Positions 1 to 64,000 of a DNA stretch of 64,000 nucleotides are shown here, piece after piece. The number at the start of each line of letters is the position of its first letter. The first letter of the stretch is position 1. Source of the DNA: Enterocloster asparagiformis (lineage in GTDB: Bacteria; Bacillota; Clostridia; Lachnospirales; Lachnospiraceae); contig JAGZSY010000016.1 in the NCBI GenBank assembly GCA_018380885.1, positions 59,284 through 123,283 on the forward strand, written 5' to 3'. Under the pieces are notes generated by a model. The model did not search any database. It was not told the origin of the DNA and saw only the letters and a list, made by a program, of their open reading frames with translations. The position numbers and the translations under genes are program-made.

Positions 1-1030
1 GAATCTGGTAAATGCTGATGTTCGTGACGCCCAGCACCGCCGTCACGTCAGGGCCGGCGCAGGCGTAAGCGCCCGTGTTCAGCACCGCGTTTAAGTAAAG
101 GGATTTCAGCGTGCCGTCCTTCATGGCCCCCAGCTTTACCGTGATATAGCCGGAATGCCTGGTGGGCGATGCGATAAAATCTTCCTTGCGGTCGTAGACC
201 AGGCGCACCGGCCTTTTCGCCATGATCGCCAGTGCGGCCGCGATGGGCTCCGCCTTGGCGCTGGTCCCCACATGGGAGCCGAAGGCTCCGCCGATGTAGG
301 GCGGATTGAGCACCCGGACGCTGCTGGCCGGAAGGCCGAACAGTTTGGCCAAAAGCCCTCTTAAGGGATGGGGGCTCTGGGTGGTGGACCACACGGTCAG
401 CTTTCCCGACCTGGTGAAGCTGGCCACCGCGGACTGGGTCTCCAGCTGGCAGTGCTTCACCACCGGGAGTTTATAGTGCTCTTCAATGACCACGTCGCTC
501 TGTTCAAACCCCTGGCCGATATCCCCCATGGGCAGCTTTGCCATTCCGGCGATGTTGTTGCCCAGAAAACAGGGATGGACCGCGGGGGCCTCCGGCTTCA
601 TGGCCTCCAGCGGATCGAATACCGCCGGGAGCTCCTCATATTCCACACGGATCAGCTTCAGGGCCTCCAGGGCAATCTCCTCGCTGTCGGCCGCCACGGC
701 CGCCACCTCGTCGCCCACATAGCGCAGCTCCCGGTTGAAAATCTGCTCATCCTCCACGGGCACCGCCGGGGGGTTGGCCTCGCTGCAGGAGCTGTTGTAC
801 CGGACGTCCGTGGTATTTTCCCAGGTCGCCACCGCGGCCACTCCGGGCAGCGCTTCCGCCTGGGAGACGTCGATGGACACGATGCGCGCGTGGGGGTACG
901 GACTCCGCAAAACCTTGGCGTGCAGCATTCCGGGGAAATTTAGGTCGGTTGTGAAAACAGCTTCCCCCGTCACCTTCTCCACCGCGTCGATTCTGGGAAT
1001 TGATCTGCCTACTGCTCCTTCAGGTTTCAT
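1..1030 (-). CDS. Molybdenum hydroxylase large (Moco-binding) subunit, set 1, partial
   Basis: N-terminal 343 codons of a xanthine dehydrogenase-family molybdopterin subunit; the C-terminus, with the expected catalytic glutamate, lies outside the window. The start is the ATG at 1030, which overlaps the stop of the upstream 2Fe-2S subunit (ATGA). Visible are the family N-terminus (GRSIPRIDAVEKVTGEA), the RYVGDEVAAVAA segment of the a/b hammerhead domain and the PYIGGAFGSH segment expected near the cofactor. It should pair with the 2Fe-2S and FAD subunits encoded just upstream to make a three-subunit hydroxylase or dehydrogenase of an N-heterocycle, aldehyde or aromatic. The substrate cannot be read from the sequence. 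Confidence 0.88.
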   Translation of the reverse strand, partial: MKPEGAVGRSIPRIDAVEKVTGEAVFTTDLNFPGMLHAKVLRSPYPHARIVSIDVSQAEALPGVAAVATWENTTDVRYNSSCSEANPPAVPVEDEQIFNRELRYVGDEVAAVAADSEEIALEALKLIRVEYEELPAVFDPLEAMKPEAPAVHPCFLGNNIAGMAKLPMGDIGQGFEQSDVVIEEHYKLPVVKHCQLETQSAVASFTRSGKLTVWSTTQSPHPLRGLLAKLFGLPASSVRVLNPPYIGGAFGSHVGTSAKAEPIAAALAIMAKRPVRLVYDRKEDFIASPTRHSGYITVKLGAMKDGTLKSLYLNAVLNTGAYACAGPDVTAVLGVTNISIYQI

Positions 1031-1539
1031 CCGCCATACCTCCCTTCCGCTTCCAGGCGCTCGTTTCTCAGCCGGATGGCTTTGGCCGCCAGCTCAACCG
1101 CCTCCTCGATTTTCACATAACCCGTACAGCGGCAGATATTTCCCGCCAGCGCCGTGCGAATCTCCTCCCGGGTGGGGTCCGGCTTTCGGTCCAGCAGCGC
1201 CTTGGCGGACAACACCATGCCGGGCGTACAGAATCCGCACTGCACGGCGCCCGCGTCCACAAACGCCTGCTGGATCGGATGTAATTTTCCATTTTCTTCC
1301 AAACCTTCGATGGTAACAACGCTGGTCCCCTCCGCCTTGACGGACGGCACCATACAGGAGTTGACCGCATCCCCGTCCATGATCACGGTGCAGGCCCCGC
1401 ACTCCCCCTGGCCGCAGCCCTTCTTGGTGCCGGTCAGGTTCAGGCGGTCCCGGAGCGTGTCGGCCAGCATCTCAAAGGGCTCCACCGCCACCGCAGTTTC
1501 TTTTCCATTTAATGTAAAATGAATCAACTGGTTATCCAT
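1027..1539 (-). CDS. Molybdenum hydroxylase 2Fe-2S subunit, set 1
   Basis: 170-aa small subunit with two [2Fe-2S] clusters. The plant-ferredoxin-type domain carries GCGQGECGACTV, and the helical second domain carries CGFCTPGMV and NICRCTGY, the canonical CoxS/XdhC pattern. It passes electrons between the Moco in the large subunit and the FAD subunit. A longer frame runs upstream, but the ATG at 1539 gives the normal family N-terminus (MDNQLIHFTLNG). The gene overlaps the FAD-subunit gene upstream by 8 nt and the Moco subunit downstream by 4 nt, so the three are translationally coupled. Confidence 0.92.
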   Translation of the reverse strand: MDNQLIHFTLNGKETAVAVEPFEMLADTLRDRLNLTGTKKGCGQGECGACTVIMDGDAVNSCMVPSVKAEGTSVVTIEGLEENGKLHPIQQAFVDAGAVQCGFCTPGMVLSAKALLDRKPDPTREEIRTALAGNICRCTGYVKIEEAVELAAKAIRLRNERLEAEGRYGG

Positions 1540-2413
1540 GCGCCTCCTCCTTTCTCCCCGCGTCCTCCCAGGCTGTGGAGAGGGCTTCCTCGACCAGGGC
1601 GGGCAGAACCTCCAGCCGGTATTTTCTGGAGCCGCGCACCAGGCTGTCCCTGGGATTGGCATTCTTTAAGGCCAATGCTCCGGCCTGGGCCCACAGGGCG
1701 GCCCCGCCCTCCTGGCCCATGAGAAATTGCTCGGCCTGGGCCGCCCTCACCGGCCCAACGCCCACCGGTGCCATGGCGATCCGCACGTCCTTCACCAGAC
1801 CGTCCTGCCGTCTGATCCAGGCGGCCACACACAGCATGGGCAGCGCCAGGGCCTTGCGCTGCTGCAGCCTCACGTACCCGCTGCCGGTCCCAGCTTCCGC
1901 CGGAACCAGAAAACAGGTGAGGATGCTTTTGCCGCTGTCCACGCGGCTCCTGCCGAATCCCGCGTACAGCTCCTCCACCGGAACCACGGCTTCCTCCCGG
2001 CCGGTCAGAATCCTGGCCTTGGCTCCCATCGCCACCAGCGCCACCGCGCTGTCCGCCGCGGGCTGGGCGTTTACCACATTGCCCGCCAGGGTGCTGGAAT
2101 TGCGAATCTGATTGGAGCCCACCATGGAGGACGCCTGGGCCAGGCACGCCGCAGCCTCCTGCACAAGCTCGCTCGCCGCAGCCTGGTTGTGCGTAACTCC
2201 CGCCCCGATGAGGATCGTCTGATCCCGTTTTTCGATCTGTCTCAGCTCTTTTATCTTGGTGATATCCACCAGAACGTCCGGACAGTGCTTGCCATCCTTG
2301 ATGTCCAGCACCAAATCCGTTCCCCCGGCCATCACCCTGGCTTTCCCCGTATGCTTCTGCAGCAGGCCGGCGGCTTCCTCCACCGTCTGCGGCACATAAT
2401 AAGCCTGAACCAT
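1532..2413 (-). CDS. Molybdenum hydroxylase FAD-binding subunit, set 1
   Basis: 293-aa CoxM/XdhB-type FAD subunit of normal length. The N-terminal FAD motif MAGGTDLVLDIKDG (about residues 28-41) and the second FAD motif SSTLAGNVVNAQPAAD (about 105-120) are both present, followed by a CO-dehydrogenase flavoprotein C-terminal domain. It transfers electrons between the 2Fe-2S subunit and an external acceptor. Unlike the set 2 FAD subunit in this operon it has no inserted domain and no extra cysteines in the mid-region, so the two enzymes probably use different electron partners. Confidence 0.92.
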   Translation of the reverse strand: MVQAYYVPQTVEEAAGLLQKHTGKARVMAGGTDLVLDIKDGKHCPDVLVDITKIKELRQIEKRDQTILIGAGVTHNQAAASELVQEAAACLAQASSMVGSNQIRNSSTLAGNVVNAQPAADSAVALVAMGAKARILTGREEAVVPVEELYAGFGRSRVDSGKSILTCFLVPAEAGTGSGYVRLQQRKALALPMLCVAAWIRRQDGLVKDVRIAMAPVGVGPVRAAQAEQFLMGQEGGAALWAQAGALALKNANPRDSLVRGSRKYRLEVLPALVEEALSTAWEDAGRKEEAHG

Positions 2414-2598
2414 ATACAGCCCCCTCTCTCCTGCGCGGCGGGCGACGCGGCCTGCGCCGCGGATATTCCCGCCGCATTACGCCTGCGGCCGATCACTGCT
2501 CCACCGACAATCCTTGCGGACGGCTCCCGCTTCACCGCCAGCCTCTGCGGCCGGCAGCTCCGCCGCCGACAATCCCCGCGGACGGCTCCCGCCGCCTT
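2414..2598. repeat. GC-rich gap with a 27-bp direct repeat
   Basis: This 185-bp gap within the hydroxylase operon has no plausible gene. It contains two 27-bp direct copies beginning CCGACAATCC and ending CGGACGGCTCCCGC (2504-2530 and 2566-2592) that differ at two positions and are offset by 62 bp. Surrounding sequence is GCC/CGG-rich. It resembles the other GC-rich intercistronic spacers in this window and may form strong RNA structure. Confidence 0.6.
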
Positions 2599-3204
2599 CT
2601 ACCCGGCCGCCAGCGCCGCCAATATTTTCCGGTAATCCGCGGGCGTATCCATATCCATCACGCACCTCATATCCTCTGTCTCCATATAGCGCGCGGCCCC
2701 GTCAAAGGCTTTCAGCGCGCCCTTTAAGCCCATCTCCCCGTTGTAGTCCAGAATCTGTCCGATACAGGACGCGGAGATCACCGGCGGATGTCCCTTTCTC
2801 ATGCGGTAGGACGGATAGGCCACCAGGCAGTCCCCGCCGGCCTCATAGACCTTTAAAAGCTGCCGGATCATCCGGCCCGTCACCAGAGGATAGTCCACCG
2901 GGAGGATCAGAAACGCGCCGGTCTCCGGTCTCAACGCCTGGATTCCGGCCTTCACGGAGGTAAACATCCCCTCCCCGAACCGGGGATTTTGCGCAATGTA
3001 CGCCCCGCTTCCGTTCAGGTGGCGCTCCACCTCCTCCCCCCGGTAACCGGTGACCACTATGATCCGGTCCGCCACGGACTGCAGCATCTCCACCTGCCTG
3101 CGGATCACCGTGGTTTCCCCCAGCGGCAGGAGTGGCTTGAGCTCCCCCATCCGGGAAGAATAACCGGCAGCCAGAAGCACCGCTTCCACACAGGTCCTTT
3201 TCAC
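2599..3204 (-). CDS. MocA-like nucleotidyltransferase (Moco cytidylyltransferase family)
   Basis: About 201 aa. It starts with the family signature VEAVLLAAGYSSRMGELKPL (nucleotide-binding loop with LAAGxSxRMG and a downstream Lys) and has the ILPVDYPLVT metal/nucleotide motif. The chosen start is the GTG at 3204 because an AGGAGG sits 7 nt upstream; a longer frame to 3291 has no such site. Relatives attach CMP to molybdopterin (MocA), and such genes sit beside molybdenum hydroxylases. Here it lies between the two subunit sets, so it probably makes or tailors their cofactor (inference). Confidence 0.85.
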   Translation of the reverse strand: MKRTCVEAVLLAAGYSSRMGELKPLLPLGETTVIRRQVEMLQSVADRIIVVTGYRGEEVERHLNGSGAYIAQNPRFGEGMFTSVKAGIQALRPETGAFLILPVDYPLVTGRMIRQLLKVYEAGGDCLVAYPSYRMRKGHPPVISASCIGQILDYNGEMGLKGALKAFDGAARYMETEDMRCVMDMDTPADYRKILAALAAG

Positions 3205-3323
3205 AATGGCACCTCCTCCCCATCCCGCCCCGGACTTCCGCCGGGGCGGATGGCAAATCATTACCGGCGGGCTGCGCCTTTTGCCATGCACCCGGCACAG
3301 CCTCCGCGCAGACCGCCTCTCAG

Positions 3324-5705
3324 TTATTGTCCCGATGCAGCCCTGGCATTTAACAGTGAATTTTTCACCAATGTCCTGGCAATCTGCACCTTATACTCGT
3401 TTTTCGACAGCGGGATGGCGCCGCTCAGCGCGATCTCGGCCGCCTCTGCGGCCAGCTCCTCCGTTATCTCCTTGCCGGCGATAAACGCCTCGGCCGCTGC
3501 GGCCCTCAGCGGAATCGGGGCCACGGCGCCCAGCACGATCCTGGCGTCCGCCACCTTTCCGCCCTCAAGCTTGTAAGCCGCCGCCACACTGACCACGGCG
3601 AAATCGTGGGAATCACGCACGCGGTACTTGTCATACCCCATTTTGTACTCCCTCATGGAGACGGGAACCACAATTTCCGTTACAATCTCATCCTCATCCA
3701 CCAGCCGGCAGTGGGCCTTCTTCATCATATCGCCGATCTTCTCCCGGCGTTTGTTGGTAACGATCTCCGCGTCCATAGCCGTCAGCACGGTGGCCACATC
3801 CGAGGGGTTGACCGCCAGGCAGCCGCAGTTAAAGCACCGCTTGGCCTCCTCCTGTACCGCCTCCCAGGACAGCCCGTAGGAGTCCTCCAGATGCAGTCCC
3901 CGCTCCTCCTTAGGCCGCTCCGGAAGCTTCGCCCCCTGGGAATGGCAGGTGCTGGAGGCGTCGAACTTCACAAGCTCTCCCAAGGGATGCTCGTGGTTTT
4001 TCGCCGGCTGTCCGGTCATAAAGCTGTCCACGAACACAGCCGCTTTCTTTCCGTCCGCAATTGCGTCCACCACGGTCTTGGGGCCCGTGGTCACGTCGCC
4101 CACCGCGAATACCTTGGGGATGCTGGTCTTTAACGTATCCGGCTCCACGGAAATAAGTCCGCGGTTTACCTTCAGCTCCAGCTCCTCGCCCAGGAAGGAC
4201 AAGTCCGTTTTCTGTCCCACCGCCATGAGGATGGAATTTCCTTCCAGCCGCGTGGTGTCGTCCTCGTCGTATGCCGGGGCGAAATGTCCGTTTTCGTCGA
4301 ACACCTGGGTGCACCGTTTCAGCACCAATCCTGTGATCTGTCCGTCCTGTCTGAGAATCTCCTTGGGCCCCCAGGAATTCATGATGGTGATTCCCTCTTC
4401 CCTGGCCCTGGCCACCTCTTCCTCGCTGGCCGGCATGTGCTTCTCGTCCTCCAGGCAGGCCATAATAACATTGGCTGCCCCCAGGCGTTTTGCAGTGATG
4501 GCCACGTCCACGGCCACGTTGCCTCCGCCCACTACGATAATGTCCTTGCCGATCTTGCTCTCCATCCACTTGTTGACTTCGATGAGGAAATCCAGGCCAA
4601 AGGTGGTCAGCTCCTCGCCGTCCAGCCCGATTAACGGCCGTTTCCAGGCTCCGGTATTTAAAAATACGCTGTCAAACTGTTCCACCAGATCGCTGACCGG
4701 AATATCCCGGCCGATTTCAGTCCCTGTCTTAAACTGGATGCCCATGGCCTCCAGGGCGGAGATCAGCTTTTTCACAATGTCCTTGGGAAGCCGGTATTCG
4801 GGAATGGCATAGCGCAGAAGCCCGCCCGCCTCCTCCATCTTGTCGTACACCAGAACCTGGTGCCCCAGCCTGCGCAGATAGTAGGCCGCCGTCAGTCCCG
4901 CGGGGCCCGAGCCTACAATGGCGGTTTTTCTGCCGCTCTCCGCCTCCGGGGCCTTCATAAACCGTTCGGCGTTGTCCAGGATATAGTCTCCCACATACCG
5001 CTCCAGGCCGCCGATATTCACGTGCTCGTCAAACTCCTCCCGCTTGCAGTTCATTTGACAGAAATGCGTGCAGACGCGGGATGTGATGGCCGGGATGGGG
5101 TTGGATTCCATCAAAATGGAAGCCGCGCCGTCCAAATCCCCCGCCCGGATGCAGGCCAGGTATTCCGGCACGTCCACATGGGCCGGGCAATTCTGGGAAC
5201 AGCCGCTGAGGTTCACCTTTTTGGCCCCAAAGATCGAATGGTTCCGGTTCTCCCCCGTCATGGCGTTGCAGTAGTCCCCGCCCTTTCTCAGGCAGCGGAT
5301 TCTGCCGCCGATCTCGTCGGGATAGCGGTAATACCAGCAGCGCACATCCTGGCAGAGATTTCCGCCGATGGTGGCCAGATTGCGGATCAGAGGGGTTGCC
5401 ACGCTCTTTGCCGCCATGGCTAACGCCTGGTAGCCGTCGTTCACCTCTGCCGACTCGGCGATGTCGCAGAGCTTGGCCGCCGCGCCGATTTTCAGCCCTT
5501 CCTCATCCGCCGTGATGTGATCTAAGCCCTCCACGGTCTTGATATTGACCAGCTGCTCCGGATAGTCCGGCTCCAGCTTATGTTTCAGCACACTGAGCAG
5601 ATCCGTGCCGCCTGCGATGATCCTGGAGCTTCCCGCCCCTTCTCTCAGGAGACCGGCCGCCTCATCGATACTTTCCGTATCAACATGGGCAAAATTTTTC
5701 AACAT
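3324..5705 (-). CDS. FAD subunit of molybdenum hydroxylase with inserted GltD-like oxidoreductase
   Basis: 793 aa, against about 290-330 for a normal FAD subunit. Residues 1-160 are the first half of a CoxM/HcrB-type FAD domain (AGGTDLLSVL; ATIGGNLCQD), with four cysteines (118, 123, 138, 146) spaced like the extra 4Fe-4S loop of 4-hydroxybenzoyl-CoA reductase beta subunits. Residues 161-628 are a GltD-like module: Fe-S cysteines (CSQNCPAHVDVP; VCTHFCQMNC), first dinucleotide fold VGSGPAGLTAAY (about 264-275), second VVGGGNVAVDVA (about 391-402) and FAVGDVTTGPKTVVDAI (about 533-549), ending RCFNCGC. The FAD domain then resumes at 629 with CLAVNPSDVATVLTAMDAE and runs to the end. No frameshift is visible. 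It starts 4 nt after the large-subunit stop. Confidence 0.93.
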   Translation of the reverse strand: MLKNFAHVDTESIDEAAGLLREGAGSSRIIAGGTDLLSVLKHKLEPDYPEQLVNIKTVEGLDHITADEEGLKIGAAAKLCDIAESAEVNDGYQALAMAAKSVATPLIRNLATIGGNLCQDVRCWYYRYPDEIGGRIRCLRKGGDYCNAMTGENRNHSIFGAKKVNLSGCSQNCPAHVDVPEYLACIRAGDLDGAASILMESNPIPAITSRVCTHFCQMNCKREEFDEHVNIGGLERYVGDYILDNAERFMKAPEAESGRKTAIVGSGPAGLTAAYYLRRLGHQVLVYDKMEEAGGLLRYAIPEYRLPKDIVKKLISALEAMGIQFKTGTEIGRDIPVSDLVEQFDSVFLNTGAWKRPLIGLDGEELTTFGLDFLIEVNKWMESKIGKDIIVVGGGNVAVDVAITAKRLGAANVIMACLEDEKHMPASEEEVARAREEGITIMNSWGPKEILRQDGQITGLVLKRCTQVFDENGHFAPAYDEDDTTRLEGNSILMAVGQKTDLSFLGEELELKVNRGLISVEPDTLKTSIPKVFAVGDVTTGPKTVVDAIADGKKAAVFVDSFMTGQPAKNHEHPLGELVKFDASSTCHSQGAKLPERPKEERGLHLEDSYGLSWEAVQEEAKRCFNCGCLAVNPSDVATVLTAMDAEIVTNKRREKIGDMMKKAHCRLVDEDEIVTEIVVPVSMREYKMGYDKYRVRDSHDFAVVSVAAAYKLEGGKVADARIVLGAVAPIPLRAAAAEAFIAGKEITEELAAEAAEIALSGAIPLSKNEYKVQIARTLVKNSLLNARAASGQ

Positions 5706-5709
5706 AATC

Positions 5710-7977
5710 TCACCTCGCCTTTCCTAATGCCTTTAAGATGTTCTCCGGTGTAAGGGGATAATCCATGAGCTGTATGCCGATGGCGTTGGACACAGCCATC
5801 ATGATCGCGCCCGGAAGCGGCGCCCCGGATATCTCGCCCACGCCGATGCCGCCGAATGCGCTCAGATCGTTGGGCGTTTCCTCTATGTGCGTCTCAAAAA
5901 CCGGAAGCTCCGGGAATACTCTCCACTTAAAATCCACCAGGTTGTTGGTCAGGAACCGGCCGGTCCCCTCGTCGAGAACCATCTCCTCGTTGATGGCGCT
6001 GTCGCTTCCGCAGCTTCCAAGGCCGCCCTCCAGCTGCATCTTCAAGTTGTACGGCTCAATGACCTGGCCCACGTCCGTGCCCTCCACGATGCGCACGATC
6101 TTGGCCGCGCCCGTTTCCGTGTCCACCTCCACTTCCACGAAGGAAATCATGAAGCAGGGCTTGGAGTGATCCATCTCAAACACGCCGTGCCCGGTGATGG
6201 TGTTCATGGGGCCCAGCACCGCGATCCACGGGATGGCCGCCTGGGGATTCTCTTTGATAAATATGATGCCGTCCCTGGTATCCAGCGCCTCCGCAGGACA
6301 TTGCAGCACAGCGGAAGCCCGCTCCAGAAGCTCGGCCTTCGCCTGCCTGGCGGCGTCTCCCACCATGCGCCCGTAGACCAGGGTGCCTCTGGAACCCGCC
6401 AGTCCCCAATCCCACGGGTTATCCTGGCTGTCCGGCGTGGAGATCGTGACCTTATCCAGCGGAAGATTCAGGATTTCCGCCGCCATCTTCACCACCGCGG
6501 ACCTCTGGCCCATGCCGGATTCCGCGATACAGACGTTGATATTGGCCGTGCCCCACCCATCAATCTTGACAAACGCTTCCCCGTGGAGCATACCGCAGTC
6601 CGCGCTGCCGTGCACGCAGCAGCCCACGCCGTACTGCTTGCTGCCCACCGTCTTGTAGGGCTTCAGCCAGCCGGGGAACTTCTCCTTCCAGCCAAAATGC
6701 TCGGCCGCGTGGTCCATCACATCGTTGTAGCTTAAGAAATGGTTCTCCCACCAGTGGCCCTCCACCCAGTAGTAGCCGCCGTTGATATCGCACATATTTT
6801 TCTTAAAAAACTCCACCGGGTCCAGATTCATCTTCGCCATGGCCATGGACAGAATGGGAATCAGGGAGGCGTAGGACTCCTGGCCGCCGAATCCGCGGAT
6901 ACCGCCGGAACGGCAGCGGTTGGTGGCGATCAGATGGGGCTGGTAATTCCAGTGCTTGCACTTGTTCAGCAGCAGCATTGCCCGGCCCAGGCCGTTGGCG
7001 ATCTGCCCCTGGCCGAAGTCGGAGTGCACGCCGGAGCCCACCAGCCAGGTGCCCTCGTAGGCGTGTACGGTTCCGTCCGGCAGCAGGCCGATCTTGGCGG
7101 TCAGCTTGCTCCCCAGCCGCAGCATGTAGGTGGAGAGATGGGCCTCCTTGGAGATCACCAGCTTCACCGGCCTTCCGCAGGCCTTGGAGAGGGCCGCGCA
7201 GTACAGGCCTTCCATGGGCACCGTGTTCTTGCTGCCGAAGCTGCCGCCCACGTTGCAGGAGATCACGCGCACGTTCACGCCGGGCATGCCCAGCTGCATG
7301 ATCATTTTCTGGATATTGGGGCTCTGGAAGCTGCCCTTCATGGTACAGTTGTTCGGACCGTCCCACCAGGCCACCACGCCGGGGCTCTCAGCGGGAAGGG
7401 GATTGGATATGGTTTCATACCTGGAGGTTCCCTCCACCACCACGCTGCACTCCTCAAAGCCCTTTTTCGTGTCTCCCATCACGATATCCTGCAGCGCCTT
7501 GGGCCCGAAGGGCGGGCAGCCTCTGGAAATGATGTTGTTGGGGAACTGCTCATAGAGCTGGGGCGCTCCGTCCGCAATTGCCTCGTCCAGGTTCTGGACT
7601 GAGGGCAGCACCTCGTACTCCACCTCAATCAGCTCCGCAGCCTCGTCCGCCGCTCTCACGCTGGAGGCTGCGATCAGCGCCACCGGGTCGCCAACAAAGC
7701 GCACGTGTTTATCCAGCAGGCGCTTCTGGGCCGGCATACCGGTGATCCAGTCAAATGCGTTTTCATATGTAAGGATCGTCCTGACCCCCGGCACCTCCAG
7801 GGCCTTTGTCACGTCGATCTTGGTGATCATGGCGTGGGGATGGGGGCTCATCTTGATCTTGCCGTACAGCATATTGTGCATATGGATATCGTTGCAGTAC
7901 TCCGCCGCTCCCGTGACGATTCCCCGCGCGTCGATTCTGGGGGCCGGCTTACCGATATATCTGAATTCTTTCCCCAT
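5710..7977 (-). CDS. Molybdenum hydroxylase large (Moco-binding) subunit, set 2
   Basis: 755-aa full-length molybdopterin subunit of the xanthine dehydrogenase/aldehyde oxidase family. It has the N-terminal hammerhead domain (YIGKPAPRIDARGIVTGAAEY), CNVGGSFGSKN near the cofactor, GIRGFGGQES, and a C-terminal GVGEISGAPLPGA that holds the expected catalytic glutamate. The mid-region is rich in His and Trp (VEGHWWENHF). It sits between its 2Fe-2S partner (1 nt upstream) and the FAD/GltD fusion (4 nt downstream), so the three should form one complex. Family members hydroxylate heterocycles or reductively dehydroxylate aromatic CoA esters; the substrate here is unknown. Confidence 0.92.
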   Translation of the reverse strand: MGKEFRYIGKPAPRIDARGIVTGAAEYCNDIHMHNMLYGKIKMSPHPHAMITKIDVTKALEVPGVRTILTYENAFDWITGMPAQKRLLDKHVRFVGDPVALIAASSVRAADEAAELIEVEYEVLPSVQNLDEAIADGAPQLYEQFPNNIISRGCPPFGPKALQDIVMGDTKKGFEECSVVVEGTSRYETISNPLPAESPGVVAWWDGPNNCTMKGSFQSPNIQKMIMQLGMPGVNVRVISCNVGGSFGSKNTVPMEGLYCAALSKACGRPVKLVISKEAHLSTYMLRLGSKLTAKIGLLPDGTVHAYEGTWLVGSGVHSDFGQGQIANGLGRAMLLLNKCKHWNYQPHLIATNRCRSGGIRGFGGQESYASLIPILSMAMAKMNLDPVEFFKKNMCDINGGYYWVEGHWWENHFLSYNDVMDHAAEHFGWKEKFPGWLKPYKTVGSKQYGVGCCVHGSADCGMLHGEAFVKIDGWGTANINVCIAESGMGQRSAVVKMAAEILNLPLDKVTISTPDSQDNPWDWGLAGSRGTLVYGRMVGDAARQAKAELLERASAVLQCPAEALDTRDGIIFIKENPQAAIPWIAVLGPMNTITGHGVFEMDHSKPCFMISFVEVEVDTETGAAKIVRIVEGTDVGQVIEPYNLKMQLEGGLGSCGSDSAINEEMVLDEGTGRFLTNNLVDFKWRVFPELPVFETHIEETPNDLSAFGGIGVGEISGAPLPGAIMMAVSNAIGIQLMDYPLTPENILKALGKAR

Positions 7978-7978
7978 A

Positions 7979-8482
7979 TTATTTTCTCCTTTCCGCCGCC
8001 TGCTTCACTGCCTCCAGCACCTGGTAATGGCTGATGCACCTGCAGTAATTCCCGGCCAGCGCTTCCTTGATTTCCTCCTCGTCGGGGTGCGGATTTTCCT
8101 GAAGCAGCGCTTCCGCCGCCATGATGATTCCCGGCGTACAGTAGCCGCACTGGAACGCGGAGTGATCCACAAAGGCCTGCTGCACCTCGTCCAGCTCCCC
8201 GGTCCTGGGATCCTGGACGCCCTCGATGGTCTGAATGTCCGCGCCGTCGCACTCCACTGTCAGTATGGTACAGGAGGGAACCGCTTTGCCGTTTAAGATC
8301 ACCGTACAGCACCCGCAGGCGCCGTCGTCGCAGGATATCTTTGTCCCTGTCAGAAGCAGCCTTTCCCGCAATGTCTCGGCCAGCGTGTCCGCCGGCGATA
8401 TATCACCTGCCGAATTTCCCACGCCCAGCCGGTATACATCGCCGTTCACTGTGATTGTAACCGTGGTTTTCATTTTACTCAT
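7979..8482 (-). CDS. Molybdenum hydroxylase 2Fe-2S subunit, set 2
   Basis: 167-aa [2Fe-2S]x2 subunit and the first gene of the operon. Motifs are CDDGACGCCTV in the ferredoxin-like domain, and CGYCTPGI and GNYCRCISHYQV in the second domain. The last is unusual because the family normally reads CRCTGY. The start at 8482 (MSKMKTTVTI) is preceded by AAGGAGG; an in-frame extension to 8539 would run into the promoter palindrome and is rejected. Transcription probably begins near 8557 from the promoter described separately. Confidence 0.9.
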   Translation of the reverse strand: MSKMKTTVTITVNGDVYRLGVGNSAGDISPADTLAETLRERLLLTGTKISCDDGACGCCTVILNGKAVPSCTILTVECDGADIQTIEGVQDPRTGELDEVQQAFVDHSAFQCGYCTPGIIMAAEALLQENPHPDEEEIKEALAGNYCRCISHYQVLEAVKQAAERRK

Positions 8483-8532
8483 GAACCATAACCTCCTTGT
8501 ATTTGTGAAATTTGCTAATTTCCCGTTTGCAC

Positions 8533-8550
8533 TTGACAAAAAATAGTCAA
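8533..8550. promoter_or_regulatory. 18-bp palindrome shared with the ubiD leader
   Basis: The palindrome TTGAC-N8-GTCAA lies here and an identical 18-mer (19 with the next T) lies at 14620-14637 before ubiD. On the plus strand its first six bases are the -35 hexamer of the PucR-type gene (TTGACA, 18-bp spacer, TAATAT at 8557-8562). On the minus strand it falls in the hydroxylase leader, 50 bp before the start codon. Its conservation at 14620, where no plus-strand gene follows, suggests a binding site or RNA hairpin and not merely a promoter element. Confidence 0.65.
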
Positions 8551-8563
8551 TATGACTAATATA

Positions 8564-8619
8564 AGTATAGCATGATAATTTGTAACCATCCTACAAAAGG
8601 GGCCCCCTCGTTTTGTAGG
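8564..8619 (-). promoter_or_regulatory. Hydroxylase operon promoter with upstream inverted repeat
   Basis: On the minus strand an extended -10, TGCTATACT (8564-8572), has no good -35: the expected position reads AGGATG. Instead the inverted repeat CCTACAAAA-N12-TTTTGTAGG (8590-8619) ends 20 bp from TATACT. This is the layout of an activator-dependent promoter. The ubiD promoter has the same repeat, the same 12-bp spacer and the same 20-bp distance. The repeat also lies in the predicted 5' leader of the divergent PucR-type gene, so that protein may bind it and autoregulate (inference). Confidence 0.75.
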
Positions 8620-8701
8620 CGGCCGCACCAGCGCTACATCCGGCCGTGAACTGATTTTGGCAAATATCCGGCACCGGCTTTTGAAAGGACAGGGATCGAT
8701 T

Positions 8702-10261
8702 ATGTTTGAAATGGAACAGTGGGCGCAGACCCGGTTATTTTCATCCTGTAAATTCCACACGCCGTTTTACGGCAGAGCAGTCACCGGTCTGGCTCTCTTT
8801 TCGGAGGCCGGGGAACCGGACCATACCGGCCGGCTGATCCTTACATATGGAAAGGAACTGGCACGCTGCCCGGAGGGAACCGCCTCCGCGCTGGACCGCC
8901 TGGAGAAAAGCGGAGCGGCAGGCCTGATTATCTGCTGTGATTCCCCGGACGGCATTTTGGTGGAGGAGCTGGCCCGGGAGTGCGAAAGCCGGAGCCTAAT
9001 CCTGGCGGAGCTGCCCTTCCCCTCGTCCTTCACGGACTTCATACGCATGTTTTACAGCTGCATGCCCTGCGCCGCCACAGGGGAAATCTGCGACTACGGC
9101 GAAATATTCCAACGGCTCCAGTCCGCCTTCTTTTCCCACGGCCTGGACCAGCTGTTAAGAGAGCTGTACCGGTGGACCGGCCGCCAGACCGCCCTTGTGG
9201 TCGGCCAGGATACCTACGTGCACCCGCGCACGCCCATTTTGGACCCGGTGATCTTCTACCCTGTATACTGGCAGAAGGAATCCGCCCTGTCCCCCTTCGT
9301 GTACGTCCGCCGGTATAACGCCACCCAGCCGCCCACCTACATTCTCCAGGCCGATCTGTACAAAAACAGCCTGCCCTTCGGCATGCTGTTTCTGATCGGG
9401 AATGGTGAAAAATTTAAAGAGACCGATTATTATCTGCTCAACTACGCGTCCATTCTCTGCACCGGACTCAGCGACTTAAACCTCCGCTCCCGGCAGATTC
9501 AGGCCCTGTTCGCCAAAATCCGCAGGGAGAACACCTTAACCGGGGCAGAGCTGGAGCTGCTGCCTGAGGAAGGGTACGCCCTGGCCCTCCAGGAGTTTCA
9601 CAACGCCCTGCCTGGGACGGCCGTCACCGGGGCCGAGGACTATCTCTCCTACCTGCTCCACTACCATTTTCCCCGGAACCTCTGCTACAGCTTTCAAAAC
9701 AACGAGCTGCTGATCTTTGCTTCCACGGAGGATGTGGAGAATTTCTGCCGGAAGCTGACCTCCCTCTTAAACACAACCGGAAGGCAGTACCACGTGGGAA
9801 TCAGCCGCAAATACGACCGCGCCCAGGTGGTCACCGCCTTCTCGGAGGCCATCCACGCCGTCAAAATGGCCGGCCTGCTGGACTATGGGCAGAACCCCTG
9901 CTTTTTCCATCAGCTGGGAATCTACCGCCTCTTCACTTACCCGGAAAACCCCTGGGCCGTCAACCAGATGCTGGGCGAGATGGACGTGATGTTAAACGAT
10001 CTGGACAACGAGAAAAAAGACATTCTTACCCTGACCGTGCGGACCTTTGTGAAAAACAACTTCAGCTACCAGAAAACCGCGGACGAGCTGTTCACCCACG
10101 TCAATACCGTGCGCTACCGCATCCACCAGCTGGAGGAGCTGTGGAACGCGGACCTCTCCAGCACGGAGGGGCGCCTGCTGTTCAGCGTGCTGGCAAAGCT
10201 TCTGCCGCTTTGGATGCAGGAATTTTATAACCGGCAGCCGGGCGAGGACGAGGGGCGGTAG
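8702..10261 (+). CDS. PucR-family transcriptional regulator
   Basis: 519 aa. The C-terminus carries the PucR/CdaR-type helix-turn-helix (VRTFVKNNFSYQKTADELF then HVNTVRYRIHQLEELW). The roughly 300-440 region resembles the GGDEF-like linker domain of this family, and the N-terminal sensor part is not recognised. The ATG at 8702 (MFEMEQWAQ) is chosen over an upstream in-frame start at 8657. PucR-family members are often activators that respond to a pathway metabolite, for example in purine catabolism. It is divergent from the hydroxylase operon and is the best candidate to bind the inverted repeats at 8590-8619 and 14704-14733. Confidence 0.88.
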   Translation: MFEMEQWAQTRLFSSCKFHTPFYGRAVTGLALFSEAGEPDHTGRLILTYGKELARCPEGTASALDRLEKSGAAGLIICCDSPDGILVEELARECESRSLILAELPFPSSFTDFIRMFYSCMPCAATGEICDYGEIFQRLQSAFFSHGLDQLLRELYRWTGRQTALVVGQDTYVHPRTPILDPVIFYPVYWQKESALSPFVYVRRYNATQPPTYILQADLYKNSLPFGMLFLIGNGEKFKETDYYLLNYASILCTGLSDLNLRSRQIQALFAKIRRENTLTGAELELLPEEGYALALQEFHNALPGTAVTGAEDYLSYLLHYHFPRNLCYSFQNNELLIFASTEDVENFCRKLTSLLNTTGRQYHVGISRKYDRAQVVTAFSEAIHAVKMAGLLDYGQNPCFFHQLGIYRLFTYPENPWAVNQMLGEMDVMLNDLDNEKKDILTLTVRTFVKNNFSYQKTADELFTHVNTVRYRIHQLEELWNADLSSTEGRLLFSVLAKLLPLWMQEFYNRQPGEDEGR

Positions 10262-10359
10262 ACGGCGGCGGAGCGCCGCACCAGCTCCGGCGATCTCATA
10301 GTTCCGCCGCATCGACTCCAGCGGTCTCACCGCTTTGCCGCGGCCGCCTCACCCCGCAT

Positions 10360-10878
10360 TCACTCCAAAAGTCCCGCCGCCCCCAGCGCAATGGACGCCG
10401 CCTGGGGCAGCCATGGGGCGTAGTCCTGGGGCCGCTGCACCAGACCCGAGGTCAGGTCCTCCGCGTCCACCCAGGCCATCTCCTCGATCTCCTCCCGGTT
10501 GGGCGCCACCGCGCCCTGGTATTCTCCCACAAAAACGTGGTCGTACTCATATTCGTACAAATCTTCGTCAAATTTATAACAATAAATAAAATGTCCCGCC
10601 TCCCTCACCGGGCAGGTGATCCCGACTTCCTCCCGCAGCCGCCTCTCCACCGCCTCCGAAAGGCTCTCCCCCCGCCGCGGATGGGAACAGCAGGTGTTGG
10701 CCCAGAGCCCGCCCGAGTGGTATTTGCTGTAGGCCCGCCTCTGTAAAAGGATTTTTCCGTCGTGGTAGAGAAAAATGGAAAACGCCCGGTGCAGCGTCGG
10801 CCTGACATGGGCCTTCATCTTCTCCTCATATCCGATTTCCCGGTCCTCAAAATCAACCAGTATGATGTGATCCGCCAT
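10360..10878 (-). CDS. idi: Isopentenyl-diphosphate delta-isomerase, type 1
   Basis: 172-aa Nudix-fold IPP isomerase that interconverts IPP and DMAPP. The catalytic-cysteine motif NTCCSHPRRGE, the Nudix-like helix EAVERRLREEVG and the acidic YEYEYDHVF segment are present, and the length is normal. It overlaps the LpdD-like gene by 26 bp and is the last gene of the ubiD-MFS-ubiX-lpdD-idi array. UbiX needs dimethylallyl phosphate to prenylate FMN, so a local isomerase would supply that prenyl donor; this role is inferred from context and not from the protein itself. Confidence 0.9.
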   Translation of the reverse strand: MADHIILVDFEDREIGYEEKMKAHVRPTLHRAFSIFLYHDGKILLQRRAYSKYHSGGLWANTCCSHPRRGESLSEAVERRLREEVGITCPVREAGHFIYCYKFDEDLYEYEYDHVFVGEYQGAVAPNREEIEEMAWVDAEDLTSGLVQRPQDYAPWLPQAASIALGAAGLLE

Positions 10879-11260
10879 CCGTTTCCCTCCCCGCCTTCAC
10901 GGCTGCGATATATTCCTCCAGCGCCTCCATGGCATTTTCCTCGATCTGCTTCAGCTCCTGCTCCCGCGCCCCGTCAATGTGAATTCCCACGGTGACGGAG
11001 ACGTTGACCTCCAGCGCCTTGCAGAGCCTTCCGGCCGCTTTCCCGGCCAGGTACACGTCCTTGTGGCCGGGCACGGTGGCGGTCCAGAGGTCGCAGCTGT
11101 TCCCGCTCCCGGTCAGGCTTGGCCTGGGCGATGCCAGCACCACCCCGCCCACGTGGGGCGCCTCGCCCCCGGTCAGGCACAAGCAGATTCCATTTCCGGT
11201 GTCCAGCGCTTCCAGCCGCACCTGCGCCCTGCCCTGCCCCTTCACAATTCTGTCGTCCAT
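10853..11260 (-). CDS. LpdD/VdcD-like prenyl-flavin decarboxylase accessory protein
   Basis: 135 aa. Residues around GGEAPHVGGVVLASPRPSLTG and VPGHKDVYLAGKAAGRLCKAL match my recollection of the small D subunit found with UbiD-type hydroxyarylic acid decarboxylases (the lpdBCD and vdcBCD operons), which is thought to help deliver or mature prenyl-FMN. The start at 11260 (MDDRIVKGQG) is preceded by AAGGGGG; the frame extends further upstream without a ribosome-binding site. It lies 22 bp after ubiX. Family assignment is by motif memory and should be checked by profile search. Confidence 0.72.
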   Translation of the reverse strand: MDDRIVKGQGRAQVRLEALDTGNGICLCLTGGEAPHVGGVVLASPRPSLTGSGNSCDLWTATVPGHKDVYLAGKAAGRLCKALEVNVSVTVGIHIDGAREQELKQIEENAMEALEEYIAAVKAGRETDGGSHHTG

Positions 11261-11282
11261 GCAAATCCCCCTTTCAACGCCC

Positions 11283-11843
11283 TTATTTGCCCTCCCACGG
11301 GATGAAGGCCTTGTGCTCCATGCCGAACTGCATGAGCACCTTGCCCACAATGTGGTCCACCTGCTCCTTTACCGTGGTGGGATGGTTGTAGAACGTGAGC
11401 ATGGGCGGGAGCAGGATACAGCCGTAATCGGCCGCCTTTTTCAGGTTATCCAGGTGGATTCTGCTCAGGGGCATCTCCCTTGGCACCAGGACCACCCTGC
11501 GGCTCTCCTTGAGACACACGTCCACGGCCCGCACCAGGAGATTGGCGCCGTACCCGCTTGCGATGGCGGATACAGTTTTCATGCTGCACGGAATCACGAT
11601 CATGCCGTCCGTGCGGAAGGAGCCGCTGGAGATGGAGGCCGCCATGTTCCTGTCGTCATGGCAATAGTCGGCCAGGGCCATCACCTCCTTGACATCCAGC
11701 TCCGTCTCATATTTAAAATTCTCCATGGCCCCCTGGGTGATCACCAGGTGGATCTCACAATTCTCCTGCCTGCGCAGGGCCTTTAACATCTCATATCCCA
11801 TGACCACGCCGCTGGCCCCGGAAATTCCTACGATAATACGCAT
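11283..11843 (-). CDS. ubiX: UbiX-family flavin prenyltransferase
   Basis: 186 aa, normal for the family. The N-terminal GISGASGVVMGYEML is the UbiX flavin-phosphate loop; VIPCSMKTVSAIASGYGANLLVRAVDV is split here as VIPCSMKTVSAIASGYG and NLLVRAADV-like positions and marks the FMN site. LVPREMPLSRIHLDN is the conserved LVxREtPls motif. It makes prenylated FMN from FMN and dimethylallyl phosphate, the cofactor of UbiD enzymes. It sits 10 bp after the MFS gene and before the LpdD-like gene, the order seen in bacterial B-C-D decarboxylase systems. Confidence 0.93.
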   Translation of the reverse strand: MRIIVGISGASGVVMGYEMLKALRRQENCEIHLVITQGAMENFKYETELDVKEVMALADYCHDDRNMAASISSGSFRTDGMIVIPCSMKTVSAIASGYGANLLVRAVDVCLKESRRVVLVPREMPLSRIHLDNLKKAADYGCILLPPMLTFYNHPTTVKEQVDHIVGKVLMQFGMEHKAFIPWEGK

Positions 11844-11852
11844 AACATCCTC

Positions 11853-13049
11853 CTATGGCTCATGATGTATTTTGTCCGCCTCCGGCCGTTTCAGCAGAAT
11901 GGCCAGCACTGCGGCAATAATTAAGAATAAACCGAAATACATGGTTGTGACGGTGTAGGAACCGCTCATATCGCTGGCAAAGCCGCCCAGGAACGGTCCG
12001 AAAAGCGCCGAGAAAAAGCAATAGGACGTAAAGCTCAGTCCAAATATAGCGCCGAAATTGCGAAGCCCGAAATATTTCCGCAGCATAACCGGCGTCACGG
12101 TGAACACGATGCCTGTGGTCATGCCGATCAGGCAGAGACACAGGGCCGCCAGGGCGAAGCTTCTGATGAACGTCAGCATACAGCAGGCGGCGCCGCCCAG
12201 CAGGAATGGAATCCACATAAACAGCCGCCCGTCCGCCTTGTCCAGCATGGTGCCCACCACGATGCGGATCACCCCGTTGAAAACGTTAAAAAAGATCAGC
12301 AGTCTGGACCCCTGCTCCGCAGTAAAGCCGTTGACCTCCATCAGGGGAATAATGTGCATCACAAGGCCGATGCCCGCGGTCCCCGCCAGGCCCCAGATCA
12401 GCCACAGCATCTTGAAGGACCGGTCCGCCGTGGCCTCCCCCACCGTGTATCCCGGCAGCTTCACGTTTCCCCCCGGGCCGCCGCTCTGCCTCGGGCTGTC
12501 GGCGAATACCGAGGACGCCAGGCCGAATACCAGCACGATGCCGCTGATGATCCACAGCGCCGTCCGGTAGCCCCAGCCGCCCAGGAAAAACCGGTACAGC
12601 GGGATCATCAGCGCCGCGGACAGGCCGAAGCACAGATTGTAAACGCCTGAGACCAGCCCGCTCTTCTGCGGCCACCATTTCTGCACGCAGGTCAGGCCCG
12701 GGCCGTACACCAGGCTGCCGCTGATCCCCAGAATGATCCCGCTGCCGTAGAGCATATAGACGTTGGCCGCCAGGGAAAATCCCACCAGCGCTGCCGCCGC
12801 CAGCACCATGCCGATGGAGATGGTAAAACGGGTCCCCCGCTCGTCCGCCAGCCGCCCGGCCTTGTAGTTAAACGCTCCCATGGAGAACAGCGCGACGGTC
12901 ATGAGCAGACCCACGGAAGCCTTTGTTATCTGAAACAGTTCCAACCATATGGGAGAGAGGATTCCAAGCAAACCAAATATCAGGCTCCCGTACACCCACA
13001 CCACTGCCGACGCTCCTATCAATGCTTGCTTTCTACCGGTAGTTACCAT
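11853..13049 (-). CDS. MFS transporter, oxalate/formate antiporter-like
   Basis: 398-aa polytopic membrane protein with about 12 hydrophobic segments. The cytoplasmic-loop motif AGRLADERGTR follows TM2, and the C-half GLRNFGAIFG and the general layout resemble the oxalate:formate antiporter group of the major facilitator superfamily. The start is the ATG at 13049 (MVTTGRKQ) with AGGAGG upstream. It lies between ubiD and ubiX and probably imports the carboxylate substrate or exchanges it for the decarboxylated product (inference). A terminator precedes it, so its level may depend on read-through or on its own promoter. Confidence 0.83.
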   Translation of the reverse strand: MVTTGRKQALIGASAVVWVYGSLIFGLLGILSPIWLELFQITKASVGLLMTVALFSMGAFNYKAGRLADERGTRFTISIGMVLAAAALVGFSLAANVYMLYGSGIILGISGSLVYGPGLTCVQKWWPQKSGLVSGVYNLCFGLSAALMIPLYRFFLGGWGYRTALWIISGIVLVFGLASSVFADSPRQSGGPGGNVKLPGYTVGEATADRSFKMLWLIWGLAGTAGIGLVMHIIPLMEVNGFTAEQGSRLLIFFNVFNGVIRIVVGTMLDKADGRLFMWIPFLLGGAACCMLTFIRSFALAALCLCLIGMTTGIVFTVTPVMLRKYFGLRNFGAIFGLSFTSYCFFSALFGPFLGGFASDMSGSYTVTTMYFGLFLIIAAVLAILLKRPEADKIHHEP

Positions 13050-13100
13050 ATGTTCCTCCTCACCGGGGCTGTCGTTCAGCCCCAAAGAGCTTCCGAACAG

Positions 13101-13131
13101 AAAAAACAACAGCCGGCAGCGCCGGCTGTTG
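13101..13131 (-). terminator. Intrinsic terminator after ubiD
   Basis: A perfect 11-bp stem CAACAGCCGGC / GCCGGCTGTTG (13107-13117 with 13121-13131) and 3-nt loop is followed on the minus strand by six T (13101-13106). It begins 12 bp after the ubiD stop and would reduce transcription into the MFS-ubiX-lpdD-idi genes. Confidence 0.9.
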
Positions 13132-13142
13132 GGTGATTATAT

Positions 13143-14543
13143 TCAGAAGCGGTCTCCGAATCTCTTCTTTCCTCTTTCCATAATTTCAGGATCGTCCACC
13201 AGCTGGGGAATCTTATTTCCACAGCGGATGTACTCCTCTGTCGGCATGGTCGCGTCAATACCCATGCCGGCCGAATACTGACGCTCTGAGAACGGGCAGG
13301 ACGGATCCAGCCACTGGCCCGGTATTCTGGGGATAATGGTCACGTCCCGGTCCGCCTTGACTCTGGTGGACATTGCCCAGTGAACCATCTCGTAATCCCA
13401 GATATCGATATCCTTGTCAACCACAATGATATGCTTATACGGACCGCGGCTGATGCCCCACAGGGCGTTCATGACCTTCTGCGGGTGGCCTTTGTACATT
13501 TTATCGATCTTGACGATCGCCTCATAGGCTGGGTTGCAGCGCATATCCAGAACTCCGGGCACCACTGCCTTCAACAGCTTGAAGGATTCCGCCTGATGGG
13601 TGCGCCCCACCACATAATGGCTCTCCGACGGGTACCACTGCTCGCGGGTGCCGTGGAAAATAGGATTGTGGCGGTGGGTAATGTGCTCTACAACGAACAC
13701 CGGAAGCGTGGATGCCTCCCCGTAGAAGCCGGTGTACTCGCCGAACCACTCCGTCACCTCGTGCTGGCGGTCATGGGGATAAATATGGCCTTCCAGAACC
13801 CACTCGGCCGTGGCCGGCACGTTGATGTCGATGGTATCGCACTTCACCAGCTCCACCGGCTCCCCGCGCAGCGCGCCTGCGATGGTGTACTCGTCCACGC
13901 CCGGGGACGTTCCCACGCCGCCGGCGATTTCGATCAGAGGCTCAACGCCTGTCACCAGGGCCATGGGCATTGGCTTCTCCAGCCGCTCCCATTTCTCCAA
14001 ATGCATTCCGCCGTGGGTGGAAGCCGGAGCGCCCCAGCACATCTTGTTCTTTTCCTGGATTCCCATGCGGTAGATTCCCAGGTTGTGGACGCCGTCCTCC
14101 GGGTCCTTGGTCACGGAGATCAGCAGCGTGCCCGGGAACGCGGCCTTGTCCTTGATATGCCATTTTACATTACAGATTTTGGAGAGGTCGATGTCGTCGC
14201 CGTCGATGGTCTCCTCCTTACAGGGGCCGGTCTCCACCAGTACCGGGGGAACCAGGGTCTCCGTGCGCCTGGCCCACTCGTTGTTGTATGTATCCCAGCT
14301 CTCCAGTCCCAGCGCGGCCAGGAAACGGCTGTCCTCAGCCAGCATCCCCGCAACCATGGGATAGTCCATCCCTTTGATATTCTCAAAGTAAAGCGCCGGA
14401 CCCAATTTCTGAAGCGTGGCTCTCGTGGCATAGTTCACTTCCCATTCAGGGTCCATCTCCTCCTTCACGTGATCCAGCTTTCCCTTCTCCTCAAGATAAG
14501 CCAGAAATTCCCTCATGTCCTTCCAATTCGCTTTCAGTTCCAA
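13143..14543 (-). CDS. ubiD: UbiD-family prenyl-FMN-dependent decarboxylase
   Basis: 466 aa. UbiD fold features include EIAGGVGTSPGVDEY, PATAEWVLEGHI, FGEYTGFYGEAS (the usual EGPFGEYTGYY region, here TEWFGEYTGF), LDMRCNPAY and a C-terminal GMGIDATMP. The start is taken as TTG at 14543 because GAAGGAGG lies 8 nt upstream; the next ATG is inside the conserved N-terminus. UbiD enzymes reversibly decarboxylate aromatic, heteroaromatic or unsaturated acids using prenyl-FMN. The neighbouring UbiX, LpdD-like and IPP isomerase genes support cofactor supply. The substrate is not determinable, but shared promoter elements tie it to the molybdenum hydroxylase operon. Confidence 0.92.
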   Translation of the reverse strand: MELKANWKDMREFLAYLEEKGKLDHVKEEMDPEWEVNYATRATLQKLGPALYFENIKGMDYPMVAGMLAEDSRFLAALGLESWDTYNNEWARRTETLVPPVLVETGPCKEETIDGDDIDLSKICNVKWHIKDKAAFPGTLLISVTKDPEDGVHNLGIYRMGIQEKNKMCWGAPASTHGGMHLEKWERLEKPMPMALVTGVEPLIEIAGGVGTSPGVDEYTIAGALRGEPVELVKCDTIDINVPATAEWVLEGHIYPHDRQHEVTEWFGEYTGFYGEASTLPVFVVEHITHRHNPIFHGTREQWYPSESHYVVGRTHQAESFKLLKAVVPGVLDMRCNPAYEAIVKIDKMYKGHPQKVMNALWGISRGPYKHIIVVDKDIDIWDYEMVHWAMSTRVKADRDVTIIPRIPGQWLDPSCPFSERQYSAGMGIDATMPTEEYIRCGNKIPQLVDDPEIMERGKKRFGDRF

Positions 14544-14619
14544 TACCGTTACCTCCTTCTGACAAGATATAGCCCACGGGCCCAGCCGGGCCCTCCCCAA
14601 CAGTTCGCTCCACCCGGGA

Positions 14620-14637
14620 TTGACAAAAAATAGTCAA
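14620..14637. promoter_or_regulatory. 18-bp palindrome in the ubiD leader
   Basis: An identical copy of the TTGAC-N8-GTCAA palindrome found at 8533-8550. It lies between the predicted ubiD promoter and the ubiD start (76 bp upstream of it). As RNA it could form a 5-bp hairpin with an 8-nt U-rich loop; as DNA it is a plausible operator. Confidence 0.65.
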
Positions 14638-14677
14638 TCCAGCGGCGACCGCCGCCAGACGGATGTTCTATGGGGTC

Positions 14678-14733
14678 AGTATATCATCGCAGAAAAAAGA
14701 CAGCCTACAAAAAGTTTTGAAACCTTTTGTAGA
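14678..14733 (-). promoter_or_regulatory. ubiD promoter with upstream inverted repeat
   Basis: Minus-strand extended -10 TGATATACT (14678-14686). Twenty bp upstream of TATACT begins CCTACAAAA-N12-TTTTGTAGA (14704-14733), nearly identical to the repeat at 8590-8619 and in the same register. The repeat also sits just after the TIM gene and, with its flanks (GACAG..CTGTC), could serve as a terminator-like hairpin for that gene. Confidence 0.72.
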
Positions 14734-14763
14734 CTGTCATTTTGCCGGAGGACTTCCGGTCTC

Positions 14764-15549
14764 TCAAACGCCTCTGTCCCGTACCGCAGCCGCATCCCGG
14801 ATCAGCTTTGCAAAAGCATCCACCTGAAACGCGGTGCGGGTCGTGAACAGACCGTCAATATCAGGCACGGCAATCAGCGCGTCGGAATTATCAGGGTTCA
14901 CGCTTCCGCCGTACAGAGCCGGAATGTCCCGACCAGCCCGGCCAAAAAGCTCTTCCAGGCAGTCCTTGATAACCCCGTGCATCGCCCGGGCGTACTCCAC
15001 AGGAGCCGGGGTTCCGTTGACGCCGATGGACCAGACCGGCTCATAGGCGATCCAAACCCGGCTCAGCTGTTCCCGGCTTACCCCGTGCAGGCCGATCTTT
15101 AACTGTGTGCGCAGCACCTCCGCGCTGACCCCGAACGATTTCTCCCGCGCCGTCTCTCCCACGCAGAGCAGCGCTGTAAAGCCGTGTTCCAGCGCCTTCA
15201 GAACCTTCCGATTCTCCATGTAATCGTCCTCGTCAAACACATGCCTCCGCTCGGAATGTCCCGCCATGACCAGGTCAACGCCCAGCTCCTTCAACATCAA
15301 AGGGGAGATTTCCCCGGTAAACTGCCCTTCCTCCTCCCAGCACATATTCTGCGCGCCCAGCATGAAAGAGCTGCGGACGCTGCTTCCCGCGGCGCTCTCC
15401 AGCGAGGTGTAGGACGGTATGAAGAAAAGCTGGATATTCTCCGGGTTTATATCCCCGGCCGCCTTTATGACCGCCTCCAGGTATTCCTGCGTAGCCCGGA
15501 TATTTTTGTACATTTTAAAATTACTGCCAAAATACAGCTTTTTGCCCAT
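14764..15549 (-). CDS. Triosephosphate isomerase-family protein (possible tetrulose-phosphate isomerase)
   Basis: 261-aa TIM barrel with all family residues visible: SNFKMYK (Lys), AGHSERR (electrophilic His), AYEPVWSIG (Glu) and LYGGSVNPDN (phosphate loop). The start at 15549 (MGKKLYFG) is chosen by alignment with the family; a frame extends 10 codons upstream. It could convert the DHAP produced by the PdxA2 step into glyceraldehyde 3-phosphate. A TIM homologue paired with an RpiB homologue is also the EryH/EryI arrangement of erythritol catabolism, where they isomerise tetrulose phosphates. Which role applies is open. Confidence 0.85.
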   Translation of the reverse strand: MGKKLYFGSNFKMYKNIRATQEYLEAVIKAAGDINPENIQLFFIPSYTSLESAAGSSVRSSFMLGAQNMCWEEEGQFTGEISPLMLKELGVDLVMAGHSERRHVFDEDDYMENRKVLKALEHGFTALLCVGETAREKSFGVSAEVLRTQLKIGLHGVSREQLSRVWIAYEPVWSIGVNGTPAPVEYARAMHGVIKDCLEELFGRAGRDIPALYGGSVNPDNSDALIAVPDIDGLFTTRTAFQVDAFAKLIRDAAAVRDRGV

Positions 15550-15615
15550 TACAGCGTTCCTCCGCTCCCAATTCTTCATCGCCGGTTTTCAGCCCTGCGC
15601 CGGTGCGATCCCCAA

Positions 15616-16269
15616 TCACTCGCCAAAAACCGCCTTATAATCCGCCTGGAATTTGAGAATACCGGCGTCGGTCAGGGGATGCCTTGTCATCTGCTCCAGG
15701 ACCGCGTACGGAACCGTGGCGATGTCCGCGCCCGCAAGAGCGCAGTCCGTCACATGAATGGGGGAGCGGACGCTGGCGCAGATAATCTCAGCCTCGATGC
15801 CCGCCACGTCAAATATATCGGAAATCTCACGGATCAAGTCCACGCCTCTCACCGAAATGTCGTCCAGCCTACCCAAAAACGGGGAAACGTAAGACGCCCC
15901 GGCCCTGGCCGCCAAAAGCGCCTGGCTGGCTGTAAAGATCAGGGTTACATTGGTTTTTATGCCTTCCGCAGTCAAAACCTTAACCGCCTTCAGGCCCTCC
16001 GCGGTCATGGGGATTTTGACTACCATGTTGGGATGAATTTTCGCAATCTGCCGGCCTTCCGCGATCATCCCCTCCGCGTCCGTGGTGGTCGCCTTCACCT
16101 CGCCGCTGATCGGTCCGTCTACAATCGAGGCGATTTCCCGAATGACCTCCTCAAAATCCCTTCCCTCCCTGGCGATCAGGGACGGGTTGGTGGTGACGCC
16201 GCAGATGATTCCCATGTCGTTGGCCTTTCGGATATCCTCCACCTTGGCCGTGTCAATAAAAAATTTCAT
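15616..16269 (-). CDS. Transaldolase-like / fructose-6-phosphate aldolase family
   Basis: 217-aa small transaldolase (TalC/FSA class). [11 protein letters not shown] holds the conserved Asp, GVTTNPSLI the substrate loop, [12 protein letters not shown] the Schiff-base Lys, and [19 protein letters not shown] with SPFLGRLDD complete the barrel. It cleaves or transfers dihydroxyacetone units. In this cluster it could combine DHAP-derived or tetrose-phosphate intermediates into hexose phosphate. It is separated by 67-72 bp from the genes on each side, in the same orientation. Confidence 0.88.
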
Positions 16270-16341
16270 AATACGCCTCCGCTTTCCGGTATCCCGGCAG
16301 CTTGAAGGAAGCCTGCCGGGTCCCTTATCTATTGCCAGGTT

Positions 16342-16785
16342 CTACGCCCTGCTGTAATCATAATCCACAAACCGCTTGACCTTTGGCTGGGAACTGCTGC
16401 CCGGATCAAATTCACAGGTCAAAAATTCCGCAGCCATCACTTCCCGCTCCTTGCTGCCTGTTGTGAACGCGCCCATGCAGGCAATATTGGCATCATTGCT
16501 GAGGCGCGCCCTCTGGGCGGAATAATAATCGGTGATCAGCGCCGCGTACGCCCCCTTCACCTTGTTGGCAGCGATGGAAACGCCGATGCCGGTGCCGCAG
16601 AGCAGAATCCCGCGGTCGAACTTCTTAGCCGCAACCGCCTCCGCCACTTCAATGGCCACATTGGCGTAAATCGGGTCCTCGCTTCCGAAATCCGTGACCT
16701 CGCCGTAGCCGTTTGACTCAATAAACTGAATCAAATCCTGCTTTTCCTTCTGTGCGTTGGGATCGCATCCGATTGCAATCTTCAT
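16342..16785 (-). CDS. RpiB/LacAB-family sugar-phosphate isomerase
   Basis: 147 aa, the usual RpiB length. It has the N-terminal MKIAIGCDPNAQ, the RGILLCGTGIGVSIAANK motif with the catalytic Cys and anion hole, and SNDANIACMGA. The family isomerises aldose/ketose phosphates; members include ribose-5-P isomerase B, allose-6-P isomerase and the tetrulose-4-phosphate isomerase EryI/DerI. Given the four-carbon acid-sugar genes around it, a tetrose-phosphate substrate is the most reasonable guess, but this is context only. Confidence 0.85.
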   Translation of the reverse strand: MKIAIGCDPNAQKEKQDLIQFIESNGYGEVTDFGSEDPIYANVAIEVAEAVAAKKFDRGILLCGTGIGVSIAANKVKGAYAALITDYYSAQRARLSNDANIACMGAFTTGSKEREVMAAEFLTCEFDPGSSSQPKVKRFVDYDYSRA

Positions 16786-16814
16786 GTCTGTATCCTCCCT
16801 TCTGATGCCGGACC

Positions 16815-17780
16815 TCAGTCAAACTTTTGTCCGGGAAGCGGATACTGGGGACAGCCGAACTTTTTGGCCCACCAGTTGGTGATAAACGGCGTCAGGATAC
16901 AGGAAACAACTACGGAAGCGGCAACCTGTACCGTGGCGGCCGCCACAAACGGCTCCCAGGCAGTGTCAATCAGCGCAACAGCAGCCGGAACCGCCACCGC
17001 GTTGCCCGCGGTTGTTGCAACGCCCCATCCCGCATAGCCGGGACGCTTGGAGATTAACCGGTCGCACATGCAGATAAAGGCGCCGCCCACAAATACGGTG
17101 ATCAGTCCCAGAATAATGCCGGACGGACCGCCCTTGATAATATTCATCAGATTGATGCCTGTGCCCAGCGCGAAGCCGATCAGCGGAATGATGGCGCTGC
17201 CCATAGGCGCGAATAAATCCCTCATGTCGTGGTCCAGATTGCCGATTACCATTCCTAATGCCACCGGAATGATCGCGGCCAGCAGGGACATAAACGGTAT
17301 ATTTGCCAGGCCGGAGGCCCCCAGCGCAACCAGCGTAAAGAAAGGTCCGTCATTCAGCGCCAGCAGGGGGAAGCAGCCGCAGTCGGAATTGTCACCGTAG
17401 TTGCCCATCAATGTCAAGTACACGGAGCCGTTGGAATTTGTCACCGCGCTGATCACGGCCAGCGTGGTCAGACCCATGATGCCGCTCTGTCCGAACAGCT
17501 TGCCGATTGCGATACCAAGGCCTGCGCCGATCAGGAACTTTGATACCAGCAGCACGCCGCCCCGCTTGAGAACCTTGGGCATATCCCGAACCTGCAGCGC
17601 CGTTCCCATGCAGAACAGCTGTGCGCCCAGCAGCGTGTTGGTGCCGGCGCTGGAGAATATCGCCGTTGTCAGGCCGCCGATTTGCAGGGCCTGCGGAAAC
17701 AGTGTGTTGATCAAAGCGCCAAGAAGCAGCGGAATTACCATCATACCTGCCGGAACCTTCTTTAAAAACTTCATAATCAT
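16815..17780 (-). CDS. KdgT-family 2-keto-3-deoxygluconate permease-like transporter
   Basis: 321-aa membrane protein with about ten hydrophobic helices. The sequence MKFLKKVPAGMMVIPLLLGA, AVTNSNGSVYLTLMGNYGD and GVATTAGNAVAVPAAVA match the KdgT family. The start at 17780 is preferred over 17786 because AAAGGGG lies 9 nt upstream of it and only 3 nt upstream of the other. Located between the DUF1537 kinase and the RpiB-like gene, it probably imports the four-carbon acid sugar. Confidence 0.87.
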   Translation of the reverse strand: MIMKFLKKVPAGMMVIPLLLGALINTLFPQALQIGGLTTAIFSSAGTNTLLGAQLFCMGTALQVRDMPKVLKRGGVLLVSKFLIGAGLGIAIGKLFGQSGIMGLTTLAVISAVTNSNGSVYLTLMGNYGDNSDCGCFPLLALNDGPFFTLVALGASGLANIPFMSLLAAIIPVALGMVIGNLDHDMRDLFAPMGSAIIPLIGFALGTGINLMNIIKGGPSGIILGLITVFVGGAFICMCDRLISKRPGYAGWGVATTAGNAVAVPAAVALIDTAWEPFVAAATVQVAASVVVSCILTPFITNWWAKKFGCPQYPLPGQKFD

Positions 17781-17806
17781 AGTCATTTACCCCTTTCGTA
17801 TGTCCC

Positions 17807-19153
17807 CTATTTCATACATTCCTTTGCCAGCCGTTTCACGATATCGATTCCAATCTCGTCGTAGCCGCAAAAACCGCCCTTTACCACAACCGGCATTCCC
17901 TCATACCGGCCGAGAATCCTTCCCACATCGACCTGGGCCACAATGTTGTCCAGCGCCTTTATGCAGGTTACTCCAATCTTTCTGGCAACGCATTCCATGG
18001 TATCCCCGCCGGTCAGCATTAACCCTGAAATCCGCTCTTTTCCGTACTGATTTAACACCATCTCCGTAATCTGGGCCAGTCCTTCGTTGATCATAGCTGA
18101 GCTTCCGCCCTTCTCATACTCGTGCGCCCGGTCCTCCTCGTCCAAATTGACGAGAGAACCGTGAAACGCAGTCTCAACCACAATAGCCCTGGGCCTTTCC
18201 GGCTGCTCCATGAGGGCGGCGACCTGGTCAAACACCCGCTCCACTTCCCGGCTGCGCTCCGGCCCGCCGTTGATCAGGCTGATGGGATTCACGCTTACCT
18301 GATGGTTTCGCGGGTCATCCTCCATCAGCCTTTGAATCTGGATTCCGGTGGACGGATTGGCGCTGCCCGCGATAAACAGTGCGGTGCGGCCGCACTGCGC
18401 CTCCGGCGCGTTTTCTTCCGGCTGCCGCTCTTCCCTTGCGATTCCCCTGCAAGCCGCCATTTGTACGGTAAAGGGCCCGGGGTCAACGGGGAGAATATTC
18501 CACTGCAGCTCCACGCAGGCCTTCGCGATCTCCTGCACATGCTCCATGGTAATCGCATCCACAACAACAACCTGGACTCCCTGGGCGCGTAAATCCGTGA
18601 AAGTCTGTTTTAAATGCTCCGTTCCCTTCTTCACATCGCGGATGGAAATCCAGCCAACCTGACGCCTGGTCTGGCTGCGCATCAGGTCCGGTATGTAGCA
18701 CTCCTTCACAGGGCGCTTGACATCCTGCGCAATGGAGGTCTCTGTCAGCAGCACCCCGTCAATCACAGAATAACCGCCCACGCAGACGCGCCTGGACTGC
18801 GGCATGGCCGTCACCATGACCGCCATGGTATCCTCTCCCAGGAAATCCAGCAGGGCATCCACCTCGTAGCCGATTCCGCCGCGCAGGGTGGTGTCGATTT
18901 TCTTCGAATAGTACCGGACCCCCATTGTCCGCAGTGTCCTTGCCGCCTGATAGACCAAATCGTAGGCCAGCTCCGGCGCGGCGTTCCGGGAGCTGGTGCT
19001 GACATAGATCGCCTCCAGCTGATCCACGTCATGAAATTCCTGCATCTGCTTTTCGTCAAAAAACAGCCCGGTCTCCACCTGCCTCTTTGCCATCAGCATT
19101 CCCGCGCTGGCGGTTCCGGTAAAGTCATCCGTAACAACCCCAATAATTGCCAT
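17807..19153 (-). CDS. Four-carbon acid-sugar kinase (DUF1537 family)
   Basis: 448 aa. The N-terminal domain opens with IIGVVTDDFTGTASAGM, and the C-terminal nucleotide-binding domain has GLMLTGGDTMECVARKIGV and KGGFCGYDEIG; the length is typical. DUF1537 proteins are ATP-dependent kinases of threonate, erythronate or related acids, and they occur next to PdxA-like dehydrogenases. Here pdxA2 is immediately upstream (21-bp gap). The product would be a 4-phospho-tetronate that is oxidised and decarboxylated to DHAP and CO2 (pathway from established work on DtnK-PdxA2; exact stereochemistry unknown). Confidence 0.88.
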   Translation of the reverse strand: MAIIGVVTDDFTGTASAGMLMAKRQVETGLFFDEKQMQEFHDVDQLEAIYVSTSSRNAAPELAYDLVYQAARTLRTMGVRYYSKKIDTTLRGGIGYEVDALLDFLGEDTMAVMVTAMPQSRRVCVGGYSVIDGVLLTETSIAQDVKRPVKECYIPDLMRSQTRRQVGWISIRDVKKGTEHLKQTFTDLRAQGVQVVVVDAITMEHVQEIAKACVELQWNILPVDPGPFTVQMAACRGIAREERQPEENAPEAQCGRTALFIAGSANPSTGIQIQRLMEDDPRNHQVSVNPISLINGGPERSREVERVFDQVAALMEQPERPRAIVVETAFHGSLVNLDEEDRAHEYEKGGSSAMINEGLAQITEMVLNQYGKERISGLMLTGGDTMECVARKIGVTCIKALDNIVAQVDVGRILGRYEGMPVVVKGGFCGYDEIGIDIVKRLAKECMK

Positions 19154-19174
19154 ATTCTTCCCCCTGACCCGATG

Positions 19175-20197
19175 TTAGTTTTTGGAATCATGCATGGCTT
19201 TCGCATATTTCACAGTCGAATTGATCGCCGCCACCATACTCTTGTTGGTCGCGATGCCTTTTCCTGCGATGTCAAACGCAGTGCCATGGTCCACCGACCC
19301 TCTTACAAACGGAAGTCCCAGCGTGATGGATACGGATGCCTCCAAATCCAGCGTCTTGCACGGAATGTGTCCCTGGTCGTGGTACATTGCCAGAATCGCG
19401 TCAAACTCGCCGTTCTTCCCTCTTGAAAACAGCGTATCCGGCGGCACCGGACCGATGACGTTCATTCCGCTTTTCCTTGCCCTTTCAATGGCGGGAATGG
19501 TCTCCTCCATCTCCTCCGTGCCAAACAGCCCTCCCTCCCCGCAATGCGGATTGAGGCCCGCGACAGCTATCAGCGGCTTCTCCATCCCGGCCCGCTCCAG
19601 CTGCTCGTTGATACGCAGGATATCATTGTAAATGTGCTCCTCCGTCATATAAGCGATAGCGTTTTTTAAGGACATATGCCTGCTCAAATGGAACACCCTC
19701 ATTTTGAAGCAGTCAAACATGGTCAGAACGTAGGGCGCCTTTGTCAAATCCCGGTAAATTTCCGTATGGCCCTCCTGCTTCACGCCCACCATCTTGATCG
19801 CCACCTTGTTAATGGGCGCGGTGGTCACCGCATCGATCTCGCCGGCCATTCCCAGCTGGATCGACTTTAAAATTGAATCCATGGCGATCTGTCCCGCCAC
19901 CGCCTGCTCCTTCCCCCATGTCAGCGAGCTGAGATCGTACCGGCCGATTTCCAGAATATCCACCGTGCCGAACTCATACCTGCCTCCGGCCGGGTTTTCC
20001 ACCCGATGAAAGACGGTTCCCTCCGCCCCGATCACTGCGGCGGCCCGCTCCAGTATCTCCTGGTTTCCCAGCACCAGCGGCCGGCAGATTTCATAGACGC
20101 TTTTTTCCTGGAGCGCTTTCAGGATAATCTCCGGACCGATGCCTGATGGATCGCCAAGGGTAATACCCAGGATCGGCTTATAGTAACTTTCAATCAA
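19175..20197 (-). CDS. pdxA: 4-phosphotetronate dehydrogenase (PdxA2-like)
   Basis: 340 aa, PdxA family. GITLGDPSGIGPEIILKAL is at the N-terminus, a metal-binding His lies in VKQEGHTEIYRDL, MYHDQGHIPCKTLDLEASVS carries another, and FVRGSVDHGTAFDIAGKG a third. PdxA itself acts in pyridoxine synthesis, but beside a DUF1537 kinase the PdxA2 function (NAD-dependent oxidation and decarboxylation of 4-phospho-D-threonate or -erythronate to DHAP) is much more likely. It is the first gene of the operon. Confidence 0.87.
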   Translation of the reverse strand: MIESYYKPILGITLGDPSGIGPEIILKALQEKSVYEICRPLVLGNQEILERAAAVIGAEGTVFHRVENPAGGRYEFGTVDILEIGRYDLSSLTWGKEQAVAGQIAMDSILKSIQLGMAGEIDAVTTAPINKVAIKMVGVKQEGHTEIYRDLTKAPYVLTMFDCFKMRVFHLSRHMSLKNAIAYMTEEHIYNDILRINEQLERAGMEKPLIAVAGLNPHCGEGGLFGTEEMEETIPAIERARKSGMNVIGPVPPDTLFSRGKNGEFDAILAMYHDQGHIPCKTLDLEASVSITLGLPFVRGSVDHGTAFDIAGKGIATNKSMVAAINSTVKYAKAMHDSKN

Positions 20198-20218
20198 AGC
20201 TTTTTCCTCCTCTATTTA

Positions 20219-20284
20219 TTTTCGATTGATAATTATATTTATACTATTTTTTTCGATTAACTTCAAGTTTTTTATAATCGAAAA
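20219..20284 (-). promoter_or_regulatory. Tetronate operon promoter with three DeoR-type half-sites
   Basis: Minus-strand promoter TTGAAG (20261-20266), 17-bp spacer, TATAAA (20238-20243). Three copies of a nine-base site surround it: TTTTCGATT at 20219-20227 and 20250-20258 (31 bp apart, about three turns), and its inverse AATCGAAAA at 20276-20284. The middle copy lies in the promoter spacer. The same AATCGAAA core lies at the promoter of the DeoR gene, so this is the probable repressor site. Confidence 0.75.
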
Positions 20285-20592
20285 TATAACAAAAGTATTT
20301 TCTTTTCTTTATACAAATTTTCTATATGATTTTTTTTCGTTTTATGATATTCTTGTATTGATTGCGCCTTTATGAAGGACATAAAACAAAAGCAGCCGTC
20401 ATACCTCATAATGGTGAAGTATTGCAGCTGCTTATTTCAGAAGCACAGAGCCGCCTGCAAAACGCCCGGGCCGCCGCGCGGCATCTGTATGCAGCTCTGA
20501 AGGTATGTTTCGATTCACAGGACGAATTTTCCGATCAATCAAAAAAGGCCTCCGCAAAACCGAACTGGAGGCCCTGAAACAGTTTAAACATT
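20285..20592. other. AT-rich spacer and DeoR terminator region
   Basis: No convincing gene. An open frame on the plus strand at 20362-20577 has no family resemblance and runs through the terminator of the DeoR gene. Most of the stretch is AT-rich; an AAGCAGC..GCTGCTT pair flanks a 30-nt loop at 20389-20433. Confidence 0.5.
20541..20573 (-). terminator. Intrinsic terminator of the DeoR gene
   Basis: Stem GGCCTCC / GGAGGCC (20547-20553 with 20567-20573) followed on the minus strand by six T (20541-20546). It begins 20 bp past the regulator stop codon. Confidence 0.88.
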
Positions 20593-21360
20593 TTATACCA
20601 AATCCAACGAAATATTTAGATTTCTGGCGGTCTGTATATACTCTCTCTTGATGTCTGTATCTGTGATCACCTTGTGTATCGCAGTCATGGGGCATACTGT
20701 AAACATATTCCTGTTTCCGAATTTGGAGCTGTCGGCAATCACATAGGTCTCGTCCGAATTGCGGATAATCTCGCGCTTGACATCCATCTGGGGGGTGCCC
20801 ATGGAAGTCAGGCCGATTTTCAAATTGATTCCATTGACGCCCACAAAAGCCTTCGCCACATGGTATTGCCCCACTGCGCCGACCGTCATATTGTCCAAAC
20901 AGGAAGGGGGATTTCCCATCACATGGCCGCCCACGACAAAGAGATCCACATGCTTTGCCGACGTCAATTCAGCAGCGGAGAGAATGGAGTTGGTCACCAC
21001 CACAATTTGCTTTTCGTCGTGTTCCTTTATATATTTGGCCAAATGGTATCCCGTTGTGGAATCGTCGATCATAATGGAATCGCCGTTTTCAATATACTCG
21101 TAGGCCCGTTTGGCGATCCGATACTTTTTATCGCTGTTGAGGAAGCTCTCCCCGGGTATAAATTCCACCAGCAATCCATTTTCCTTCCGGACAGCCCCTC
21201 CGTAGGTTTTTTTCAGAACTCCCTGCTGATCCAGCTTCCGAATATCGTTGCGGATGGTAACCTCCGAGCACCCCAACCGCTCGCTAATCTCCGCGACCTT
21301 GACAATCCCGTTTGTCTGCACCTCGTCTATGATTAACTCCAGCCGCTCACTTGATTTCAT
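20593..21360 (-). CDS. DeoR-family transcriptional regulator
   Basis: 255 aa. The N-terminal DeoR helix-turn-helix reads MKSSERLELIIDEVQTNG and LGCSEVTIRNDIRKLDQQG, followed by a sugar-phosphate sensor domain (DDSTTGYHLAKYI; VVTNSILSAAEL; VVGGHV; GVNGINLKIGLTS). The start at 21360 is set by the HTH; a frame extends 34 codons further into the promoter and is rejected. It most likely represses the tetronate operon until a phosphorylated intermediate accumulates. Its own promoter carries the same AATCGAAA site, indicating autoregulation. Confidence 0.9.
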   Translation of the reverse strand: MKSSERLELIIDEVQTNGIVKVAEISERLGCSEVTIRNDIRKLDQQGVLKKTYGGAVRKENGLLVEFIPGESFLNSDKKYRIAKRAYEYIENGDSIMIDDSTTGYHLAKYIKEHDEKQIVVVTNSILSAAELTSAKHVDLFVVGGHVMGNPPSCLDNMTVGAVGQYHVAKAFVGVNGINLKIGLTSMGTPQMDVKREIIRNSDETYVIADSSKFGNRNMFTVCPMTAIHKVITDTDIKREYIQTARNLNISLDLV

Positions 21361-21382
21361 ACCAGTGTCCTCTTTCCCAAAG

Positions 21383-21441
21383 AATCGAATCAATATTTTA
21401 TAAATAATTATATTACAGGGAGAAAAATATTTCAATCGAAA
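21383..21441 (-). promoter_or_regulatory. deoR-type gene promoter and operator
   Basis: Minus-strand TTGAAA (21430-21435), 17-bp spacer, TATAAT (21407-21412). The operator core AATCGAAA at 21434-21441 overlaps the -35 box, and a near copy AATCGAAT lies at 21383-21390 downstream of the start site. Confidence 0.78.
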
Positions 21442-21460
21442 GTATTTTACGGTTATTTTC

Positions 21461-21497
21461 AAAAAAGCCCCTGAAAGAATCCATCTTCCAGAGGCTT
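21461..21497 (-). terminator. Intrinsic terminator after the hydrogenase gene
   Basis: Nine-pair stem AAGCCCCTG / CCAGAGGCTT region (21465-21473 with 21489-21497, one G-T pair) followed on the minus strand by a run of T (21461-21466). Confidence 0.8.
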
Positions 21498-21529
21498 ACA
21501 ATCTATTTCCCCTTAAAACGCACCGCAGC

Positions 21530-22984
21530 CTAATGCCTGTGCATCGAGAACTGATCCATGGGATATTTCTTCAGATTCTCCCGCACCTTCCGTCCGTCCG
21601 CCTGGGCGATCAGGTTGTCGCGGTCCTTCTTGAACTCGTTTACGGCCTTGCGCTTGCTGGGGCCGCCCACGCAGCCGCCCTCGCAGGCCATGCCCTCCAC
21701 AAAGTCCTCAGGCAGCTTGCCCACGCGCAGCATCAGAAGCGCCTTCTTGCACTCCACAGCGCCGCTGCACTTGGCGACCTTGATGCCGTCGGTGTTCTCG
21801 CCGGCCTCCTGCATGCACTCCAACACCGCGTTCGTCACGCCGCCGCCGTTGCCGAAGCGTTTGCCGAACACAGAGCCCTCCTGGTATTCGTTGGGTTCCG
21901 GCTCCAGCTCCACGCCCTTGGCCTTCATCATGGCGTTGACCTCCTCCAGGTTCAGCACATAGTCCGCGTTGTCCTTCACGTTCAGGTCCAGGGCCTCGCT
22001 CTTCTTGGCGATGCACGGACCGATGAACACGGTCACGGTCTCCGGGTCCATGGCCTTTAACAGGCGGGATACCGCGCACATGGGCGACACGGTGGTGGAC
22101 ATATTGTCCAGCAGCGTGGGGAAGTGTTTTTTGATCATGTTCACAAACGCCGGGCAGCAGGAGGTGGTCAGCTTCTTGCCTTCCCTGTATGCCTTCATCC
22201 ACTCGTCCGCCTCGTAGGCCGCGGTCATGTCGCCGCCCAGACCCACCTCCACCATGTCGGCGAAGCCGGTCTTTTTCAGAGCGGTCCTCCAGCTGGCCAT
22301 GGTAATGTCCGCTCCGAACTGGCCCTCCGTGGCGGGCGCCACCATGGCGACCACCTTCTTGCCGGCCTGGATCAGATTGATCACGTCGATCATAAAGGTT
22401 TTGGAGTCAATGGCGCCGAAGGGGCAGCTGTGCACGCAGTTGCCGCACTCGATGCACTTCTTCTCGTCGATCTCACAGATACCGTACTCGTCGTAGGTGA
22501 TGGCGTCCACCGGACAGCTCTTCTTGCAGGGGCGCTCCAGATGGGCGATGGCGTTGTAGGGACAGGCCTGGGAACATTTTCCGCAGGACTTGCACTTCGC
22601 CGGATCGATGTACGCCCGGTCCCGGCCCATGCTGATGGCGCCGAAATTACAGGAATTCTGACAGGCCTTGCCCATACACTTCTGGCAGTTGTCCGTCACC
22701 ACGTAGGCGGCGATGGGACACTCCTCGCAGGCCGCGTTGATGACCTGCACCACATTGGAAGAATTCTTGCCCTTGGGGCATTTCCCTTCCGCCAGACGCA
22801 CTCTCTGCCGGATAATCTCACGTTCTTTATAAATACAGCAGCGGTAGGTCGCCTGGGGACCCGGAATAATCTCGTAGGGAATGTCGTGAGTTTTCTCCTC
22901 CAGCTTTCCCTCCCAGGATGCCTTGGCCACCGCATACAGGACCTCATGCTTCAACCGCAGAATTGTCGCATCATTGGTTACCAT
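21530..22984 (-). CDS. [FeFe]-hydrogenase, ferredoxin-rich
   Basis: 484 aa. The N-terminal third holds several 4Fe-4S cysteine groups, including CQKCMGKACQNSCNFGAI, CKSCGKCSQACPYNAI and CIECGNCVHSCPFGAI. The H-cluster domain follows: L1 TTSCCPAFVNMI, L2 FIGPCIAKKSEA, L3 EGMACEGGCVGGP. The Cys pair of L1 is intact. L2 has GPC where prototypical enzymes have MPC, a feature of the less-studied clades found beside the sensory type. It has its own promoter (23137-23165) and terminator, and lies 262 bp after the phosphatase gene. It may be a ferredoxin-linked catalytic enzyme or an electron-transfer partner of the PAS-hydrogenase system. Confidence 0.9.
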   Translation of the reverse strand: MVTNDATILRLKHEVLYAVAKASWEGKLEEKTHDIPYEIIPGPQATYRCCIYKEREIIRQRVRLAEGKCPKGKNSSNVVQVINAACEECPIAAYVVTDNCQKCMGKACQNSCNFGAISMGRDRAYIDPAKCKSCGKCSQACPYNAIAHLERPCKKSCPVDAITYDEYGICEIDEKKCIECGNCVHSCPFGAIDSKTFMIDVINLIQAGKKVVAMVAPATEGQFGADITMASWRTALKKTGFADMVEVGLGGDMTAAYEADEWMKAYREGKKLTTSCCPAFVNMIKKHFPTLLDNMSTTVSPMCAVSRLLKAMDPETVTVFIGPCIAKKSEALDLNVKDNADYVLNLEEVNAMMKAKGVELEPEPNEYQEGSVFGKRFGNGGGVTNAVLECMQEAGENTDGIKVAKCSGAVECKKALLMLRVGKLPEDFVEGMACEGGCVGGPSKRKAVNEFKKDRDNLIAQADGRKVRENLKKYPMDQFSMHRH

Positions 22985-23136
22985 TTTCTTTTCCTCCTCT
23001 ATCCAATCTACCCTCTTATCAACACCAGCAATCGCAGCCGTCCGCTACCGTCTCAGCCGCGGCAAAAATTCATTTTCATCCGTCTCCGGCGATGAATCTC
23101 CGCTTCTTTGTTCCGCTTTTTCTTACGGTCACTAGA

Positions 23137-23165
23137 AATCTACTATATACATCCGAAAAAATCAA
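23137..23165 (-). promoter_or_regulatory. Promoter of the ferredoxin-rich hydrogenase
   Basis: Minus-strand TTGATT (23160-23165), 17-bp spacer, TAGATT (23137-23142), about 150 bp before the start codon. Confidence 0.6.
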
Positions 23166-23192
23166 GTCCTAAAAACGGTACAACGGCGCTTT

Positions 23193-23210
23193 TTGTGAAA
23201 AAATAATCAA
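23193..23210. promoter_or_regulatory. Rex-like box upstream of hydrogenase 1
   Basis: TTGTGAA-N4-TAATCAA matches the Rex consensus TTGTTAA-N4-TTAACAA at 11 of 14 specified positions. A similarly diverged box lies at the other hydrogenase promoter (26668-26685). Rex is a NADH/NAD-responsive repressor that controls fermentative and hydrogenase genes in Clostridia. Confidence 0.45.
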
Positions 23211-23246
23211 TTTTGTATATTTTTTAACCATGATGTGAAAAAGCTG

Positions 23247-24425
23247 TTAATAATAGGTGATTGTGACGGTTTTCCCCATCTCCTCGATCACGTGCTTCAA
23301 CTGCTCCACCAGGTTCTGCCGGATACCCAAGTCAAAGGGCAGGCCGGGGTTCTGGTAGGCGCTGTTGATGGCCTTGCCCACGAACAGATGGACCTCGGTG
23401 CAGTCCTCGATCAGCACCTTGGCCACCATGGAGCCGCCGTTGGGCTTGTCCAGCTCCTCAAAGAACTCCTCGGAAACAGTCTCGTTTTTCACATAGCGCC
23501 GCAGTAGCTGCAGCACCCGGTTCAGCGTCAGCACGCCCTCGGTCACCAGATCCACCCCGTCCATGTAGGCGATGGGCGGAATCTCCGGGTCCACATACTC
23601 CAGGGAAACGTCCAGCTTTTTGTTCATCACCCGGGAAACGATGGTGGCGCTGGTGCCGCCGCAGACAATGGTCCTGGCGGCCGAATCCGCCATGAACTCG
23701 TGGACCATGCGCACGTCGTCCTCGGGATTCCTGGCAGGGCCGGTCATCAGGTGAACCGGCTTGCTGTCGATGATGCGCATGCAGGCCACCGTGGTGTCGT
23801 CGCCGGGGCGGAACTGGTACAGTTCGTCGCAGGCCCTGCTGATGGACGTGGCCAGGCGCATGGCCGAAACGGTCAGCGCGTACTGGCGCACCGCGTAGTC
23901 CGCAATGTCCTGCCACAGCCAGCCGAAGTTCAGCAGCTCGCCGACCCCCGCGTGTATGGTGCCGTCGCTCATCAGGATCAGGGCGTCGCCCTTCTGCACC
24001 TTGAAGCGGTACTCGTTGATCTTCTTACCCTGAATCTCCCGCACGTTCTCGGGAATCTTCATCAGCTTCCCGTCCCGCACAAAGATGCAGCCCGGGTTGT
24101 CGTACTCCACCAGATAGGCGTCGCCGTTGTGGTACACCTGCAGGATGCTGAAGGTGGAGTAGGCCACCTGGCGCACCTGGCAGATGGGCAGCGTCTCGCT
24201 GATGGTGTCCACGCACTCCTCCAGCGTGGCCCCGTTCAGGAACATGGTGCCCAAAATCTTGGACGTGAGGGTGGAGAGAATGTTGGCCTTCACGCCGCTG
24301 CCCATGCCGTCCGCCAGAATCATGATGTTGGAGTCCTCGGTCTGCAAGAGCTCCACCTTATCCCCGCACAGGATCTCAGTGTATTTGTTCAGGCTCTTAT
24401 ATGCAACATCTACCGTAATTCCCAT
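23247..24425 (-). CDS. SpoIIE-family serine phosphatase of the hydrogenase operon
   Basis: 392 aa. PP2C/SpoIIE motifs are MILADGMGSGVKAN, STFSILQVYHNGDAYLVEYDNPG, ALILMSDGTIHAG and RPGDDTTVACMRI, with the metal-binding aspartates in place. The C-terminal 150 residues (IVCGGTSATIVSRVMNKKLDV onward) form an extra domain I do not recognise. The ATG at 24425 overlaps the stop of the PAS-hydrogenase gene (TGATG) and has GGAGG seven bases upstream. Phosphatases of this kind accompany sensory [FeFe]-hydrogenases; dephosphorylation of an unknown partner in response to H2 or redox is the suggested role. Confidence 0.87.
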   Translation of the reverse strand: MGITVDVAYKSLNKYTEILCGDKVELLQTEDSNIMILADGMGSGVKANILSTLTSKILGTMFLNGATLEECVDTISETLPICQVRQVAYSTFSILQVYHNGDAYLVEYDNPGCIFVRDGKLMKIPENVREIQGKKINEYRFKVQKGDALILMSDGTIHAGVGELLNFGWLWQDIADYAVRQYALTVSAMRLATSISRACDELYQFRPGDDTTVACMRIIDSKPVHLMTGPARNPEDDVRMVHEFMADSAARTIVCGGTSATIVSRVMNKKLDVSLEYVDPEIPPIAYMDGVDLVTEGVLTLNRVLQLLRRYVKNETVSEEFFEELDKPNGGSMVAKVLIEDCTEVHLFVGKAINSAYQNPGLPFDLGIRQNLVEQLKHVIEEMGKTVTITYY

Positions 24426-26350
24426 CACTTACCTCCGTTGCCGCCCGGCTTCGCGCCCAGATGCACGTAGCTGGTCTTGGCCGGATTCGCGGTTCCCAGA
24501 TGGACATAGCCTGAGGGCTTTTCCTTTCCCGCCGTCATCACGCCCTTTAGAGGCACGGCTCCGCTGCCCAGATGGGCGCTCGCGGCCACCTCCGGGGACT
24601 CGTCCTCGCCGCCCACGTAAAGGGCATCGCCGCTCTCCTCCAGCAGGGAGTGGCACAGCTTGGTCAGCGTGGTCTTGGTCTCGGCCGTGGTCTCGCCCAG
24701 CAGCCCCGCGATCTCCTGGGCTACCATCATCTGCTTGTGAATGACCTTCTGGGCCAGATCGATGGTCTCCAGCTTGCGCTCGTAGTCCTCCCTGGCCTGC
24801 TCCTCCTCCTTGGTGATGTCGATAAAGGTGGCTAAAACTGCATTTTCCTTCTCAATGTAAACGATATTCTGCAAAGTGGACAGCTTATATTCCGGATAAT
24901 TCACACGTTTGCCGTGGATGTTCTGATGGGTGTTGAACACCCACTGGAAATCCACCGGGTCGATGAACTCGTAGAGGTACATCTGCAGCGCCTCGGTGCG
25001 GGTCTTGCCGAAATATTTCTCGCCCACGTTGGAGTATTCCCTGATCTTCATTTCCTCGTCCACGATCAGCACGATGTTGGGGGAGGTCTCCATCACCAGA
25101 TTGGCCATGGACTCCGCCTTCTCGTGCATAAAGGGGATGCACATGCTGACCTCCGCCTTGTGCTGATACACGGCGATGGCCTTCTCCCGGCAGGTGGGGT
25201 ATCCGCAGGCGCCGCAGTTGAGCTCGTCCTCCGGGCGCACCTTGTTGGTCATGCGCAGGATGGCGCGGATCTCCTCCTCCGACGGCTGTGGTTCTCTGGG
25301 GGAGTGGTCCTCAAAGTGCTTGGCGAAGCTGACCTTCTCCCAGACGGGCTCCATGACCCGCGCCTCCACCGGCTCCCTGGCGATGGTTTCCTCCATATCC
25401 AGCTTCACTTTAAACCTGGAAATGGTCTCGTCGTTCACCGTGGGGCCTTTGATGCAGCCGCCCGAGCACATGTTCATCTCGATAAAGCAGCCCTTGATCT
25501 CGCCCCTGGCCATGCTCTTGCACAGGTCGATACAGTTCTGCACGCCGTGGACGTAAAATTTGCGGTAATTGTCCGTCTGCTTCTCCGTGGCAAGCACGGA
25601 ATTTACCACGCCGTTGGTCACCGGGTACAGGCGGTTCACCCTGGGGTCAAAGCGGGTGAAGGGCTTGTCCTCGCAGTCCGAAATTTCAATTTCTTCCTCC
25701 TCCAGCCACTGGCTGATGTCGTTGAAATTCAGGACAGCGTCGATACAGGTCTCGTGGCGTGGGTCCTGGGCCTCCTTCTTCTTGGCGATGCAGGGACCTA
25801 AAAATACCACCTTGACCTGGCTTCCCAGCTCCTCCTTGAGCAGCAGACCGTGGGCGATCATGGGTGAAACCACCGGAGCCAGATACTCCACCAGCTGCGG
25901 ATAATAGATCTCGATCAGGTCGTTGACGCTGGGGCAGCAGGTGGTGATGATGTTCTCCATCCTGTGCTCCGCAAGCAGCTTCGCGTACTCCGCAGTCACA
26001 AACGCCGCGCCCTCGGAGGTCTCGCGCACGTCCTCAAAGCCCAGGCGCATAAGCGCGGACCGGACCTGTCCGATGGTCTTATATTTCAGCAAACCCATGA
26101 AGGAGGGCGCGATGGACACCACCACCCGCTCCCCCGCGGCTATGTATCTCTTTACCTTGTTTAAATCGCTGTTGAGCGTTTTGGCCGACTGGGGACAGAT
26201 GCGCAGGCAGTGTCCGCAGAGAATGCATTTGTCCGGCATAATCACGGCCCGCTCGTCCTTTACCTGGATGGCCTTGACCTCGCAGTAGCGGACGCACTTG
26301 TAACAGTGTTTGCACTTGGTGGCTTTAAAATCGATGATTCCCATGCTCAT
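24425..26350 (-). CDS. PAS-domain [FeFe]-hydrogenase, putative H2/redox sensor (HydS type)
   Basis: 641 aa. Domains in order: two 4Fe-4S clusters (CKHCYKCVRYCEVKAI; CILCGHCLRICPQSAK), an H-cluster domain (L1 TTCCPSVNDLI, L2 FLGPCIAKKKEA, L3 EMNMCSGGCIKGP), a further Fe-S motif LNCGACGYPTCREKA, a PAS domain (about residues 410-520, ETSPNIVLIVDEEMKIREYS), a helical region (EEQAREDYERKLETIDLA), and a low-complexity tail with three HLG repeats. This is the architecture of sensory group C hydrogenases. It sits between the thioredoxin-like ferredoxin gene and the phosphatase gene, with 1-nt junctions, so signal transfer from H-cluster or PAS to the phosphatase is likely (inference). Confidence 0.92.
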   Translation of the reverse strand: MSMGIIDFKATKCKHCYKCVRYCEVKAIQVKDERAVIMPDKCILCGHCLRICPQSAKTLNSDLNKVKRYIAAGERVVVSIAPSFMGLLKYKTIGQVRSALMRLGFEDVRETSEGAAFVTAEYAKLLAEHRMENIITTCCPSVNDLIEIYYPQLVEYLAPVVSPMIAHGLLLKEELGSQVKVVFLGPCIAKKKEAQDPRHETCIDAVLNFNDISQWLEEEEIEISDCEDKPFTRFDPRVNRLYPVTNGVVNSVLATEKQTDNYRKFYVHGVQNCIDLCKSMARGEIKGCFIEMNMCSGGCIKGPTVNDETISRFKVKLDMEETIAREPVEARVMEPVWEKVSFAKHFEDHSPREPQPSEEEIRAILRMTNKVRPEDELNCGACGYPTCREKAIAVYQHKAEVSMCIPFMHEKAESMANLVMETSPNIVLIVDEEMKIREYSNVGEKYFGKTRTEALQMYLYEFIDPVDFQWVFNTHQNIHGKRVNYPEYKLSTLQNIVYIEKENAVLATFIDITKEEEQAREDYERKLETIDLAQKVIHKQMMVAQEIAGLLGETTAETKTTLTKLCHSLLEESGDALYVGGEDESPEVAASAHLGSGAVPLKGVMTAGKEKPSGYVHLGTANPAKTSYVHLGAKPGGNGGK

Positions 26351-26351
26351 G

Positions 26352-26591
26352 TCACAGTCTCCCTAAAATTTCGTTTTGAAAGAACTCCTCCGTATCCTCC
26401 GGTTTCAGTGAAAACAGCTGGTCCTCCACCGTAACGCAAACGCCGTGGTCACAGTTGCCGCTGCAAAACGAACCGTTTAAATCCACCTTGTCCGCCAGGC
26501 CGTTCTGCGCCACCAGCTGCTGCATTTTCTCGATAATCTCTCTGGAGCCCTTTAAATGACAGGCGCTGCCGATACAAATTGTAACTTTCAT
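26352..26591 (-). CDS. Thioredoxin-like [2Fe-2S] ferredoxin (NuoE-like)
   Basis: 79 aa. Four cysteines in the pattern CIGSACHLKG ... GSFCSGNCDHGVCV fit the thioredoxin-fold [2Fe-2S] ferredoxin found as the C-terminal part of NuoE/HydC-type proteins; the N-terminal helical domain is absent. First gene of the sensory hydrogenase operon, 1 nt before the next. It probably passes electrons to or from the PAS-hydrogenase. Confidence 0.85.
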   Translation of the reverse strand: MKVTICIGSACHLKGSREIIEKMQQLVAQNGLADKVDLNGSFCSGNCDHGVCVTVEDQLFSLKPEDTEEFFQNEILGRL

Positions 26592-26656
26592 CCCTTATTT
26601 CCTCCGCTTTTTGATCGTTAATCTGCTTCCTGGGGTGACCCCAAAAATATGTTTCT

Positions 26657-26685
26657 ATTATCGCACATTGTGAACTTTATATCAA
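26657..26685 (-). promoter_or_regulatory. Sensory hydrogenase operon promoter with Rex-like box
   Basis: Minus-strand TTGATA (26680-26685), 17-bp spacer, GATAAT (26657-26662). TTGTGAA-N4-ATATCAA at 26668-26685 covers the spacer and -35 and matches the Rex consensus at 11 of 14 positions; binding there would block RNA polymerase. Confidence 0.55.
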
Positions 26686-26738
26686 CACCAATTCCGCCGG
26701 GGATTGGAAATATTTTATGGTAAACAGCGCCGTTCTGT

Positions 26739-26746
26739 GCTATAGT
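26739..26746 (+). promoter_or_regulatory. Promoter of the NMT1-type ABC operon
   Basis: Extended -10 TGCTATAGT ends at 26746, with no strong -35. Transcription would start near 26753, only a few bases before the structured leader. Confidence 0.55.
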
Positions 26747-26757
26747 AAAGCTATTCG

Positions 26758-26845
26758 TTCTCACCCTGAAGCGTGGCTGAGGGGGAAGGCGAGGCACGGC
26801 ATTCACGCGCCCTGACTTTTTCGCTGCCCTCTTGCAGGGTGAGAA
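26758..26845 (+). promoter_or_regulatory. Structured 5' leader of the ABC operon
   Basis: TTCTCACCCTG (26758-26768) pairs perfectly with CAGGGTGAGAA (26835-26845), closing a 66-nt GC-rich interior that can form further helices (GCGTG with CACGC; GAGGG with CCCTC). The ribosome-binding site AAGGAAAGGAG follows 6 nt later. The compact closed structure at the very 5' end looks like a riboswitch or other cis-regulatory RNA. It does not show the core motifs of the TPP, guanidine, ZTP or xanthine classes that I could recall. Confidence 0.5.
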
Positions 26846-26870
26846 TACGGAAGGAAAGGAGAACGTAATT

Positions 26871-27995
26871 ATGAAAAAATCTGTATCTGTCATCATGGCC
26901 GCCCTCATGGCCGCCTCCGTACTGCTGGCGGGCTGCGGCTCCGGGAACACCGGCGCCACCACAGCGGAAACCGCCGCTGCCGAAACTACCGCCGCGGCTG
27001 AGACCACTGCGCCTGAGACCGAGGCTGAGACCACTGCCGCCGAGACCGCAAAGGAAGCGGTTCCCGCGACCCTGACCGGCGACAGCGGCGACAATTGCCA
27101 GGCTGGAGTCCGCGTCGGCTCCTTAAAGGGCCCCACCTCCATGGGACTGGTGTATCTGATGGACAAGGCCCAGAAGGGCGAGACGGAAAACCATTATGAA
27201 TTTACCATGACCGGAGCGGCGGACGAGCTGGTGGGCCAGATCGCTAACGGCGATCTGGACATCGTCCTGCTTCCCGCCAACGTTGCCAGCGTACTCTACA
27301 CCAAAACCCAGAAATATGTCACAGTCCTGGATATCAACACCCTGGGCGTGCTCTACGTGGTGGCCTCCGACGACTCCATCACCTCCATCGCCGATCTGAA
27401 GGGCAAGACCGTTTACATGACCGGCAAGGGCACCACCCCCGAGTACGTGATGAACTATCTTCTGAGCGGGAACGGACTGGCCGCGGGGGATGTGGACCTG
27501 CAGTTTAAATCCGAGGCCACCGAGGTCGCTTCCCTGCTGAAGGAGAATCCCGACGCCATCGGCGTTCTGCCCCAGCCCTTCGCCACCGCGGCCTGCGTCC
27601 AGAACGAGGCTTTAAAGCCGGTGCTGGATCTGACCGAACAGTGGAACGCCCTGAATCAGGACAGCGGCAGCATGCTGGTGACCGGCGTCACCCTGGTGCG
27701 CAGCGATTTCCTGCGCGAGAACCGCGCGCCCATCCAGATGTTCTTAGAGGACCACAAGGAGTCGGCCCAGTACGCGGTGGATCACGTGGACGAGACCGCC
27801 GAGCTGGTGGCTGCGGCGGGCATCGTGGAAAAAGCCCCCATCGCCAAGAAGGCCCTGCCCTACTGCAACATCGTGTGCATGACCGGCCAGGAGATGAAGG
27901 ACGCCCTGAGCGGATACTTAAACGTGCTGTACGAACAGGACCCCAAGTCCGTGGGCGGACAGCTGCCGGGAGATGATTTCTATTATATCCCGTAG
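26871..27995 (+). CDS. ABC transporter substrate-binding lipoprotein, NMT1/SsuA type
   Basis: 374 aa. The start at 26871 is preceded by AAGGAAAGGAG. A lipoprotein signal ends at the lipobox LLAGC (about residue 20), followed by a Thr/Glu/Ala-rich linker of about 40 residues. The mature part has the NMT1/THI5-like fold: GSLKGPTSMGLVYLMD, DIVLLPANVASVLYTKT, ITSIADLKGKTVYMTGKG, LKENPDAIGVLPQPFAT. The family binds sulfonates, pyrimidine precursors, nitrate or other small ligands; this one is unassigned. A permease and an ATPase gene follow. Confidence 0.88.
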   Translation: MKKSVSVIMAALMAASVLLAGCGSGNTGATTAETAAAETTAAAETTAPETEAETTAAETAKEAVPATLTGDSGDNCQAGVRVGSLKGPTSMGLVYLMDKAQKGETENHYEFTMTGAADELVGQIANGDLDIVLLPANVASVLYTKTQKYVTVLDINTLGVLYVVASDDSITSIADLKGKTVYMTGKGTTPEYVMNYLLSGNGLAAGDVDLQFKSEATEVASLLKENPDAIGVLPQPFATAACVQNEALKPVLDLTEQWNALNQDSGSMLVTGVTLVRSDFLRENRAPIQMFLEDHKESAQYAVDHVDETAELVAAAGIVEKAPIAKKALPYCNIVCMTGQEMKDALSGYLNVLYEQDPKSVGGQLPGDDFYYIP

Positions 27996-28009
27996 GTGAG
28001 GAACACAAA

Positions 28010-28051
28010 AAAGAGGCCGCGGCGGCTTTCAGTAAGCGCAGCGGCCTCTTT
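28010..28051 (+). terminator. Intercistronic hairpin after the binding-protein gene
   Basis: Eleven-pair stem AAAGAGGCCGC / GCGGCCTCTTT (28010-28020 with 28041-28051), followed by a weak T tract. Likely a partial terminator or mRNA stabiliser that gives more binding protein than permease. Confidence 0.65.
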
Positions 28052-28058
28052 CGTTGAA

Positions 28059-28235
28059 CGCGGGCGGGCATGGCGCGGCGAAATTCCAGCGCCCCAGGGC
28101 GCACGCCCCGGCTGCTCTCGCCGCGGCCGCGGGCAGGCATAGCGCGGCGTCATTCACACGCCCTGGCGAGCGCCGCAACCGCTCTCGCGGCCGCCGCGGG
28201 CGGGCATGGCGCTGGGATATTTCGCCGCGCCCCAT
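28059..28235. repeat. Three imperfect ~68-bp GC-rich repeats
   Basis: Units begin with CGCGGGCRGGCATRGCGC at 28059, 28128 and 28195 (spacings 69 and 67 bp). The second contains CATTCACACGCCCTG, closely matching CATTCACGCGCCCTG inside the leader at about 26800. No coding pattern. This fills the 259-bp gap between binding protein and permease. Confidence 0.6.
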
Positions 28236-28254
28236 TGATAAAGGAGGACAAACC

Positions 28255-29049
28255 ATGTTTCATACCACAGGAAGGGGGCCGGCCTCAGCGCCGGTGCTGA
28301 GAAAAGCCGCCGTATGGCTCTTCTGGATCGCGCTGTGGCAGTTTGCCGCGGACCTGGTGCACAATCCCATTATATTTGTGGGACCCCTGGAGATGCTGCG
28401 CTCCCTGGGGGAGCAGTTCTTTGAGGCCGGCTTCTGGCTGACCATCGGACACTCCTTCGGCAAGATCAGCCTGGGCTTTTTAGGCGCCTTCGCCTCCGGC
28501 CTGCTCCTGGGCAGCCTGGCCTACTGCGTGCCCTTTGCCGGGGAGCTGCTGGAGCCCTTCATGTCCCTGATCCGCTCCATCCCCGTGGCATCCTTCGTGA
28601 TCCTGGCCCTGATCTGGATCGGCTCCGGCAGCCTGTCCGTTTTCATCTCCTACCTGGTGGTTCTGCCCATGGTTTACGTGAACACCATCGCTGGCCTTTC
28701 TTCCACCGATCCCAAGCTGCTGGAGATGGCCCGGGTGTTCCACATGACCGGCCTGAAAAAGATCCGCTACATCTACGTCCCGGCCCTTATGCCCTACCTG
28801 GTCAGCGGCTGCAAAACCGCACTGGGCATGAGCTGGAAATCCGGCATCGCCGCGGAGGTCATCGGCATCCCCTCCAGCTCCATCGGGGAACAGCTCTACT
28901 ATTCCAAGCTCTACCTGGACACCGCCGGGCTGTTCGCCTGGACCTTTGTGATCGTGATTGTCAGCGCGGTGTTTGAACAGTTGTTTTTGTTTCTGCTGAA
29001 ACGCTTTTGGCGAAAGCCAGGACAGCCCGCGGGAGGTGCCGGCGTATGA
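28255..29049 (+). CDS. ABC transporter permease, SsuC/TauC type
   Basis: 264 aa with five to six predicted transmembrane segments and the BPD-transporter EAA region (AGLSSTDPKLLEMARVFHMTG, then KKIRYIYVPALMPYLVSG), normal for nitrate/sulfonate-type permeases. The start at 28255 has AAAGGAGG seven bases upstream; the frame is open further upstream but that part overlaps the GC-rich repeats. Its stop overlaps the ATPase start (ATGA). Confidence 0.9.
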   Translation: MFHTTGRGPASAPVLRKAAVWLFWIALWQFAADLVHNPIIFVGPLEMLRSLGEQFFEAGFWLTIGHSFGKISLGFLGAFASGLLLGSLAYCVPFAGELLEPFMSLIRSIPVASFVILALIWIGSGSLSVFISYLVVLPMVYVNTIAGLSSTDPKLLEMARVFHMTGLKKIRYIYVPALMPYLVSGCKTALGMSWKSGIAAEVIGIPSSSIGEQLYYSKLYLDTAGLFAWTFVIVIVSAVFEQLFLFLLKRFWRKPGQPAGGAGV

Positions 29050-29651
29050 AGATAAGCCTGAATGAAATTACAAAAATTTACAATTCAAAATTGGTGCTGG
29101 ACCACATAAGCCTCACCTTCTCCGACGACGCGCCCTGCTGCCTCATGGGGCCATCCGGCTCCGGGAAAACCACGCTGCTGCGGGTTCTCCTGGGCCTGGA
29201 GCGCCCGGACGGGGGCTCATTTTCCGTCACCGGCAAGGAGGGCAAGGAGCTCACGGGCCAGGCAAGGTTTTCCGCGGTCTTTCAGGAGGACAGGCTCTGC
29301 GAGGCCTTCACCCCGCTGGAGAACATCCAGATGGTCACCGGCCGTTTCCTTTCCGTAGAACAGATCAGAAGGGAGCTGGCCCGCCTGCTGCCCCCGGAGT
29401 GCTTCGACCGCCCGGTGTGGACCATGAGCGGCGGCATGAAGCGGCGCACCGCCATCTGCCGGGCCGTGCTGGCCCAGTCCCAGGCGATTCTCATGGACGA
29501 GCCCTTCACCGGCTTGGACGAGGACAACCGGCGGCTGGCCATCCGTTACATCCGCGAGAAGGCCGCCGGACGCCTGCTGATCCTGACCACTCATCAGGAG
29601 GAGGACGTGGAGCTGATCGGCGGCAGGCTGATCCGTCTGCGCGGAAGCTGA
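29046..29651 (+). CDS. ABC transporter ATP-binding protein, SsuB type
   Basis: 201 aa, short for the family. Walker A GPSGSGKTT, Q-loop AVFQEDRL, signature MSGGMKRR (the usual LSGGQ is degenerate), Walker B ILMDEPFTGLD and the switch His in LTTHQ. Energises the NMT1-type importer. Only about 24 bp separates it from the convergent MATE gene. Confidence 0.92.
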   Translation: MKISLNEITKIYNSKLVLDHISLTFSDDAPCCLMGPSGSGKTTLLRVLLGLERPDGGSFSVTGKEGKELTGQARFSAVFQEDRLCEAFTPLENIQMVTGRFLSVEQIRRELARLLPPECFDRPVWTMSGGMKRRTAICRAVLAQSQAILMDEPFTGLDEDNRRLAIRYIREKAAGRLLILTTHQEEDVELIGGRLIRLRGS

Positions 29652-29674
29652 GGATTCCCGCAAGGACGCCTCAC

Positions 29675-31030
29675 TTATTCCAGACCGCGCTCAAAGCGGT
29701 GATAAATGTAGAGCGAAACGGCCACGTTGATCAAATCGGCGGCAATCTGCGACCAGACGATGCCGTATATCCCAAACAGGTGGTTGAGCAGAAACAGCAT
29801 GGGAATGTTCAGCACCAGCCAGCGCATTATCCCAAGGAACAGGGCCGTCCTGCCCTTGCCGAAGCCGTTAAACAGATACACCGTAAAAAAGCTCAAAAAC
29901 ATAAAGGGCGTTGCCAGACAGCGGACTCTCAGGAAGCCTGTCCCCAGGGCGATGGTCTGGGCGTCGCCTATAAACAATCCCGTTATGTGCAGCGCGAAGA
30001 TTTCGTACAGCCCGATGCTTAAGGCCGCGCAGATCAGCCCCGCCCGCCGCGAAAACGCGATGGTGTCCCGCATCCGTTTTCTGTCGCCGGAAGCGTAATT
30101 GTACGCCACAATGGGCATCATACCCTGGCAGATGCCGATCCCGATATTCAACGGCAGCCGCTCTATTTTCAGCACAATCCCGATGGCCGCCATCTGAATA
30201 TCGCCGTAGGCGGTCATCAGCCGGCCGATCACGATATAATCCAGGTCAAACAGAAACGTGGCCAGGGCCGACGGGATTCCCACATTGAAAATACTCCTGA
30301 TGCTCTCCTTCGACGGCAGCGCTCCCAGCGGGCCTCTCCTCAGCACGGAGTCCGGCCCCAGGCCGCATACCGCAAGCAGAAAATACCCGCAGGAAATGAA
30401 ATTGGACAGGCAGGTCGCCAGCCCCGCGCCCACAATTTCCTGGCCCCGCGGAAACAGCACGAACATAAAAAGCGGGTCTAACGCCACGTTTAAGAGGCCG
30501 CCCAGGGTGATTCCCACGCCCGCCTTTTTCGATTCCCCGATGCTGCGAAGCAGATTGGCGTAGGTATTGGACATGACCGTGGGGATGCCGCCCAGCACAA
30601 TCACGCAGAACGCATACTGGTTGGCGTACCGGTACGTCTCGCGGCCTGCGCCGAGAAATGTCAGGATCGGCTGCCGCAAAAGCAGCATGGTCAGAGAAAA
30701 CAGCCCGGCCAGACAGGCCGCCATCAGGACGCTGAAGCCGCTCACCCTTTTCGCCTCCCGCAGCTCGCCCTTTCCCAGCAGCCTGGATATCAGGGCGCCG
30801 CCGCCCACCCCGGCCAGGCCGGACAGGGCGATGGAGATATTGAACACGGGCAGGATGAGGGAAGCGCCGGCAACCATATACGGATTGTTGGTCTGCCCCA
30901 CAAAAAAGGTATCCGCCATATTGTAAAACAGGACGATGAGCTGGCCGATCACAGTGGGCACCGCCATATTTTTTACGGCCCTGGACACCGGCATCTTCTC
31001 AAATATTTCAGTATTTCTCGATTCCCCCAT
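29675..31030 (-). CDS. MATE-family multidrug efflux protein
   Basis: 451 aa with about 12 hydrophobic segments arranged as two homologous halves. Family features include AVPTVIGQLIVLFYNMADTFFVG in the first helix and loop (split by me as AVPTVIGQLIVLFYN and MADTFFVG) and GIGICQGMMPIVAYNYASGD in the second half. Exchanges Na+ or H+ for organic cations. Convergent with the ABC operon; its substrate and any link to neighbours are unknown. Confidence 0.9.
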   Translation of the reverse strand: MGESRNTEIFEKMPVSRAVKNMAVPTVIGQLIVLFYNMADTFFVGQTNNPYMVAGASLILPVFNISIALSGLAGVGGGALISRLLGKGELREAKRVSGFSVLMAACLAGLFSLTMLLLRQPILTFLGAGRETYRYANQYAFCVIVLGGIPTVMSNTYANLLRSIGESKKAGVGITLGGLLNVALDPLFMFVLFPRGQEIVGAGLATCLSNFISCGYFLLAVCGLGPDSVLRRGPLGALPSKESIRSIFNVGIPSALATFLFDLDYIVIGRLMTAYGDIQMAAIGIVLKIERLPLNIGIGICQGMMPIVAYNYASGDRKRMRDTIAFSRRAGLICAALSIGLYEIFALHITGLFIGDAQTIALGTGFLRVRCLATPFMFLSFFTVYLFNGFGKGRTALFLGIMRWLVLNIPMLFLLNHLFGIYGIVWSQIAADLINVAVSLYIYHRFERGLE

Positions 31031-31189
31031 AAAATCCCCCCGCTTGTCACAGACCCAAAGGACCCGGCCTGATTTGTATTCTTAAGGATTGATTCTACTA
31101 TAATTCGCTGCAGATGTAAATCCGTAGGACCTGATCAGTGGAAAAGCTTGCCGCCGCGGGAGGCATTTTCCTATATAACCATATGAAAT

Positions 31190-31243
31190 AAAAAGTGTAA
31201 TCTCCCAGCGGCTGTAATCCGACTGGGAAATTACACTTTTTTT
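31190..31243. terminator. Bidirectional terminator between LacI-type gene and MATE gene region
   Basis: Long stem AAAAAGTGTAATCTCCCAG / CTGGGAAATTACACTTTTT with a 14-nt loop and T tracts on both strands. On the minus strand it begins at the stop codon of the LacI-type regulator gene. Confidence 0.9.
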
Positions 31244-32252
31244 AATCCTCCTTGGGCCCGGCGCAGGATTTCCGGTACACCAGATAGCAATTTAAGTTCT
31301 GAACCTGGCTGGGCGCGCTGCCCTTCTCCAGCAAATCCAAAAGCACTCTGGCGGCCTTGATCCCTTTCTCGTAGCTGGGCTGCATCACCGTGGTCATAGG
31401 CGGCGACAGATAGCCGGCAATGGTGCTGTCGTCAAAGCCCACCACCGACACGTCCCCGGGGATCGACAGATTCAGATCCGCGGCGGCCCGGTACACAGAG
31501 GCGGCCACCGTATCGTTGAAGCCGAACACCGCCGTGACCCCCGGCCGCATGTAGAGCAGCTTTTTGGCCGCGTTCAGGGCCTCCCGCTCCGTGGCGGAAT
31601 CACAAATCTGAATGTAATCCTCGTTGACCGGGATGTTGTGATCGCTCAGCGCCTTCCGGTATCCCCGCAGCCGCGTGAAGCAGGCCCCGTTGCTCAAAGG
31701 CCCGGAGATCATCCCGATCCGGCGGTGCCCCAGGCCGATCAGATACTCCACCGCCTCGTAAGCGTACCGCTCATTGTCCACATCCACCTTGTACACCGGC
31801 TGCTCGCAGTCCCGGTAATCCCCCACCAGCACAAACTTGATGTTCCGCTCCTGGAGATACTCCACCATGTTCTCCTCCATGTTGGCGCTGAGCAGCAGTA
31901 GGCCGTCCACCTGGCGGTGGTAAAATGCCTTGGCAACGTCCTCCTTTTTCTCGTTCATCATCAGCAGCAGGTGGTATTCCCGCTCCTTGAGGGCGTCGCA
32001 GACGCCCATGAGCACCTCGGAATAAAACGAGCTCTGAAAGAAATATTCCGGCGTGTGGCTGACCAGCACGCCGATGGTTTTGGACCGCCCGCTGACCATC
32101 TCCCGCGCAATGGCGTTGGGATAATAGTCCACGGCCGCCTTCTCGACCTTTTCCCTTGTCTCCGGGCTGCAGTAGCCGCTGTTGTTCAAGACCCTGGAAA
32201 CAGTGGAAACACTGACCCCGGCTTCCTTTGCTATATCACGGATTGTTTTCAT
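31242..32252 (-). CDS. LacI-family transcriptional regulator
   Basis: 336 aa. The N-terminal HTH MKTIRDIAKEAGVSVSTVSR and VLNNSGYCSPETREKV are followed by a periplasmic-binding-type sensor domain (KTIGVLVSHTPEYFF; GHRRIGMISGP; VVGFDDSTIAGYLSPPMTTV). The start at 32252 is set by the HTH. Last gene of the ribose-type ABC cluster and probably its repressor; likely operator sites with a central AACGTTTC lie at 37575-37586 and 37811-37822. Confidence 0.92.
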   Translation of the reverse strand: MKTIRDIAKEAGVSVSTVSRVLNNSGYCSPETREKVEKAAVDYYPNAIAREMVSGRSKTIGVLVSHTPEYFFQSSFYSEVLMGVCDALKEREYHLLLMMNEKKEDVAKAFYHRQVDGLLLLSANMEENMVEYLQERNIKFVLVGDYRDCEQPVYKVDVDNERYAYEAVEYLIGLGHRRIGMISGPLSNGACFTRLRGYRKALSDHNIPVNEDYIQICDSATEREALNAAKKLLYMRPGVTAVFGFNDTVAASVYRAAADLNLSIPGDVSVVGFDDSTIAGYLSPPMTTVMQPSYEKGIKAARVLLDLLEKGSAPSQVQNLNCYLVYRKSCAGPKED

Positions 32253-32344
32253 TTCCGCTCTCCGTTTCTCTGAAAATTGCGTATATTTAAAATATAGCAT
32301 AAGCCCCCGGGAAAGTCTACCTTAGCCCCTCGGCCAAAACGGCC

Positions 32345-32986
32345 CTATTCCCCCACAATCCCCCGCACATAGGCGGCGATTTCCTGATCCTTACAGTTGG
32401 CAAAGAACAGCTCCCTGAAATGCTTCCCCGCCAGGGCGCCCTTTACCAGCTCCTGGTCAATGCCCTTTAAGCAGGTGATCAAATCCTTTAGATTGTGGGC
32501 CCGCACCTGATCCAGAATCTGTTTGTTCTGCCGCTCCACCTGCTGCTTCTCCCTGGGGTATCCGCCCCCGCTCTCGCAGCCGAACAGCTTCTCAAAGGTG
32601 TACTCCAAATTGCACTCCGCTCCCCAGCCAAAGCCCTTGGCAAAGGGCATGGAGATGGCGTTTCCGTCGTTGATCTGGGCGAACATAAAGCCGTCGCTGG
32701 GGTCCGCCACGTGGCCGCAGATCACGCCGGGAAAGCTGTTCAGGGCCAGCATGGCGCCCTCGCCGGTGCCGCAGCCGGTCACCACGTAATCGGCCGCTCC
32801 GCTGTTCAGCAGGACGGCCGCCAGGATGCCGTTCTGCACATAGGTCAGCCACGCCTCGTCCTCAGGGCCGTACATGCCGTAGTTGTCCACCGCATGTCCC
32901 ATAGGCTCCACCACTTTTTTCAATGTCTCGCAGATCAGTGCGTTTTTTGCCGCCTGGCTGTTCTCGTTAATCAGTGCGATTCTCAT
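32345..32986 (-). CDS. RpiB/LacAB-family protein
   Basis: 213 aa, longer than RpiB (about 150 aa). The N-terminus MRIALINENSQAAKN and the VVTGCGTGEGAMLALNSFPGV loop, with the Cys-Gly-Thr-Gly phosphate/catalytic motif, mark the RpiB/LacA/LacB superfamily; a C-terminal helical extension (from about residue 150) is additional. Such proteins isomerise sugar phosphates or sugars. The substrate is presumably the sugar imported by the adjacent ABC system, but cannot be named. Confidence 0.8.
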   Translation of the reverse strand: MRIALINENSQAAKNALICETLKKVVEPMGHAVDNYGMYGPEDEAWLTYVQNGILAAVLLNSGAADYVVTGCGTGEGAMLALNSFPGVICGHVADPSDGFMFAQINDGNAISMPFAKGFGWGAECNLEYTFEKLFGCESGGGYPREKQQVERQNKQILDQVRAHNLKDLITCLKGIDQELVKGALAGKHFRELFFANCKDQEIAAYVRGIVGE

Positions 32987-33008
32987 CGTTGTCTCCTCCT
33001 CGATGTCC

Positions 33009-34004
33009 TTATTTTTTTGATGTCCTGGATTTTTTCAGATAATCCACGTACACTGCGCCCAGTATCACGCCGCCCTTTACCACGTACTGCCAGTAGGTGT
33101 TGATTTTCAACAGGTTCATGCCGTTGTTTAACACGCCGATGATCAGTCCGCCGATCACCGTGCCGCCCAGGGTGCCGATGCCGCCGTTAAAGCTGGTGCC
33201 GCCCAGAACAGAGGCCGCGATGGCGTCCCGCTCAAAGCCCTCGCCCACGTTGGGCTGTCCTGAGTACAGGCGGGCCGCCAGCACCACGCCGGCCAGAGCC
33301 GCCGTAATCCCGCTGATCATATAGACCCGCATCTGGACCCATTTCACATTGACGCCGGCGAACTTCGCCGCCTCCTTGTTGCCGCCCACCGCGTACACAT
33401 GGCGGCCGAAGGAGGTGCGGTTGATCACAAAGAACAGAATCAGCATGACAATGGCCACGATTACCACCGGAATCGGCACTCCCAGCACATAGCCTGTGCC
33501 CAGGTTGTTAAACGACTCGTTGTTGCACTGGGTGGGCTGTCCGCCGGTCAGTATGTAGCTGACGCCGCGCACAATAATCTGCGTGGACAGGGTCACGATA
33601 AAGGGCGGCAGGGTGGTGTGTGAGATAACGGTTCCGTTGAACAGCCCCAAAGCCGCGCCGAACAGCAGGGAGACCAGGATACACACCGCCACGGGCATGC
33701 CCGCGTTGGCCATCTGCACCGCCATCACGCCCGAGGCCGCCACGGTGGAGCCCACGGACAAATCGATTCCGCCCTGGATCAGCACGCAGGTCATGCCGAA
33801 GGCGATCAGAACGTTGACGCAGATGTTGCGCAGCACGCTGAGCAGGTTCTGGGTGGCGATAAAGGTCTCCGTTGAGACGATCAGCACCATGCACAGAAAC
33901 AGCAGCGCGATCATTGAGCCGAGATTTCGTTTTAGCCAGAGAAACAATGGGTTTTTATTCCAAATGCTCTCCGCGTTTTCTGTTTGCTGTTTAACTCTAA
34001 TCAT
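33009..34004 (-). CDS. Ribose-type ABC sugar permease (RbsC-like)
   Basis: 331 aa with eight to ten hydrophobic segments; GMTCVLIQGGIDLSVGSTVA, VNVKWVQMRVYMISG and GGTSFNGGIGTLGGTVIGG match the RbsC/BPD-transp-2 family. Its start overlaps the ATPase stop (ATGA). Part of the three-component sugar importer. Confidence 0.92.
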   Translation of the reverse strand: MIRVKQQTENAESIWNKNPLFLWLKRNLGSMIALLFLCMVLIVSTETFIATQNLLSVLRNICVNVLIAFGMTCVLIQGGIDLSVGSTVAASGVMAVQMANAGMPVAVCILVSLLFGAALGLFNGTVISHTTLPPFIVTLSTQIIVRGVSYILTGGQPTQCNNESFNNLGTGYVLGVPIPVVIVAIVMLILFFVINRTSFGRHVYAVGGNKEAAKFAGVNVKWVQMRVYMISGITAALAGVVLAARLYSGQPNVGEGFERDAIAASVLGGTSFNGGIGTLGGTVIGGLIIGVLNNGMNLLKINTYWQYVVKGGVILGAVYVDYLKKSRTSKK

Positions 34005-35506
34005 CCCTGATGACCTCCTCCTACTGCATAAGCCATGATATTTTCCTGCGTCACTTCCGTCTCCTTCTGGTCCATCACGCCGGCCAGACGCCCCTCCCGC
34101 ATGATGGCGATCCGGCTGGAATTGTTGATAATCTCCGGGAGCTCCGAGGAGATCATGATAATGGAAACGCCCTCCCTCGCCAGGCTGTGCATGAGCTTGT
34201 AAATTTCAGCCTTGGCGCCCACGTCGATGCCCCTGGTGGGTTCATCCATGATCAAAACCTTGGGCGCGGCGGCCAGCCATTTGGAGATCACGATCTTCTG
34301 CTGGTTTCCGCCCGAGAGCTCCCCGGCGGACTGCTCCACCGAGGCCATTTTAATTGAAAGCTTCTGCTTGAACTCGTCCACAATGGCCCGTTCCTTCTTT
34401 CGGTCCACCCGCAGGCGGCTGATGAACTGGGGCAGCACCTGGAAGGTCAGGTTGGTGGCGATGCTGTGTCCCAGAAACAGTCCCTGATCCTTGCGCTCCT
34501 CCGGCACCAGCATGATTCCGGCCCTGATGGCGTCCATGGCGCTTCTGATCTCCAGCTTTTTTCCCTCCAGCCAGATTTCGCCTGAGCGGATGGGATCGAT
34601 GCCGAACAGCGCCTGGGCCATCTCCGTGCGCCCCGCCCCTACCAGGCCGGAAAAGCCCAGAATCTCGCCCTTTCTCAGCGTAAAGCTGATATCCTGAACC
34701 TTGTCCGTGGTCAGATGCTTCACCTCCAGAATCACGTCCCCGCCGACAGCCATGACATTGCCGTACATGTTGTCGAACTCACGGCCCACCATCATGCTAA
34801 TCAGCTCATTTTCCGAGGTCTCCGCCGTATTTCTGGTGCCGATGAATTTGCCGTCCCGCAGCACGGTCACCGAATCGCAGATTCGGAAGGTTTCCTCCAT
34901 GCGGTGGGATATGTAGATCATGGCCACGCCCATAGCCTTCAGCCGCCGCACCTGCTTAAATAGGTTCTCCACCTCACTGCTGGAGAGGGAGGCGGTGGGC
35001 TCATCCAGAATCAGGATTCGCGCCCCCTCGTTGACGGCCCGGGAAATCTCCACCATCTGCTGCTGGGCGACCGAGAGCCCGCGGATCAGACGCCCCGCGT
35101 CCAGGCCAAGCTCCAGGGAGTCCAGGGCCTTCTGGGCCTCCGCCCTCATCTTCCGGTAATCCACCATCTTCAGGGAATTTTTCGGCTCCCTCCCCAAAAA
35201 TATGTTTTCCGCAATGGTCATTTCCTGGATATTGCTGATCTCCTGGTGGATAAAGCTGATTCCCTGGGAACGGGCATCGTCCACGGAATCAATCTTCACC
35301 GGCTGCCCGTTGATCCTGATACTGCCCTTGTCCCCGCGGTAAATTCCGCCCAGAATCTTCATCAATGTGGATTTCCCCGCGCCGTTTTCGCCCATCAGCG
35401 CCCGGACCTCGCCGGCCCGTATCCCGATGCTCACATCGTCCAAAACCACGTTGGAGCCAAAGGCCTTCTCAATGTGCTCCATCTCTAACAAATATTCACC
35501 CGGCAT
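34001..35506 (-). CDS. Ribose-type ABC sugar ATPase (RbsA-like, double NBD)
   Basis: 501 aa with two nucleotide-binding domains. N-half: Walker A GENGAGKSTLMKIL, signature LSVAQQQMVEI, Walker B ILILDEPTASL. C-half: signature LSGGNQQKIVI and Walker B VLIMDEPTRGIDVG; as usual in RbsA the second Walker A is degenerate (GLVGAGRTE). It couples ATP hydrolysis to the RbsC-like permease. Confidence 0.93.
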   Translation of the reverse strand: MPGEYLLEMEHIEKAFGSNVVLDDVSIGIRAGEVRALMGENGAGKSTLMKILGGIYRGDKGSIRINGQPVKIDSVDDARSQGISFIHQEISNIQEMTIAENIFLGREPKNSLKMVDYRKMRAEAQKALDSLELGLDAGRLIRGLSVAQQQMVEISRAVNEGARILILDEPTASLSSSEVENLFKQVRRLKAMGVAMIYISHRMEETFRICDSVTVLRDGKFIGTRNTAETSENELISMMVGREFDNMYGNVMAVGGDVILEVKHLTTDKVQDISFTLRKGEILGFSGLVGAGRTEMAQALFGIDPIRSGEIWLEGKKLEIRSAMDAIRAGIMLVPEERKDQGLFLGHSIATNLTFQVLPQFISRLRVDRKKERAIVDEFKQKLSIKMASVEQSAGELSGGNQQKIVISKWLAAAPKVLIMDEPTRGIDVGAKAEIYKLMHSLAREGVSIIMISSELPEIINNSSRIAIMREGRLAGVMDQKETEVTQENIMAYAVGGGHQG

Positions 35507-35650
35507 CGAATCACGCCCCTTTCTTCGCCTTCACATTCTGCCCAAGCTCCGCCTTTGCCGGCCGGAGCTATGCCTGTTTCCGGTCTGCGGCCATCCTCTG
35601 CCCGAGGAACTTGCCCCGGGACGCGCCCGGGGACCGCCGCACACGACAAA

Positions 35651-35678
35651 CGGGACAGAACGCCTGTATTCTGCCCCG
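35651..35678 (-). terminator. Intercistronic hairpin after sugar-binding protein gene
   Basis: CGGGACAGAA / TTCTGCCCCG (one mismatch), followed on the minus strand by a short T tract. A second GC stem, CCCCGGG / CCCGGGG, lies at 35614-35632. Together they probably limit read-through from the binding-protein gene to the ATPase gene. Confidence 0.45.
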
Positions 35679-35698
35679 CTTATGCAGTTCTTTGCCCG

Positions 35699-36715
35699 TT
35701 ACTGAGCGGAATCCACGTTGGTGGCATCGATGATGGTCATGGGCATGATAATGTCATGCTCTACCTCCTCGCCCTTGATTAACTTGTAGCCGGTCTCCAC
35801 CACGTTGCGGCCGATGCCCTCCGGGTCCTGGGCCGCGGAGGCCACCATCTCGCCGGCGCGGATAAAGCCCTTGCCCTCGTCGGAGCCGTCCACGGAAACC
35901 ACCTTCACCTTGTCGATCATGTTGGCCTCCTTCAGGGCCGCGATGGCGCCTCTGGCAGTGGGGTCGTTGATGGTAAACACGCCGTCCAGCTCCGGGTTGG
36001 CGTTGATAAAGTCCACCATAATCGGCTGTGAGTAATCCGCCGTGGCCTTCTCCACGTCCTTACTCTGGAGAATCTCGATGTCCGGATAGTTGGCCTTCAT
36101 CTCGTCCTCAAAGCCCTTCTGGCGCTGATAGCAGGTCGTGGTGGTGCTGAAGGTAATCTCAACCACCTTGCCCTTGCCGCCCAGCGCTTCCGCCAGGGCC
36201 TTGGCGCACATGTGGCCGGACTCCTCGTTGTCCGATACGATGGTGGAAGCCACCAGCTCCGGGTTCTTGGTGCCCACGTTGAAGGCGATCACGGGCACGC
36301 CCGCTTCCTTGCAGGCCTCCAGCGTTGCGCGCACGCCGTCGGAGTTGATGGGGGACAGGGCGATCACGTTGCAGCCCTGGTTGATCATGTCGGAGACGTC
36401 GTTCATCTGCTTGTTCTGGTCGCCGTTGGCGTCCATGATGATCACCTCATCGTTCTCGCCGGTCAGCGCCTTCTCCATCCCCTCCTGAATCTGCAGGAAG
36501 AATACGTTGGTCAGGTTAGGCATGGACACGCCCACCTTTAACGGAGTATTTTCCCCCGCGCCATCCTTTGCGGTCCCGGCCTCAGTGGCGCCTGCCCCTC
36601 CGGCGGACTTGGCCGTGTTCCCCGCTGTTTCCGCGCTTGTGGCGCCGGAGCCGCACGCTCCCAGTGACATGGCTAAAACCGCCGCCAACATAAGTGCTCC
36701 CATTTTTTTCATCAT
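35699..36715 (-). CDS. Ribose-type ABC sugar-binding lipoprotein (RbsB-like)
   Basis: 338 aa. The start at 36715 (MMKKMGALMLAAVLAMSLGAC) has AAGGAG upstream and gives a clean lipoprotein signal with lipobox SLGAC; a longer frame to 36766 is rejected. The mature domain is a type 1 periplasmic-binding protein (KVGVSMPNLTNVFFLQIQEG; NVIALSPINSDGVRATLEAC; ELDGVFTINDPTARGAIAAL; VVSVDGSDEGKGFIRAGEM). Feeds the RbsA/RbsC-like proteins encoded downstream. Confidence 0.92.
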   Translation of the reverse strand: MMKKMGALMLAAVLAMSLGACGSGATSAETAGNTAKSAGGAGATEAGTAKDGAGENTPLKVGVSMPNLTNVFFLQIQEGMEKALTGENDEVIIMDANGDQNKQMNDVSDMINQGCNVIALSPINSDGVRATLEACKEAGVPVIAFNVGTKNPELVASTIVSDNEESGHMCAKALAEALGGKGKVVEITFSTTTTCYQRQKGFEDEMKANYPDIEILQSKDVEKATADYSQPIMVDFINANPELDGVFTINDPTARGAIAALKEANMIDKVKVVSVDGSDEGKGFIRAGEMVASAAQDPEGIGRNVVETGYKLIKGEEVEHDIIMPMTIIDATNVDSAQ

Positions 36716-36786
36716 AATCTCTTCTCCTTTTTTCTTTCTATCATTTTCAGAGACTTGTCTCTGCAATGCTCATAGGGTTTCATGGA

Positions 36787-37545
36787 CTAGCAGCTCAAAT
36801 ATCCGCCGTCCACCGGGATCACCGCCCCGTTTAAGTAGGCGGAAGCCGGCGAGGCGAGAAATACAGCCACGCCCTTCACGTCCTCCGGTGTTCCCCAGCG
36901 CCCGGCCGGTATCCTGGCCGTGATCTGCTCATTCCGCGCCTGGTCCGCCAAAAGGCCGGTGTTCATCTGTGTGGCCATGTAGCCCGGGGCGATGGCGTTC
37001 ACATTGATTCCGTGCCGGGCCCACTCGTTGGAAAGGGCTTTGGTCAGCTGGGCCACCCCGCCCTTGCTGGCCGCATACGCGGGCACTGTGTAGCCGCCGA
37101 AAAAGCTGAGCATGGAGGCTATGTTGATGATCTTCCCGCTCTTCTGCCGGAGAAAGATCCTGCCCGCCAGCTGGCAGAGCATAAACACCGCGGAGAGGTT
37201 GATGCTCAGCACCGCGTCCCAATCCTCCATGGAAAACTCCTCGGACTTACTCCGGCGCTGGATTCCGGCCGCGGGCACCAGGATATCCAGCGATCCGCCC
37301 AACAGCTCCACCGCCCGGTGAAATCCCCGCTCCAGGCTCTCCCGGTCTCCCAAATCCGCCTGTACTGCCCAGGCCTGAAAGCCGCGCCGGCAAAATTCCT
37401 CCGCCGCCTGGGCGGTGTTCCCGGAAATATCGATGATCGCCACCTGGGCGCCGGCCTCCAACAGCCCCTCCGCCATTCCGTGGGCCAGCCCTCCCGCCGC
37501 GCCGGTGACAATGGCCTTCTTTCCAGTTAAATCAAATTGCTTCAT
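36787..37545 (-). CDS. SDR-family oxidoreductase (KduD/gluconate dehydrogenase-like)
   Basis: 252 aa. The Rossmann motif TGAAGGLAHGMAEGL, the VPAAG motif (variant of NNAG), catalytic Tyr-x3-Lys in YAASKGGVAQLT, and the family C-terminus FLASPASAYLNGAVIPVDGG are all present. Such enzymes interconvert keto- and hydroxyl-sugar acids or polyols with NAD(P). First gene of the ribose-type ABC operon, so it probably performs the first oxidation or reduction of the imported sugar or polyol. Confidence 0.9.
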   Translation of the reverse strand: MKQFDLTGKKAIVTGAAGGLAHGMAEGLLEAGAQVAIIDISGNTAQAAEEFCRRGFQAWAVQADLGDRESLERGFHRAVELLGGSLDILVPAAGIQRRSKSEEFSMEDWDAVLSINLSAVFMLCQLAGRIFLRQKSGKIINIASMLSFFGGYTVPAYAASKGGVAQLTKALSNEWARHGINVNAIAPGYMATQMNTGLLADQARNEQITARIPAGRWGTPEDVKGVAVFLASPASAYLNGAVIPVDGGYLSC

Positions 37546-37574
37546 CTGCGTTCTCCTTTCCTCAGCGTCAATAT

Positions 37575-37629
37575 GAGAACGTTTCTACAAGATATGAGAT
37601 ACGATACCATATTGTATGACGTCTGTCAA
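37575..37629 (-). promoter_or_regulatory. Sugar ABC operon promoter and LacI/cre-type operator
   Basis: Minus-strand TTGACA (37624-37629), 17-bp spacer, TATCGT (37601-37606). GAGAACGTTTCT (37575-37586) lies about 10-20 bp downstream of the start site, a repressor position; its core matches LacI-type and catabolite (cre) operators. A second copy, AAAAACGTTTCC, is at 37811-37822. Confidence 0.62.
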
Positions 37630-37852
37630 TATGATTTGTGCAATCTTAACACAAACTTTATGTTTTTCTTGCGGTTTATATATATTTATTTCATTTATTT
37701 GTAATTCTCTCGCCTTTGCAATGGGGAATTTCACTTAACTCACGCGCCCAGGCGAAACAATTAATCCAACGCTTTCCAAGTTCTTTTTTCGCCATATGTG
37801 CAAATAACATAAAAACGTTTCCACATGCGGCAAACGCATACCCACAGCCGCC
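37630..37852. other. AT-rich spacer before the LarA-family gene
   Basis: No gene visible. It contains the second AACGTTTC operator-like site (37811-37822) and AT-rich sequence around 37660-37720. The LarA-family gene ends at 37853, so this is the junction of two minus-strand units. Confidence 0.5.
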
Positions 37853-39133
37853 TTAACAGCGGCTGCGCCAGAGCCCCAGGGCCGGCGCCTTCACCAGGTA
37901 AATCTCCTCGCCGTCCGGCATGACCTGCGCCCCCTCCGGCAGCTGTTCCACCGGATAGCGCTCCAGCGCCTTGGAAAGCTCCATATACCGGTAGCCTACG
38001 CCCTCGATCTCCTCCCTGGTCATATTCTCCGGGTCAACCGCATAGGTGATGGAAAATCTCCCCTCGGAGGAGCTGTGGATCATGTGGGCGGGAACCATGT
38101 CCGCTCCAACAAACGCGCCCTGTTCTACCAGCTCCATCGTGCGCGGCGTCCCGCGGTAGCCATAGCGGCGGATCAGGCCGTCCACCTCCGCATTCTCCCC
38201 GAACCGCCTGAGTCCCGGCGCGATCACCAGCAGCTCCCCGCCGTCCGCGATCATCATCCTGGTGCGGTACACGGATTTATTGCCCACCCAGGTAGAGGAA
38301 AATTCACCCGGCTCCAGGTAAGCCACCACCTTTTTCATCCGCCCGGGCACCTCGGTTATATTCCAGGTCCGCGCCAAATCCGCGGCCCGCTCGAACACCT
38401 CCCTGGAAGCGCCGCCGTACACCCCATGAACCTGAGTTCTTCCGCTGTCCTGGGTGGTCACGGTCAGTATGTACACCAGCGGAACGTCTTTCAAAAACCG
38501 TTCCTCCGCATAATCGAAGATTTTCCGCACCGGCGTGTCCACATTTCCCATGATGGTCTCCAGGCCGCACACCGCTCCGATCATGTGGCTCTCGTTGATC
38601 ATCTTTCGCCCGCCCAGGCCCACCAGGATATTCTTGCTGTAATTCGCCATGCCCACCACCTCGTGCGGCACCACCTGGCCCACGGAAATGATCAGATCGT
38701 AGGTGCCGTCCACAAGGCTGCGGTTCACCTCGGCCAGCACGCCGCGGCAGCATTTCCCGCCGGTGACCTTCCGGATGTACTCGCCCGGCACGGTTCCCAG
38801 CCCGACCGTATCGTTTCGCCAGTCGTGGCCCAAAAAGGCCTGTTCCGGGATGTCTCCGCCGAAAAAGCTGATCTGCTCCTCCCGGTTCATCGGCCTGTGG
38901 GTTCCCACCGCGGGCATAATTTCCACCCGGCAGCCGGCGGACAGGCGCCGGTACAGGCCGGCCGTTATGGCCCCCGCGTAGGAGTAGCACCTGGTAATGT
39001 CCGGCGGCACCAGAAGGACCCGGCCGGCCGGCGGCAGCTGGGCTAAAAGCCGACCGATCACCTGCTCCACCTGGTCCGGGGTCAGCGTCCCGGTTCTGCT
39101 TTCCATTCCGCAGGCTCTGATATTGCTCAACAC
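37853..39133 (-). CDS. LarA-family protein (nickel-pincer racemase/epimerase-like)
   Basis: About 426 aa. LarA-family features are VPPDITRCYSY, the GTHRPMNREE loop, DLIISVGQVVPHEVVGMANY and GLGGRKMINESHMIG, where the cofactor lysine is expected. LarA enzymes racemise or epimerise 2-hydroxy acids with a nickel-pincer nucleotide made by LarB, LarC and LarE, none of which is in this window. The start is uncertain: GTG at 39133 has GAGG nine bases upstream, and an ATG at 39100 is also possible. Placed as its own unit between two sugar clusters. Confidence 0.8.
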   Translation of the reverse strand: MLSNIRACGMESRTGTLTPDQVEQVIGRLLAQLPPAGRVLLVPPDITRCYSYAGAITAGLYRRLSAGCRVEIMPAVGTHRPMNREEQISFFGGDIPEQAFLGHDWRNDTVGLGTVPGEYIRKVTGGKCCRGVLAEVNRSLVDGTYDLIISVGQVVPHEVVGMANYSKNILVGLGGRKMINESHMIGAVCGLETIMGNVDTPVRKIFDYAEERFLKDVPLVYILTVTTQDSGRTQVHGVYGGASREVFERAADLARTWNITEVPGRMKKVVAYLEPGEFSSTWVGNKSVYRTRMMIADGGELLVIAPGLRRFGENAEVDGLIRRYGYRGTPRTMELVEQGAFVGADMVPAHMIHSSSEGRFSITYAVDPENMTREEIEGVGYRYMELSKALERYPVEQLPEGAQVMPDGEEIYLVKAPALGLWRSRC

Positions 39134-39201
39134 AATCACTCACCTCACTTGTTCTCTCCCCAAAGCCGTACCCTCGTCCAGCTTCGTGATATTTTCCACA
39201 T

Positions 39202-39276
39202 TCATCCCATGAATATGTTTTACTTTTAGCACATTATACCTAACATGTCAATATATATTTAGTATTCATGGGATGA
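39202..39276 (-). promoter_or_regulatory. larA-type gene promoter flanked by two palindromic operators
   Basis: TTCATCCCATGAA (about 39201-39213) and TTCATGGGATGA (39265-39276) are two copies of TTCAT-N3-ATGAA with a 14-bp inverted match between them, 61 bp apart (about six turns). A consensus -10 TATAAT lies between them on the minus strand (39233-39238). One site is near -43 and the other near +18, a typical looping arrangement. Confidence 0.65.
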
Positions 39277-39379
39277 TTTTTCCAATATCGAGCTTCCGGC
39301 AGTCTATTATCCCTGCGAACACCTGCGCCTCGCCTTTATCATCTCCACCCCAACAAGGGATGCCATTCACTTTTATTAA

Positions 39380-39409
39380 TTGCGGTCAACCGCCGCGGTA
39401 TAGTATAAT
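39380..39409 (+). promoter_or_regulatory. Promoter of the orphan lipoprotein gene
   Basis: TTGCGG (39380-39385), 18-bp spacer, TATAAT (39404-39409). Confidence 0.5.
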
Positions 39410-39499
39410 CATTTCAGAAAAATGACCGTTTACCGGCGTGAATATAAAACTATAAAAAACTACCTGCGCCGCTGTTTTCAGCGGCAGATCGGAGCTCCC

Positions 39500-41023
39500 A
39501 TGAGACCACACAACCTCCCCATTTTTGCCCTCCTGTCCCTGGCCCTTGGCCTGGCAGCGCTCAACTCAGGCTGCGGCCGGTCCGCCTCTGCCCCAGCCGA
39601 ACATACCTCCGCACAAGAGACGGCGTCCGCCCAGGCTGAATCCGCCTCCGCCCCCGGCCTCCGGACAGAGGAATCTCCACCGGCAGCCTCCACAGGCAAT
39701 TCGGGGAGTTCTCCCGTCAGACCGTCCTCCTCCCCGGAGACGGCGGTTTCCGCCTCAACCCCCGAGACAGGAAAAACAACCACCGCCGATTCCTCTATCG
39801 CCCCTGAAGCCGGCGAAGCTCCCACCTCCGCCGTCCCGGTCCCACAGCTTCCTGAAACCGGCCTTTGCCTGGAAGATTTTACCCCGGACGGCTGGACCCT
39901 CATGGACTCCGTCAGCCTGGATTTCAACCGCGACGGACGGCCCGACTATGTGGGTGTGCTGGAAATGACAGGCGACGACGTGCCCCTCCGCACGCCCCGC
40001 ATTCTCTTCGCCGTGGCCGGCTGCCAGGGAAATTTCTTCCGTCTGGATTTCCAGGACGAAAACCTGATCCGCACCAGAGACGAGGGTGGCGTGTTCGGCG
40101 ATCCCTACGTGCCTATGACCGCAGGCGATACCTCCTTCACCACCAACGCCTTCGGCGGAAGCGCCTGGAAATGGTCGGAGGCCTACACCTACGCTTACCG
40201 GGACGGCGCCTGGTATCTGAATTACGTCCACACCACCTACGGCTACGGTCCATTTGTCACCTCGGAGTCCGAGGACGACTACGAAACCGGCGTGGGCATC
40301 CGCCGGGAGCGCAGCCTCAACCGGGAGCTGCTCGACGCGCAGACGCCCAGGGATGGCGGATTTGACCTGGTCTATCAGGTCCGCCTGGACGATCCGCCGA
40401 ACATCTCCCAGGCCGGAAAGAGGTGGTGGCTCTCCCCCTACCGGCTGACGGGCTGTCCGATGAAAAATGTCGCAATCGCAGACAGCGTGGGCCTGGACCC
40501 CTCCCTGGTAAAACCTCCCACGGACGGCAATATCCGGTTTCGGGACGAAAACATGATCCTCTACACCTTCACGGACGAATCCGGCCGGAAGAATTACCTG
40601 GCCTGTTACCAGGAGGAAGATCAAAGCCTGACCGTGGCCGCGGAGGGAACCGAGGAGCTGCCCGCATTCGACTTCTGCTGCGCTTACAAGGGCAAGGTCT
40701 ACTTTGCGGCGGATGTGCAGGCGCATGTCCTGATACCGGACGACAGCGGGACCGCCTCTGCGCGCTCCGCCACAGTGGCCCAGAAGCTGTTTTCCATGAA
40801 TCCGGACGGCAGCGGCAGACAGGAAATCTTTGAGTACCGCCTGGCAAATCCGGGGGACACGATCTCCCAGAGCTATATGCCCTATCTGTCCATGATCTGC
40901 GAGATCACCGGGGACGAGATCATCGTCCAGGTCTACATCGGCGGCCAGCCCCACCCATACTACCGGATGAACCTGGACGGCTCCAATGTGCGGCAAATCG
41001 GCTTCCTGCCGGACGACCTCTGA
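39500..41023 (+). CDS. Lipoprotein of unknown function with a DxNxDG motif
   Basis: 507 aa. A signal peptide ends at a lipobox-like ALNSGC, followed by a low-complexity Ser/Ala/Glu/Pro linker of about 100 residues that should span the cell wall. The linker is followed by a calcium-loop-like LDFNRDGRPDYV (about residue 155) and a C-terminal region of beta-propeller character (AYKGKVYFAADVQ; KLFSMNPDGSGRQ; YYRMNLDGSNVRQIGF) like DUF5050-type repeats. I do not recognise the family. The start at 39500 is chosen because it gives the signal peptide and has GGAG upstream. It stands alone between two convergent or divergent units. Confidence 0.7.
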   Translation: MRPHNLPIFALLSLALGLAALNSGCGRSASAPAEHTSAQETASAQAESASAPGLRTEESPPAASTGNSGSSPVRPSSSPETAVSASTPETGKTTTADSSIAPEAGEAPTSAVPVPQLPETGLCLEDFTPDGWTLMDSVSLDFNRDGRPDYVGVLEMTGDDVPLRTPRILFAVAGCQGNFFRLDFQDENLIRTRDEGGVFGDPYVPMTAGDTSFTTNAFGGSAWKWSEAYTYAYRDGAWYLNYVHTTYGYGPFVTSESEDDYETGVGIRRERSLNRELLDAQTPRDGGFDLVYQVRLDDPPNISQAGKRWWLSPYRLTGCPMKNVAIADSVGLDPSLVKPPTDGNIRFRDENMILYTFTDESGRKNYLACYQEEDQSLTVAAEGTEELPAFDFCCAYKGKVYFAADVQAHVLIPDDSGTASARSATVAQKLFSMNPDGSGRQEIFEYRLANPGDTISQSYMPYLSMICEITGDEIIVQVYIGGQPHPYYRMNLDGSNVRQIGFLPDDL

Positions 41024-41127
41024 GTAAATCTTCCCACCCGCCGCCTGCGGGGCAGCGACGGGGATGCGGTCGGGCCGCGGTCGGGGATTGCCCCACAGCG
41101 GGGAGCGTTCCGTCCCTGCAATTACGC

Positions 41128-41172
41128 AAAAAAGGCATACCGCCGGGCTTATTTCCCGTGGTATGCCTTTTT
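41128..41172. terminator. Bidirectional terminator
   Basis: AAAAAAGGCATACC pairs with GGTATGCCTTTTT around a GC-rich 18-nt loop; T tracts on both strands. Ends the lipoprotein gene and the MalG-like gene. The GGCATACC/GGTATGCC stem recurs in the hairpin at 45492-45528. Confidence 0.88.
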
Positions 41173-41212
41173 CTTAAATACAATGGGCCGCCGGCGGAGC
41201 CTGTGGCCGATT

Positions 41213-42049
41213 TTATTCCTTCACTCCGCCTTCCATAATCCCGCCCAGAATATTTTTCTGGAAAATTAATACCATGATCATCAGCGGAAGCACGGTGATC
41301 ATCCCGGCCGCGGCCACCACCCCGAAGGGAATGGTGTGGGTGGTCTGGTACAGGGTCAGGCCCACCACCACGGTCCGGTACTGCTCGTACTGGTTCAGAA
41401 CCTGCGAGAGCAGGAATCGGTTCCACGCGCCAATGAACACCAGGATGCTGATAGAGAAAATGCTGGCCTTCAACAGCGGCAGGATGATATAGAAAAACAT
41501 CTGGAACATGTTGGCCCCGTCCAGCTTGGCGCTCTCCTCAAAGGACACCGGGATGCCCTTGAACACCGCCGTCAGAAACCAGATAGTCATGGGCAGGTCC
41601 AGCACCGACACGATCAGTGCCAGGCCGATGTGGGTGTTGAGCAGCCCCAGCCTGCTGTACATCTTGAAAATGGGATTGATCAGCGTGATGGTGGGCAGCA
41701 GCGATATGGTGAGCACGAACAGCAGGAACACCGTCTTAAACCGGATGTTCGTCCTGGTCAGCGCGTAGGAGGCCATGCAGCCCGCCGATATGCAGATCGC
41801 CACGGCGATGATGGTGATCACAAAGCTGTTGAACACATACCGCAGCAGGGGCTGCTGTATAAAGGCCGCCGCATAGTTTTTGATCGTGCCCGCGGACGGC
41901 AGAATCCTGGGCGGAATCCGGTTTAAATCCGCCTCGGTCATAAAGGAGGCCGAGATCATGTAGAGCATGGGGGAAATCATCACAAACAAGAACGCCGCCA
42001 CAAACAGAAGGTAAACCGCCTTTCTCTTTCCCGTCAATTTCTGATTCAT
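41213..42049 (-). CDS. Sugar ABC permease, MalG/UgpE type
   Basis: 278 aa with six predicted membrane segments and the EAA motif ESAKLDGANMFQMFFYIILP. The N-terminus (SPMLYMISASFMTEADLNRIP) is typical of MalG-type permeases. It follows the MalF-type gene with no gap and completes the importer fed by the binding protein at 43166-44443. Confidence 0.92.
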   Translation of the reverse strand: MNQKLTGKRKAVYLLFVAAFLFVMISPMLYMISASFMTEADLNRIPPRILPSAGTIKNYAAAFIQQPLLRYVFNSFVITIIAVAICISAGCMASYALTRTNIRFKTVFLLFVLTISLLPTITLINPIFKMYSRLGLLNTHIGLALIVSVLDLPMTIWFLTAVFKGIPVSFEESAKLDGANMFQMFFYIILPLLKASIFSISILVFIGAWNRFLLSQVLNQYEQYRTVVVGLTLYQTTHTIPFGVVAAAGMITVLPLMIMVLIFQKNILGGIMEGGVKE

Positions 42050-42928
42050 TTAAACACTCCCCTTCGTTTTCAGGCTGTCCACGAAAAACAGGCTGATCAG
42101 CACGGACAAAATCAGCATCAGCACGGACAAGGTCGCCCCGTAGCCGGTATTTCCGTAGGTAAAATACGTGTTCACCGCGTACATGGACACCGTCTCCGTC
42201 CGCCCTGCCGGGCCGCCCCCGGTCATGGCCACGATCAGGTCGTAAACGCGCATGGCGGAGATGATCCGAAACAGCACGGTCACCGACATGGTGGACTTGA
42301 TCAGCGGCAGGGTGATGCACTTGAACTGCTGCCATTTTCCCGCGCCGTCCAGCTCGGCGGCCTCGTAGTAGTCCGCCGATATGGTCAGCAGGCCGGACAG
42401 CAAAAGCAGCGACATGTAGGGCGTATTTTTCCAAATGTCCGCAATCAGGATGGACAGCCTGGCCAGCCATTCGTTTCCCAGCCAGTTGAGCGGCGCCTGG
42501 GCCAGGTTCATGGCCTTAATGGCGTAGTTCACCAGGCCGTTCTGGGAAAAGAACTGAGTCCAGATGATGCCGCTCACCACAGTGGGGATAGCCCAGGGCA
42601 CCAGGATCGCGGTGCGGATGATGCCCTGTCCGGGGATATTTTTCTTCATCACCAGGGCCAGTCCCAGGCCGATGAGCAGCTCGATGAACACGGAAACCCC
42701 CGTAAACGCCACGGTCCACCACAGGGTGTCCCAAAAATGATCGTCGTGGAACGCCCGAATGTAATTTTTGAATCCAACAAATTTCGGCCCCAGCGCCGCC
42801 GTCTGCGTCCTGATCTCAAAGAAACTCTGATAGATGGTGTTGACCGCCGGATATACGATCAGCGCTGCAATCAGGATCACGCTCGGCAGAAGCAGAAGGT
42901 AACCGGCTCTGACATTTTTCCGCTCCAT
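42050..42928 (-). CDS. Sugar ABC permease, MalF/UgpA type
   Basis: 292 aa with six membrane segments; EAA motif EAAELDGAGKWQQFKCITLP. The start at 42928 (MERKNVRAGYLLLLPS) has AAGGAGGAG upstream; the open frame runs another 65 codons into a non-coding GC-rich repeat tract and that part is rejected because the 35-bp repeat is out of frame. Confidence 0.92.
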   Translation of the reverse strand: MERKNVRAGYLLLLPSVILIAALIVYPAVNTIYQSFFEIRTQTAALGPKFVGFKNYIRAFHDDHFWDTLWWTVAFTGVSVFIELLIGLGLALVMKKNIPGQGIIRTAILVPWAIPTVVSGIIWTQFFSQNGLVNYAIKAMNLAQAPLNWLGNEWLARLSILIADIWKNTPYMSLLLLSGLLTISADYYEAAELDGAGKWQQFKCITLPLIKSTMSVTVLFRIISAMRVYDLIVAMTGGGPAGRTETVSMYAVNTYFTYGNTGYGATLSVLMLILSVLISLFFVDSLKTKGSV

Positions 42929-43012
42929 TCTCTCCTCCTTTATTCTCGCGAAGGCCGCGGGGGACAAAGCGCAGGCAGCGGGCCGGGTCTGGCGGCCGCC
43001 CGCGGCTTTTGG

Positions 43013-43150
43013 TTGCATACCCGGCAGCGGGCCGCCGCATATTCTAGTTGCATGCCCCGCTTCAGGACGCCGCGCCTTTAAGTTGCGAGCCCTGCAGCGG
43101 GCCCCCGCGCCCTCCAATTGCACGCCCCGCGGCCTGATGCGGGACGTTTC
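43013..43150. repeat. 35-bp tandem repeat between binding protein and permease
   Basis: Three exact-length 35-bp units, each starting TTGCRWRCCC and ending near CTAG/TTAAG/CCAA, begin at 43013, 43048 and 43083, with a fourth partial unit at 43118. Units are 60-70% alike by eye and rich in palindromic GC pairs (CAGCGGGCC). Fills most of the 237-bp gap. Confidence 0.75.
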
Positions 43151-43165
43151 ACATTCGGTTTTTTC

Positions 43166-44443
43166 TCACTGCAGGATCTGGTTTACCTGCTCCACGATCT
43201 TCTTCGCGCTGTCCGCCGGGGCGCTCATGCCCGTGATCACGCTGTGGATTTCCAGCTGCATGATGCCCGATATCTCGGCGTAGAAGGGGGACTGTGGTCT
43301 GGGCCTGGACTGTTCCAGGGCGGTGAGATACTGGGGCAGCTCCGGCTTTTTCTCCAGAAGCGTCTCGTCCTCGTAGGCGCTCTTTAAGGTGGGCTTGATG
43401 TCCACCAGGTCAAAGGCGGTCATCTGGCTCTCATAATTGGCGCGGAACTTGGCGAACTCCACGGCCTGCGGTTTGTTCTTGGAATAGTTGGAGACCATCA
43501 CGCCCCAGCCGCCCAGGCAGCCGTAGCTGGGCAGGGGAGCCAGCTCCACATTCCCCGCTACCCTGGAGGTCTCTGCGTCGTTGAAGGGTCCGTAGCCGCT
43601 GAGCCAATCCCTGGCAAACACCGCGTCTCCGGCGCACATCACGTCCCGTGCTTCCTTGGTGCCGAAGGTCTCGATGCCGGGGGCCGTCACGCCGTCGTCC
43701 ATCATCCGCTTCATCTCGGTCAGGGTCTGAGCCAGCAGCGCCTCGTCGATCACGCTGCCGCCGTCCTCGCCGATGACCCGCGCGCCCTTCTCCCAGTATA
43801 TCTCCAGCATGGAGCTGGTCAGGCTTTCGTTCTGCTTCCAGTAGGAGACGAACCCTCTCAGCTCGGGGTTGCCCTCCTGCGCCACAATATCCTTCGCCGT
43901 GGCGATCAGTTCCTCCCAGGTGCCGGGAACCTCCTTGCCGTATTTGTCCAGCAGGTCCTTCCGGTAGTACAGCGCGCCCGCGTCCGCCATGAACGGCAGC
44001 CCGTAGGTCTTGCCCTGAATCTGGAAGGCGCTCAAAGGCCCCGGCAGATAGTCGTCCAGCTCCCCGTCCGCCAGGTACTCATCAAAGGGGATCACCCAGC
44101 CCGCGGAGGCAAAGATCGGCGGCCACACCACGTCCCCCGCGAACACGTCGATGGAGGCGTCCCCTGCCTGGAGCACTGTGTTGATGGTCTTTAGACGGTC
44201 GTTGGAGGAGTCCGGCAGCTCCACATAGTTGACCTTGATATCCGGGTGGGAATCCTCAAAGGCTTTGATGATGGTGGACTCCACCTGATTGTCGTCCGGC
44301 CTTCCGTAGTAGTTGATGGTAACCGGTCCGTTTCCTGCAGCTCCGGTCGGGGCCTGCCCCGCGCCCTGGGCGCTGTCCTTCTGTCCGCAGCCCGCGGTCA
44401 GCGCCATAGTTGAAATCACAAGTGCGGCAATCCATTTTCTCAT
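43166..44443 (-). CDS. Sugar ABC binding lipoprotein, family 1 (MalE-like)
   Basis: 425 aa. Lipoprotein signal MRKWIAALVISTMALTAGC, then an SBP_bac_1 domain: VTINYYGRPDDNQVESTII, IDVFAGDVVWPPIFASAGW, YGLPFMADAGALYYRKDLL. It delivers an unknown oligosaccharide or glycerophosphodiester to the MalF/MalG-like permeases. The neighbouring glycerophosphodiesterase hints at UgpB-like use of glycerophosphodiesters. Confidence 0.92.
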   Translation of the reverse strand: MRKWIAALVISTMALTAGCGQKDSAQGAGQAPTGAAGNGPVTINYYGRPDDNQVESTIIKAFEDSHPDIKVNYVELPDSSNDRLKTINTVLQAGDASIDVFAGDVVWPPIFASAGWVIPFDEYLADGELDDYLPGPLSAFQIQGKTYGLPFMADAGALYYRKDLLDKYGKEVPGTWEELIATAKDIVAQEGNPELRGFVSYWKQNESLTSSMLEIYWEKGARVIGEDGGSVIDEALLAQTLTEMKRMMDDGVTAPGIETFGTKEARDVMCAGDAVFARDWLSGYGPFNDAETSRVAGNVELAPLPSYGCLGGWGVMVSNYSKNKPQAVEFAKFRANYESQMTAFDLVDIKPTLKSAYEDETLLEKKPELPQYLTALEQSRPRPQSPFYAEISGIMQLEIHSVITGMSAPADSAKKIVEQVNQILQ

Positions 44444-44448
44444 CGCTC

Positions 44449-45243
44449 TTACCTCCCGTTTATGTATGTTTTCAGCAGCAGCGGCCAGTCCGTCTGAATG
44501 ATATCGTAGCCCTTATCGATCAGCCAGCCCCAGGCCTGGTCCATATCCTGCAAAATCGCGCTGTTGTCGTCGTGCCCCGCGGTCAGCCTGGTGGTGTCGT
44601 CCAGAGTGATGGCGTTGACCCACAGCTTTTTCTGCTGCCGGTGCATGTCCTCAATAAATTCCTCCGAGCAGAATATGTGGTCCTCGGTCCCGAAAATCAC
44701 CTCGGCGCCGTAAAAATTAACCTTGTGCCGTTTCACCCGTTCCAAAACCGCAGGCTCCCGCGCAATGGGCAGGTACATGATGTCCGGCCCCTCCTCCGCC
44801 AGAATCTCCAGCTCCTCCTCCGTTGCGTGGCTCTTTAAAATAATCTGGTCCTTCATCCCGTGGCGGTTGATCGCGCGGATCACGTCCCGCCAGTAAAACC
44901 AGCTCCGGTCCACATTAATCAGGCAATTCCGCCCCTTAAAATGTTCCAGCACGTCGTCAAACGCGTTCACCGGTTCCTTCACCCGCTCTTGCATGCCGTT
45001 GATAAACCGCAGATTTCTCACCTGCTCCGTGGTCATGGTGCGGATATCCTGGTCCGTTCCCACCAGCCCCGGCTCCTGGCCGTTGTGAAAGGTGAAAAAA
45101 TCCCCGTCCGTCGTCCGTACCACATCCAACTCCACAATGTCCGCTCCGTGGAGCAGGGCGTTCTCATAGGCCCCGATGGTATTCTGTATGATGTTCGCCC
45201 CGGAAGTCCCCCGATGGGCTGCAATCAGCACCCTGTGATTCAT
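44449..45243 (-). CDS. Glycerophosphodiester phosphodiesterase family protein
   Basis: 264 aa, no signal peptide. GDPD motifs: IAAHRGTSGANIIQNTIGAYE (catalytic His and Arg; cut as IAAHRGTSGANIIQNT), VELDVVRT (metal Glu and Asp), FFTFHNGQE (second His), and a C-terminal TDWPLLLK. The start at 45243 (MNHRVLIAAHRG) is chosen over a frame start at 45285. First gene of the operon, 5 bp before the binding-protein gene, which suggests the importer handles glycerophosphodiesters or a related phosphodiester sugar. Confidence 0.88.
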   Translation of the reverse strand: MNHRVLIAAHRGTSGANIIQNTIGAYENALLHGADIVELDVVRTTDGDFFTFHNGQEPGLVGTDQDIRTMTTEQVRNLRFINGMQERVKEPVNAFDDVLEHFKGRNCLINVDRSWFYWRDVIRAINRHGMKDQIILKSHATEEELEILAEEGPDIMYLPIAREPAVLERVKRHKVNFYGAEVIFGTEDHIFCSEEFIEDMHRQQKKLWVNAITLDDTTRLTAGHDDNSAILQDMDQAWGWLIDKGYDIIQTDWPLLLKTYINGR

Positions 45244-45273
45244 ACAAACTCCCTCCTTTTGTTCTCTGCCATC

Positions 45274-45302
45274 AGTATAGTCCATTTATTGGTACGTGTC
45301 AA
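45274..45302 (-). promoter_or_regulatory. Promoter and LacI-type operator of the GDPD/ABC operon
   Basis: Minus-strand TTGACA (45297-45302), 17-bp spacer, TATACT (45274-45279). The palindrome TTGGTACGTGTCAA (45289-45302) ends exactly on the -35. The same palindrome type, TTGTATCGTTTCAA, sits in the same register at the promoter of the LacI/SBP fusion gene. A half-matching copy TTGGTACGT is at 45410-45418. Confidence 0.75.
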
Positions 45303-45461
45303 TATTATTTTGAAATATTTTTGCCATCATATAAGGGAAATAGCTGATATTTTTGCATATTTCTCACAACCTAACTCTATTCACGCTGATTTTACCCGCT
45401 TTTTACATTTTGGTACGTTCTATTTATAGGTTCTTTGCAGCATTCGCTAGGGCGTGCATCC

Positions 45462-45557
45462 AAAAAAGCGCCGCAGCCGGTCCTGTTCTCATGGTATGCC
45501 GCCTGTCTATTTGACAAAAGGCATACCAATCACACAGCTCGGCGCTGCAGCGCTTTT
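45462..45557 (-). terminator. Large nested hairpin terminator of the LacI/SBP fusion gene
   Basis: Outer stem AAAAGCGCCGCAGC / GCTGCAGCGCTTTT (45464-45477 with 45544-45557, one mismatch) encloses an inner stem TGGTATGCC / GGCATACCA (45492-45500 with 45520-45528). On the minus strand it ends in six T. The 438-bp gap (45244-45681) otherwise holds no gene. Confidence 0.7.
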
Positions 45558-45681
45558 CATGGTCTGTGACCTCTTAAGCCCGGGTATCCCAGGGCGCTTT
45601 TACAGCGGATTTCAACCGCAGCCGCCGGGCAGGCCTTTTCACCTCCCAGGCCCGGTCATGGTCCTTTTTCCGCCCACGGCC

Positions 45682-47853
45682 TCAGTAGAGCTCCCGCGCG
45701 CACCGCTCCCCTGCGTTTTTCACGGCCTCCTCAGGGCTCATGATGCCGGAAACCACCGCGCGGACAGCGTTGCCCAGAATATCCTCAAACACAAATTCAT
45801 TGAACCCCGGCGACAGCCGCTCCGGCTCCCGCCTCCAACCGGCCGCAAAGGCCGCCTCCATGCCCTCCAGCCAGGGATAGAGCTCCAGCACCTCCAGATT
45901 CTCGGTCAGCTTGCGGTGGTTGATGTAACCGCCCAGGTAGGTGATCAGCGCCGCCGTTTTCTCGTCGTACACCCATTTGAGAAATTCCCGGCAGGCCTGC
46001 GCCTTCCCGGAATCCCTGGAGATGCCCAGCACGCCGCCGCCCAGGAGGGGATGGCCGCCGGGCACCGGGGCGAAACCGATTTTCCCGATCACGTTCGATT
46101 TCTTACTGTGCAGCATAATGGAGGCGTAGTTGGCGAACACAATGTTCATGGCCACCTGTCCGTCGGAGAAGTCCTCCATGGCCTTGCGCCACCAGGAGTT
46201 GGTCTCACGGTCCGTGTTCTCAAAGGCCTCGCGGTACCGGCAGAGCGTGCGGATCACCCGGTCCGTCCGCAGCTCAATGCGCCCGTCCGGCCCCACGGCA
46301 AGCCCTCCCGCCTCTTTCAGGCGGGGCAGGTAATCCGAGGCCGCCACAATGGAGCTGCCGAACACCATGGTGGTGCCGTAGGCCACAGGGGAATTTTTGT
46401 TGAAACGCCTGGTAAAAAACCGGGCGATCTCGTCGTACTCCGCAAATGTCTCCGGCACCTTCAGCTGCTTTTTGTACACCTCGTAATACTCCCGGCGGAT
46501 TCTGGCGTCCTCGAACAGGTCCTTCCGGTAGTACAGAATCTGTACGCTGGGGTCAAAGGGCAGGGCCAGGCACCTGTCTCCCACCCGGTAGTAGTCGTCG
46601 CCCAGGCTGGCGGAAAAGTTGTCCCGTATCTGCCGGAGCCATCCCTCCCCCTCCGGCAGGGGAGCAAACAGCTTTTCCCCCAGCTCCGACATCCAGGCCA
46701 TGTCCAGACGGATCAGGTCGTAGGGAGAGGAGTCGGCGCACATTTTAACCATGCGGTACAGCTCGTCGTACCCTGCTTCCATCAGCCGCACGGATATCCC
46801 GGTTTTCTCCGTAAACTGCGGTAAAAGCTGCTCCAGCGCCCGGCAGGTGGGGCCGGAGAGCATGAGGAGCTTTAAATCCCCCACGCCCTCGCAGACCTTC
46901 ACAGGGCAGCGGTGAAACCCGTCGTTCTCCAGCTTCAGCAGGGATTCGTCCGCCGCGTCAAGCTCCAGCCCCCCGATATATTTTCCGATGCGGCGCCCGC
47001 AGAGCCGGTAGTTCAGCTCATAGGCCACGGCGTCGGTCTCCGGGCACACCTCCTTGCCCGAAACCGCATAAATTTCCGGCAAAACCGCGTTTCTGCGGTA
47101 GGAGGCCACCGCCTTTAAGTAAGCCGGGTTATCCGGGTCCGAGGTGATCACCGCGTCAAATTCCTCCCGGTCCGTCAGCAGCTCAAAAGCCGTTTGAAAC
47201 CGCAGGGAATCGTCGGAGGAGAAAATGCGCAGGCTGGCGCCCTCAGCCGCAAACACCTGCTCAATGCCCTTCACAAACTGGCTGTAGTTGGAGTACTTCG
47301 TGTTTCCCGTAAATACCGCCGCGTTCCGGTGTCCGTCCTCCAGGCAGCGCAGCGCCATCTCCCGCCCCGCCCGGCCGTAGTCGAATCCACAGTACACGGA
47401 ATTTTCCGGCATTTTCTCCACACAGCGCTCCGCCAGTATCAACCGGCTGTCCCCCCGCAAGGCCCGAATCTCCCCGGCAAAGGCGCTGACCAGCACGATG
47501 GCCGTGGGGTTTGTGGTCTCGATGGTTTCCAATATCTTCTCCTCGTTGTGAACAAGATCGTTGCTGTAATACAGGTCCACCTCGCAGCCGCTGTCCCTCA
47601 GCTCCTGCTCAATCCCCAGGTACAAATCCCGGTACCGCTTGACACCGATCCGCGGAATCACCACCCCCACCCGCTTTGACGTCCCCTTTCGCAGCTGGCG
47701 CGCCTGGGCGTTGATGGTGTAGCCCAGCTGCCTGGCCGCATTCTCCACCAGCGTGATCTTCTCCACGCTGACATTTCCTCTTCCATTCAACACATTGGAC
47801 ACCGTGCCATGGGAAACTCCTGCCAACGCCGCTATATCTTTTATCGTTGCCAT
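45682..47853 (-). CDS. LacI-type repressor fused to an SBP_bac_1 domain
   Basis: 723 aa, about twice a normal LacI protein. Residues 1-60 are a LacI HTH (MATIKDIAALAGVSHGTVSN), and residues 60-335 a first ligand domain (KRVGVVIPRIGVKRYRDLYL; SVYCGFDYGRAGREMALRCL; YELNYRLCGRRIGKYIGG). From about residue 345 a second ligand domain of the extracellular-solute-binding family 1 type follows (LKLLMLSGPTCRALEQLLPQ; CLALPFDPSVQILYYRKDLF; VPGGHPLLGGGVLGIS). There is no signal peptide, so this SBP domain is cytoplasmic and must act as a sensor. Start at 47853 by HTH. Confidence 0.92.
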   Translation of the reverse strand: MATIKDIAALAGVSHGTVSNVLNGRGNVSVEKITLVENAARQLGYTINAQARQLRKGTSKRVGVVIPRIGVKRYRDLYLGIEQELRDSGCEVDLYYSNDLVHNEEKILETIETTNPTAIVLVSAFAGEIRALRGDSRLILAERCVEKMPENSVYCGFDYGRAGREMALRCLEDGHRNAAVFTGNTKYSNYSQFVKGIEQVFAAEGASLRIFSSDDSLRFQTAFELLTDREEFDAVITSDPDNPAYLKAVASYRRNAVLPEIYAVSGKEVCPETDAVAYELNYRLCGRRIGKYIGGLELDAADESLLKLENDGFHRCPVKVCEGVGDLKLLMLSGPTCRALEQLLPQFTEKTGISVRLMEAGYDELYRMVKMCADSSPYDLIRLDMAWMSELGEKLFAPLPEGEGWLRQIRDNFSASLGDDYYRVGDRCLALPFDPSVQILYYRKDLFEDARIRREYYEVYKKQLKVPETFAEYDEIARFFTRRFNKNSPVAYGTTMVFGSSIVAASDYLPRLKEAGGLAVGPDGRIELRTDRVIRTLCRYREAFENTDRETNSWWRKAMEDFSDGQVAMNIVFANYASIMLHSKKSNVIGKIGFAPVPGGHPLLGGGVLGISRDSGKAQACREFLKWVYDEKTAALITYLGGYINHRKLTENLEVLELYPWLEGMEAAFAAGWRREPERLSPGFNEFVFEDILGNAVRAVVSGIMSPEEAVKNAGERCARELY

Positions 47854-47875
47854 TTTCTTCCCTCCTTTTAAGGAC

Positions 47876-47904
47876 ATTGTACCCCAAAAATTGTATCGTT
47901 TCAA
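47876..47904 (-). promoter_or_regulatory. Autoregulatory promoter of the LacI/SBP fusion gene
   Basis: Minus-strand TTGAAA (47899-47904), 17-bp spacer, TACAAT (47876-47881). The palindrome TTGTATCGTTTCAA (47891-47904) ends exactly on the -35, the same geometry as at 45289-45302; shared consensus TTGNNNCGTNTCAA with a central CG typical of LacI operators. Confidence 0.75.
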
Positions 47905-48084
47905 TCATTAAATTAAAATAAGCCGGGCCAGCGCTGTTTTTCAGCGCGCGGCCGCGGCCTTCAGGTTCAAAATGTTGTAAAAACAACTAATCAGTTGGAA
48001 TCTACAATTTAAGCAGGGTGTGATCGGCAAGCGAATTGAAACGTGCCATTTTCAAAGGACGGGCGGCTTTTGTCCCCTTCGGCC

Positions 48085-49521
48085 CTACTCAGCCCCCTCC
48101 CACAGCCGGTGCTCCGCCAGGCTGAAGTCGCCGCGCAGGGCCCACACCTTCACATTGCGAAGGCGCAGCTTCAGGCTGACCTTCTCCCCTGAGAGCTGTT
48201 CCAGCCCGCGGGCGAACCGGATGGTCCACCAGCCGTCGTCCTGGCGCTTCACCCGGCTGTCGCCGTAGGAAAAGCCCGGGAAGGGCCGGCTGTTCCAGGA
48301 GGGGCTAAGCTCGGCTTCCAGCTTGTACTCCCTGCCGTCCGCCACCGTGTCCGCCAGGATTTCCAGCCCTCCCCCGGACACGCGCAGCCGGCAGGTTGCC
48401 AGCGCGCTGTCCAGCTCCGGCAGCCGCGGCGTCAGGGCGGCAAATTTATCCGGCCGCCACTCCGCTCTGCACAGGCTTGTCTCCCGCCAGCTGGTATGGC
48501 GGCCGTTTCCACCCATGTAGTACACCCACATGCGGCCGTCCGGCCCGGTCACCGGCGGCGAGGCGTAGAGGCAGCCGCAGTCAAAGTCGCCGTCCGGGTA
48601 GGAGCCCGCCCCCCGCTCGATCAGGCGCTGTCCCGCGGCCACGAAATCGAATTTCGCCGGGTCGGCCGCCCAGGTCAGCTCCAGATCCACGCAGTCGAAG
48701 TCCTCCGCCAGCCGGTCCCCCTCGTGGATCATGGAGGCCAGGCCCAGGTACAGGTTTCCCCAGCGAAATGCCGGCATGGCGTATATCTGATTCTCAAACC
48801 CGGTTCCCCGCAGCGTCTCCTGCGGTTCACTCCAGTGCAGGAAATCCTCGCACCGGCTCAGGGTGGTGATGCGGATGCCGTCCTTCCAGATTCTGGATAA
48901 CAGCGCGTAGCAGCTCTGCTCCTCGTCCCAAAAAGGCAGATTGTGGCTGTCCGCCGGCGGGTTGTACTCCGGCCAGGGAATGGGATCGCACCAGTCCAGG
49001 CCGTCCGGGGAAAATGAAACCGCCATGTAGGCCTGCTCCCCAGGCTGGTCCATCTTGGTCACCAGCTTGTAGCGCCGCCCGGGGTCCCCGTCCCGCTCAT
49101 CGATCATCACGCCGGTTCCGTGGGCGTAGGCAAAGATCAGATTGTTCTCTGTGCTCCCGTGCCACAGCACCCGGCCCAGCGCGGGCTTCTCCCAGTGAAC
49201 CCCGTCCCGGCTCTGGGCGTAGGCCAGCCCCGGCGCGCGGTCCGGCCGGGGGATGTAGTCCCGCCCGCTCCGCTCCCCGCGCCCTGTCAGGCGGCTGTCC
49301 TCGTCCTCGATAAACAGGGTGTAATAGCAGCGGTAAAGCTGCGCCCGCTCATCGTAGAGCACGTTGGGGTATCCGTTGTCGATGCGTACCTCCCAGGGTT
49401 GATCCTGGGTGAACAGCGGGTTGTTGACCCGGTCTTTCACCGGGCCGGCCACCTCAAGCCGGATATTTTCCATGGACTGGGGATTTAAAAGCCGCCGGTC
49501 CAGCATCAGATATTTTTTCAT
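48085..49521 (-). CDS. Beta-propeller glycosidase-like protein
   Basis: 478 aa, no signal peptide. The sequence suggests a five-bladed beta-propeller with Asp-rich blade starts (VRIDNGYPNVLYDERAQLYR, LAYAQSRDGVHWEKP, MAVSFSPDGLDWCDP, GDFDCGCLYASPPVTGPDG), as in the GH32/43/68/130 group of glycosidases. The SxDGxxW boxes also recall sialidase Asp boxes. A C-terminal beta-sandwich-like tail follows (from about residue 370). Start at 49521 (MKKYLMLDRR) with AGGAG upstream. Its place before nanA suggests processing of a sialylated or related glycan inside the cell; substrate unproven. Confidence 0.65.
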   Translation of the reverse strand: MKKYLMLDRRLLNPQSMENIRLEVAGPVKDRVNNPLFTQDQPWEVRIDNGYPNVLYDERAQLYRCYYTLFIEDEDSRLTGRGERSGRDYIPRPDRAPGLAYAQSRDGVHWEKPALGRVLWHGSTENNLIFAYAHGTGVMIDERDGDPGRRYKLVTKMDQPGEQAYMAVSFSPDGLDWCDPIPWPEYNPPADSHNLPFWDEEQSCYALLSRIWKDGIRITTLSRCEDFLHWSEPQETLRGTGFENQIYAMPAFRWGNLYLGLASMIHEGDRLAEDFDCVDLELTWAADPAKFDFVAAGQRLIERGAGSYPDGDFDCGCLYASPPVTGPDGRMWVYYMGGNGRHTSWRETSLCRAEWRPDKFAALTPRLPELDSALATCRLRVSGGGLEILADTVADGREYKLEAELSPSWNSRPFPGFSYGDSRVKRQDDGWWTIRFARGLEQLSGEKVSLKLRLRNVKVWALRGDFSLAEHRLWEGAE

Positions 49522-49786
49522 ATGCCTCACTCTCCTGTCACTTGTTGTCAAACTGCGGGCGGAAAATATGTTCCGGAAACCAGCCTTTGGGAGTCAAAAT
49601 GGGCGCCTGGGCAGGGGGAAACCGAATGAGCGGCGGGCGTCGGGCCGGCAGCCGCAGGGCCGGCCGGCGAAAGGGCCGGGGCTCGCGGATGACGCGGCGG
49701 CAGCCGCATTCTCCTAACCCTCCGGCCCTCTCAGCGCCAGCACCATTTTCTCCCACAGACGGCGGGAACGGCTTTTCCGGCCGGCT
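49522..49786. other. GC-rich spacer between nanA and the glycosidase-like gene
   Basis: 265 bp without a convincing gene. Contains GGCCGGC/GCCGGCC-rich palindromic sequence around 49645-49690 and 49770-49795. Confidence 0.45.
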
Positions 49787-50710
49787 CTATGCCTGGCAGT
49801 ATTTTGCGACCGCGGCCGAGATCATGTCCGCGCACTCCTTCACGCAGGGCAGATCGCTCTCCTCCAGGCCGGGCATGGGCCTGCGCACGCTGCCCAGGTT
49901 TAAGCCCTCGCGCAGCTTTAAAATCTCTTTCATCACCGCGTACAGATTCCCCTTGCAGGTGCACATTTTATAAATAATCTCGTCCACCGCAAACTGAATC
50001 TCCCTGGCCCCGGGATAATCCCCCGCCTCGGCCAGATCGAAAATCTTCAGGTAAAGCTCGGCCATCACCGCGTAGGTTCCGCCGATTCCGCCGTCAGCGC
50101 CCATGGCCAGGCCGCTGACCAGCTGCTCGTCCGGGCCGTTGAACACCACGAAGCCCTCGCCGCCGTCCATCTTGAACATCTGGATGTCCTGAACCGGCAT
50201 AGAGCTGTTCTTCACCGCCGCGACCCTGGGATTCTTTAACATCTCGTGGAACAGCGGCATGGTCAGGGCAACCCCGGCCAGCTGGGGGATATTATAGATC
50301 ACAAAATCCGTGTTGGGCGCCGCGGAGGAAATATCGTTCCAGTACTGTGCGATGGCGTACTCCGGCAGGTGGAAATAGATGGGCGGGATTGCCGCGATGG
50401 CATCCACTCCCAGGCTCTCCGCGTGGGCCGCCAGCTCCTTGCTGTCCGCCGTGTTGTTGCAGGCCACATGGGCGATCACCGTCAGCCTGCCCTCCGACGC
50501 CTTCATCACGTGCTCCAGCACCAGCTTGCGCTCCGCCACGCTGTGGTAGATGCACTCCCCTGAGGAGCCGCCCACGTAAACGCCCTTGACCCCCTTTTTG
50601 ATCAGGAAACGCGTCAATTCCTCAACGCCCTGGGGGCTGATGCTCCCCTCCTCATCGTAACACGCGTAAAACGCCGGAATCACACCTTGATACTTTGTTA
50701 TATCTCTCAT
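49787..50710 (-). CDS. nanA: N-acetylneuraminate lyase (DHDPS/NAL family)
   Basis: 307-aa TIM barrel. VYVGGSSGECIYHSV carries the carboxylate-binding GGSSGE loop, FVIYNIPQLAGVALT the catalytic Tyr in the YNIP form typical of NAL, and RVAAVKNSSMPVQDI the Schiff-base Lys. It cleaves sialic acid to N-acetylmannosamine and pyruvate. NanE, NanK and YhcH homologues in the same regulon support NAL over DHDPS. It begins 194 bp after the yhcH-type gene, so a separate promoter or an RNA element in that gap is possible, although I saw none clearly. Confidence 0.87.
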   Translation of the reverse strand: MRDITKYQGVIPAFYACYDEEGSISPQGVEELTRFLIKKGVKGVYVGGSSGECIYHSVAERKLVLEHVMKASEGRLTVIAHVACNNTADSKELAAHAESLGVDAIAAIPPIYFHLPEYAIAQYWNDISSAAPNTDFVIYNIPQLAGVALTMPLFHEMLKNPRVAAVKNSSMPVQDIQMFKMDGGEGFVVFNGPDEQLVSGLAMGADGGIGGTYAVMAELYLKIFDLAEAGDYPGAREIQFAVDEIIYKMCTCKGNLYAVMKEILKLREGLNLGSVRRPMPGLEESDLPCVKECADMISAAVAKYCQA

Positions 50711-50904
50711 TATTCTGCCTCCATTGCGGGGTTCAAATATCTCTGAACCCCTGTCTCATTCTATCGTTGTATCTGTCCGTCCGCCCCTGACCTGCGCGCA
50801 GAAGTCCATGCGGGGCCGCTTTCTCTGGCGGACTTTTCATGTTCCCGCGGACGAAACGGCAGGCGGACGGGCCGGACAGCCAAACATCATTGCAGCTTTT
50901 CCGG

Positions 50905-51354
50905 TCAGACCCGGACCTTTACCACCGCTTTTTCCACGTTCACCGGGCCGTTGCTCTGAATCTTCACCATGTGGGCGTCCTCCGGGAACACGATCAGCAC
51001 CTTACCCGGCTCCATGGGGATTTCCACCTCCACCGGGCCGTGGCACCGGATGTCGTCGGACTCCCGGTCCACCTCCGTAACGGTCAGGCGGTCGATGGGC
51101 GTGACGCCGATAAACTCCCGGCCGCCGGCCAGCAGATGGATGTCCGCGTAGGCCTGGTGGGCCTCAAAGGCGGCCTCCTCCCGGGGCACGGTGGTGTAAT
51201 GGAAACGGTTCACGAACACGTCGTCCCCGTCCACCTCGTTGCGTCCGTAAACCAGCAGCTCCAGCCCATTTTCCAGCAGGTAATCGATGGCCGTGTCCAT
51301 TTGGGGACAGATTCCCCGGTAGCGGTCCAAATGTTCCATATCCGTGTAGATCAA
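50905..51354 (-). CDS. nanQ: YhcH/YjgK/YiaL (NanQ) family protein
   Basis: 149-aa cupin-like protein. Conserved pieces are RFHYTTVPREEAAFEAHQAY, the metal-binding YADIHLLAGGREFIG and VLIVFPEDAHMVKI. E. coli NanQ (YhcH) speeds opening of the sialic-acid ring, helping NanA. Its ATG overlaps the OppF-type stop (ATGA), tying sialic-acid metabolism to the transporter. Confidence 0.87.
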   Translation of the reverse strand: MIYTDMEHLDRYRGICPQMDTAIDYLLENGLELLVYGRNEVDGDDVFVNRFHYTTVPREEAAFEAHQAYADIHLLAGGREFIGVTPIDRLTVTEVDRESDDIRCHGPVEVEIPMEPGKVLIVFPEDAHMVKIQSNGPVNVEKAVVKVRV

Positions 51355-52361
51355 GCCTTCACCGCCTCCTTATCGTACAGGTGGCAGGCCACCATGTGGC
51401 CCTCCGCCCCGTGGTATACCATGTTCGGCGCCTGGGTTTTGCAAATCTCCATGCACTTGGGGCAGCGGTTGTGGAACGGACAGCCGTCCGGCTTGTGGAT
51501 GGGGCTGGGCACCTCGCCCTCCAGCACCTGGCGCTTTTTCGTGGTGTGGATGTCAGCCACCGGGATGGCCGAGAGCAGCGCTTTGGTGTAGGGGTGCAGC
51601 GGCTCGTCGTACAGCGCCCGGGAATCCGCCACCTCCACGATGCGTCCCAGGTACATGACCATGATCCGGTCGGACATGTACTGCACCACGGACAGGTCGT
51701 GGGCGATGAATAAATAGGTCAGGTTCATCTCCTTCTGAATCTCCTTCATCAGGTTCAGCACCTGGGCCTGGATGGAAACGTCCAGCGCGGACACCGGCTC
51801 GTCGCAGATCAGCACCTCGGGCATGACCTCCAGCGCCCTGGCGATGCACAGGCGCTGGCGCTGGCCGCCGGAGAACTCGTGGGGGTAGCGCATCAGGTAG
51901 TCAGGCTGGATATTGACCATCTTTAATACCTTGCGCATCACCTCCTCCCGCTCCTCCATGGTGTCGATGCCGTGGACCTTTAAGGGTTCCTCGAAGGAGG
52001 AATAAATCTTCTTCTGGGGATTTAAAGCGGAGTAGGGGTCCTGGAACACCATCTGCACCTTGCGGCGGAACTGGAACATCTCGTCCTTGTTGAACTTGGT
52101 AATGTCCTTGAATTCCCCGCCAAAGTTGAACATGACCCGGCCGCCCGTGGGCCGCTCCAGCATCATGGCCGTCTTGCCGAAGGTGGATTTGCCGCAGCCG
52201 GATTCGCCCACAATCCCGAGAGTCTCGCCCTTGTAGACCTCCAGGCTCACGTCGTCCACCGCCTTCACATGGCCCACCACCTTTTTGAACATTCCTTTGG
52301 TGATGGGAAACCATGTCTGTAAGTTTTCGATCTTGAAAATGACTTCTCTGTTATCCTTCAT
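51351..52361 (-). CDS. Opp/Dpp-type ABC ATPase (OppF-like)
   Basis: 336 aa. Walker A GESGCGKSTFGK, Q-loop MVFQDPYSALNP, signature FSGGQRQRLCIARAL, Walker B VLICDEPVSALDVS, and the C-terminal oligopeptide extension with a cysteine cluster (CPFHNRCPKCMEIC) that is likely Fe-S or zinc binding. Second ATPase of the transporter. In the context of nanA, nanQ, nanK and nanE the system is probably a sialic-acid importer of the SatABCD type (established in Haemophilus ducreyi) and not a peptide importer. Confidence 0.9.
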   Translation of the reverse strand: MKDNREVIFKIENLQTWFPITKGMFKKVVGHVKAVDDVSLEVYKGETLGIVGESGCGKSTFGKTAMMLERPTGGRVMFNFGGEFKDITKFNKDEMFQFRRKVQMVFQDPYSALNPQKKIYSSFEEPLKVHGIDTMEEREEVMRKVLKMVNIQPDYLMRYPHEFSGGQRQRLCIARALEVMPEVLICDEPVSALDVSIQAQVLNLMKEIQKEMNLTYLFIAHDLSVVQYMSDRIMVMYLGRIVEVADSRALYDEPLHPYTKALLSAIPVADIHTTKKRQVLEGEVPSPIHKPDGCPFHNRCPKCMEICKTQAPNMVYHGAEGHMVACHLYDKEAVKA

Positions 52362-53390
52362 CTATTCCACCTCCGGGCAGGAACTATACTTCAGGCAGCG
52401 CACATGATGGCCGGGCCCCACCTCGTAGCAGGGGATTGTGCCTCTGCGGCAGAGCTCGATGCATTCCGGGCAGCGGTCCGCGAACTCGCAGCCGCCCTTT
52501 AAATCCGAGGGATTGGGGGTTGCGCCGGGGATCGTCTCCAGCTTCTGGCCGTCGGCCAGCCCCAGCACGGGCACGCTGCGCAGCAGCGCCCTAGTGTAGG
52601 GGTGGCTGGTGCGGTCGAACACGTCCTCCAGACTGCCAAACTCCACCACGCGGCCCATGTACATGACGCAGACCTCGTCCGCCATCTCCGCCACCAGGCC
52701 CATATTGTGGGTGATGAGGATGATGGATTTGCCGTCGTTCACCTGTAAATCCTTCAACAGCTCCATGATCTGGGCCTGGATCGTCACGTCCAGCGCCGTG
52801 GTGGGCTCGTCGCAGATAATCAGCTCCGGGTTGCAGATCATAGCGATGGCGATCACCACGCGCTGCTTCATACCGCCGGAAAACTGGTGGGGGTAGCAGT
52901 CGATGCGCTCCTCCGGGTCCGGAATTCCCAGTTTTTTGAACATTTCCAGCACCTTCTCCCGGGCTTCCTTCTTGGTCATGCCCTTGTTGTGCTGCAAAAG
53001 CCCCTCCGCCACCTGGTCTCCCACTTTATAGACAGGGTTTAAGCTGGACATGGGGTCCTGGAACACCATCGCCAGGTCCGGCCCGCGCAGAGCGCGCATA
53101 TCCGGGCCGTTGGGGTCCTTGACGCTCTCTAAGTGGTACTCCTTCACCTCGCCGTTTTTCAGGGCGTTGTACTGGATATTCTCAGCGTCCACAATGGCGT
53201 TTTTGCCCAGGAACCGCATGATGGAATTCATGGTCACGCTCTTGCCGCAGCCGGATTCCCCCACCACCGCCAGGGTCTTGCCCCGCTTCACCTGGAAGGA
53301 GACGTCCTTGACGATGCGGACCTTCTTGCGGTCGGACACAAACGTGGTATTTAATTTCTTAACGTCTAATATAATTTCTCTGTTATCCAT
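52362..53390 (-). CDS. Opp/Dpp-type ABC ATPase (OppD-like)
   Basis: 342 aa. Walker A GESGCGKSVTMNS, Q-loop MVFQDPMSSLNP, signature FSGGMKQRVVIAIA, Walker B LIICDEPTTALDVT, and the C-terminal CEFADRCPECIELC cluster. Abuts the OppF-like gene with no intervening base. Together the pair energises the transporter. Confidence 0.92.
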   Translation of the reverse strand: MDNREIILDVKKLNTTFVSDRKKVRIVKDVSFQVKRGKTLAVVGESGCGKSVTMNSIMRFLGKNAIVDAENIQYNALKNGEVKEYHLESVKDPNGPDMRALRGPDLAMVFQDPMSSLNPVYKVGDQVAEGLLQHNKGMTKKEAREKVLEMFKKLGIPDPEERIDCYPHQFSGGMKQRVVIAIAMICNPELIICDEPTTALDVTIQAQIMELLKDLQVNDGKSIILITHNMGLVAEMADEVCVMYMGRVVEFGSLEDVFDRTSHPYTRALLRSVPVLGLADGQKLETIPGATPNPSDLKGGCEFADRCPECIELCRRGTIPCYEVGPGHHVRCLKYSSCPEVE

Positions 53391-53402
53391 CCCATCTCCT
53401 CC

Positions 53403-54296
53403 TTACTGCTGCTTCGCGTCCAGCACATCCCGCAGGCCGTCGCCCAGGAAGTTGATGGCCAGCACGAACAGGCTGATTGCAAGTCCGGGGAACAGCCAGA
53501 TCCACCACTGGTTGGTCACCACGGAAACGGACTTGGCGGCGTTTAAAATGTTGCCCCAGGTGGGCGTGCTGTCCGCCACGCCCAGGCCGATAAAGGACAA
53601 GGCCGCTTCCTGCAGAATGAAGAACGCCACGTTGGTTGTGGTGGAAACGATGATGGGGCTCATGACGTTGGGCAGAATCTGCCGGAACATGATGTTGTTC
53701 TTGCTCATGCCGAAGGCCTCGCAGACCTTAACGTAGGTTTCTCCCTTAATGCTCATGAACTCGTTGCGCACCATACGGAAGGTGGTCATCCAGCCGGTGA
53801 GTACAAAGATGAACAGCAGGTTTCCCAGGCCGCGCTTGTTGACAATGGCAACCAGCATCATGACCAGCACCAGCTGGGGGAATGCCTGGAAAATTTCAGA
53901 AATTCTGATCAGGATCGTGTCCGTTTTCCCGCCGAAATAGCCGGCCACAGCGCCTAAGACAGCGCCGATCACGGAGCTCATCACCGCGCAGAACACGCCG
54001 ATCACGATAGAGTAGCAGCCGCCCACCAGCACCCGGGCGAACAAGTCCCGGCCGATGGTGTCGGTGCCGAATAAATTGGCGCCGCTGGGCGGTTTTTTCA
54101 TATTGGGAAGCATGGGGGTGTTGTAGTCCACGCCCATGATAAAGCCGACGACGCAGGCGATGGTGATCAGCACCACCACGATCAGCCCGAACAGGGCCAG
54201 CTTGTTGTTCATGAACTTGCGCACATTGCGCTTGAACATGGAGGAGGCTTCGTTTTTATTCTGGTCTTTGATACTTGCAGTTGTGGAATTGCTCAT
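53403..54296 (-). CDS. Opp/Dpp-type ABC permease (OppC-like)
   Basis: 297 aa with about six membrane segments. A long cytoplasmic N-terminus, the OppC segment GANLFGTDTIGRDLFARVLVGG and the EAA-like VCEAFGMSKNNIMFRQILPN are present. Partner of the OppB-like permease encoded 19 bp upstream. Confidence 0.92.
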   Translation of the reverse strand: MSNSTTASIKDQNKNEASSMFKRNVRKFMNNKLALFGLIVVVLITIACVVGFIMGVDYNTPMLPNMKKPPSGANLFGTDTIGRDLFARVLVGGCYSIVIGVFCAVMSSVIGAVLGAVAGYFGGKTDTILIRISEIFQAFPQLVLVMMLVAIVNKRGLGNLLFIFVLTGWMTTFRMVRNEFMSIKGETYVKVCEAFGMSKNNIMFRQILPNVMSPIIVSTTTNVAFFILQEAALSFIGLGVADSTPTWGNILNAAKSVSVVTNQWWIWLFPGLAISLFVLAINFLGDGLRDVLDAKQQ

Positions 54297-54315
54297 TCTT
54301 TTACTCCTCCTCTCA

Positions 54316-55275
54316 TCACTCGCCGAGACGCACTCTGGGGTCCAGCAGGGCGTTGAATACGTCCACCATAAAGGAACAGATCAGCATGGCCGCTGCGATG
54401 ATCAGCGTGGTGACCAGCACGATGGGGTAATCGCCGGACACGATGGCGTTTGTCATGGTTAAGCCGATGCCGGGGTAGGAAAATACGCTCTCAATGACCA
54501 CGGAGCCGCCCACCAGCATGGGGATACGGAATACCAGGATCACCAGCACCGGCTTCATGGCGTTGCGGAAGCCGTGCTTTAAATAGACCTTCCACTCCGG
54601 GATGCCCTTGGAGCGGGCCGTCTTGATGTAGTCGCTGTTCAGCACGTCCAGCATGGTGTTGCGGGCGTAGCGCATGAGCACGGCCACCATGCCGATGGTC
54701 AATGTCAGCACCGGCAGAAATAGGTGCTGGAAGGCGTCCACAAAGGCGTTGGTCGCATCCGGGCTTACGCGGTTGCCGGAGGGGAAGATTCCCAGCTTGA
54801 TGGCGAAAATCTGAATCAGGATGATTCCCACCAAGAACTGGGGAACCGCCTGGCCCAGAACCGCCAGCACGCGGCCCACGTAGTCGATCACGCCGTTCTG
54901 GCGCACCGCGGAAATGATACCGATTCCGATGCCAATGACGGCGGAGAGCACCAGGGAGTATCCGGCCAGCTCAAAGGTGTAGGGCAGGCGGACGCTGATG
55001 ATGGACGCGATGGAGGAACCGTCGAAGGAATATCCCAGGTCGCCCCGCAGCACGCCTCCCAGCCAGCGGAAATACTGGATAATCAGCGGATCGTTCAGTC
55101 CCAGGGACTGCCGCAGCGCTTCCACGTTTTCCTTGTTGGCGGAGAGCATTTCCGGGCTGACCATGAAGTTGATCGGGTCGATCCCGGTCAGCTGCAGTCC
55201 GAAGTACACAATAAAGCTGATCAGCAGCAGCATGGGAATCATCATGAGCAGCTTTTTGGCAATAAATTTCAGCAT
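54316..55275 (-). CDS. Opp/Dpp-type ABC permease (OppB-like)
   Basis: 319 aa with six membrane segments. The N-terminus MLKFIAKKLLMMIPMLLLIS, the ALRQSLGLNDPLIIQYFRWL segment and KTARSKGIPEWKVYLKHGFRN (cut here after position 20 as KTARSKGIPEWKVYLKHGFR) are typical of DppB/OppB. First of the membrane genes after the binding-protein gene; a terminator lies between. Confidence 0.92.
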   Translation of the reverse strand: MLKFIAKKLLMMIPMLLLISFIVYFGLQLTGIDPINFMVSPEMLSANKENVEALRQSLGLNDPLIIQYFRWLGGVLRGDLGYSFDGSSIASIISVRLPYTFELAGYSLVLSAVIGIGIGIISAVRQNGVIDYVGRVLAVLGQAVPQFLVGIILIQIFAIKLGIFPSGNRVSPDATNAFVDAFQHLFLPVLTLTIGMVAVLMRYARNTMLDVLNSDYIKTARSKGIPEWKVYLKHGFRNAMKPVLVILVFRIPMLVGGSVVIESVFSYPGIGLTMTNAIVSGDYPIVLVTTLIIAAAMLICSFMVDVFNALLDPRVRLGE

Positions 55276-55328
55276 TTTATCACTCCAATCTTACCTGAAG
55301 GCAGGCGGCCTTTGCAAATCGGGCGTGT

Positions 55329-55364
55329 AAAAGGGGAGACAGGAGATATTCTCGCTGTCTCCCC
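55329..55364 (-). terminator. Intercistronic terminator after the binding-protein gene
   Basis: Stem GGGGAGACAG / CTGTCTCCCC (55333-55342 with 55355-55364) followed by TTTT on the minus strand. It should allow partial read-through so that binding protein exceeds membrane components. Confidence 0.8.
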
Positions 55365-55408
55365 CATTGCCTTCCACGGCGTGCCGCCTGAAACTTTATC
55401 GTTTCACG

Positions 55409-57034
55409 TTATTTTGCGATCTCCCAGTTTGCGAAATCAAGATCGCTCATGTACAGCGGGTTACAGAACTGCACGCCCTCGGGCAGAACTACGTGGTTGC
55501 TGGTGAAGATATAGGTGCCTACGGTGAATACCGGAACCTTGTATGCCTTCTCCTGCTCTAAATCCTGGAGCTGCTTTAAGATGGCATTGCGGTCCTCCTC
55601 CTTCACAGCCTTGGAGAGCTGTGCAACCAGATCGTCAAAGGAGGTGTCGCCGCCGAAAATGTTGGCGAACAGGCCGTCGGTGCTCATATACTCGGTGTAC
55701 CACTCGTCGATGGAGAACGCGCTCTTGCCCTTGAAGCCTACGTCGTAAGCTCTGGTGGTGAACAGGTCGGTGGTTCCGTCGTTGGACAGGGTGGCCTCAA
55801 CGGTCAGGCCGGTCTGTTCCAGATAGTAGACCACGGTGTTGATCAGGTCGATGGTGGTCTGGTCGTTGTTATAGTAGCAAATCTTCAGCGGGCGGCTCAT
55901 GTCGTAGCCGCTGGCTGCAATGTCGGCCTTGGCCTTGTCCGCGTCAAAGGTGTACTCAAAGCCGTTGTAGGCCGGGTTGCTGTTGGGAACGCCGCTGTTT
56001 AACACGTTGGCGTTGGGGTACAGGGTGGCCAGAGCCGAGCGGTCGATGGCCTCGATGATGGCCTTTCTCACCGCCACGTTCTGCATGGCCGGGTTCTCAT
56101 TTCCGTCGATTCCCTTCATATTAAAGATGAAGTATTTGTAGAACAGCACATCCACCTCGTGGGCGGTGAAGTTGGACATTCCGTTCAGCGCTTCCACCAG
56201 GTCGGCGGCGTTGCCGAACACGTAATCCGTGTTGCCGGACTGGGCGGCGGTCACGTAGTCGGATACGAAGTAGCAGATCACCTTCTGGATCTTGGGAGCC
56301 GTGCCCTCGTAGTTCTCGTTCAGCTTCAATGTGAAGTAGTTGCCCACGTTCAGCTCGTCCAGAGCGAACATGCCGGAGGTGACGGGGTTGGTCCAGAACG
56401 GGTCGGCTTCCATCTTTAACGGGTCCGCGTTCTCCAGGGAGTGCTTGGGCAGTATTGCGAACTGGGCCAGAACGTTGAGCATGGCCGCATAGGGAGCGGA
56501 CAGGGTCAGGGTGATGGTGTTGCCCTCGGTCTTGATGGAATCGATGTTCTTAAAGGCCGCGGTGTAGATGGAGTTGATGGTGGCGGCTTTGAGGCCGGTC
56601 TCGATAGACCACTGTACGTCATCCGCGGTCAGCGGCTCTCCGTCGGACCATTTCAGGCCGTCCTTTAAGGTGATGGTGTAAACCAGGCCGTCGTCGCTGA
56701 CGGTGTATGTGTCGGCCAGATCCGGCTTCACCTCGGTCAGGGTGCTGTCCGCCAGGAACAGGGCCCGGTACATCAGGTTGGTCGCCATGATCCGGTTGTA
56801 CCAGGGGGTGGGGATTCGGTCGTCGGTGGTGGAGCCGTCCCCGGTGGTCACCGCCAGCTTCAGGGTGTCGGACCCGGCCTCCGGCGTCTGGGCGGTTCCG
56901 GCGGACTCTCCCGCTTTCTCAGTCTGCGCCGGAGCCTGGGTACCTGAGCCCGTGTCCGTTTTACTTGATCCACATCCGGAGATCGTGGCGGCTGTCAGTG
57001 TGGTTGCCAGCAGCAATGCTAACACTTTTTTCAT
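55409..57034 (-). CDS. Opp/Dpp-type ABC substrate-binding lipoprotein
   Basis: 541 aa. The start at 57034 gives the lipoprotein signal MKKVLALLLATTLTAATISG with a following Cys; the frame is open 27 codons further but that part lies in the leader. SBP_bac_5 family features: DTYTVSDDGLVYTITLKDGL, KWSDGEPLTADDVQWSIETG, and VRKAIIEAIDRSALATLYPN. Family members bind peptides, nickel, glycans or sialic acid; context favours sialic acid or a sialylated ligand. Confidence 0.9.
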   Translation of the reverse strand: MKKVLALLLATTLTAATISGCGSSKTDTGSGTQAPAQTEKAGESAGTAQTPEAGSDTLKLAVTTGDGSTTDDRIPTPWYNRIMATNLMYRALFLADSTLTEVKPDLADTYTVSDDGLVYTITLKDGLKWSDGEPLTADDVQWSIETGLKAATINSIYTAAFKNIDSIKTEGNTITLTLSAPYAAMLNVLAQFAILPKHSLENADPLKMEADPFWTNPVTSGMFALDELNVGNYFTLKLNENYEGTAPKIQKVICYFVSDYVTAAQSGNTDYVFGNAADLVEALNGMSNFTAHEVDVLFYKYFIFNMKGIDGNENPAMQNVAVRKAIIEAIDRSALATLYPNANVLNSGVPNSNPAYNGFEYTFDADKAKADIAASGYDMSRPLKICYYNNDQTTIDLINTVVYYLEQTGLTVEATLSNDGTTDLFTTRAYDVGFKGKSAFSIDEWYTEYMSTDGLFANIFGGDTSFDDLVAQLSKAVKEEDRNAILKQLQDLEQEKAYKVPVFTVGTYIFTSNHVVLPEGVQFCNPLYMSDLDFANWEIAK

Positions 57035-57086
57035 TTCGCTTCCTCCTTTATTTTGCGAAGCAACGCTTGCCTCGCTTGCTAATAAC

Positions 57087-57115
57087 AATATACTATTTGT
57101 GAAAATAATTTTCAA
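57087..57115 (-). promoter_or_regulatory. Transporter operon promoter with RpiR-type operator
   Basis: Minus-strand TTGAAA (57110-57115), 17-bp spacer, TATATT (57087-57092). The palindrome GAAAATAATTTTC (57101-57113) overlaps the -35. The same palindrome is found at the regulator and nanE promoters. Confidence 0.75.
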
Positions 57116-57255
57116 TATATCATATTCATGAAAATATATTTATTTTTTATGCACATTGCACAAATATAACGTTTTCTTTTTGTCAAACCAAGCATTTTAC
57201 GAAGTTTTAACACCTTGTCCAGACTCGTCCCCTATCCGAACAGTCAGTTTTATTT

Positions 57256-57268
57256 GAAAATTATTTTC
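57256..57268. promoter_or_regulatory. RpiR-type operator before the regulator gene
   Basis: GAAAATTATTTTC, identical to the transporter-operon site except the central T for A, 126 bp before the regulator start. The 359-bp intergenic stretch (57035-57393) is AT-rich and holds no other gene. Confidence 0.68.
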
Positions 57269-57393
57269 TCTTTTTAGAAATATTGGTTGTTTTCTTTTCA
57301 AAAACCGGCTATAATTTACTCGAAAGCCCAAATATATACAAACTCACTGATTATTTATTTTCACACAGGTAATTGACAGGAGGTGTCACAGCT

Positions 57394-58251
57394 ATGCAGT
57401 CCAACATATTAGACTTCATTTCCCAGCAGTACAACACGATGACCCGCTCTTCCAAAAAACTGGCGGACTACATTTTCACCAACAAATCCATGGTCCAGTA
57501 CATGTCCATCACCTCCCTGGCTGAGGCCAGCGGCGTGTCGGAGGCCACGATCACCCGCTTCTGCCGCGGGCTGGGACTGGCTGGCTACAATGAGTTCAAG
57601 CTGGCTTTAGCCAGGGTGGACCACACCACTGTGACCGGGGATCCCACGGACACCGGGGAGAGCGTGACCGACGGCGACAGCTTTGAGAGCGTCTGCCGCA
57701 AGCTCTACCAGACGGATGTGACGGCGCTCAGCGAAACCCTGGAGCTGATGGACACGCCCAGCACCGCCAGGGCCGTGGACCTGCTCTCCGACGCCCGCCG
57801 CGTGTTCTGTTTCGGCCAGGGCGGCAGCAATGTGATGGCCATGGAGGCCTGGGCCCGTTTCTCCACCGCCTCCTCCCAGTTTCTGCACATTGAGGACTCC
57901 CACATGCAGGCCATGGCCGCGGCGCTGTGCGACGAGCAGGATGTGATCCTTTTCTTCTCATACTCAGGGAGCACCCGGGATATGCTGGACGTGCTGCGGC
58001 CCGCCAAGAACGGTGGAGCCAAGATTATCCTGGTCACCCATTTTTCCAACTCCCCGGCGGCGGCCCTCTCGGACGTGATTCTGCTGTGCGGCTCCAACGA
58101 GAGCCCTCTGCAGTCCGGCTCCATTGCGGCCAAGATCGGGCAGATGTTCATTATCGATTACCTGTTTTACGCCTACTGCCTGCAAAATCCCGAGCGCTGC
58201 GCCAAAGCCCGCGAGGCTACGGCCCAGGCCACGGCCAGGAAGCTGCTGTAG
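57394..58251 (+). CDS. RpiR-family regulator, probable sialic-acid (nan) repressor
   Basis: 285 aa. The RpiR HTH (RSSKKLADYIFTNKSMVQYM; LAEASGVSEATITRFCRGLG) is followed by a SIS sugar-phosphate-binding domain (RRVFCFGQGGSNVMAMEAWA; VILFFSYSGSTRDMLDVLRP; KIILVTHFSNSPAAALSDVI). The start at 57394 has AGGAGG upstream. RpiR-type proteins control nan genes in several Gram-positive and Haemophilus-type bacteria, sensing a phosphorylated amino sugar such as ManNAc-6-P or GlcN-6-P. Candidate sites lie at three promoters in this region. Confidence 0.9.
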   Translation: MQSNILDFISQQYNTMTRSSKKLADYIFTNKSMVQYMSITSLAEASGVSEATITRFCRGLGLAGYNEFKLALARVDHTTVTGDPTDTGESVTDGDSFESVCRKLYQTDVTALSETLELMDTPSTARAVDLLSDARRVFCFGQGGSNVMAMEAWARFSTASSQFLHIEDSHMQAMAAALCDEQDVILFFSYSGSTRDMLDVLRPAKNGGAKIILVTHFSNSPAAALSDVILLCGSNESPLQSGSIAAKIGQMFIIDYLFYAYCLQNPERCAKAREATAQATARKLL

Positions 58252-58544
58252 GGACATTACTCGGGTGCGGGCCTGGAGGTTTATCTGATTTTCCTGGAAA
58301 AGGCGGCCGTGAGGACGGCAAAATGGGGAAGTGGACGGCGGTCCACTATATAACGGATATTGCGGAGGAGCTGGAGGTTCCCCGCAAGGTTGCGGGGCGC
58401 GGTATTTGCGGGCCCGGAGGTTGGGGGGAAGGGAGATTTGCGGCGTAAAGGGCGGGAGGGTTGCATATGGAGATTGGGGGAAGGGGATGTGAGACCAGCG
58501 GTGGGGGGTAGGTAGGAATGCTGTGGTGGTGGATGTGAATGCGG

Positions 58545-58580
58545 AAACCGGAGCGCGAGAGAAGGCGGCTCCGGTTTTTT
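58545..58580 (+). terminator. Terminator downstream of the RpiR gene
   Basis: AAACCGGAGC pairs with GCTCCGGTTT (58545-58554 with 58568-58577), followed by T to 58580. It lies about 290 bp after the stop codon; the intervening purine-rich sequence has no gene. Confidence 0.75.
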
Positions 58581-58729
58581 GTTGAGAGGGATGGGAGGAA
58601 AGGGGAACTGGGTGCTTTGGGGCTGGGGTGCTATTGGGAAGATGTTGGAAGTGGGGATGGGGTCGAGATGTTAGGTGGGGGATTATGATTGGAGCACAGT
58701 TAAGGAGGGATGCGGTCGCGGGGTCAGAA

Positions 58730-59180
58730 GGCCACAAGTGGATTGGAGAAAGGCCACGGGGGCGGGGCGGCCACAGGCGGATTGAGGCAGGGCCACGGGG
58801 GATTGGCGCAGGGGCGGATGGCCACAGATGGATTGGGACATAGCAACGGGGGCAGGGGCGGCCACAGGTGGATTGGGACATAGCAACGGGGGCAGGGCGG
58901 CCACAGGTGGATTGAGGCAGGGCCACGGGAGCGGAGCGGCTGCGTGTGGTTTGATGTAGAGCTACGGGGAATTGGCGCAGGGCTGCAGGGGCAGGGCGGC
59001 CACAGGTGGATTGGGACATAGCAACGGGGGCAGGGCAGCCTCGAGTGGTTTGATCTAGGGCCACAGGGGGGGTATTACAACCACAGAGGGATTGGCGCAG
59101 GGTCACGGAGTCGGGGCGGCTGCGTGTGGATTGGCATAGGGCCATGGAAGGCGCTGCGATCGCGAGTGGATTAGCGTGCT
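58730..59180. repeat. Degenerate 39-bp minisatellite
   Basis: Units start with GGCCACAGGTGGATTG and continue ACATAGCAACGGGGGCAG or AGGCAGGGCCACGGG. GGCCACA-type unit starts are at 58730, 58769, 58820, 58860, 58899, about 58938, 58998 and about 59037; most spacings are 39-40 bp and two are longer. The tract is strongly G-rich on the plus strand. Because 39 is divisible by three, long accidental open frames run through it. It occupies most of the 979-bp gap 58252-59230. Confidence 0.8.
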
Positions 59181-59230
59181 ACCGCGGTTTGGAGTAACCG
59201 CGGGTGAACCGGCGCTCCGGGGCTGTAATT

Positions 59231-60106
59231 TTACAGCAACCCGGAGGCCAAATGCGCAGCTCCCAGAAGTCCGGCCTGATTTCCAAGGCTGGCGCGCACT
59301 ACGTTTACGTCCCTGAATCCCGGGGAAAGTCTGGGAAACAGGCGCTTCCGCACCTGATCCGGCACATAGGGCTGGGCCATGATTCCACCGCCCAGCACAA
59401 TCAGCGACGGATTAAAAATATAGATCAGAGTCACTAAGCCGGTCACGATCTCCTCCACCCATTCGTCCACCACACAGCGCACCTCCGGCCGGTCAAAGGC
59501 GTCAAAAACTGCCCGTCCGCTGGTCAACGACGGATCCACCTCCATGGCTCGCTTTACCAAACCGGTGGTGGATGCGCATTTCTCATAGCAGCCGCTGTAC
59601 TCCACCTCAGGCACCACTGCCTCCGGGTGGGTCACGATCCCTCCAAAGCTGCCCGCAGACCAACTGCTGCCGGTATAAATCCGTCCGCCGATCACAATGG
59701 CTCCGCCCACGCCCGTGCCGTAGGTCAGGCACAGAAAATCCGGGATTCCCTTGCCCGCTCCGAACTGGGCCTCGCCCAAGGCGGCTGAGTTCACATCATT
59801 CTCCACGGCAACCGGCACATGGTACGCTTCTTCCAGAATACGGCGCACCTCAACCCCCGTGTATCCGGGAATGTTGTCGTTGGCATAATGGATACTGCCC
59901 CGGACAGCGTCCACCTGTCCGGCCGTGCTGACTCCAATGGCGTCAAAGGGTGCATAGCCCCGCAGAATTTCCACTGCCCGTTCCATCAGACGGACTCCGC
60001 CCTCCTTGGCGCAAGTATCCTGCTCCCGCTCTCCGGACAGGCGCTCCCCGTCCCAGAGTCCGGATTTGATTGAGGTTCCCCCAATATCCAGCGCTGCGAT
60101 TCTCAT
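59231..60106 (-). CDS. nanK: ROK-family kinase, probable N-acetylmannosamine kinase
   Basis: 291 aa. N-terminal phosphate loop MRIAALDIGGTSIKSGLW, ROK signature region (AVENDVNSAALGEAQFG; FLCLTYGTGVGGAIVIGG) and LIVLGGGIMAQ. The usual ROK zinc CxCGxxGC motif is reduced to VEYSGCYEKCAS. It should phosphorylate ManNAc at O6. Its start overlaps the nanE stop (ATGA), which supports NanK over other ROK functions. Confidence 0.88.
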   Translation of the reverse strand: MRIAALDIGGTSIKSGLWDGERLSGEREQDTCAKEGGVRLMERAVEILRGYAPFDAIGVSTAGQVDAVRGSIHYANDNIPGYTGVEVRRILEEAYHVPVAVENDVNSAALGEAQFGAGKGIPDFLCLTYGTGVGGAIVIGGRIYTGSSWSAGSFGGIVTHPEAVVPEVEYSGCYEKCASTTGLVKRAMEVDPSLTSGRAVFDAFDRPEVRCVVDEWVEEIVTGLVTLIYIFNPSLIVLGGGIMAQPYVPDQVRKRLFPRLSPGFRDVNVVRASLGNQAGLLGAAHLASGLL

Positions 60107-60822
60107 GCCTTTCCTCCCCTGGCCGCCTCGATAGCCGACATAAACCTGGTTGCAATTTCAAGGGGCCTGGTGATTGCCCCTCCCACTACAATAGACCAGA
60201 CACCGGTCTCAAGGGCCTTTACCGCCTGTTCCGGTGTGTGTATTTTCCCTTCTCCGATCACCGGAACGTCCACATCAGCAGCCAGACGGCTCATCAGCTG
60301 GTAGTCCGGTTCATCCAGTTTGGGGGTGTAATCCGTATAGCCGCTCATAGTGGTGCCCACGATATCCACGCCGCATTTCCATGCATTGACTCCTTCCTCG
60401 TAGTTGGAGATATCCGCCATAAGCAGGATATCTCCATGACGGTCGCGGATATCCTGGATAAACTGGTTGATGGTCTTTCCGTCTCCCCGTCTGCGCATGG
60501 TACAATCCAGCGCCACAACGTCGGAACCGGCGGCCAGCAGATCATCCACTTCCTTCATGGTGGGGGTGATATATCCCTCGTAACCGGGGTATTGAATCTT
60601 GACCAGGCCGATCACCGGCAGACCGGTTTCCTCCTTAATTGCCGCCACGTCCCGGAGGCTGCTGGTGCGGATCGCAGGCGTACCCGCCATCTTGGCCGCC
60701 CTGGCCATCAGATACATAATTGATCTGTCCTCCTCATACAGCGGCTCTCCCTTCACTGCCTGGCAGGAAATAATCATCTGTCCCCGGATGCTGTCAAAAA
60801 ATGCGTTCTTGTCCATCATCAT
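60103..60822 (-). CDS. nanE: N-acetylmannosamine-6-phosphate 2-epimerase
   Basis: 239-aa TIM barrel. Family signatures: GQMIISCQAVKGEPLYEEDR at the N-terminus, VALDCTMRRRGDG, LMADISNYEEGVNAWKCGVD, GTTMSGYT and IGEGKIHTPEQAVKALETG, with catalytic Lys and Glu retained. Converts ManNAc-6-P to GlcNAc-6-P. ATG preceded by AAAGGAG; first gene of the nanE-nanK unit, whose promoter carries the shared palindrome. Confidence 0.95.
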   Translation of the reverse strand: MMMDKNAFFDSIRGQMIISCQAVKGEPLYEEDRSIMYLMARAAKMAGTPAIRTSSLRDVAAIKEETGLPVIGLVKIQYPGYEGYITPTMKEVDDLLAAGSDVVALDCTMRRRGDGKTINQFIQDIRDRHGDILLMADISNYEEGVNAWKCGVDIVGTTMSGYTDYTPKLDEPDYQLMSRLAADVDVPVIGEGKIHTPEQAVKALETGVWSIVVGGAITRPLEIATRFMSAIEAARGGKA

Positions 60823-60866
60823 ACCTCTCCTTTATATAAATCTGGCTGCGGTTTCATGTTAATTTC

Positions 60867-60894
60867 ATTATAGCATTTTAAAAATTATTTTCAA
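60867..60894 (-). promoter_or_regulatory. nanE promoter with RpiR-type operator
   Basis: Minus-strand TTGAAA (60889-60894), 16-bp spacer, TGC-TATAAT (-10 at 60867-60872). AAAAATTATTTTC (60880-60892) matches the operator palindrome at 12 of 13 positions and overlaps the -35, as at the transporter promoter. Confidence 0.75.
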
Positions 60895-61042
60895 TATTTT
60901 TTAAAATAAAAATTATTAACATTTCCATGCCAGGATACAGGACAATACGCCGTAAGAGCAGGAGGCCGGCTGCCAACCGCTGCGCTGTAAGGCTGTAGGC
61001 CCGGAATCCGTGATTCGAGGCCTATTTCCTTTATATATAGAA

Positions 61043-61066
61043 AAAGCCCGCGTAAGTGCGAGCTTT
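61043..61066 (-). terminator. Terminator after the PaaI-type gene
   Basis: Stem AAAGCCCGC / GCGAGCTTT (61043-61051 with 61058-61066, one mismatch) followed by TTC on the minus strand. Confidence 0.65.
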
Positions 61067-61106
61067 CATGTTTGACCATATTTGGCGTCCCCTCTCCGGG
61101 GCCGCA

Positions 61107-61499
61107 TTACCGTTTGACAAAACCGTCGACTGTGACCTGGGCCACCTGGGTACCCAGCTCGTCATTTACCTCCACCAAATAGTAACAGGTATTGAATCCC
61201 TCTTTCACTTTGTGGGCCTCAGCGATCAGCCGCTTACCCTTTGCAACTCCCAAATATGTAACCTGACTGGTCCGGGACACATGAATAGTCCCTTGCCAAT
61301 TAGAGGCTACCGCAAACGCAAAATCGGCCAGCGTAAAAATCGCGCCTCCCATCACCGTACCCGTGGCGTTCATGTGCAGCTGCTTTAAATCCAGCGAACA
61401 CTTTGCATATCCGTCTGATATCTCATCGATTACCGCCCCATTTTCCGTCGCAAACCGGTCGTGGCGGAAACGCTCCCTTACCTGCTCAATCAATTCCAT
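61107..61499 (-). CDS. PaaI-family hotdog thioesterase
   Basis: 130 aa. Hotdog-fold features: GYAKCSLDLKQLHMNATGTV then MGGAIFTLADFAFAVASNW (the catalytic HxNxxGxxxGG region is LHMNATGTVMGG), and SQVTYLGVAKGKRLIAEAHK. Hydrolyses acyl-CoA or aryl-CoA thioesters. It stands alone with its own promoter (TTGACA at 61560-61565, 16 bp, TATATA at 61538-61543) and terminator. Confidence 0.88.
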   Translation of the reverse strand: MELIEQVRERFRHDRFATENGAVIDEISDGYAKCSLDLKQLHMNATGTVMGGAIFTLADFAFAVASNWQGTIHVSRTSQVTYLGVAKGKRLIAEAHKVKEGFNTCYYLVEVNDELGTQVAQVTVDGFVKR

Positions 61500-61537
61500 T
61501 TTTAGTCTCCTTTTGTATCCCCGTTTCTAGTTATCAC

Positions 61538-61565
61538 TATATAGCAGAATCGCGAGGATTGTCAA
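61538..61565 (-). promoter_or_regulatory. Promoter of the PaaI-type gene
   Basis: Minus-strand TTGACA (61560-61565), 16-bp spacer, TATATA (61538-61543), 39 bp upstream of the start codon. Confidence 0.65.
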
Positions 61566-62025
61566 ATAAAGATAGTATAAAGACGATGGTTTTTTGGCCC
61601 AGATCATCCGGATCAGTGGAATAATGGGGCCTGAAACAGGACGAACGCCCGAATCCGTACGTTTATGTCCGCTCCTATGCAAATCAGTGTGTGACTCTTT
61701 AGCGGATTGCTTTTTGTTTTGTCAGAGGCATTTTACGGGGAAGCCAACATTTGCAGGCTGCGCCGGACGGATCAGTACATGCAGAAACAAAGAGAGGAGC
61801 GTGTGAAACTCGCGGGCTGACGTACAGATCATTCGACTGTAATCTGATTTTGATCGGCATGTGGAGAATATCGGAATGTTTTAGAATTACGGGAGAGGAT
61901 TTTCCTGTTAATGAAATAAAGGGGCACGTTAACGCGTAGGCACTTTAGCAGCCCTCCGCTATTGCGCAGTATGTATTAGGCTGCGGAGTATCTTTGATCC
62001 ATCAGAATACATTTTCCTACGAATC
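61566..62025. other. Stretch without recognisable genes
   Basis: About 460 bp. Short open frames exist but none has a ribosome-binding site and family resemblance. No repeat or RNA structure stood out. Confidence 0.5.
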
Positions 62026-62052
62026 AAAAAAAGAGGGGCGCAGGGCCCCTCT
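62026..62052 (-). terminator. Terminator of the Cys/Gly-repeat gene
   Basis: AGAGGGGC / GCCCCTCT (62032-62039 with 62045-62052) followed by a run of T on the minus strand. Confidence 0.85.
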
Positions 62053-62072
62053 CCTTTGCCGTCCTAAAAGGA

Positions 62073-62432
62073 TCAGCCGTTACAGCCGCAGCCGCTTCCG
62101 GAAGCGGGGTCTGCGATGGCAGCACCTCTGCCGCAGGTCGCGTCATTGTAGCCGGCCCAATAGCCGTTGCGGAACCCCTCGCGGTAACCGGCCTGGTAGG
62201 CCCGTCTGACCTCCCAGTTGTTGCCGCAGCCACAACTGTTACTGCCACAGCCACAGCTGTTGCTTCCGCAGCCACAGCCACTGTTGCTCCCGCAACCGCA
62301 GCCACTGTTGCTCCCGCAGCCGCAGCCACTGTTACTTCCGCAGCCGCTGTTGCATCCGCAGCCACAGCCGCAGCCAATTCTGCATCCACACCCACAACGA
62401 TTTCCACATCTACCAAAACTGAAACAACACAT
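62073..62432 (-). CDS. Small Cys/Gly-repeat protein, possible spore component
   Basis: 119 aa starting MCCFSFGRCGNRCGCGCR. The middle is built from repeats of the eight-residue unit GCGCGSNS (24-bp DNA repeat), with more than 25 cysteines in total. The C-terminus switches to an aromatic Gly-Tyr pattern (YQAGYREGFRNGYWAGYND). The start at 62432 has AAAGGAG eleven bases upstream. A CATA-N3-TA box (minus strand, 62468-62476), typical of sporulation sigma E/K -10 elements, lies 36 bp before the start. It is divergent from cotJ, so a spore-coat or crust role is plausible; metal binding is another option. I do not recognise the family. Confidence 0.72.
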   Translation of the reverse strand: MCCFSFGRCGNRCGCGCRIGCGCGCGCNSGCGSNSGCGCGSNSGCGCGSNSGCGCGSNSCGCGSNSCGCGNNWEVRRAYQAGYREGFRNGYWAGYNDATCGRGAAIADPASGSGCGCNG

Positions 62433-62467
62433 ATATTTGATCTCCTTTATTTTACTTGGTTGTACTA

Positions 62468-62476
62468 TATCATATG
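62468..62476 (-). promoter_or_regulatory. Sporulation-type -10 box for the Cys/Gly gene
   Basis: CATATGATA on the minus strand fits CATA-N3-TA. No clear matching -35. Confidence 0.4.
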
Positions 62477-62573
62477 GGACGGTGAGACAAAGTGTGCATC
62501 GCTTGTCTGGGATGGAAATTTGCCAATTCAGGAAATAGGACAGTCTTATTTCCGCACTCCGCTCCCCGCCGCT

Positions 62574-62582
62574 CATAAACTA
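62574..62582 (+). promoter_or_regulatory. Sporulation-type -10 box for the cotJ operon
   Basis: CATAAACTA on the plus strand fits CATA-N3-TA and lies 37 bp before cotJA. In Bacillus subtilis cotJ is under sigma E. Confidence 0.4.
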
Positions 62583-62618
62583 TAGTAGAAAAAGCCAAAC
62601 GAAAGGAGTATTCAACCT

Positions 62619-63077
62619 ATGGATTCTTATACTAACGTAAGCGGACAGTGCTGTGGGTTCTGTGGACGCACGGCCTGTGCTCCGTCCGGCAGAAACTGCG
62701 GCTGCATGCACCAGGACCCGGTACCGCTTCCTTCCTATTCTTGTGACCAGAACTGGAACAACACTCCAATGCCCATGCCCACACCGGCATTCCGCTCCGA
62801 CAACATGAGCGATGTTATGCCGGATTACAATTTTATGCCTGCTCCCGCTCAGGCACCGGCACCCGCCCCCACTCAGGCGCCTGCACCCGCGGCGGCGCCC
62901 GCTCCATTATGCCCCAACACATCTGTTGGTCCTTTGGAGCAGCAGTACCCCACTGCCATGGCCTATGTACCGTGGCAGCAGTGGCAGACCACCTATCCGC
63001 TGGAACAGGGCCTCATGCAGGGCACCATTTTTCCTGAGTTGGATTTACAATTTAATTACGGGAGGTGCAGCAAATGA
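62619..63077 (+). CDS. cotJA: Spore coat associated protein CotJA
   Basis: 152 aa, longer than the roughly 80-residue B. subtilis protein. The C-terminal domain PTAMAYVPWQQWQTTYPLEQ and GLMQGTIFPELD is diagnostic of CotJA. The N-terminus is Cys-rich (GQCCGFCGRTAC) and the middle is a Pro/Ala-rich linker (PAPAQAPAPAPTQAPAPAAA). AAAGGAG precedes the ATG. Its stop overlaps the cotJB start (ATGA). Confidence 0.9.
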   Translation: MDSYTNVSGQCCGFCGRTACAPSGRNCGCMHQDPVPLPSYSCDQNWNNTPMPMPTPAFRSDNMSDVMPDYNFMPAPAQAPAPAPTQAPAPAAAPAPLCPNTSVGPLEQQYPTAMAYVPWQQWQTTYPLEQGLMQGTIFPELDLQFNYGRCSK

Positions 63078-63400
63078 TCAACTCTGCTTCTGATTACAGA
63101 ACAACACGCGGCGGCGCTGAGGACTACACTGTTTCCGGCCAGGCAATGGACACACGCGACTCGCTGATGCAGCAGGTTTACCAAACCGGGTTCGCAGCAG
63201 TGGATGCACAGCTGTTTCTGGATACCCACCCCTGCGACCAGGCCGCTATGGCATATTACCAGCAGGTAAGTTCTATGTACCGTGACGCGGTCAATGCCTA
63301 CACCGCCCAATTCGGCCCCTTGGATTCGCCGGACAGCAACGATACCACATACTGGTCCTGGATCAGTGATCCGTGGCCCTGGGAAGGAGGATGCGTCTAA
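63074..63400 (+). CDS. cotJB: Spore coat protein CotJB
   Basis: 108 aa. Family pattern LMQQVYQTGFAAVDAQLFLD then THPCDQAAMAYYQQVSSMYR, and a C-terminal TYWSWISDPWPWEGGC. Start at 63074 with GGGAGG upstream. In complete operons it is followed by cotJC; here the next frame (start at 63400, overlapping the stop) is cut short. Confidence 0.92.
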   Translation: MINSASDYRTTRGGAEDYTVSGQAMDTRDSLMQQVYQTGFAAVDAQLFLDTHPCDQAAMAYYQQVSSMYRDAVNAYTAQFGPLDSPDSNDTTYWSWISDPWPWEGGCV

Positions 63401-63513
63401 TGTGGAAATATGAGAAACGTTTGGAATTTCCGGTAAATATTAAGGAACCTAATGCGAAGATGGCGATGTTTATTATGAGTCAGTATGGGGGACCAAAAGG
63501 GGGGAACTTATAG
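63400..63513 (+). pseudogene. cotJC: 5' remnant of cotJC (Mn-catalase-like coat protein)
   Basis: A 37-codon frame whose product, MWKYEKRLEFPVNIKEPN then AKMAMFIMSQYGGPKGGNL, matches the CotJC N-terminus (MWxYEKxLEYPVxIKxPNxxLAxxIxxQYGGPDGE). CotJC is normally about 190 aa with a manganese-catalase fold. After a run of six G (63499-63504) the frame ends at TAG. Dropping two G would read GELIGLG and then stop, so both frameshift and loss of the rest are needed to explain it. A terminator follows at once, so the catalytic part is absent here. Confidence 0.8.
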
Positions 63514-63525
63514 GGTTAGGAAAAT

Positions 63526-63556
63526 AACGGGCTGAAATCATTGGGGCCCGTTTTTT
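63526..63556 (+). terminator. Terminator of the cotJ operon
   Basis: AACGGGC / GCCCGTT (63526-63532 with 63546-63552) with T to 63556. Confidence 0.85.
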
Positions 63557-63561
63557 ATATT

Positions 63562-64000
63562 CTAAATCTGCTCGGCCAGATCAACCCGCCAGATTTCCTG
63601 CGCCCCATTGGCCCGGGTATGCCAGCAAGCGCCCTCCAGAGGTCCGCCGTTCGTGTTATCCAGGAAATACCAATCGCCGGTGCCGTCGTCAGGATCGCAT
63701 ACGCGGCCGTCCCACCGGTGCCAGCCGGTCATCATGTAGCCGTCGCGGTTGAACAGGTACCAGTGATGGTTGATAATGCACCACTGATTCGCGGGGTAGG
63801 TACCATCGGGGCGCTGATACCAGTATCCAATACCGGTACGGACCCAGCCTGCGGCCGGCGCCCAAGTCCGCATAAACACTTCCGGGGTGCCGTAGGTCTG
63901 AATCAGCTTGGTGGGCGTGCTTCCCCAATCCGGCAGATACAGATGGGGCTTGTCCACGATACTGGACCAGTCGCCGCCCCAAGCCAGGCCCAGGGACTTG
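63562..64000 (-). CDS. M15-type peptidase with C-terminal extension, partial
   Basis: At least 145 codons; the N-terminus is outside the window. The visible start of the fragment, SLGLAWGGDWSSIVDKPHLYLP, reads here as SLGLAWGGDWSSI followed by DKPHLYLP and matches the end of the VanY/CwlK-like M15 metallopeptidase domain (WGGDW..DxPHF). The rest contains Trp/Tyr/Gly-rich pieces like cell-wall-binding repeats (GWVRTGIGYWYQRPDGTYPA; WYLFNRDGYMMTGWHRWDG; GDWYFLDNTNGG). It probably cleaves peptidoglycan peptides, either in sporulation or germination or as part of a lytic system. Convergent with cotJ. Confidence 0.75.
   Translation of the reverse strand, partial: KSLGLAWGGDWSSIVDKPHLYLPDWGSTPTKLIQTYGTPEVFMRTWAPAAGWVRTGIGYWYQRPDGTYPANQWCIINHHWYLFNRDGYMMTGWHRWDGRVCDPDDGTGDWYFLDNTNGGPLEGACWHTRANGAQEIWRVDLAEQI

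Follow-up and report, generated by a model that had tools for sequence, protein, structure and literature searches.

A predicted PucR-type operator shared by a molybdenum-enzyme operon and a ubiD operon in Enterocloster asparagiformis

In enterobacteria, the MarR-type regulator HosA is dedicated to the hydroxyarylic-acid decarboxylase operon. The locus that we describe here in Enterocloster asparagiformis is similar in that a UbiD/UbiX-type decarboxylase operon would have a dedicated regulator, but this regulator is of the PucR type and would join the decarboxylase operon to one encoding a molybdenum (Mo) enzyme. According to passages of PMC7652997, characterized PucR-type regulators are activators, except for B. 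subtilis PucR, which both activates and represses. One of these regulators, C. glutamicum GabR, has a gene that is divergent to the target and recognizes inverted repeats of 21 bp. Our locus shares with GabR the divergent PucR-type gene, inverted repeats a short way upstream of the promoter that is controlled (−87 to −23 for GabR) and, as we propose, activation; however, GabR is a local regulator with two 21-bp repeats at one promoter, whereas here a single 28-bp repeat lies at each of two promoters and the pathway is another one (PMC7652997, in part). The PucR-type regulators AdeR and PutR of B. subtilis, which we compare by description, are likewise activators whose sites, of 24 and 17 bp, are palindromes, but their targets function in amino-acid catabolism (same passages of PMC7652997).

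Within the genus Enterocloster, a Mo enzyme of the same family has been described. Ucdh, the urolithin C dehydroxylase, is a substrate-induced xanthine-oxidase-family enzyme and is encoded in a cluster with regulators and a transporter (from parts of PMC12771579). Compared by description (PMC12771579, in part), Ucdh and the enzyme considered here are both xanthine-oxidase-family Mo enzymes of this genus; in the operon studied here, a GltD-like module is built into the FAD subunit. A search of one open-access literature library found no paper linking PucR with Enterocloster, Hungatella or UbiD.

Within the window, the 64-kb stretch of DNA that was analyzed, both operons are on the minus strand and flank the regulator gene (pucR). 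The first, the hydroxylase operon, encodes the 2Fe-2S subunit of a xanthine-oxidase-family enzyme (7979–8482; Pfam and NCBIfam scans), its molybdopterin subunit (5710–7977; family scan and structural relatives), its FAD subunit with the inserted GltD-like reductase module (3324–5705; family scan) and a MobA/MocA-like nucleotidyltransferase (2599–3291; family scan); the Pfam domains of all three subunits score above cut-off. The Mo subunit fits no named NCBIfam enzyme type, such as xanthine dehydrogenase or 4-hydroxybenzoyl-CoA reductase: among the 13 models that matched it, none reached its cut-off, the best being XdhA (354.6; cut-off 780), and the closest solved relatives of this subunit, quinoline 2-oxidoreductase and 4-hydroxybenzoyl-CoA reductase, are too broad a group for a substrate call. 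The second operon, assigned by family scans, encodes a UbiD-family decarboxylase (13143–14543, with a TTG start after AAGGAGGT), an MFS transporter (11853–13109), a UbiX-family flavin prenyltransferase (11283–11843) and isopentenyl-diphosphate isomerase (10360–10878, idi). The family model TIGR00148 gives UbiD 292 bits against a cut-off of 244.85, and TIGR00421 gives UbiX 225.2 bits against one of 108.9. Models for a named substrate class, the hydroxyarylic acid decarboxylase VdcC/VdcB, stayed below their cut-offs (VdcC, 266.6 bits against 650; VdcB, 261.1 against 290), and the closest solved relatives of the decarboxylase, 6h6x/6h6v and UbiD, are likewise too broad for a substrate call.

The regulator (8702–10261, plus strand; domain scan) has 519 amino acids and a C-terminal HTH_30 domain (PF13556) at residues 444–496 (56.8 bits; cut-off 27). 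Its best structural matches are Rv2242 (9f80, in the C-terminal part) and BAD_0249 (3onq), with E of 8.8e-6 and TMq of 0.24–0.26. The N-terminal PucR domain (PF07905) scores 22.6 bits against a cut-off of 33.5, and the same domain is listed for P0002 and P0006, both close relatives. No match to the GGDEF-like domain (PF17853) was found in the regulator at E 0.001; this feature, present in about half of the PucR family (passages of PMC7652997), is not required. The HTH region is 72–75% identical to those of three Hungatella orthologues, whereas the first 125 residues are 23–27% identical, as would fit an operator that has stayed unchanged.

A sequence-only reading of this DNA had proposed that two promoters with identical architecture, each with an inverted repeat ahead of an extended −10 and neither with a usable −35, place the operons under a single activator, most simply the PucR-type protein. 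Both repeats are where this reading placed them. The repeat, E1, is CTACAAAA-N12-TTTTGTAG and occurs twice in the window, as site A at the hydroxylase promoter (8591–8618, minus strand) and site B at the ubiD promoter (14705–14732, minus strand), both predicted operators from sequence match and conservation; site A is inside the predicted pucR 5′ leader. The distance to TATACT, given as 20 bp, is 20 nt when counted from the 9-bp arms of that reading and becomes 21 nt with the 8-bp arms that we use. The two TATACT hexamers (8564–8569 and 14678–14683, minus strand) each have TG one base ahead, forming the extended −10 elements TGCTATACT and TGATATACT, and the best −35 hexamers at 16–18 nt spacing from the −10 match at 2/6 (site A) and 3/6 (site B) positions. 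Across nine promoters, no −35 hexamer exceeds 3/6. A two-hexamer scan of 8000–17000 listed no promoter that uses either TATACT, and listed a weaker same-strand candidate that overlaps site A (GTTACA-N17-TATATT, 8586–8558, 9/12).

Could the match between the two sites be a coincidence? With up to three mismatches allowed, E1 matches two places in the 64 kb, each without mismatch; in 100 shuffles, the average number of matches was 0.08 (maximum 1). The composite pattern was absent from simulated sequence (0 in 300 × 19.5 kb and 0 in 100 × 64 kb). Among relatives, all 16 half-site bases are invariant in 7/7 promoters while the spacer diverges, a comparison that draws on a few genomes, two Enterocloster-type and three Hungatella, and the distance from E1 to the −10 is 21 or 22 nt in every promoter. 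In [Clostridium] asparagiforme, exact E1 is confined to the same two promoters, and in the three Hungatella genomes it is confined to the pucR/hydroxylase promoter. A relaxed pattern (CTACAAAA-N11..14-TTTTGKAG) found seven places in four whole genomes, 7/7 of them at these promoters, and its reversed control found none. Thus, as the sequence-only reading had argued, chance pairing is scarcely credible, given the shuffles, the simulations, the conservation and the genome-wide restriction of E1. In favor of chance, an exact copy can arise fortuitously in AT-rich sequence, as seen in G261, an unrelated family genome: it carries exact E1, with TATAAT 20 nt away, ahead of a HAD-hydrolase gene, and has no pucR at E 1e-40. 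We judge this copy to be fortuitous because of its AT-rich sequence and the HAD-hydrolase context.

The repeat also tracks the regulator. Absence of the repeat ahead of orthologous operons would have refuted the sequence-only reading, but the repeat was present. E1 lies upstream of the hydroxylase operon in 4/4 strong relatives of the regulator (43–84% identity), a count that omits three weak relatives (L005–L007, 28–30%) that lack E1. A single relative has a ubiD orthologue, and there E1 lies upstream of ubiD as well. In 397 family genomes, a set that excludes G004, exact E1 is present in four and pucR, with the best 3 or 2 candidates scored per genome, in three, all of them among the four; the same scoring applied to the FAD-subunit search. 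Within the genus, pucR is found in 1/17 genomes. Two genomes, G107 and G121, carry an N13 GGAG variant (2/366 other genomes), and with two mismatches allowed, G002, G003 and G004 have additional matches, roughly as often as the reversed control does. For L072–L076, the loci of distant homologues with an FAD fusion, a filtered motif scan did not find E1. We rejected a widespread repeat or mobile element as the source of E1, as exact E1 is in only 4/397 family genomes, 8300–14900 has no plasmid megablast match and the composite is in no viral contig. No PucR relatives were confirmed in viral contigs.

We think that the PucR-type protein probably binds E1 and activates both operons. The case for binding and activation is built from genomic association, from where the operator lies and from passages of PMC7652997, and the single activator of the sequence-only reading finds support in E1 conservation, pucR co-occurrence and a site linked to a paralogous regulator (below). 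Against this explanation stand the exact E1 without pucR in G261 and the weaker −35-like promoter candidate that overlaps site A. In our model, an inducer-bound dimer or higher oligomer of the protein would occupy both half-sites. Given a start 7 nt past the −10, E1 would be centered near −47 and the promoter-proximal half-site would occupy the place of the missing −35, so that the protein may bring RNA polymerase to the extended −10 and thereby switch on the Mo-enzyme and ubiD-MFS-ubiX-idi operons together.

Alternatively, the main effect of the protein on E1 could be to repress pucR or the target operons. The predicted pucR promoter (TTGACA-N18-TAATAT, 8533–8562, plus strand; promoter scan) overlaps the hydroxylase promoter head-on, E1 spans roughly positions +23 to +50 of the transcript predicted for pucR, and B. 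subtilis PucR has both activities (PMC7652997, in part). However, the target promoters are without a usable −35, E1 ends 21–22 nt ahead of the −10 and there is no divergent gene to repress on the ubiD side, and we consider a mainly repressive role improbable. Under activation by the PucR-type protein, the head-on overlap and the position of E1 within the pucR transcript mean that bound regulator or polymerase should limit pucR too, and pucR may thus be autoregulated.

Another regulator, encoded elsewhere and coinciding with the hydroxylase operon only fortuitously, could read E1, with the PucR-type protein reading a different site. One candidate is a second 18-bp dyad, E3 (TTGACTATTTTTTGTCAA), which the sequence-only reading had not noticed and which is identical downstream of both −10 elements (copy A, 8533–8550; copy B, 14620–14637, in the predicted ubiD 5′ leader; both minus strand). 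The plus strand of copy A supplies the TTGACA of the pucR promoter. E3 is common to both promoters, and exact matches to its degenerate form in C. asparagiforme occur only at those same two promoters. Moreover, orthologues of pucR and the hydroxylase operon are never apart in the loci compared, and distribution alone therefore cannot assign E1 to pucR. In Hungatella, though, the left half of E3 has decayed and E1 is intact. E3 shows one compensatory pair, with 143 of 500 shuffles equally good. Further evidence comes from a paralogue of the regulator, with 34% identity across 374 residues: in both Hungatella species, CTACAAAA-N13-TTTTGGAG, an imperfect palindrome, is followed after 21 nt by TATAAT ahead of the paralogue's own operon, which is a non-orthologous Mo-enzyme operon. 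As this second PucR-type gene has an E1-like site at the same distance, we regard a separate E1 regulator as unlikely.

At site B, the repeat has what may be a second function that the sequence-only reading did not mention. The minus strand of site B forms the core of an 18-bp hairpin that runs into TTTTTT (−25.6 kcal/mol, z −7.55) and lies 25 nt past the triosephosphate-isomerase stop codon; with a stable hairpin and a T-run just past a stop codon, it has the features of an intrinsic terminator (14699–14738, minus strand). The E1 ahead of C. asparagiforme ubiD also folds. These observations favor a view of the repeats as RNA hairpins, either terminators or leader structures, instead of operators. 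In C. asparagiforme, however, the terminator of the upstream gene is separate from, and ahead of, E1, and site A is upstream of the hydroxylase start. A hairpin would allow paired changes, yet the base pairs of E1 never vary and show no compensatory change, as expected for base-specific reading, and the site of the paralogue departs from a perfect palindrome. RNA structure as the sole function is thus very unlikely, and we rejected a terminator-only reading on the separate C. asparagiforme terminator and the lack of compensatory change. A known RNA family was also rejected, with no Rfam matches at gathering score within the window. For site B of Enterocloster asparagiformis, a dual role as operator and terminator is likely.

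If the PucR-type protein reads E1, two uncharacterized enzyme operons are tied into one regulon by a predicted operator. A wider picture, plausible though tentative, is that gut anaerobes have a small PucR subfamily that reads CTACAAAA half-sites and is dedicated to systems pairing a xanthine-oxidase-family Mo enzyme with a UbiD/UbiX decarboxylase. In Enterocloster-type genomes, one regulator would unite both as a pathway for a single aromatic or heteroaromatic acid; in Hungatella, the paralogue would drive an independent Mo-enzyme operon beside another UbiD/UbiX pair; and the operator could sit in the terminator of an unrelated upstream gene. One inducer screen with one reporter could hint at the substrate of both the Mo enzyme and the UbiD decarboxylase in human-gut Clostridia, in which urolithin A and other products derived from the diet are made by a Mo enzyme of a related kind (parts of PMC12771579).

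Finally, we note that the minus strand also encodes part of a second xanthine-oxidase-family enzyme. Its FAD subunit (1532–2413) was assigned from 88% DNA identity to the C. asparagiforme locus, where FAD_binding_5 is at 3074–4048, and its 2Fe-2S subunit (1027–1662) from comparison with the same locus, which also indicates that the Mo subunit runs past the window start.

The inverted repeat E1, a predicted operator of the form CTACAAAA-N12-TTTTGTAG, has two exact matches in the window, at the hydroxylase promoter (site A, 8591–8618) and the ubiD promoter (site B, 14705–14732), where the sequence-only reading had placed them. No further match occurs in the window at up to three mismatches, and shuffled windows gave a mean of 0.08 matches (100 shuffles). 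The rest of the shared architecture that had been described is also confirmed. Each promoter has a TATACT extended −10 (8564–8569 and 14678–14683, both − strand) with TG one base ahead, and neither has a usable −35: a scan of 8000–17000 listed no two-hexamer promoter employing either TATACT, and the top-scoring −35 hexamer at 16–18 nt spacing reaches 2/6 at site A and 3/6 at site B. The promoter-proximal half-site of E1 overlies the −35 position. The same scan listed a weaker candidate promoter, GTTACA-N17-TATATT (8586–8558), overlapping site A. If transcription starts 7 nt past TATACT, E1 is centered near −47, which we take as an activator position. Characterized PucR-type regulators are described as activators, the exception being B. 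subtilis PucR, which has both roles (PMC7652997).

A protein search with the PucR-type regulator, encoded between the two operons (pucR, 8702–10261, + strand), returned 34 matches, 32 of them at 41–100% identity including the window's own, and 24 sequences were aligned. Scanning contigs for the regulator gave seven loci, in [Clostridium] asparagiforme (84%), in three Hungatella (43–46%) and, weakly, in three others (28–30%). All four strong loci carry E1 upstream of the hydroxylase operon, and C. asparagiforme also carries it upstream of ubiD, so the repeat on which the original proposal depended is not missing before these orthologous operons. Across seven promoters (two from the window, two from C. 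asparagiforme and three from Hungatella), every half-site base is invariant; the spacer matches that of site A at 9/12 bases in the C. asparagiforme hydroxylase promoter and at 2–5/12 in the other five. E1 lies 21 nt from the −10 in three of the seven and 22 nt in four.

E1 is also restricted genome-wide. At up to two mismatches, the 6.35-Mb C. asparagiforme genome contains two places, both exact, which are the hydroxylase and ubiD promoters. A single exact place occurs in each Hungatella genome, where the remaining matches have two mismatches each and are about as frequent as those of a reversed control. Among 397 family genomes, the regulator (E ≤ 1e-40) is present in three and exact E1 in four, the three regulator carriers and G261; the reversed pattern occurs in one (G116). 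Were the genomes independent, the odds of all three regulator genomes falling within the four would be 4 in 10.3 million, but two of them are sister species. In these genomes E1 tracks the PucR-like gene. A ubiD orthologue (E 1e-100) was found in one of the 397, the genome having two E1 sites, and four genomes with only distant FAD-fused homologues (42–51%) have neither the regulator at E ≤ 1e-40 nor exact E1.

On the − strand, site B is also a terminator stem, 25 nt past the triosephosphate-isomerase stop. The upstream neighbor of ubiD differs in C. asparagiforme, where it encodes a 1596-aa protein with GLUG repeats and weak repeats of choline-binding type. A hairpin and T-run of its own come after that gene, and E1 stands beyond them as a separate element. 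DNA homology between the two genomes stops within E1 (blastn end at 14714), and past that point identity (56/126 columns) does not exceed that of shuffled sequence; E1 is therefore intact on either side of a rearrangement boundary. UbiD itself (13143–14543) shares 99.8% identity with its C. asparagiforme counterpart over 468 residues, its operon mates being 84–93% and pucR 84% identical; this near-identity may reflect unusually strong constraint or recent exchange.

A shorter paralogue, PucR2, provides a further comparison. In H. effluvii, it has 397 aa, is 34% identical to the window's regulator over 374 residues, and is encoded by the final gene of an FAD/2Fe-2S/Mo/flavin-oxidoreductase operon near another UbiD/UbiX pair. 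In both H. effluvii and H. hathewayi, this operon's promoter consists of CTACAAAA-N13-TTTTGGAG, 21 nt, then TATAAT with TG ahead. The pattern CTACAAAA-N11..14-TTTTGKAG occurs at seven places in four whole genomes, 7/7 being promoters described here, and its reversed control has no match in those genomes. The full composite, CTACAAAA-N12/13-TTTTGKAG-N18/19-TGNTATANT, has nine distinct sites in the DNA examined, which are the nine promoters; it is absent from viral contigs, and the composite did not turn up in sequence simulated with matching dinucleotide composition (0 in 300 × 19.5 kb; 0 in 100 × 64 kb). However, two of 366 further family genomes also carry the N13 GGAG form. The H. hathewayi PucR2 gene (5509–6659 of its locus, L033) can be aligned to the H. 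effluvii gene only across two frames, so the gene may be disrupted or its database record in error.

An unchanged operator predicts a conserved reading head and a diverged sensor. The HTH region of the window's regulator is 72–75% identical to those of three Hungatella orthologues, compared with 23–27% for the first 125 residues, and PucR2 retains 54% in its HTH region. The predicted regulator structure (mean pLDDT 79.6) best matches PucR-type C-terminal structures, at low overall coverage (TMq 0.24–0.26). Compared with their H. effluvii counterparts, the window's Mo subunit (5710–7977) is 90% identical and its regulator only 46%; the sensor part is evolving much faster than the enzyme.

A second 18-bp dyad, E3 (TTGACTATTTTTTGTCAA; 8533–8550 and 14620–14637), is identical downstream of the −10 in both window promoters. 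Exact matches to TTGAYTATTTWTTRTCAA in C. asparagiforme are confined to the hydroxylase and ubiD promoters, and the three Hungatella genomes have none. Beside pucR, the + strand of E3 supplies the TTGACA of a predicted pucR promoter, which at 5/5 loci is TTGACA-N18 followed by TAATAT, TAAGAT or TAAAAT; this −35 role is enough to account for E3 conservation on the pucR side. As the ubiD E3 has no such TTGACA promoter, it is possibly a second binding site there. E3 covariation is limited to a single pair and is not significant. Given the overlap between the pucR promoter and the hydroxylase promoter, switching on the hydroxylase operon would be expected to restrain pucR. Together, these findings support the proposal that one regulator, the PucR-type protein, controls both operons, and extend it by three features: the terminator at site B, the E3 dyad and the overlapping promoters. 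They support a regulon of PucR type whose predicted operator is newly described here.

The left operon (from 8482, − strand) codes for 2Fe-2S, molybdopterin and FAD subunits, the last with a GltD-like reductase module; next come a MobA-like protein and, judging from C. asparagiforme, a second xanthine-oxidase-family enzyme. The right operon (from 14543, − strand) encodes UbiD, an MFS transporter, UbiX and isopentenyl-diphosphate isomerase, the last presumably the source of the prenyl donor for UbiX. Judging by enzyme families alone, the operons may serve the metabolism of aromatic or heteroaromatic acids. The isomerase gene (10360–10878) adjoins ubiX and is possibly dedicated to prenylated-flavin supply. 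At 3324–5705, the xanthine-oxidase-type FAD subunit is fused to the GltD-like reductase module and Fer4_20; homologues of this fusion in other family genomes (42–53% identity) neighbor other regulators or none recognized.
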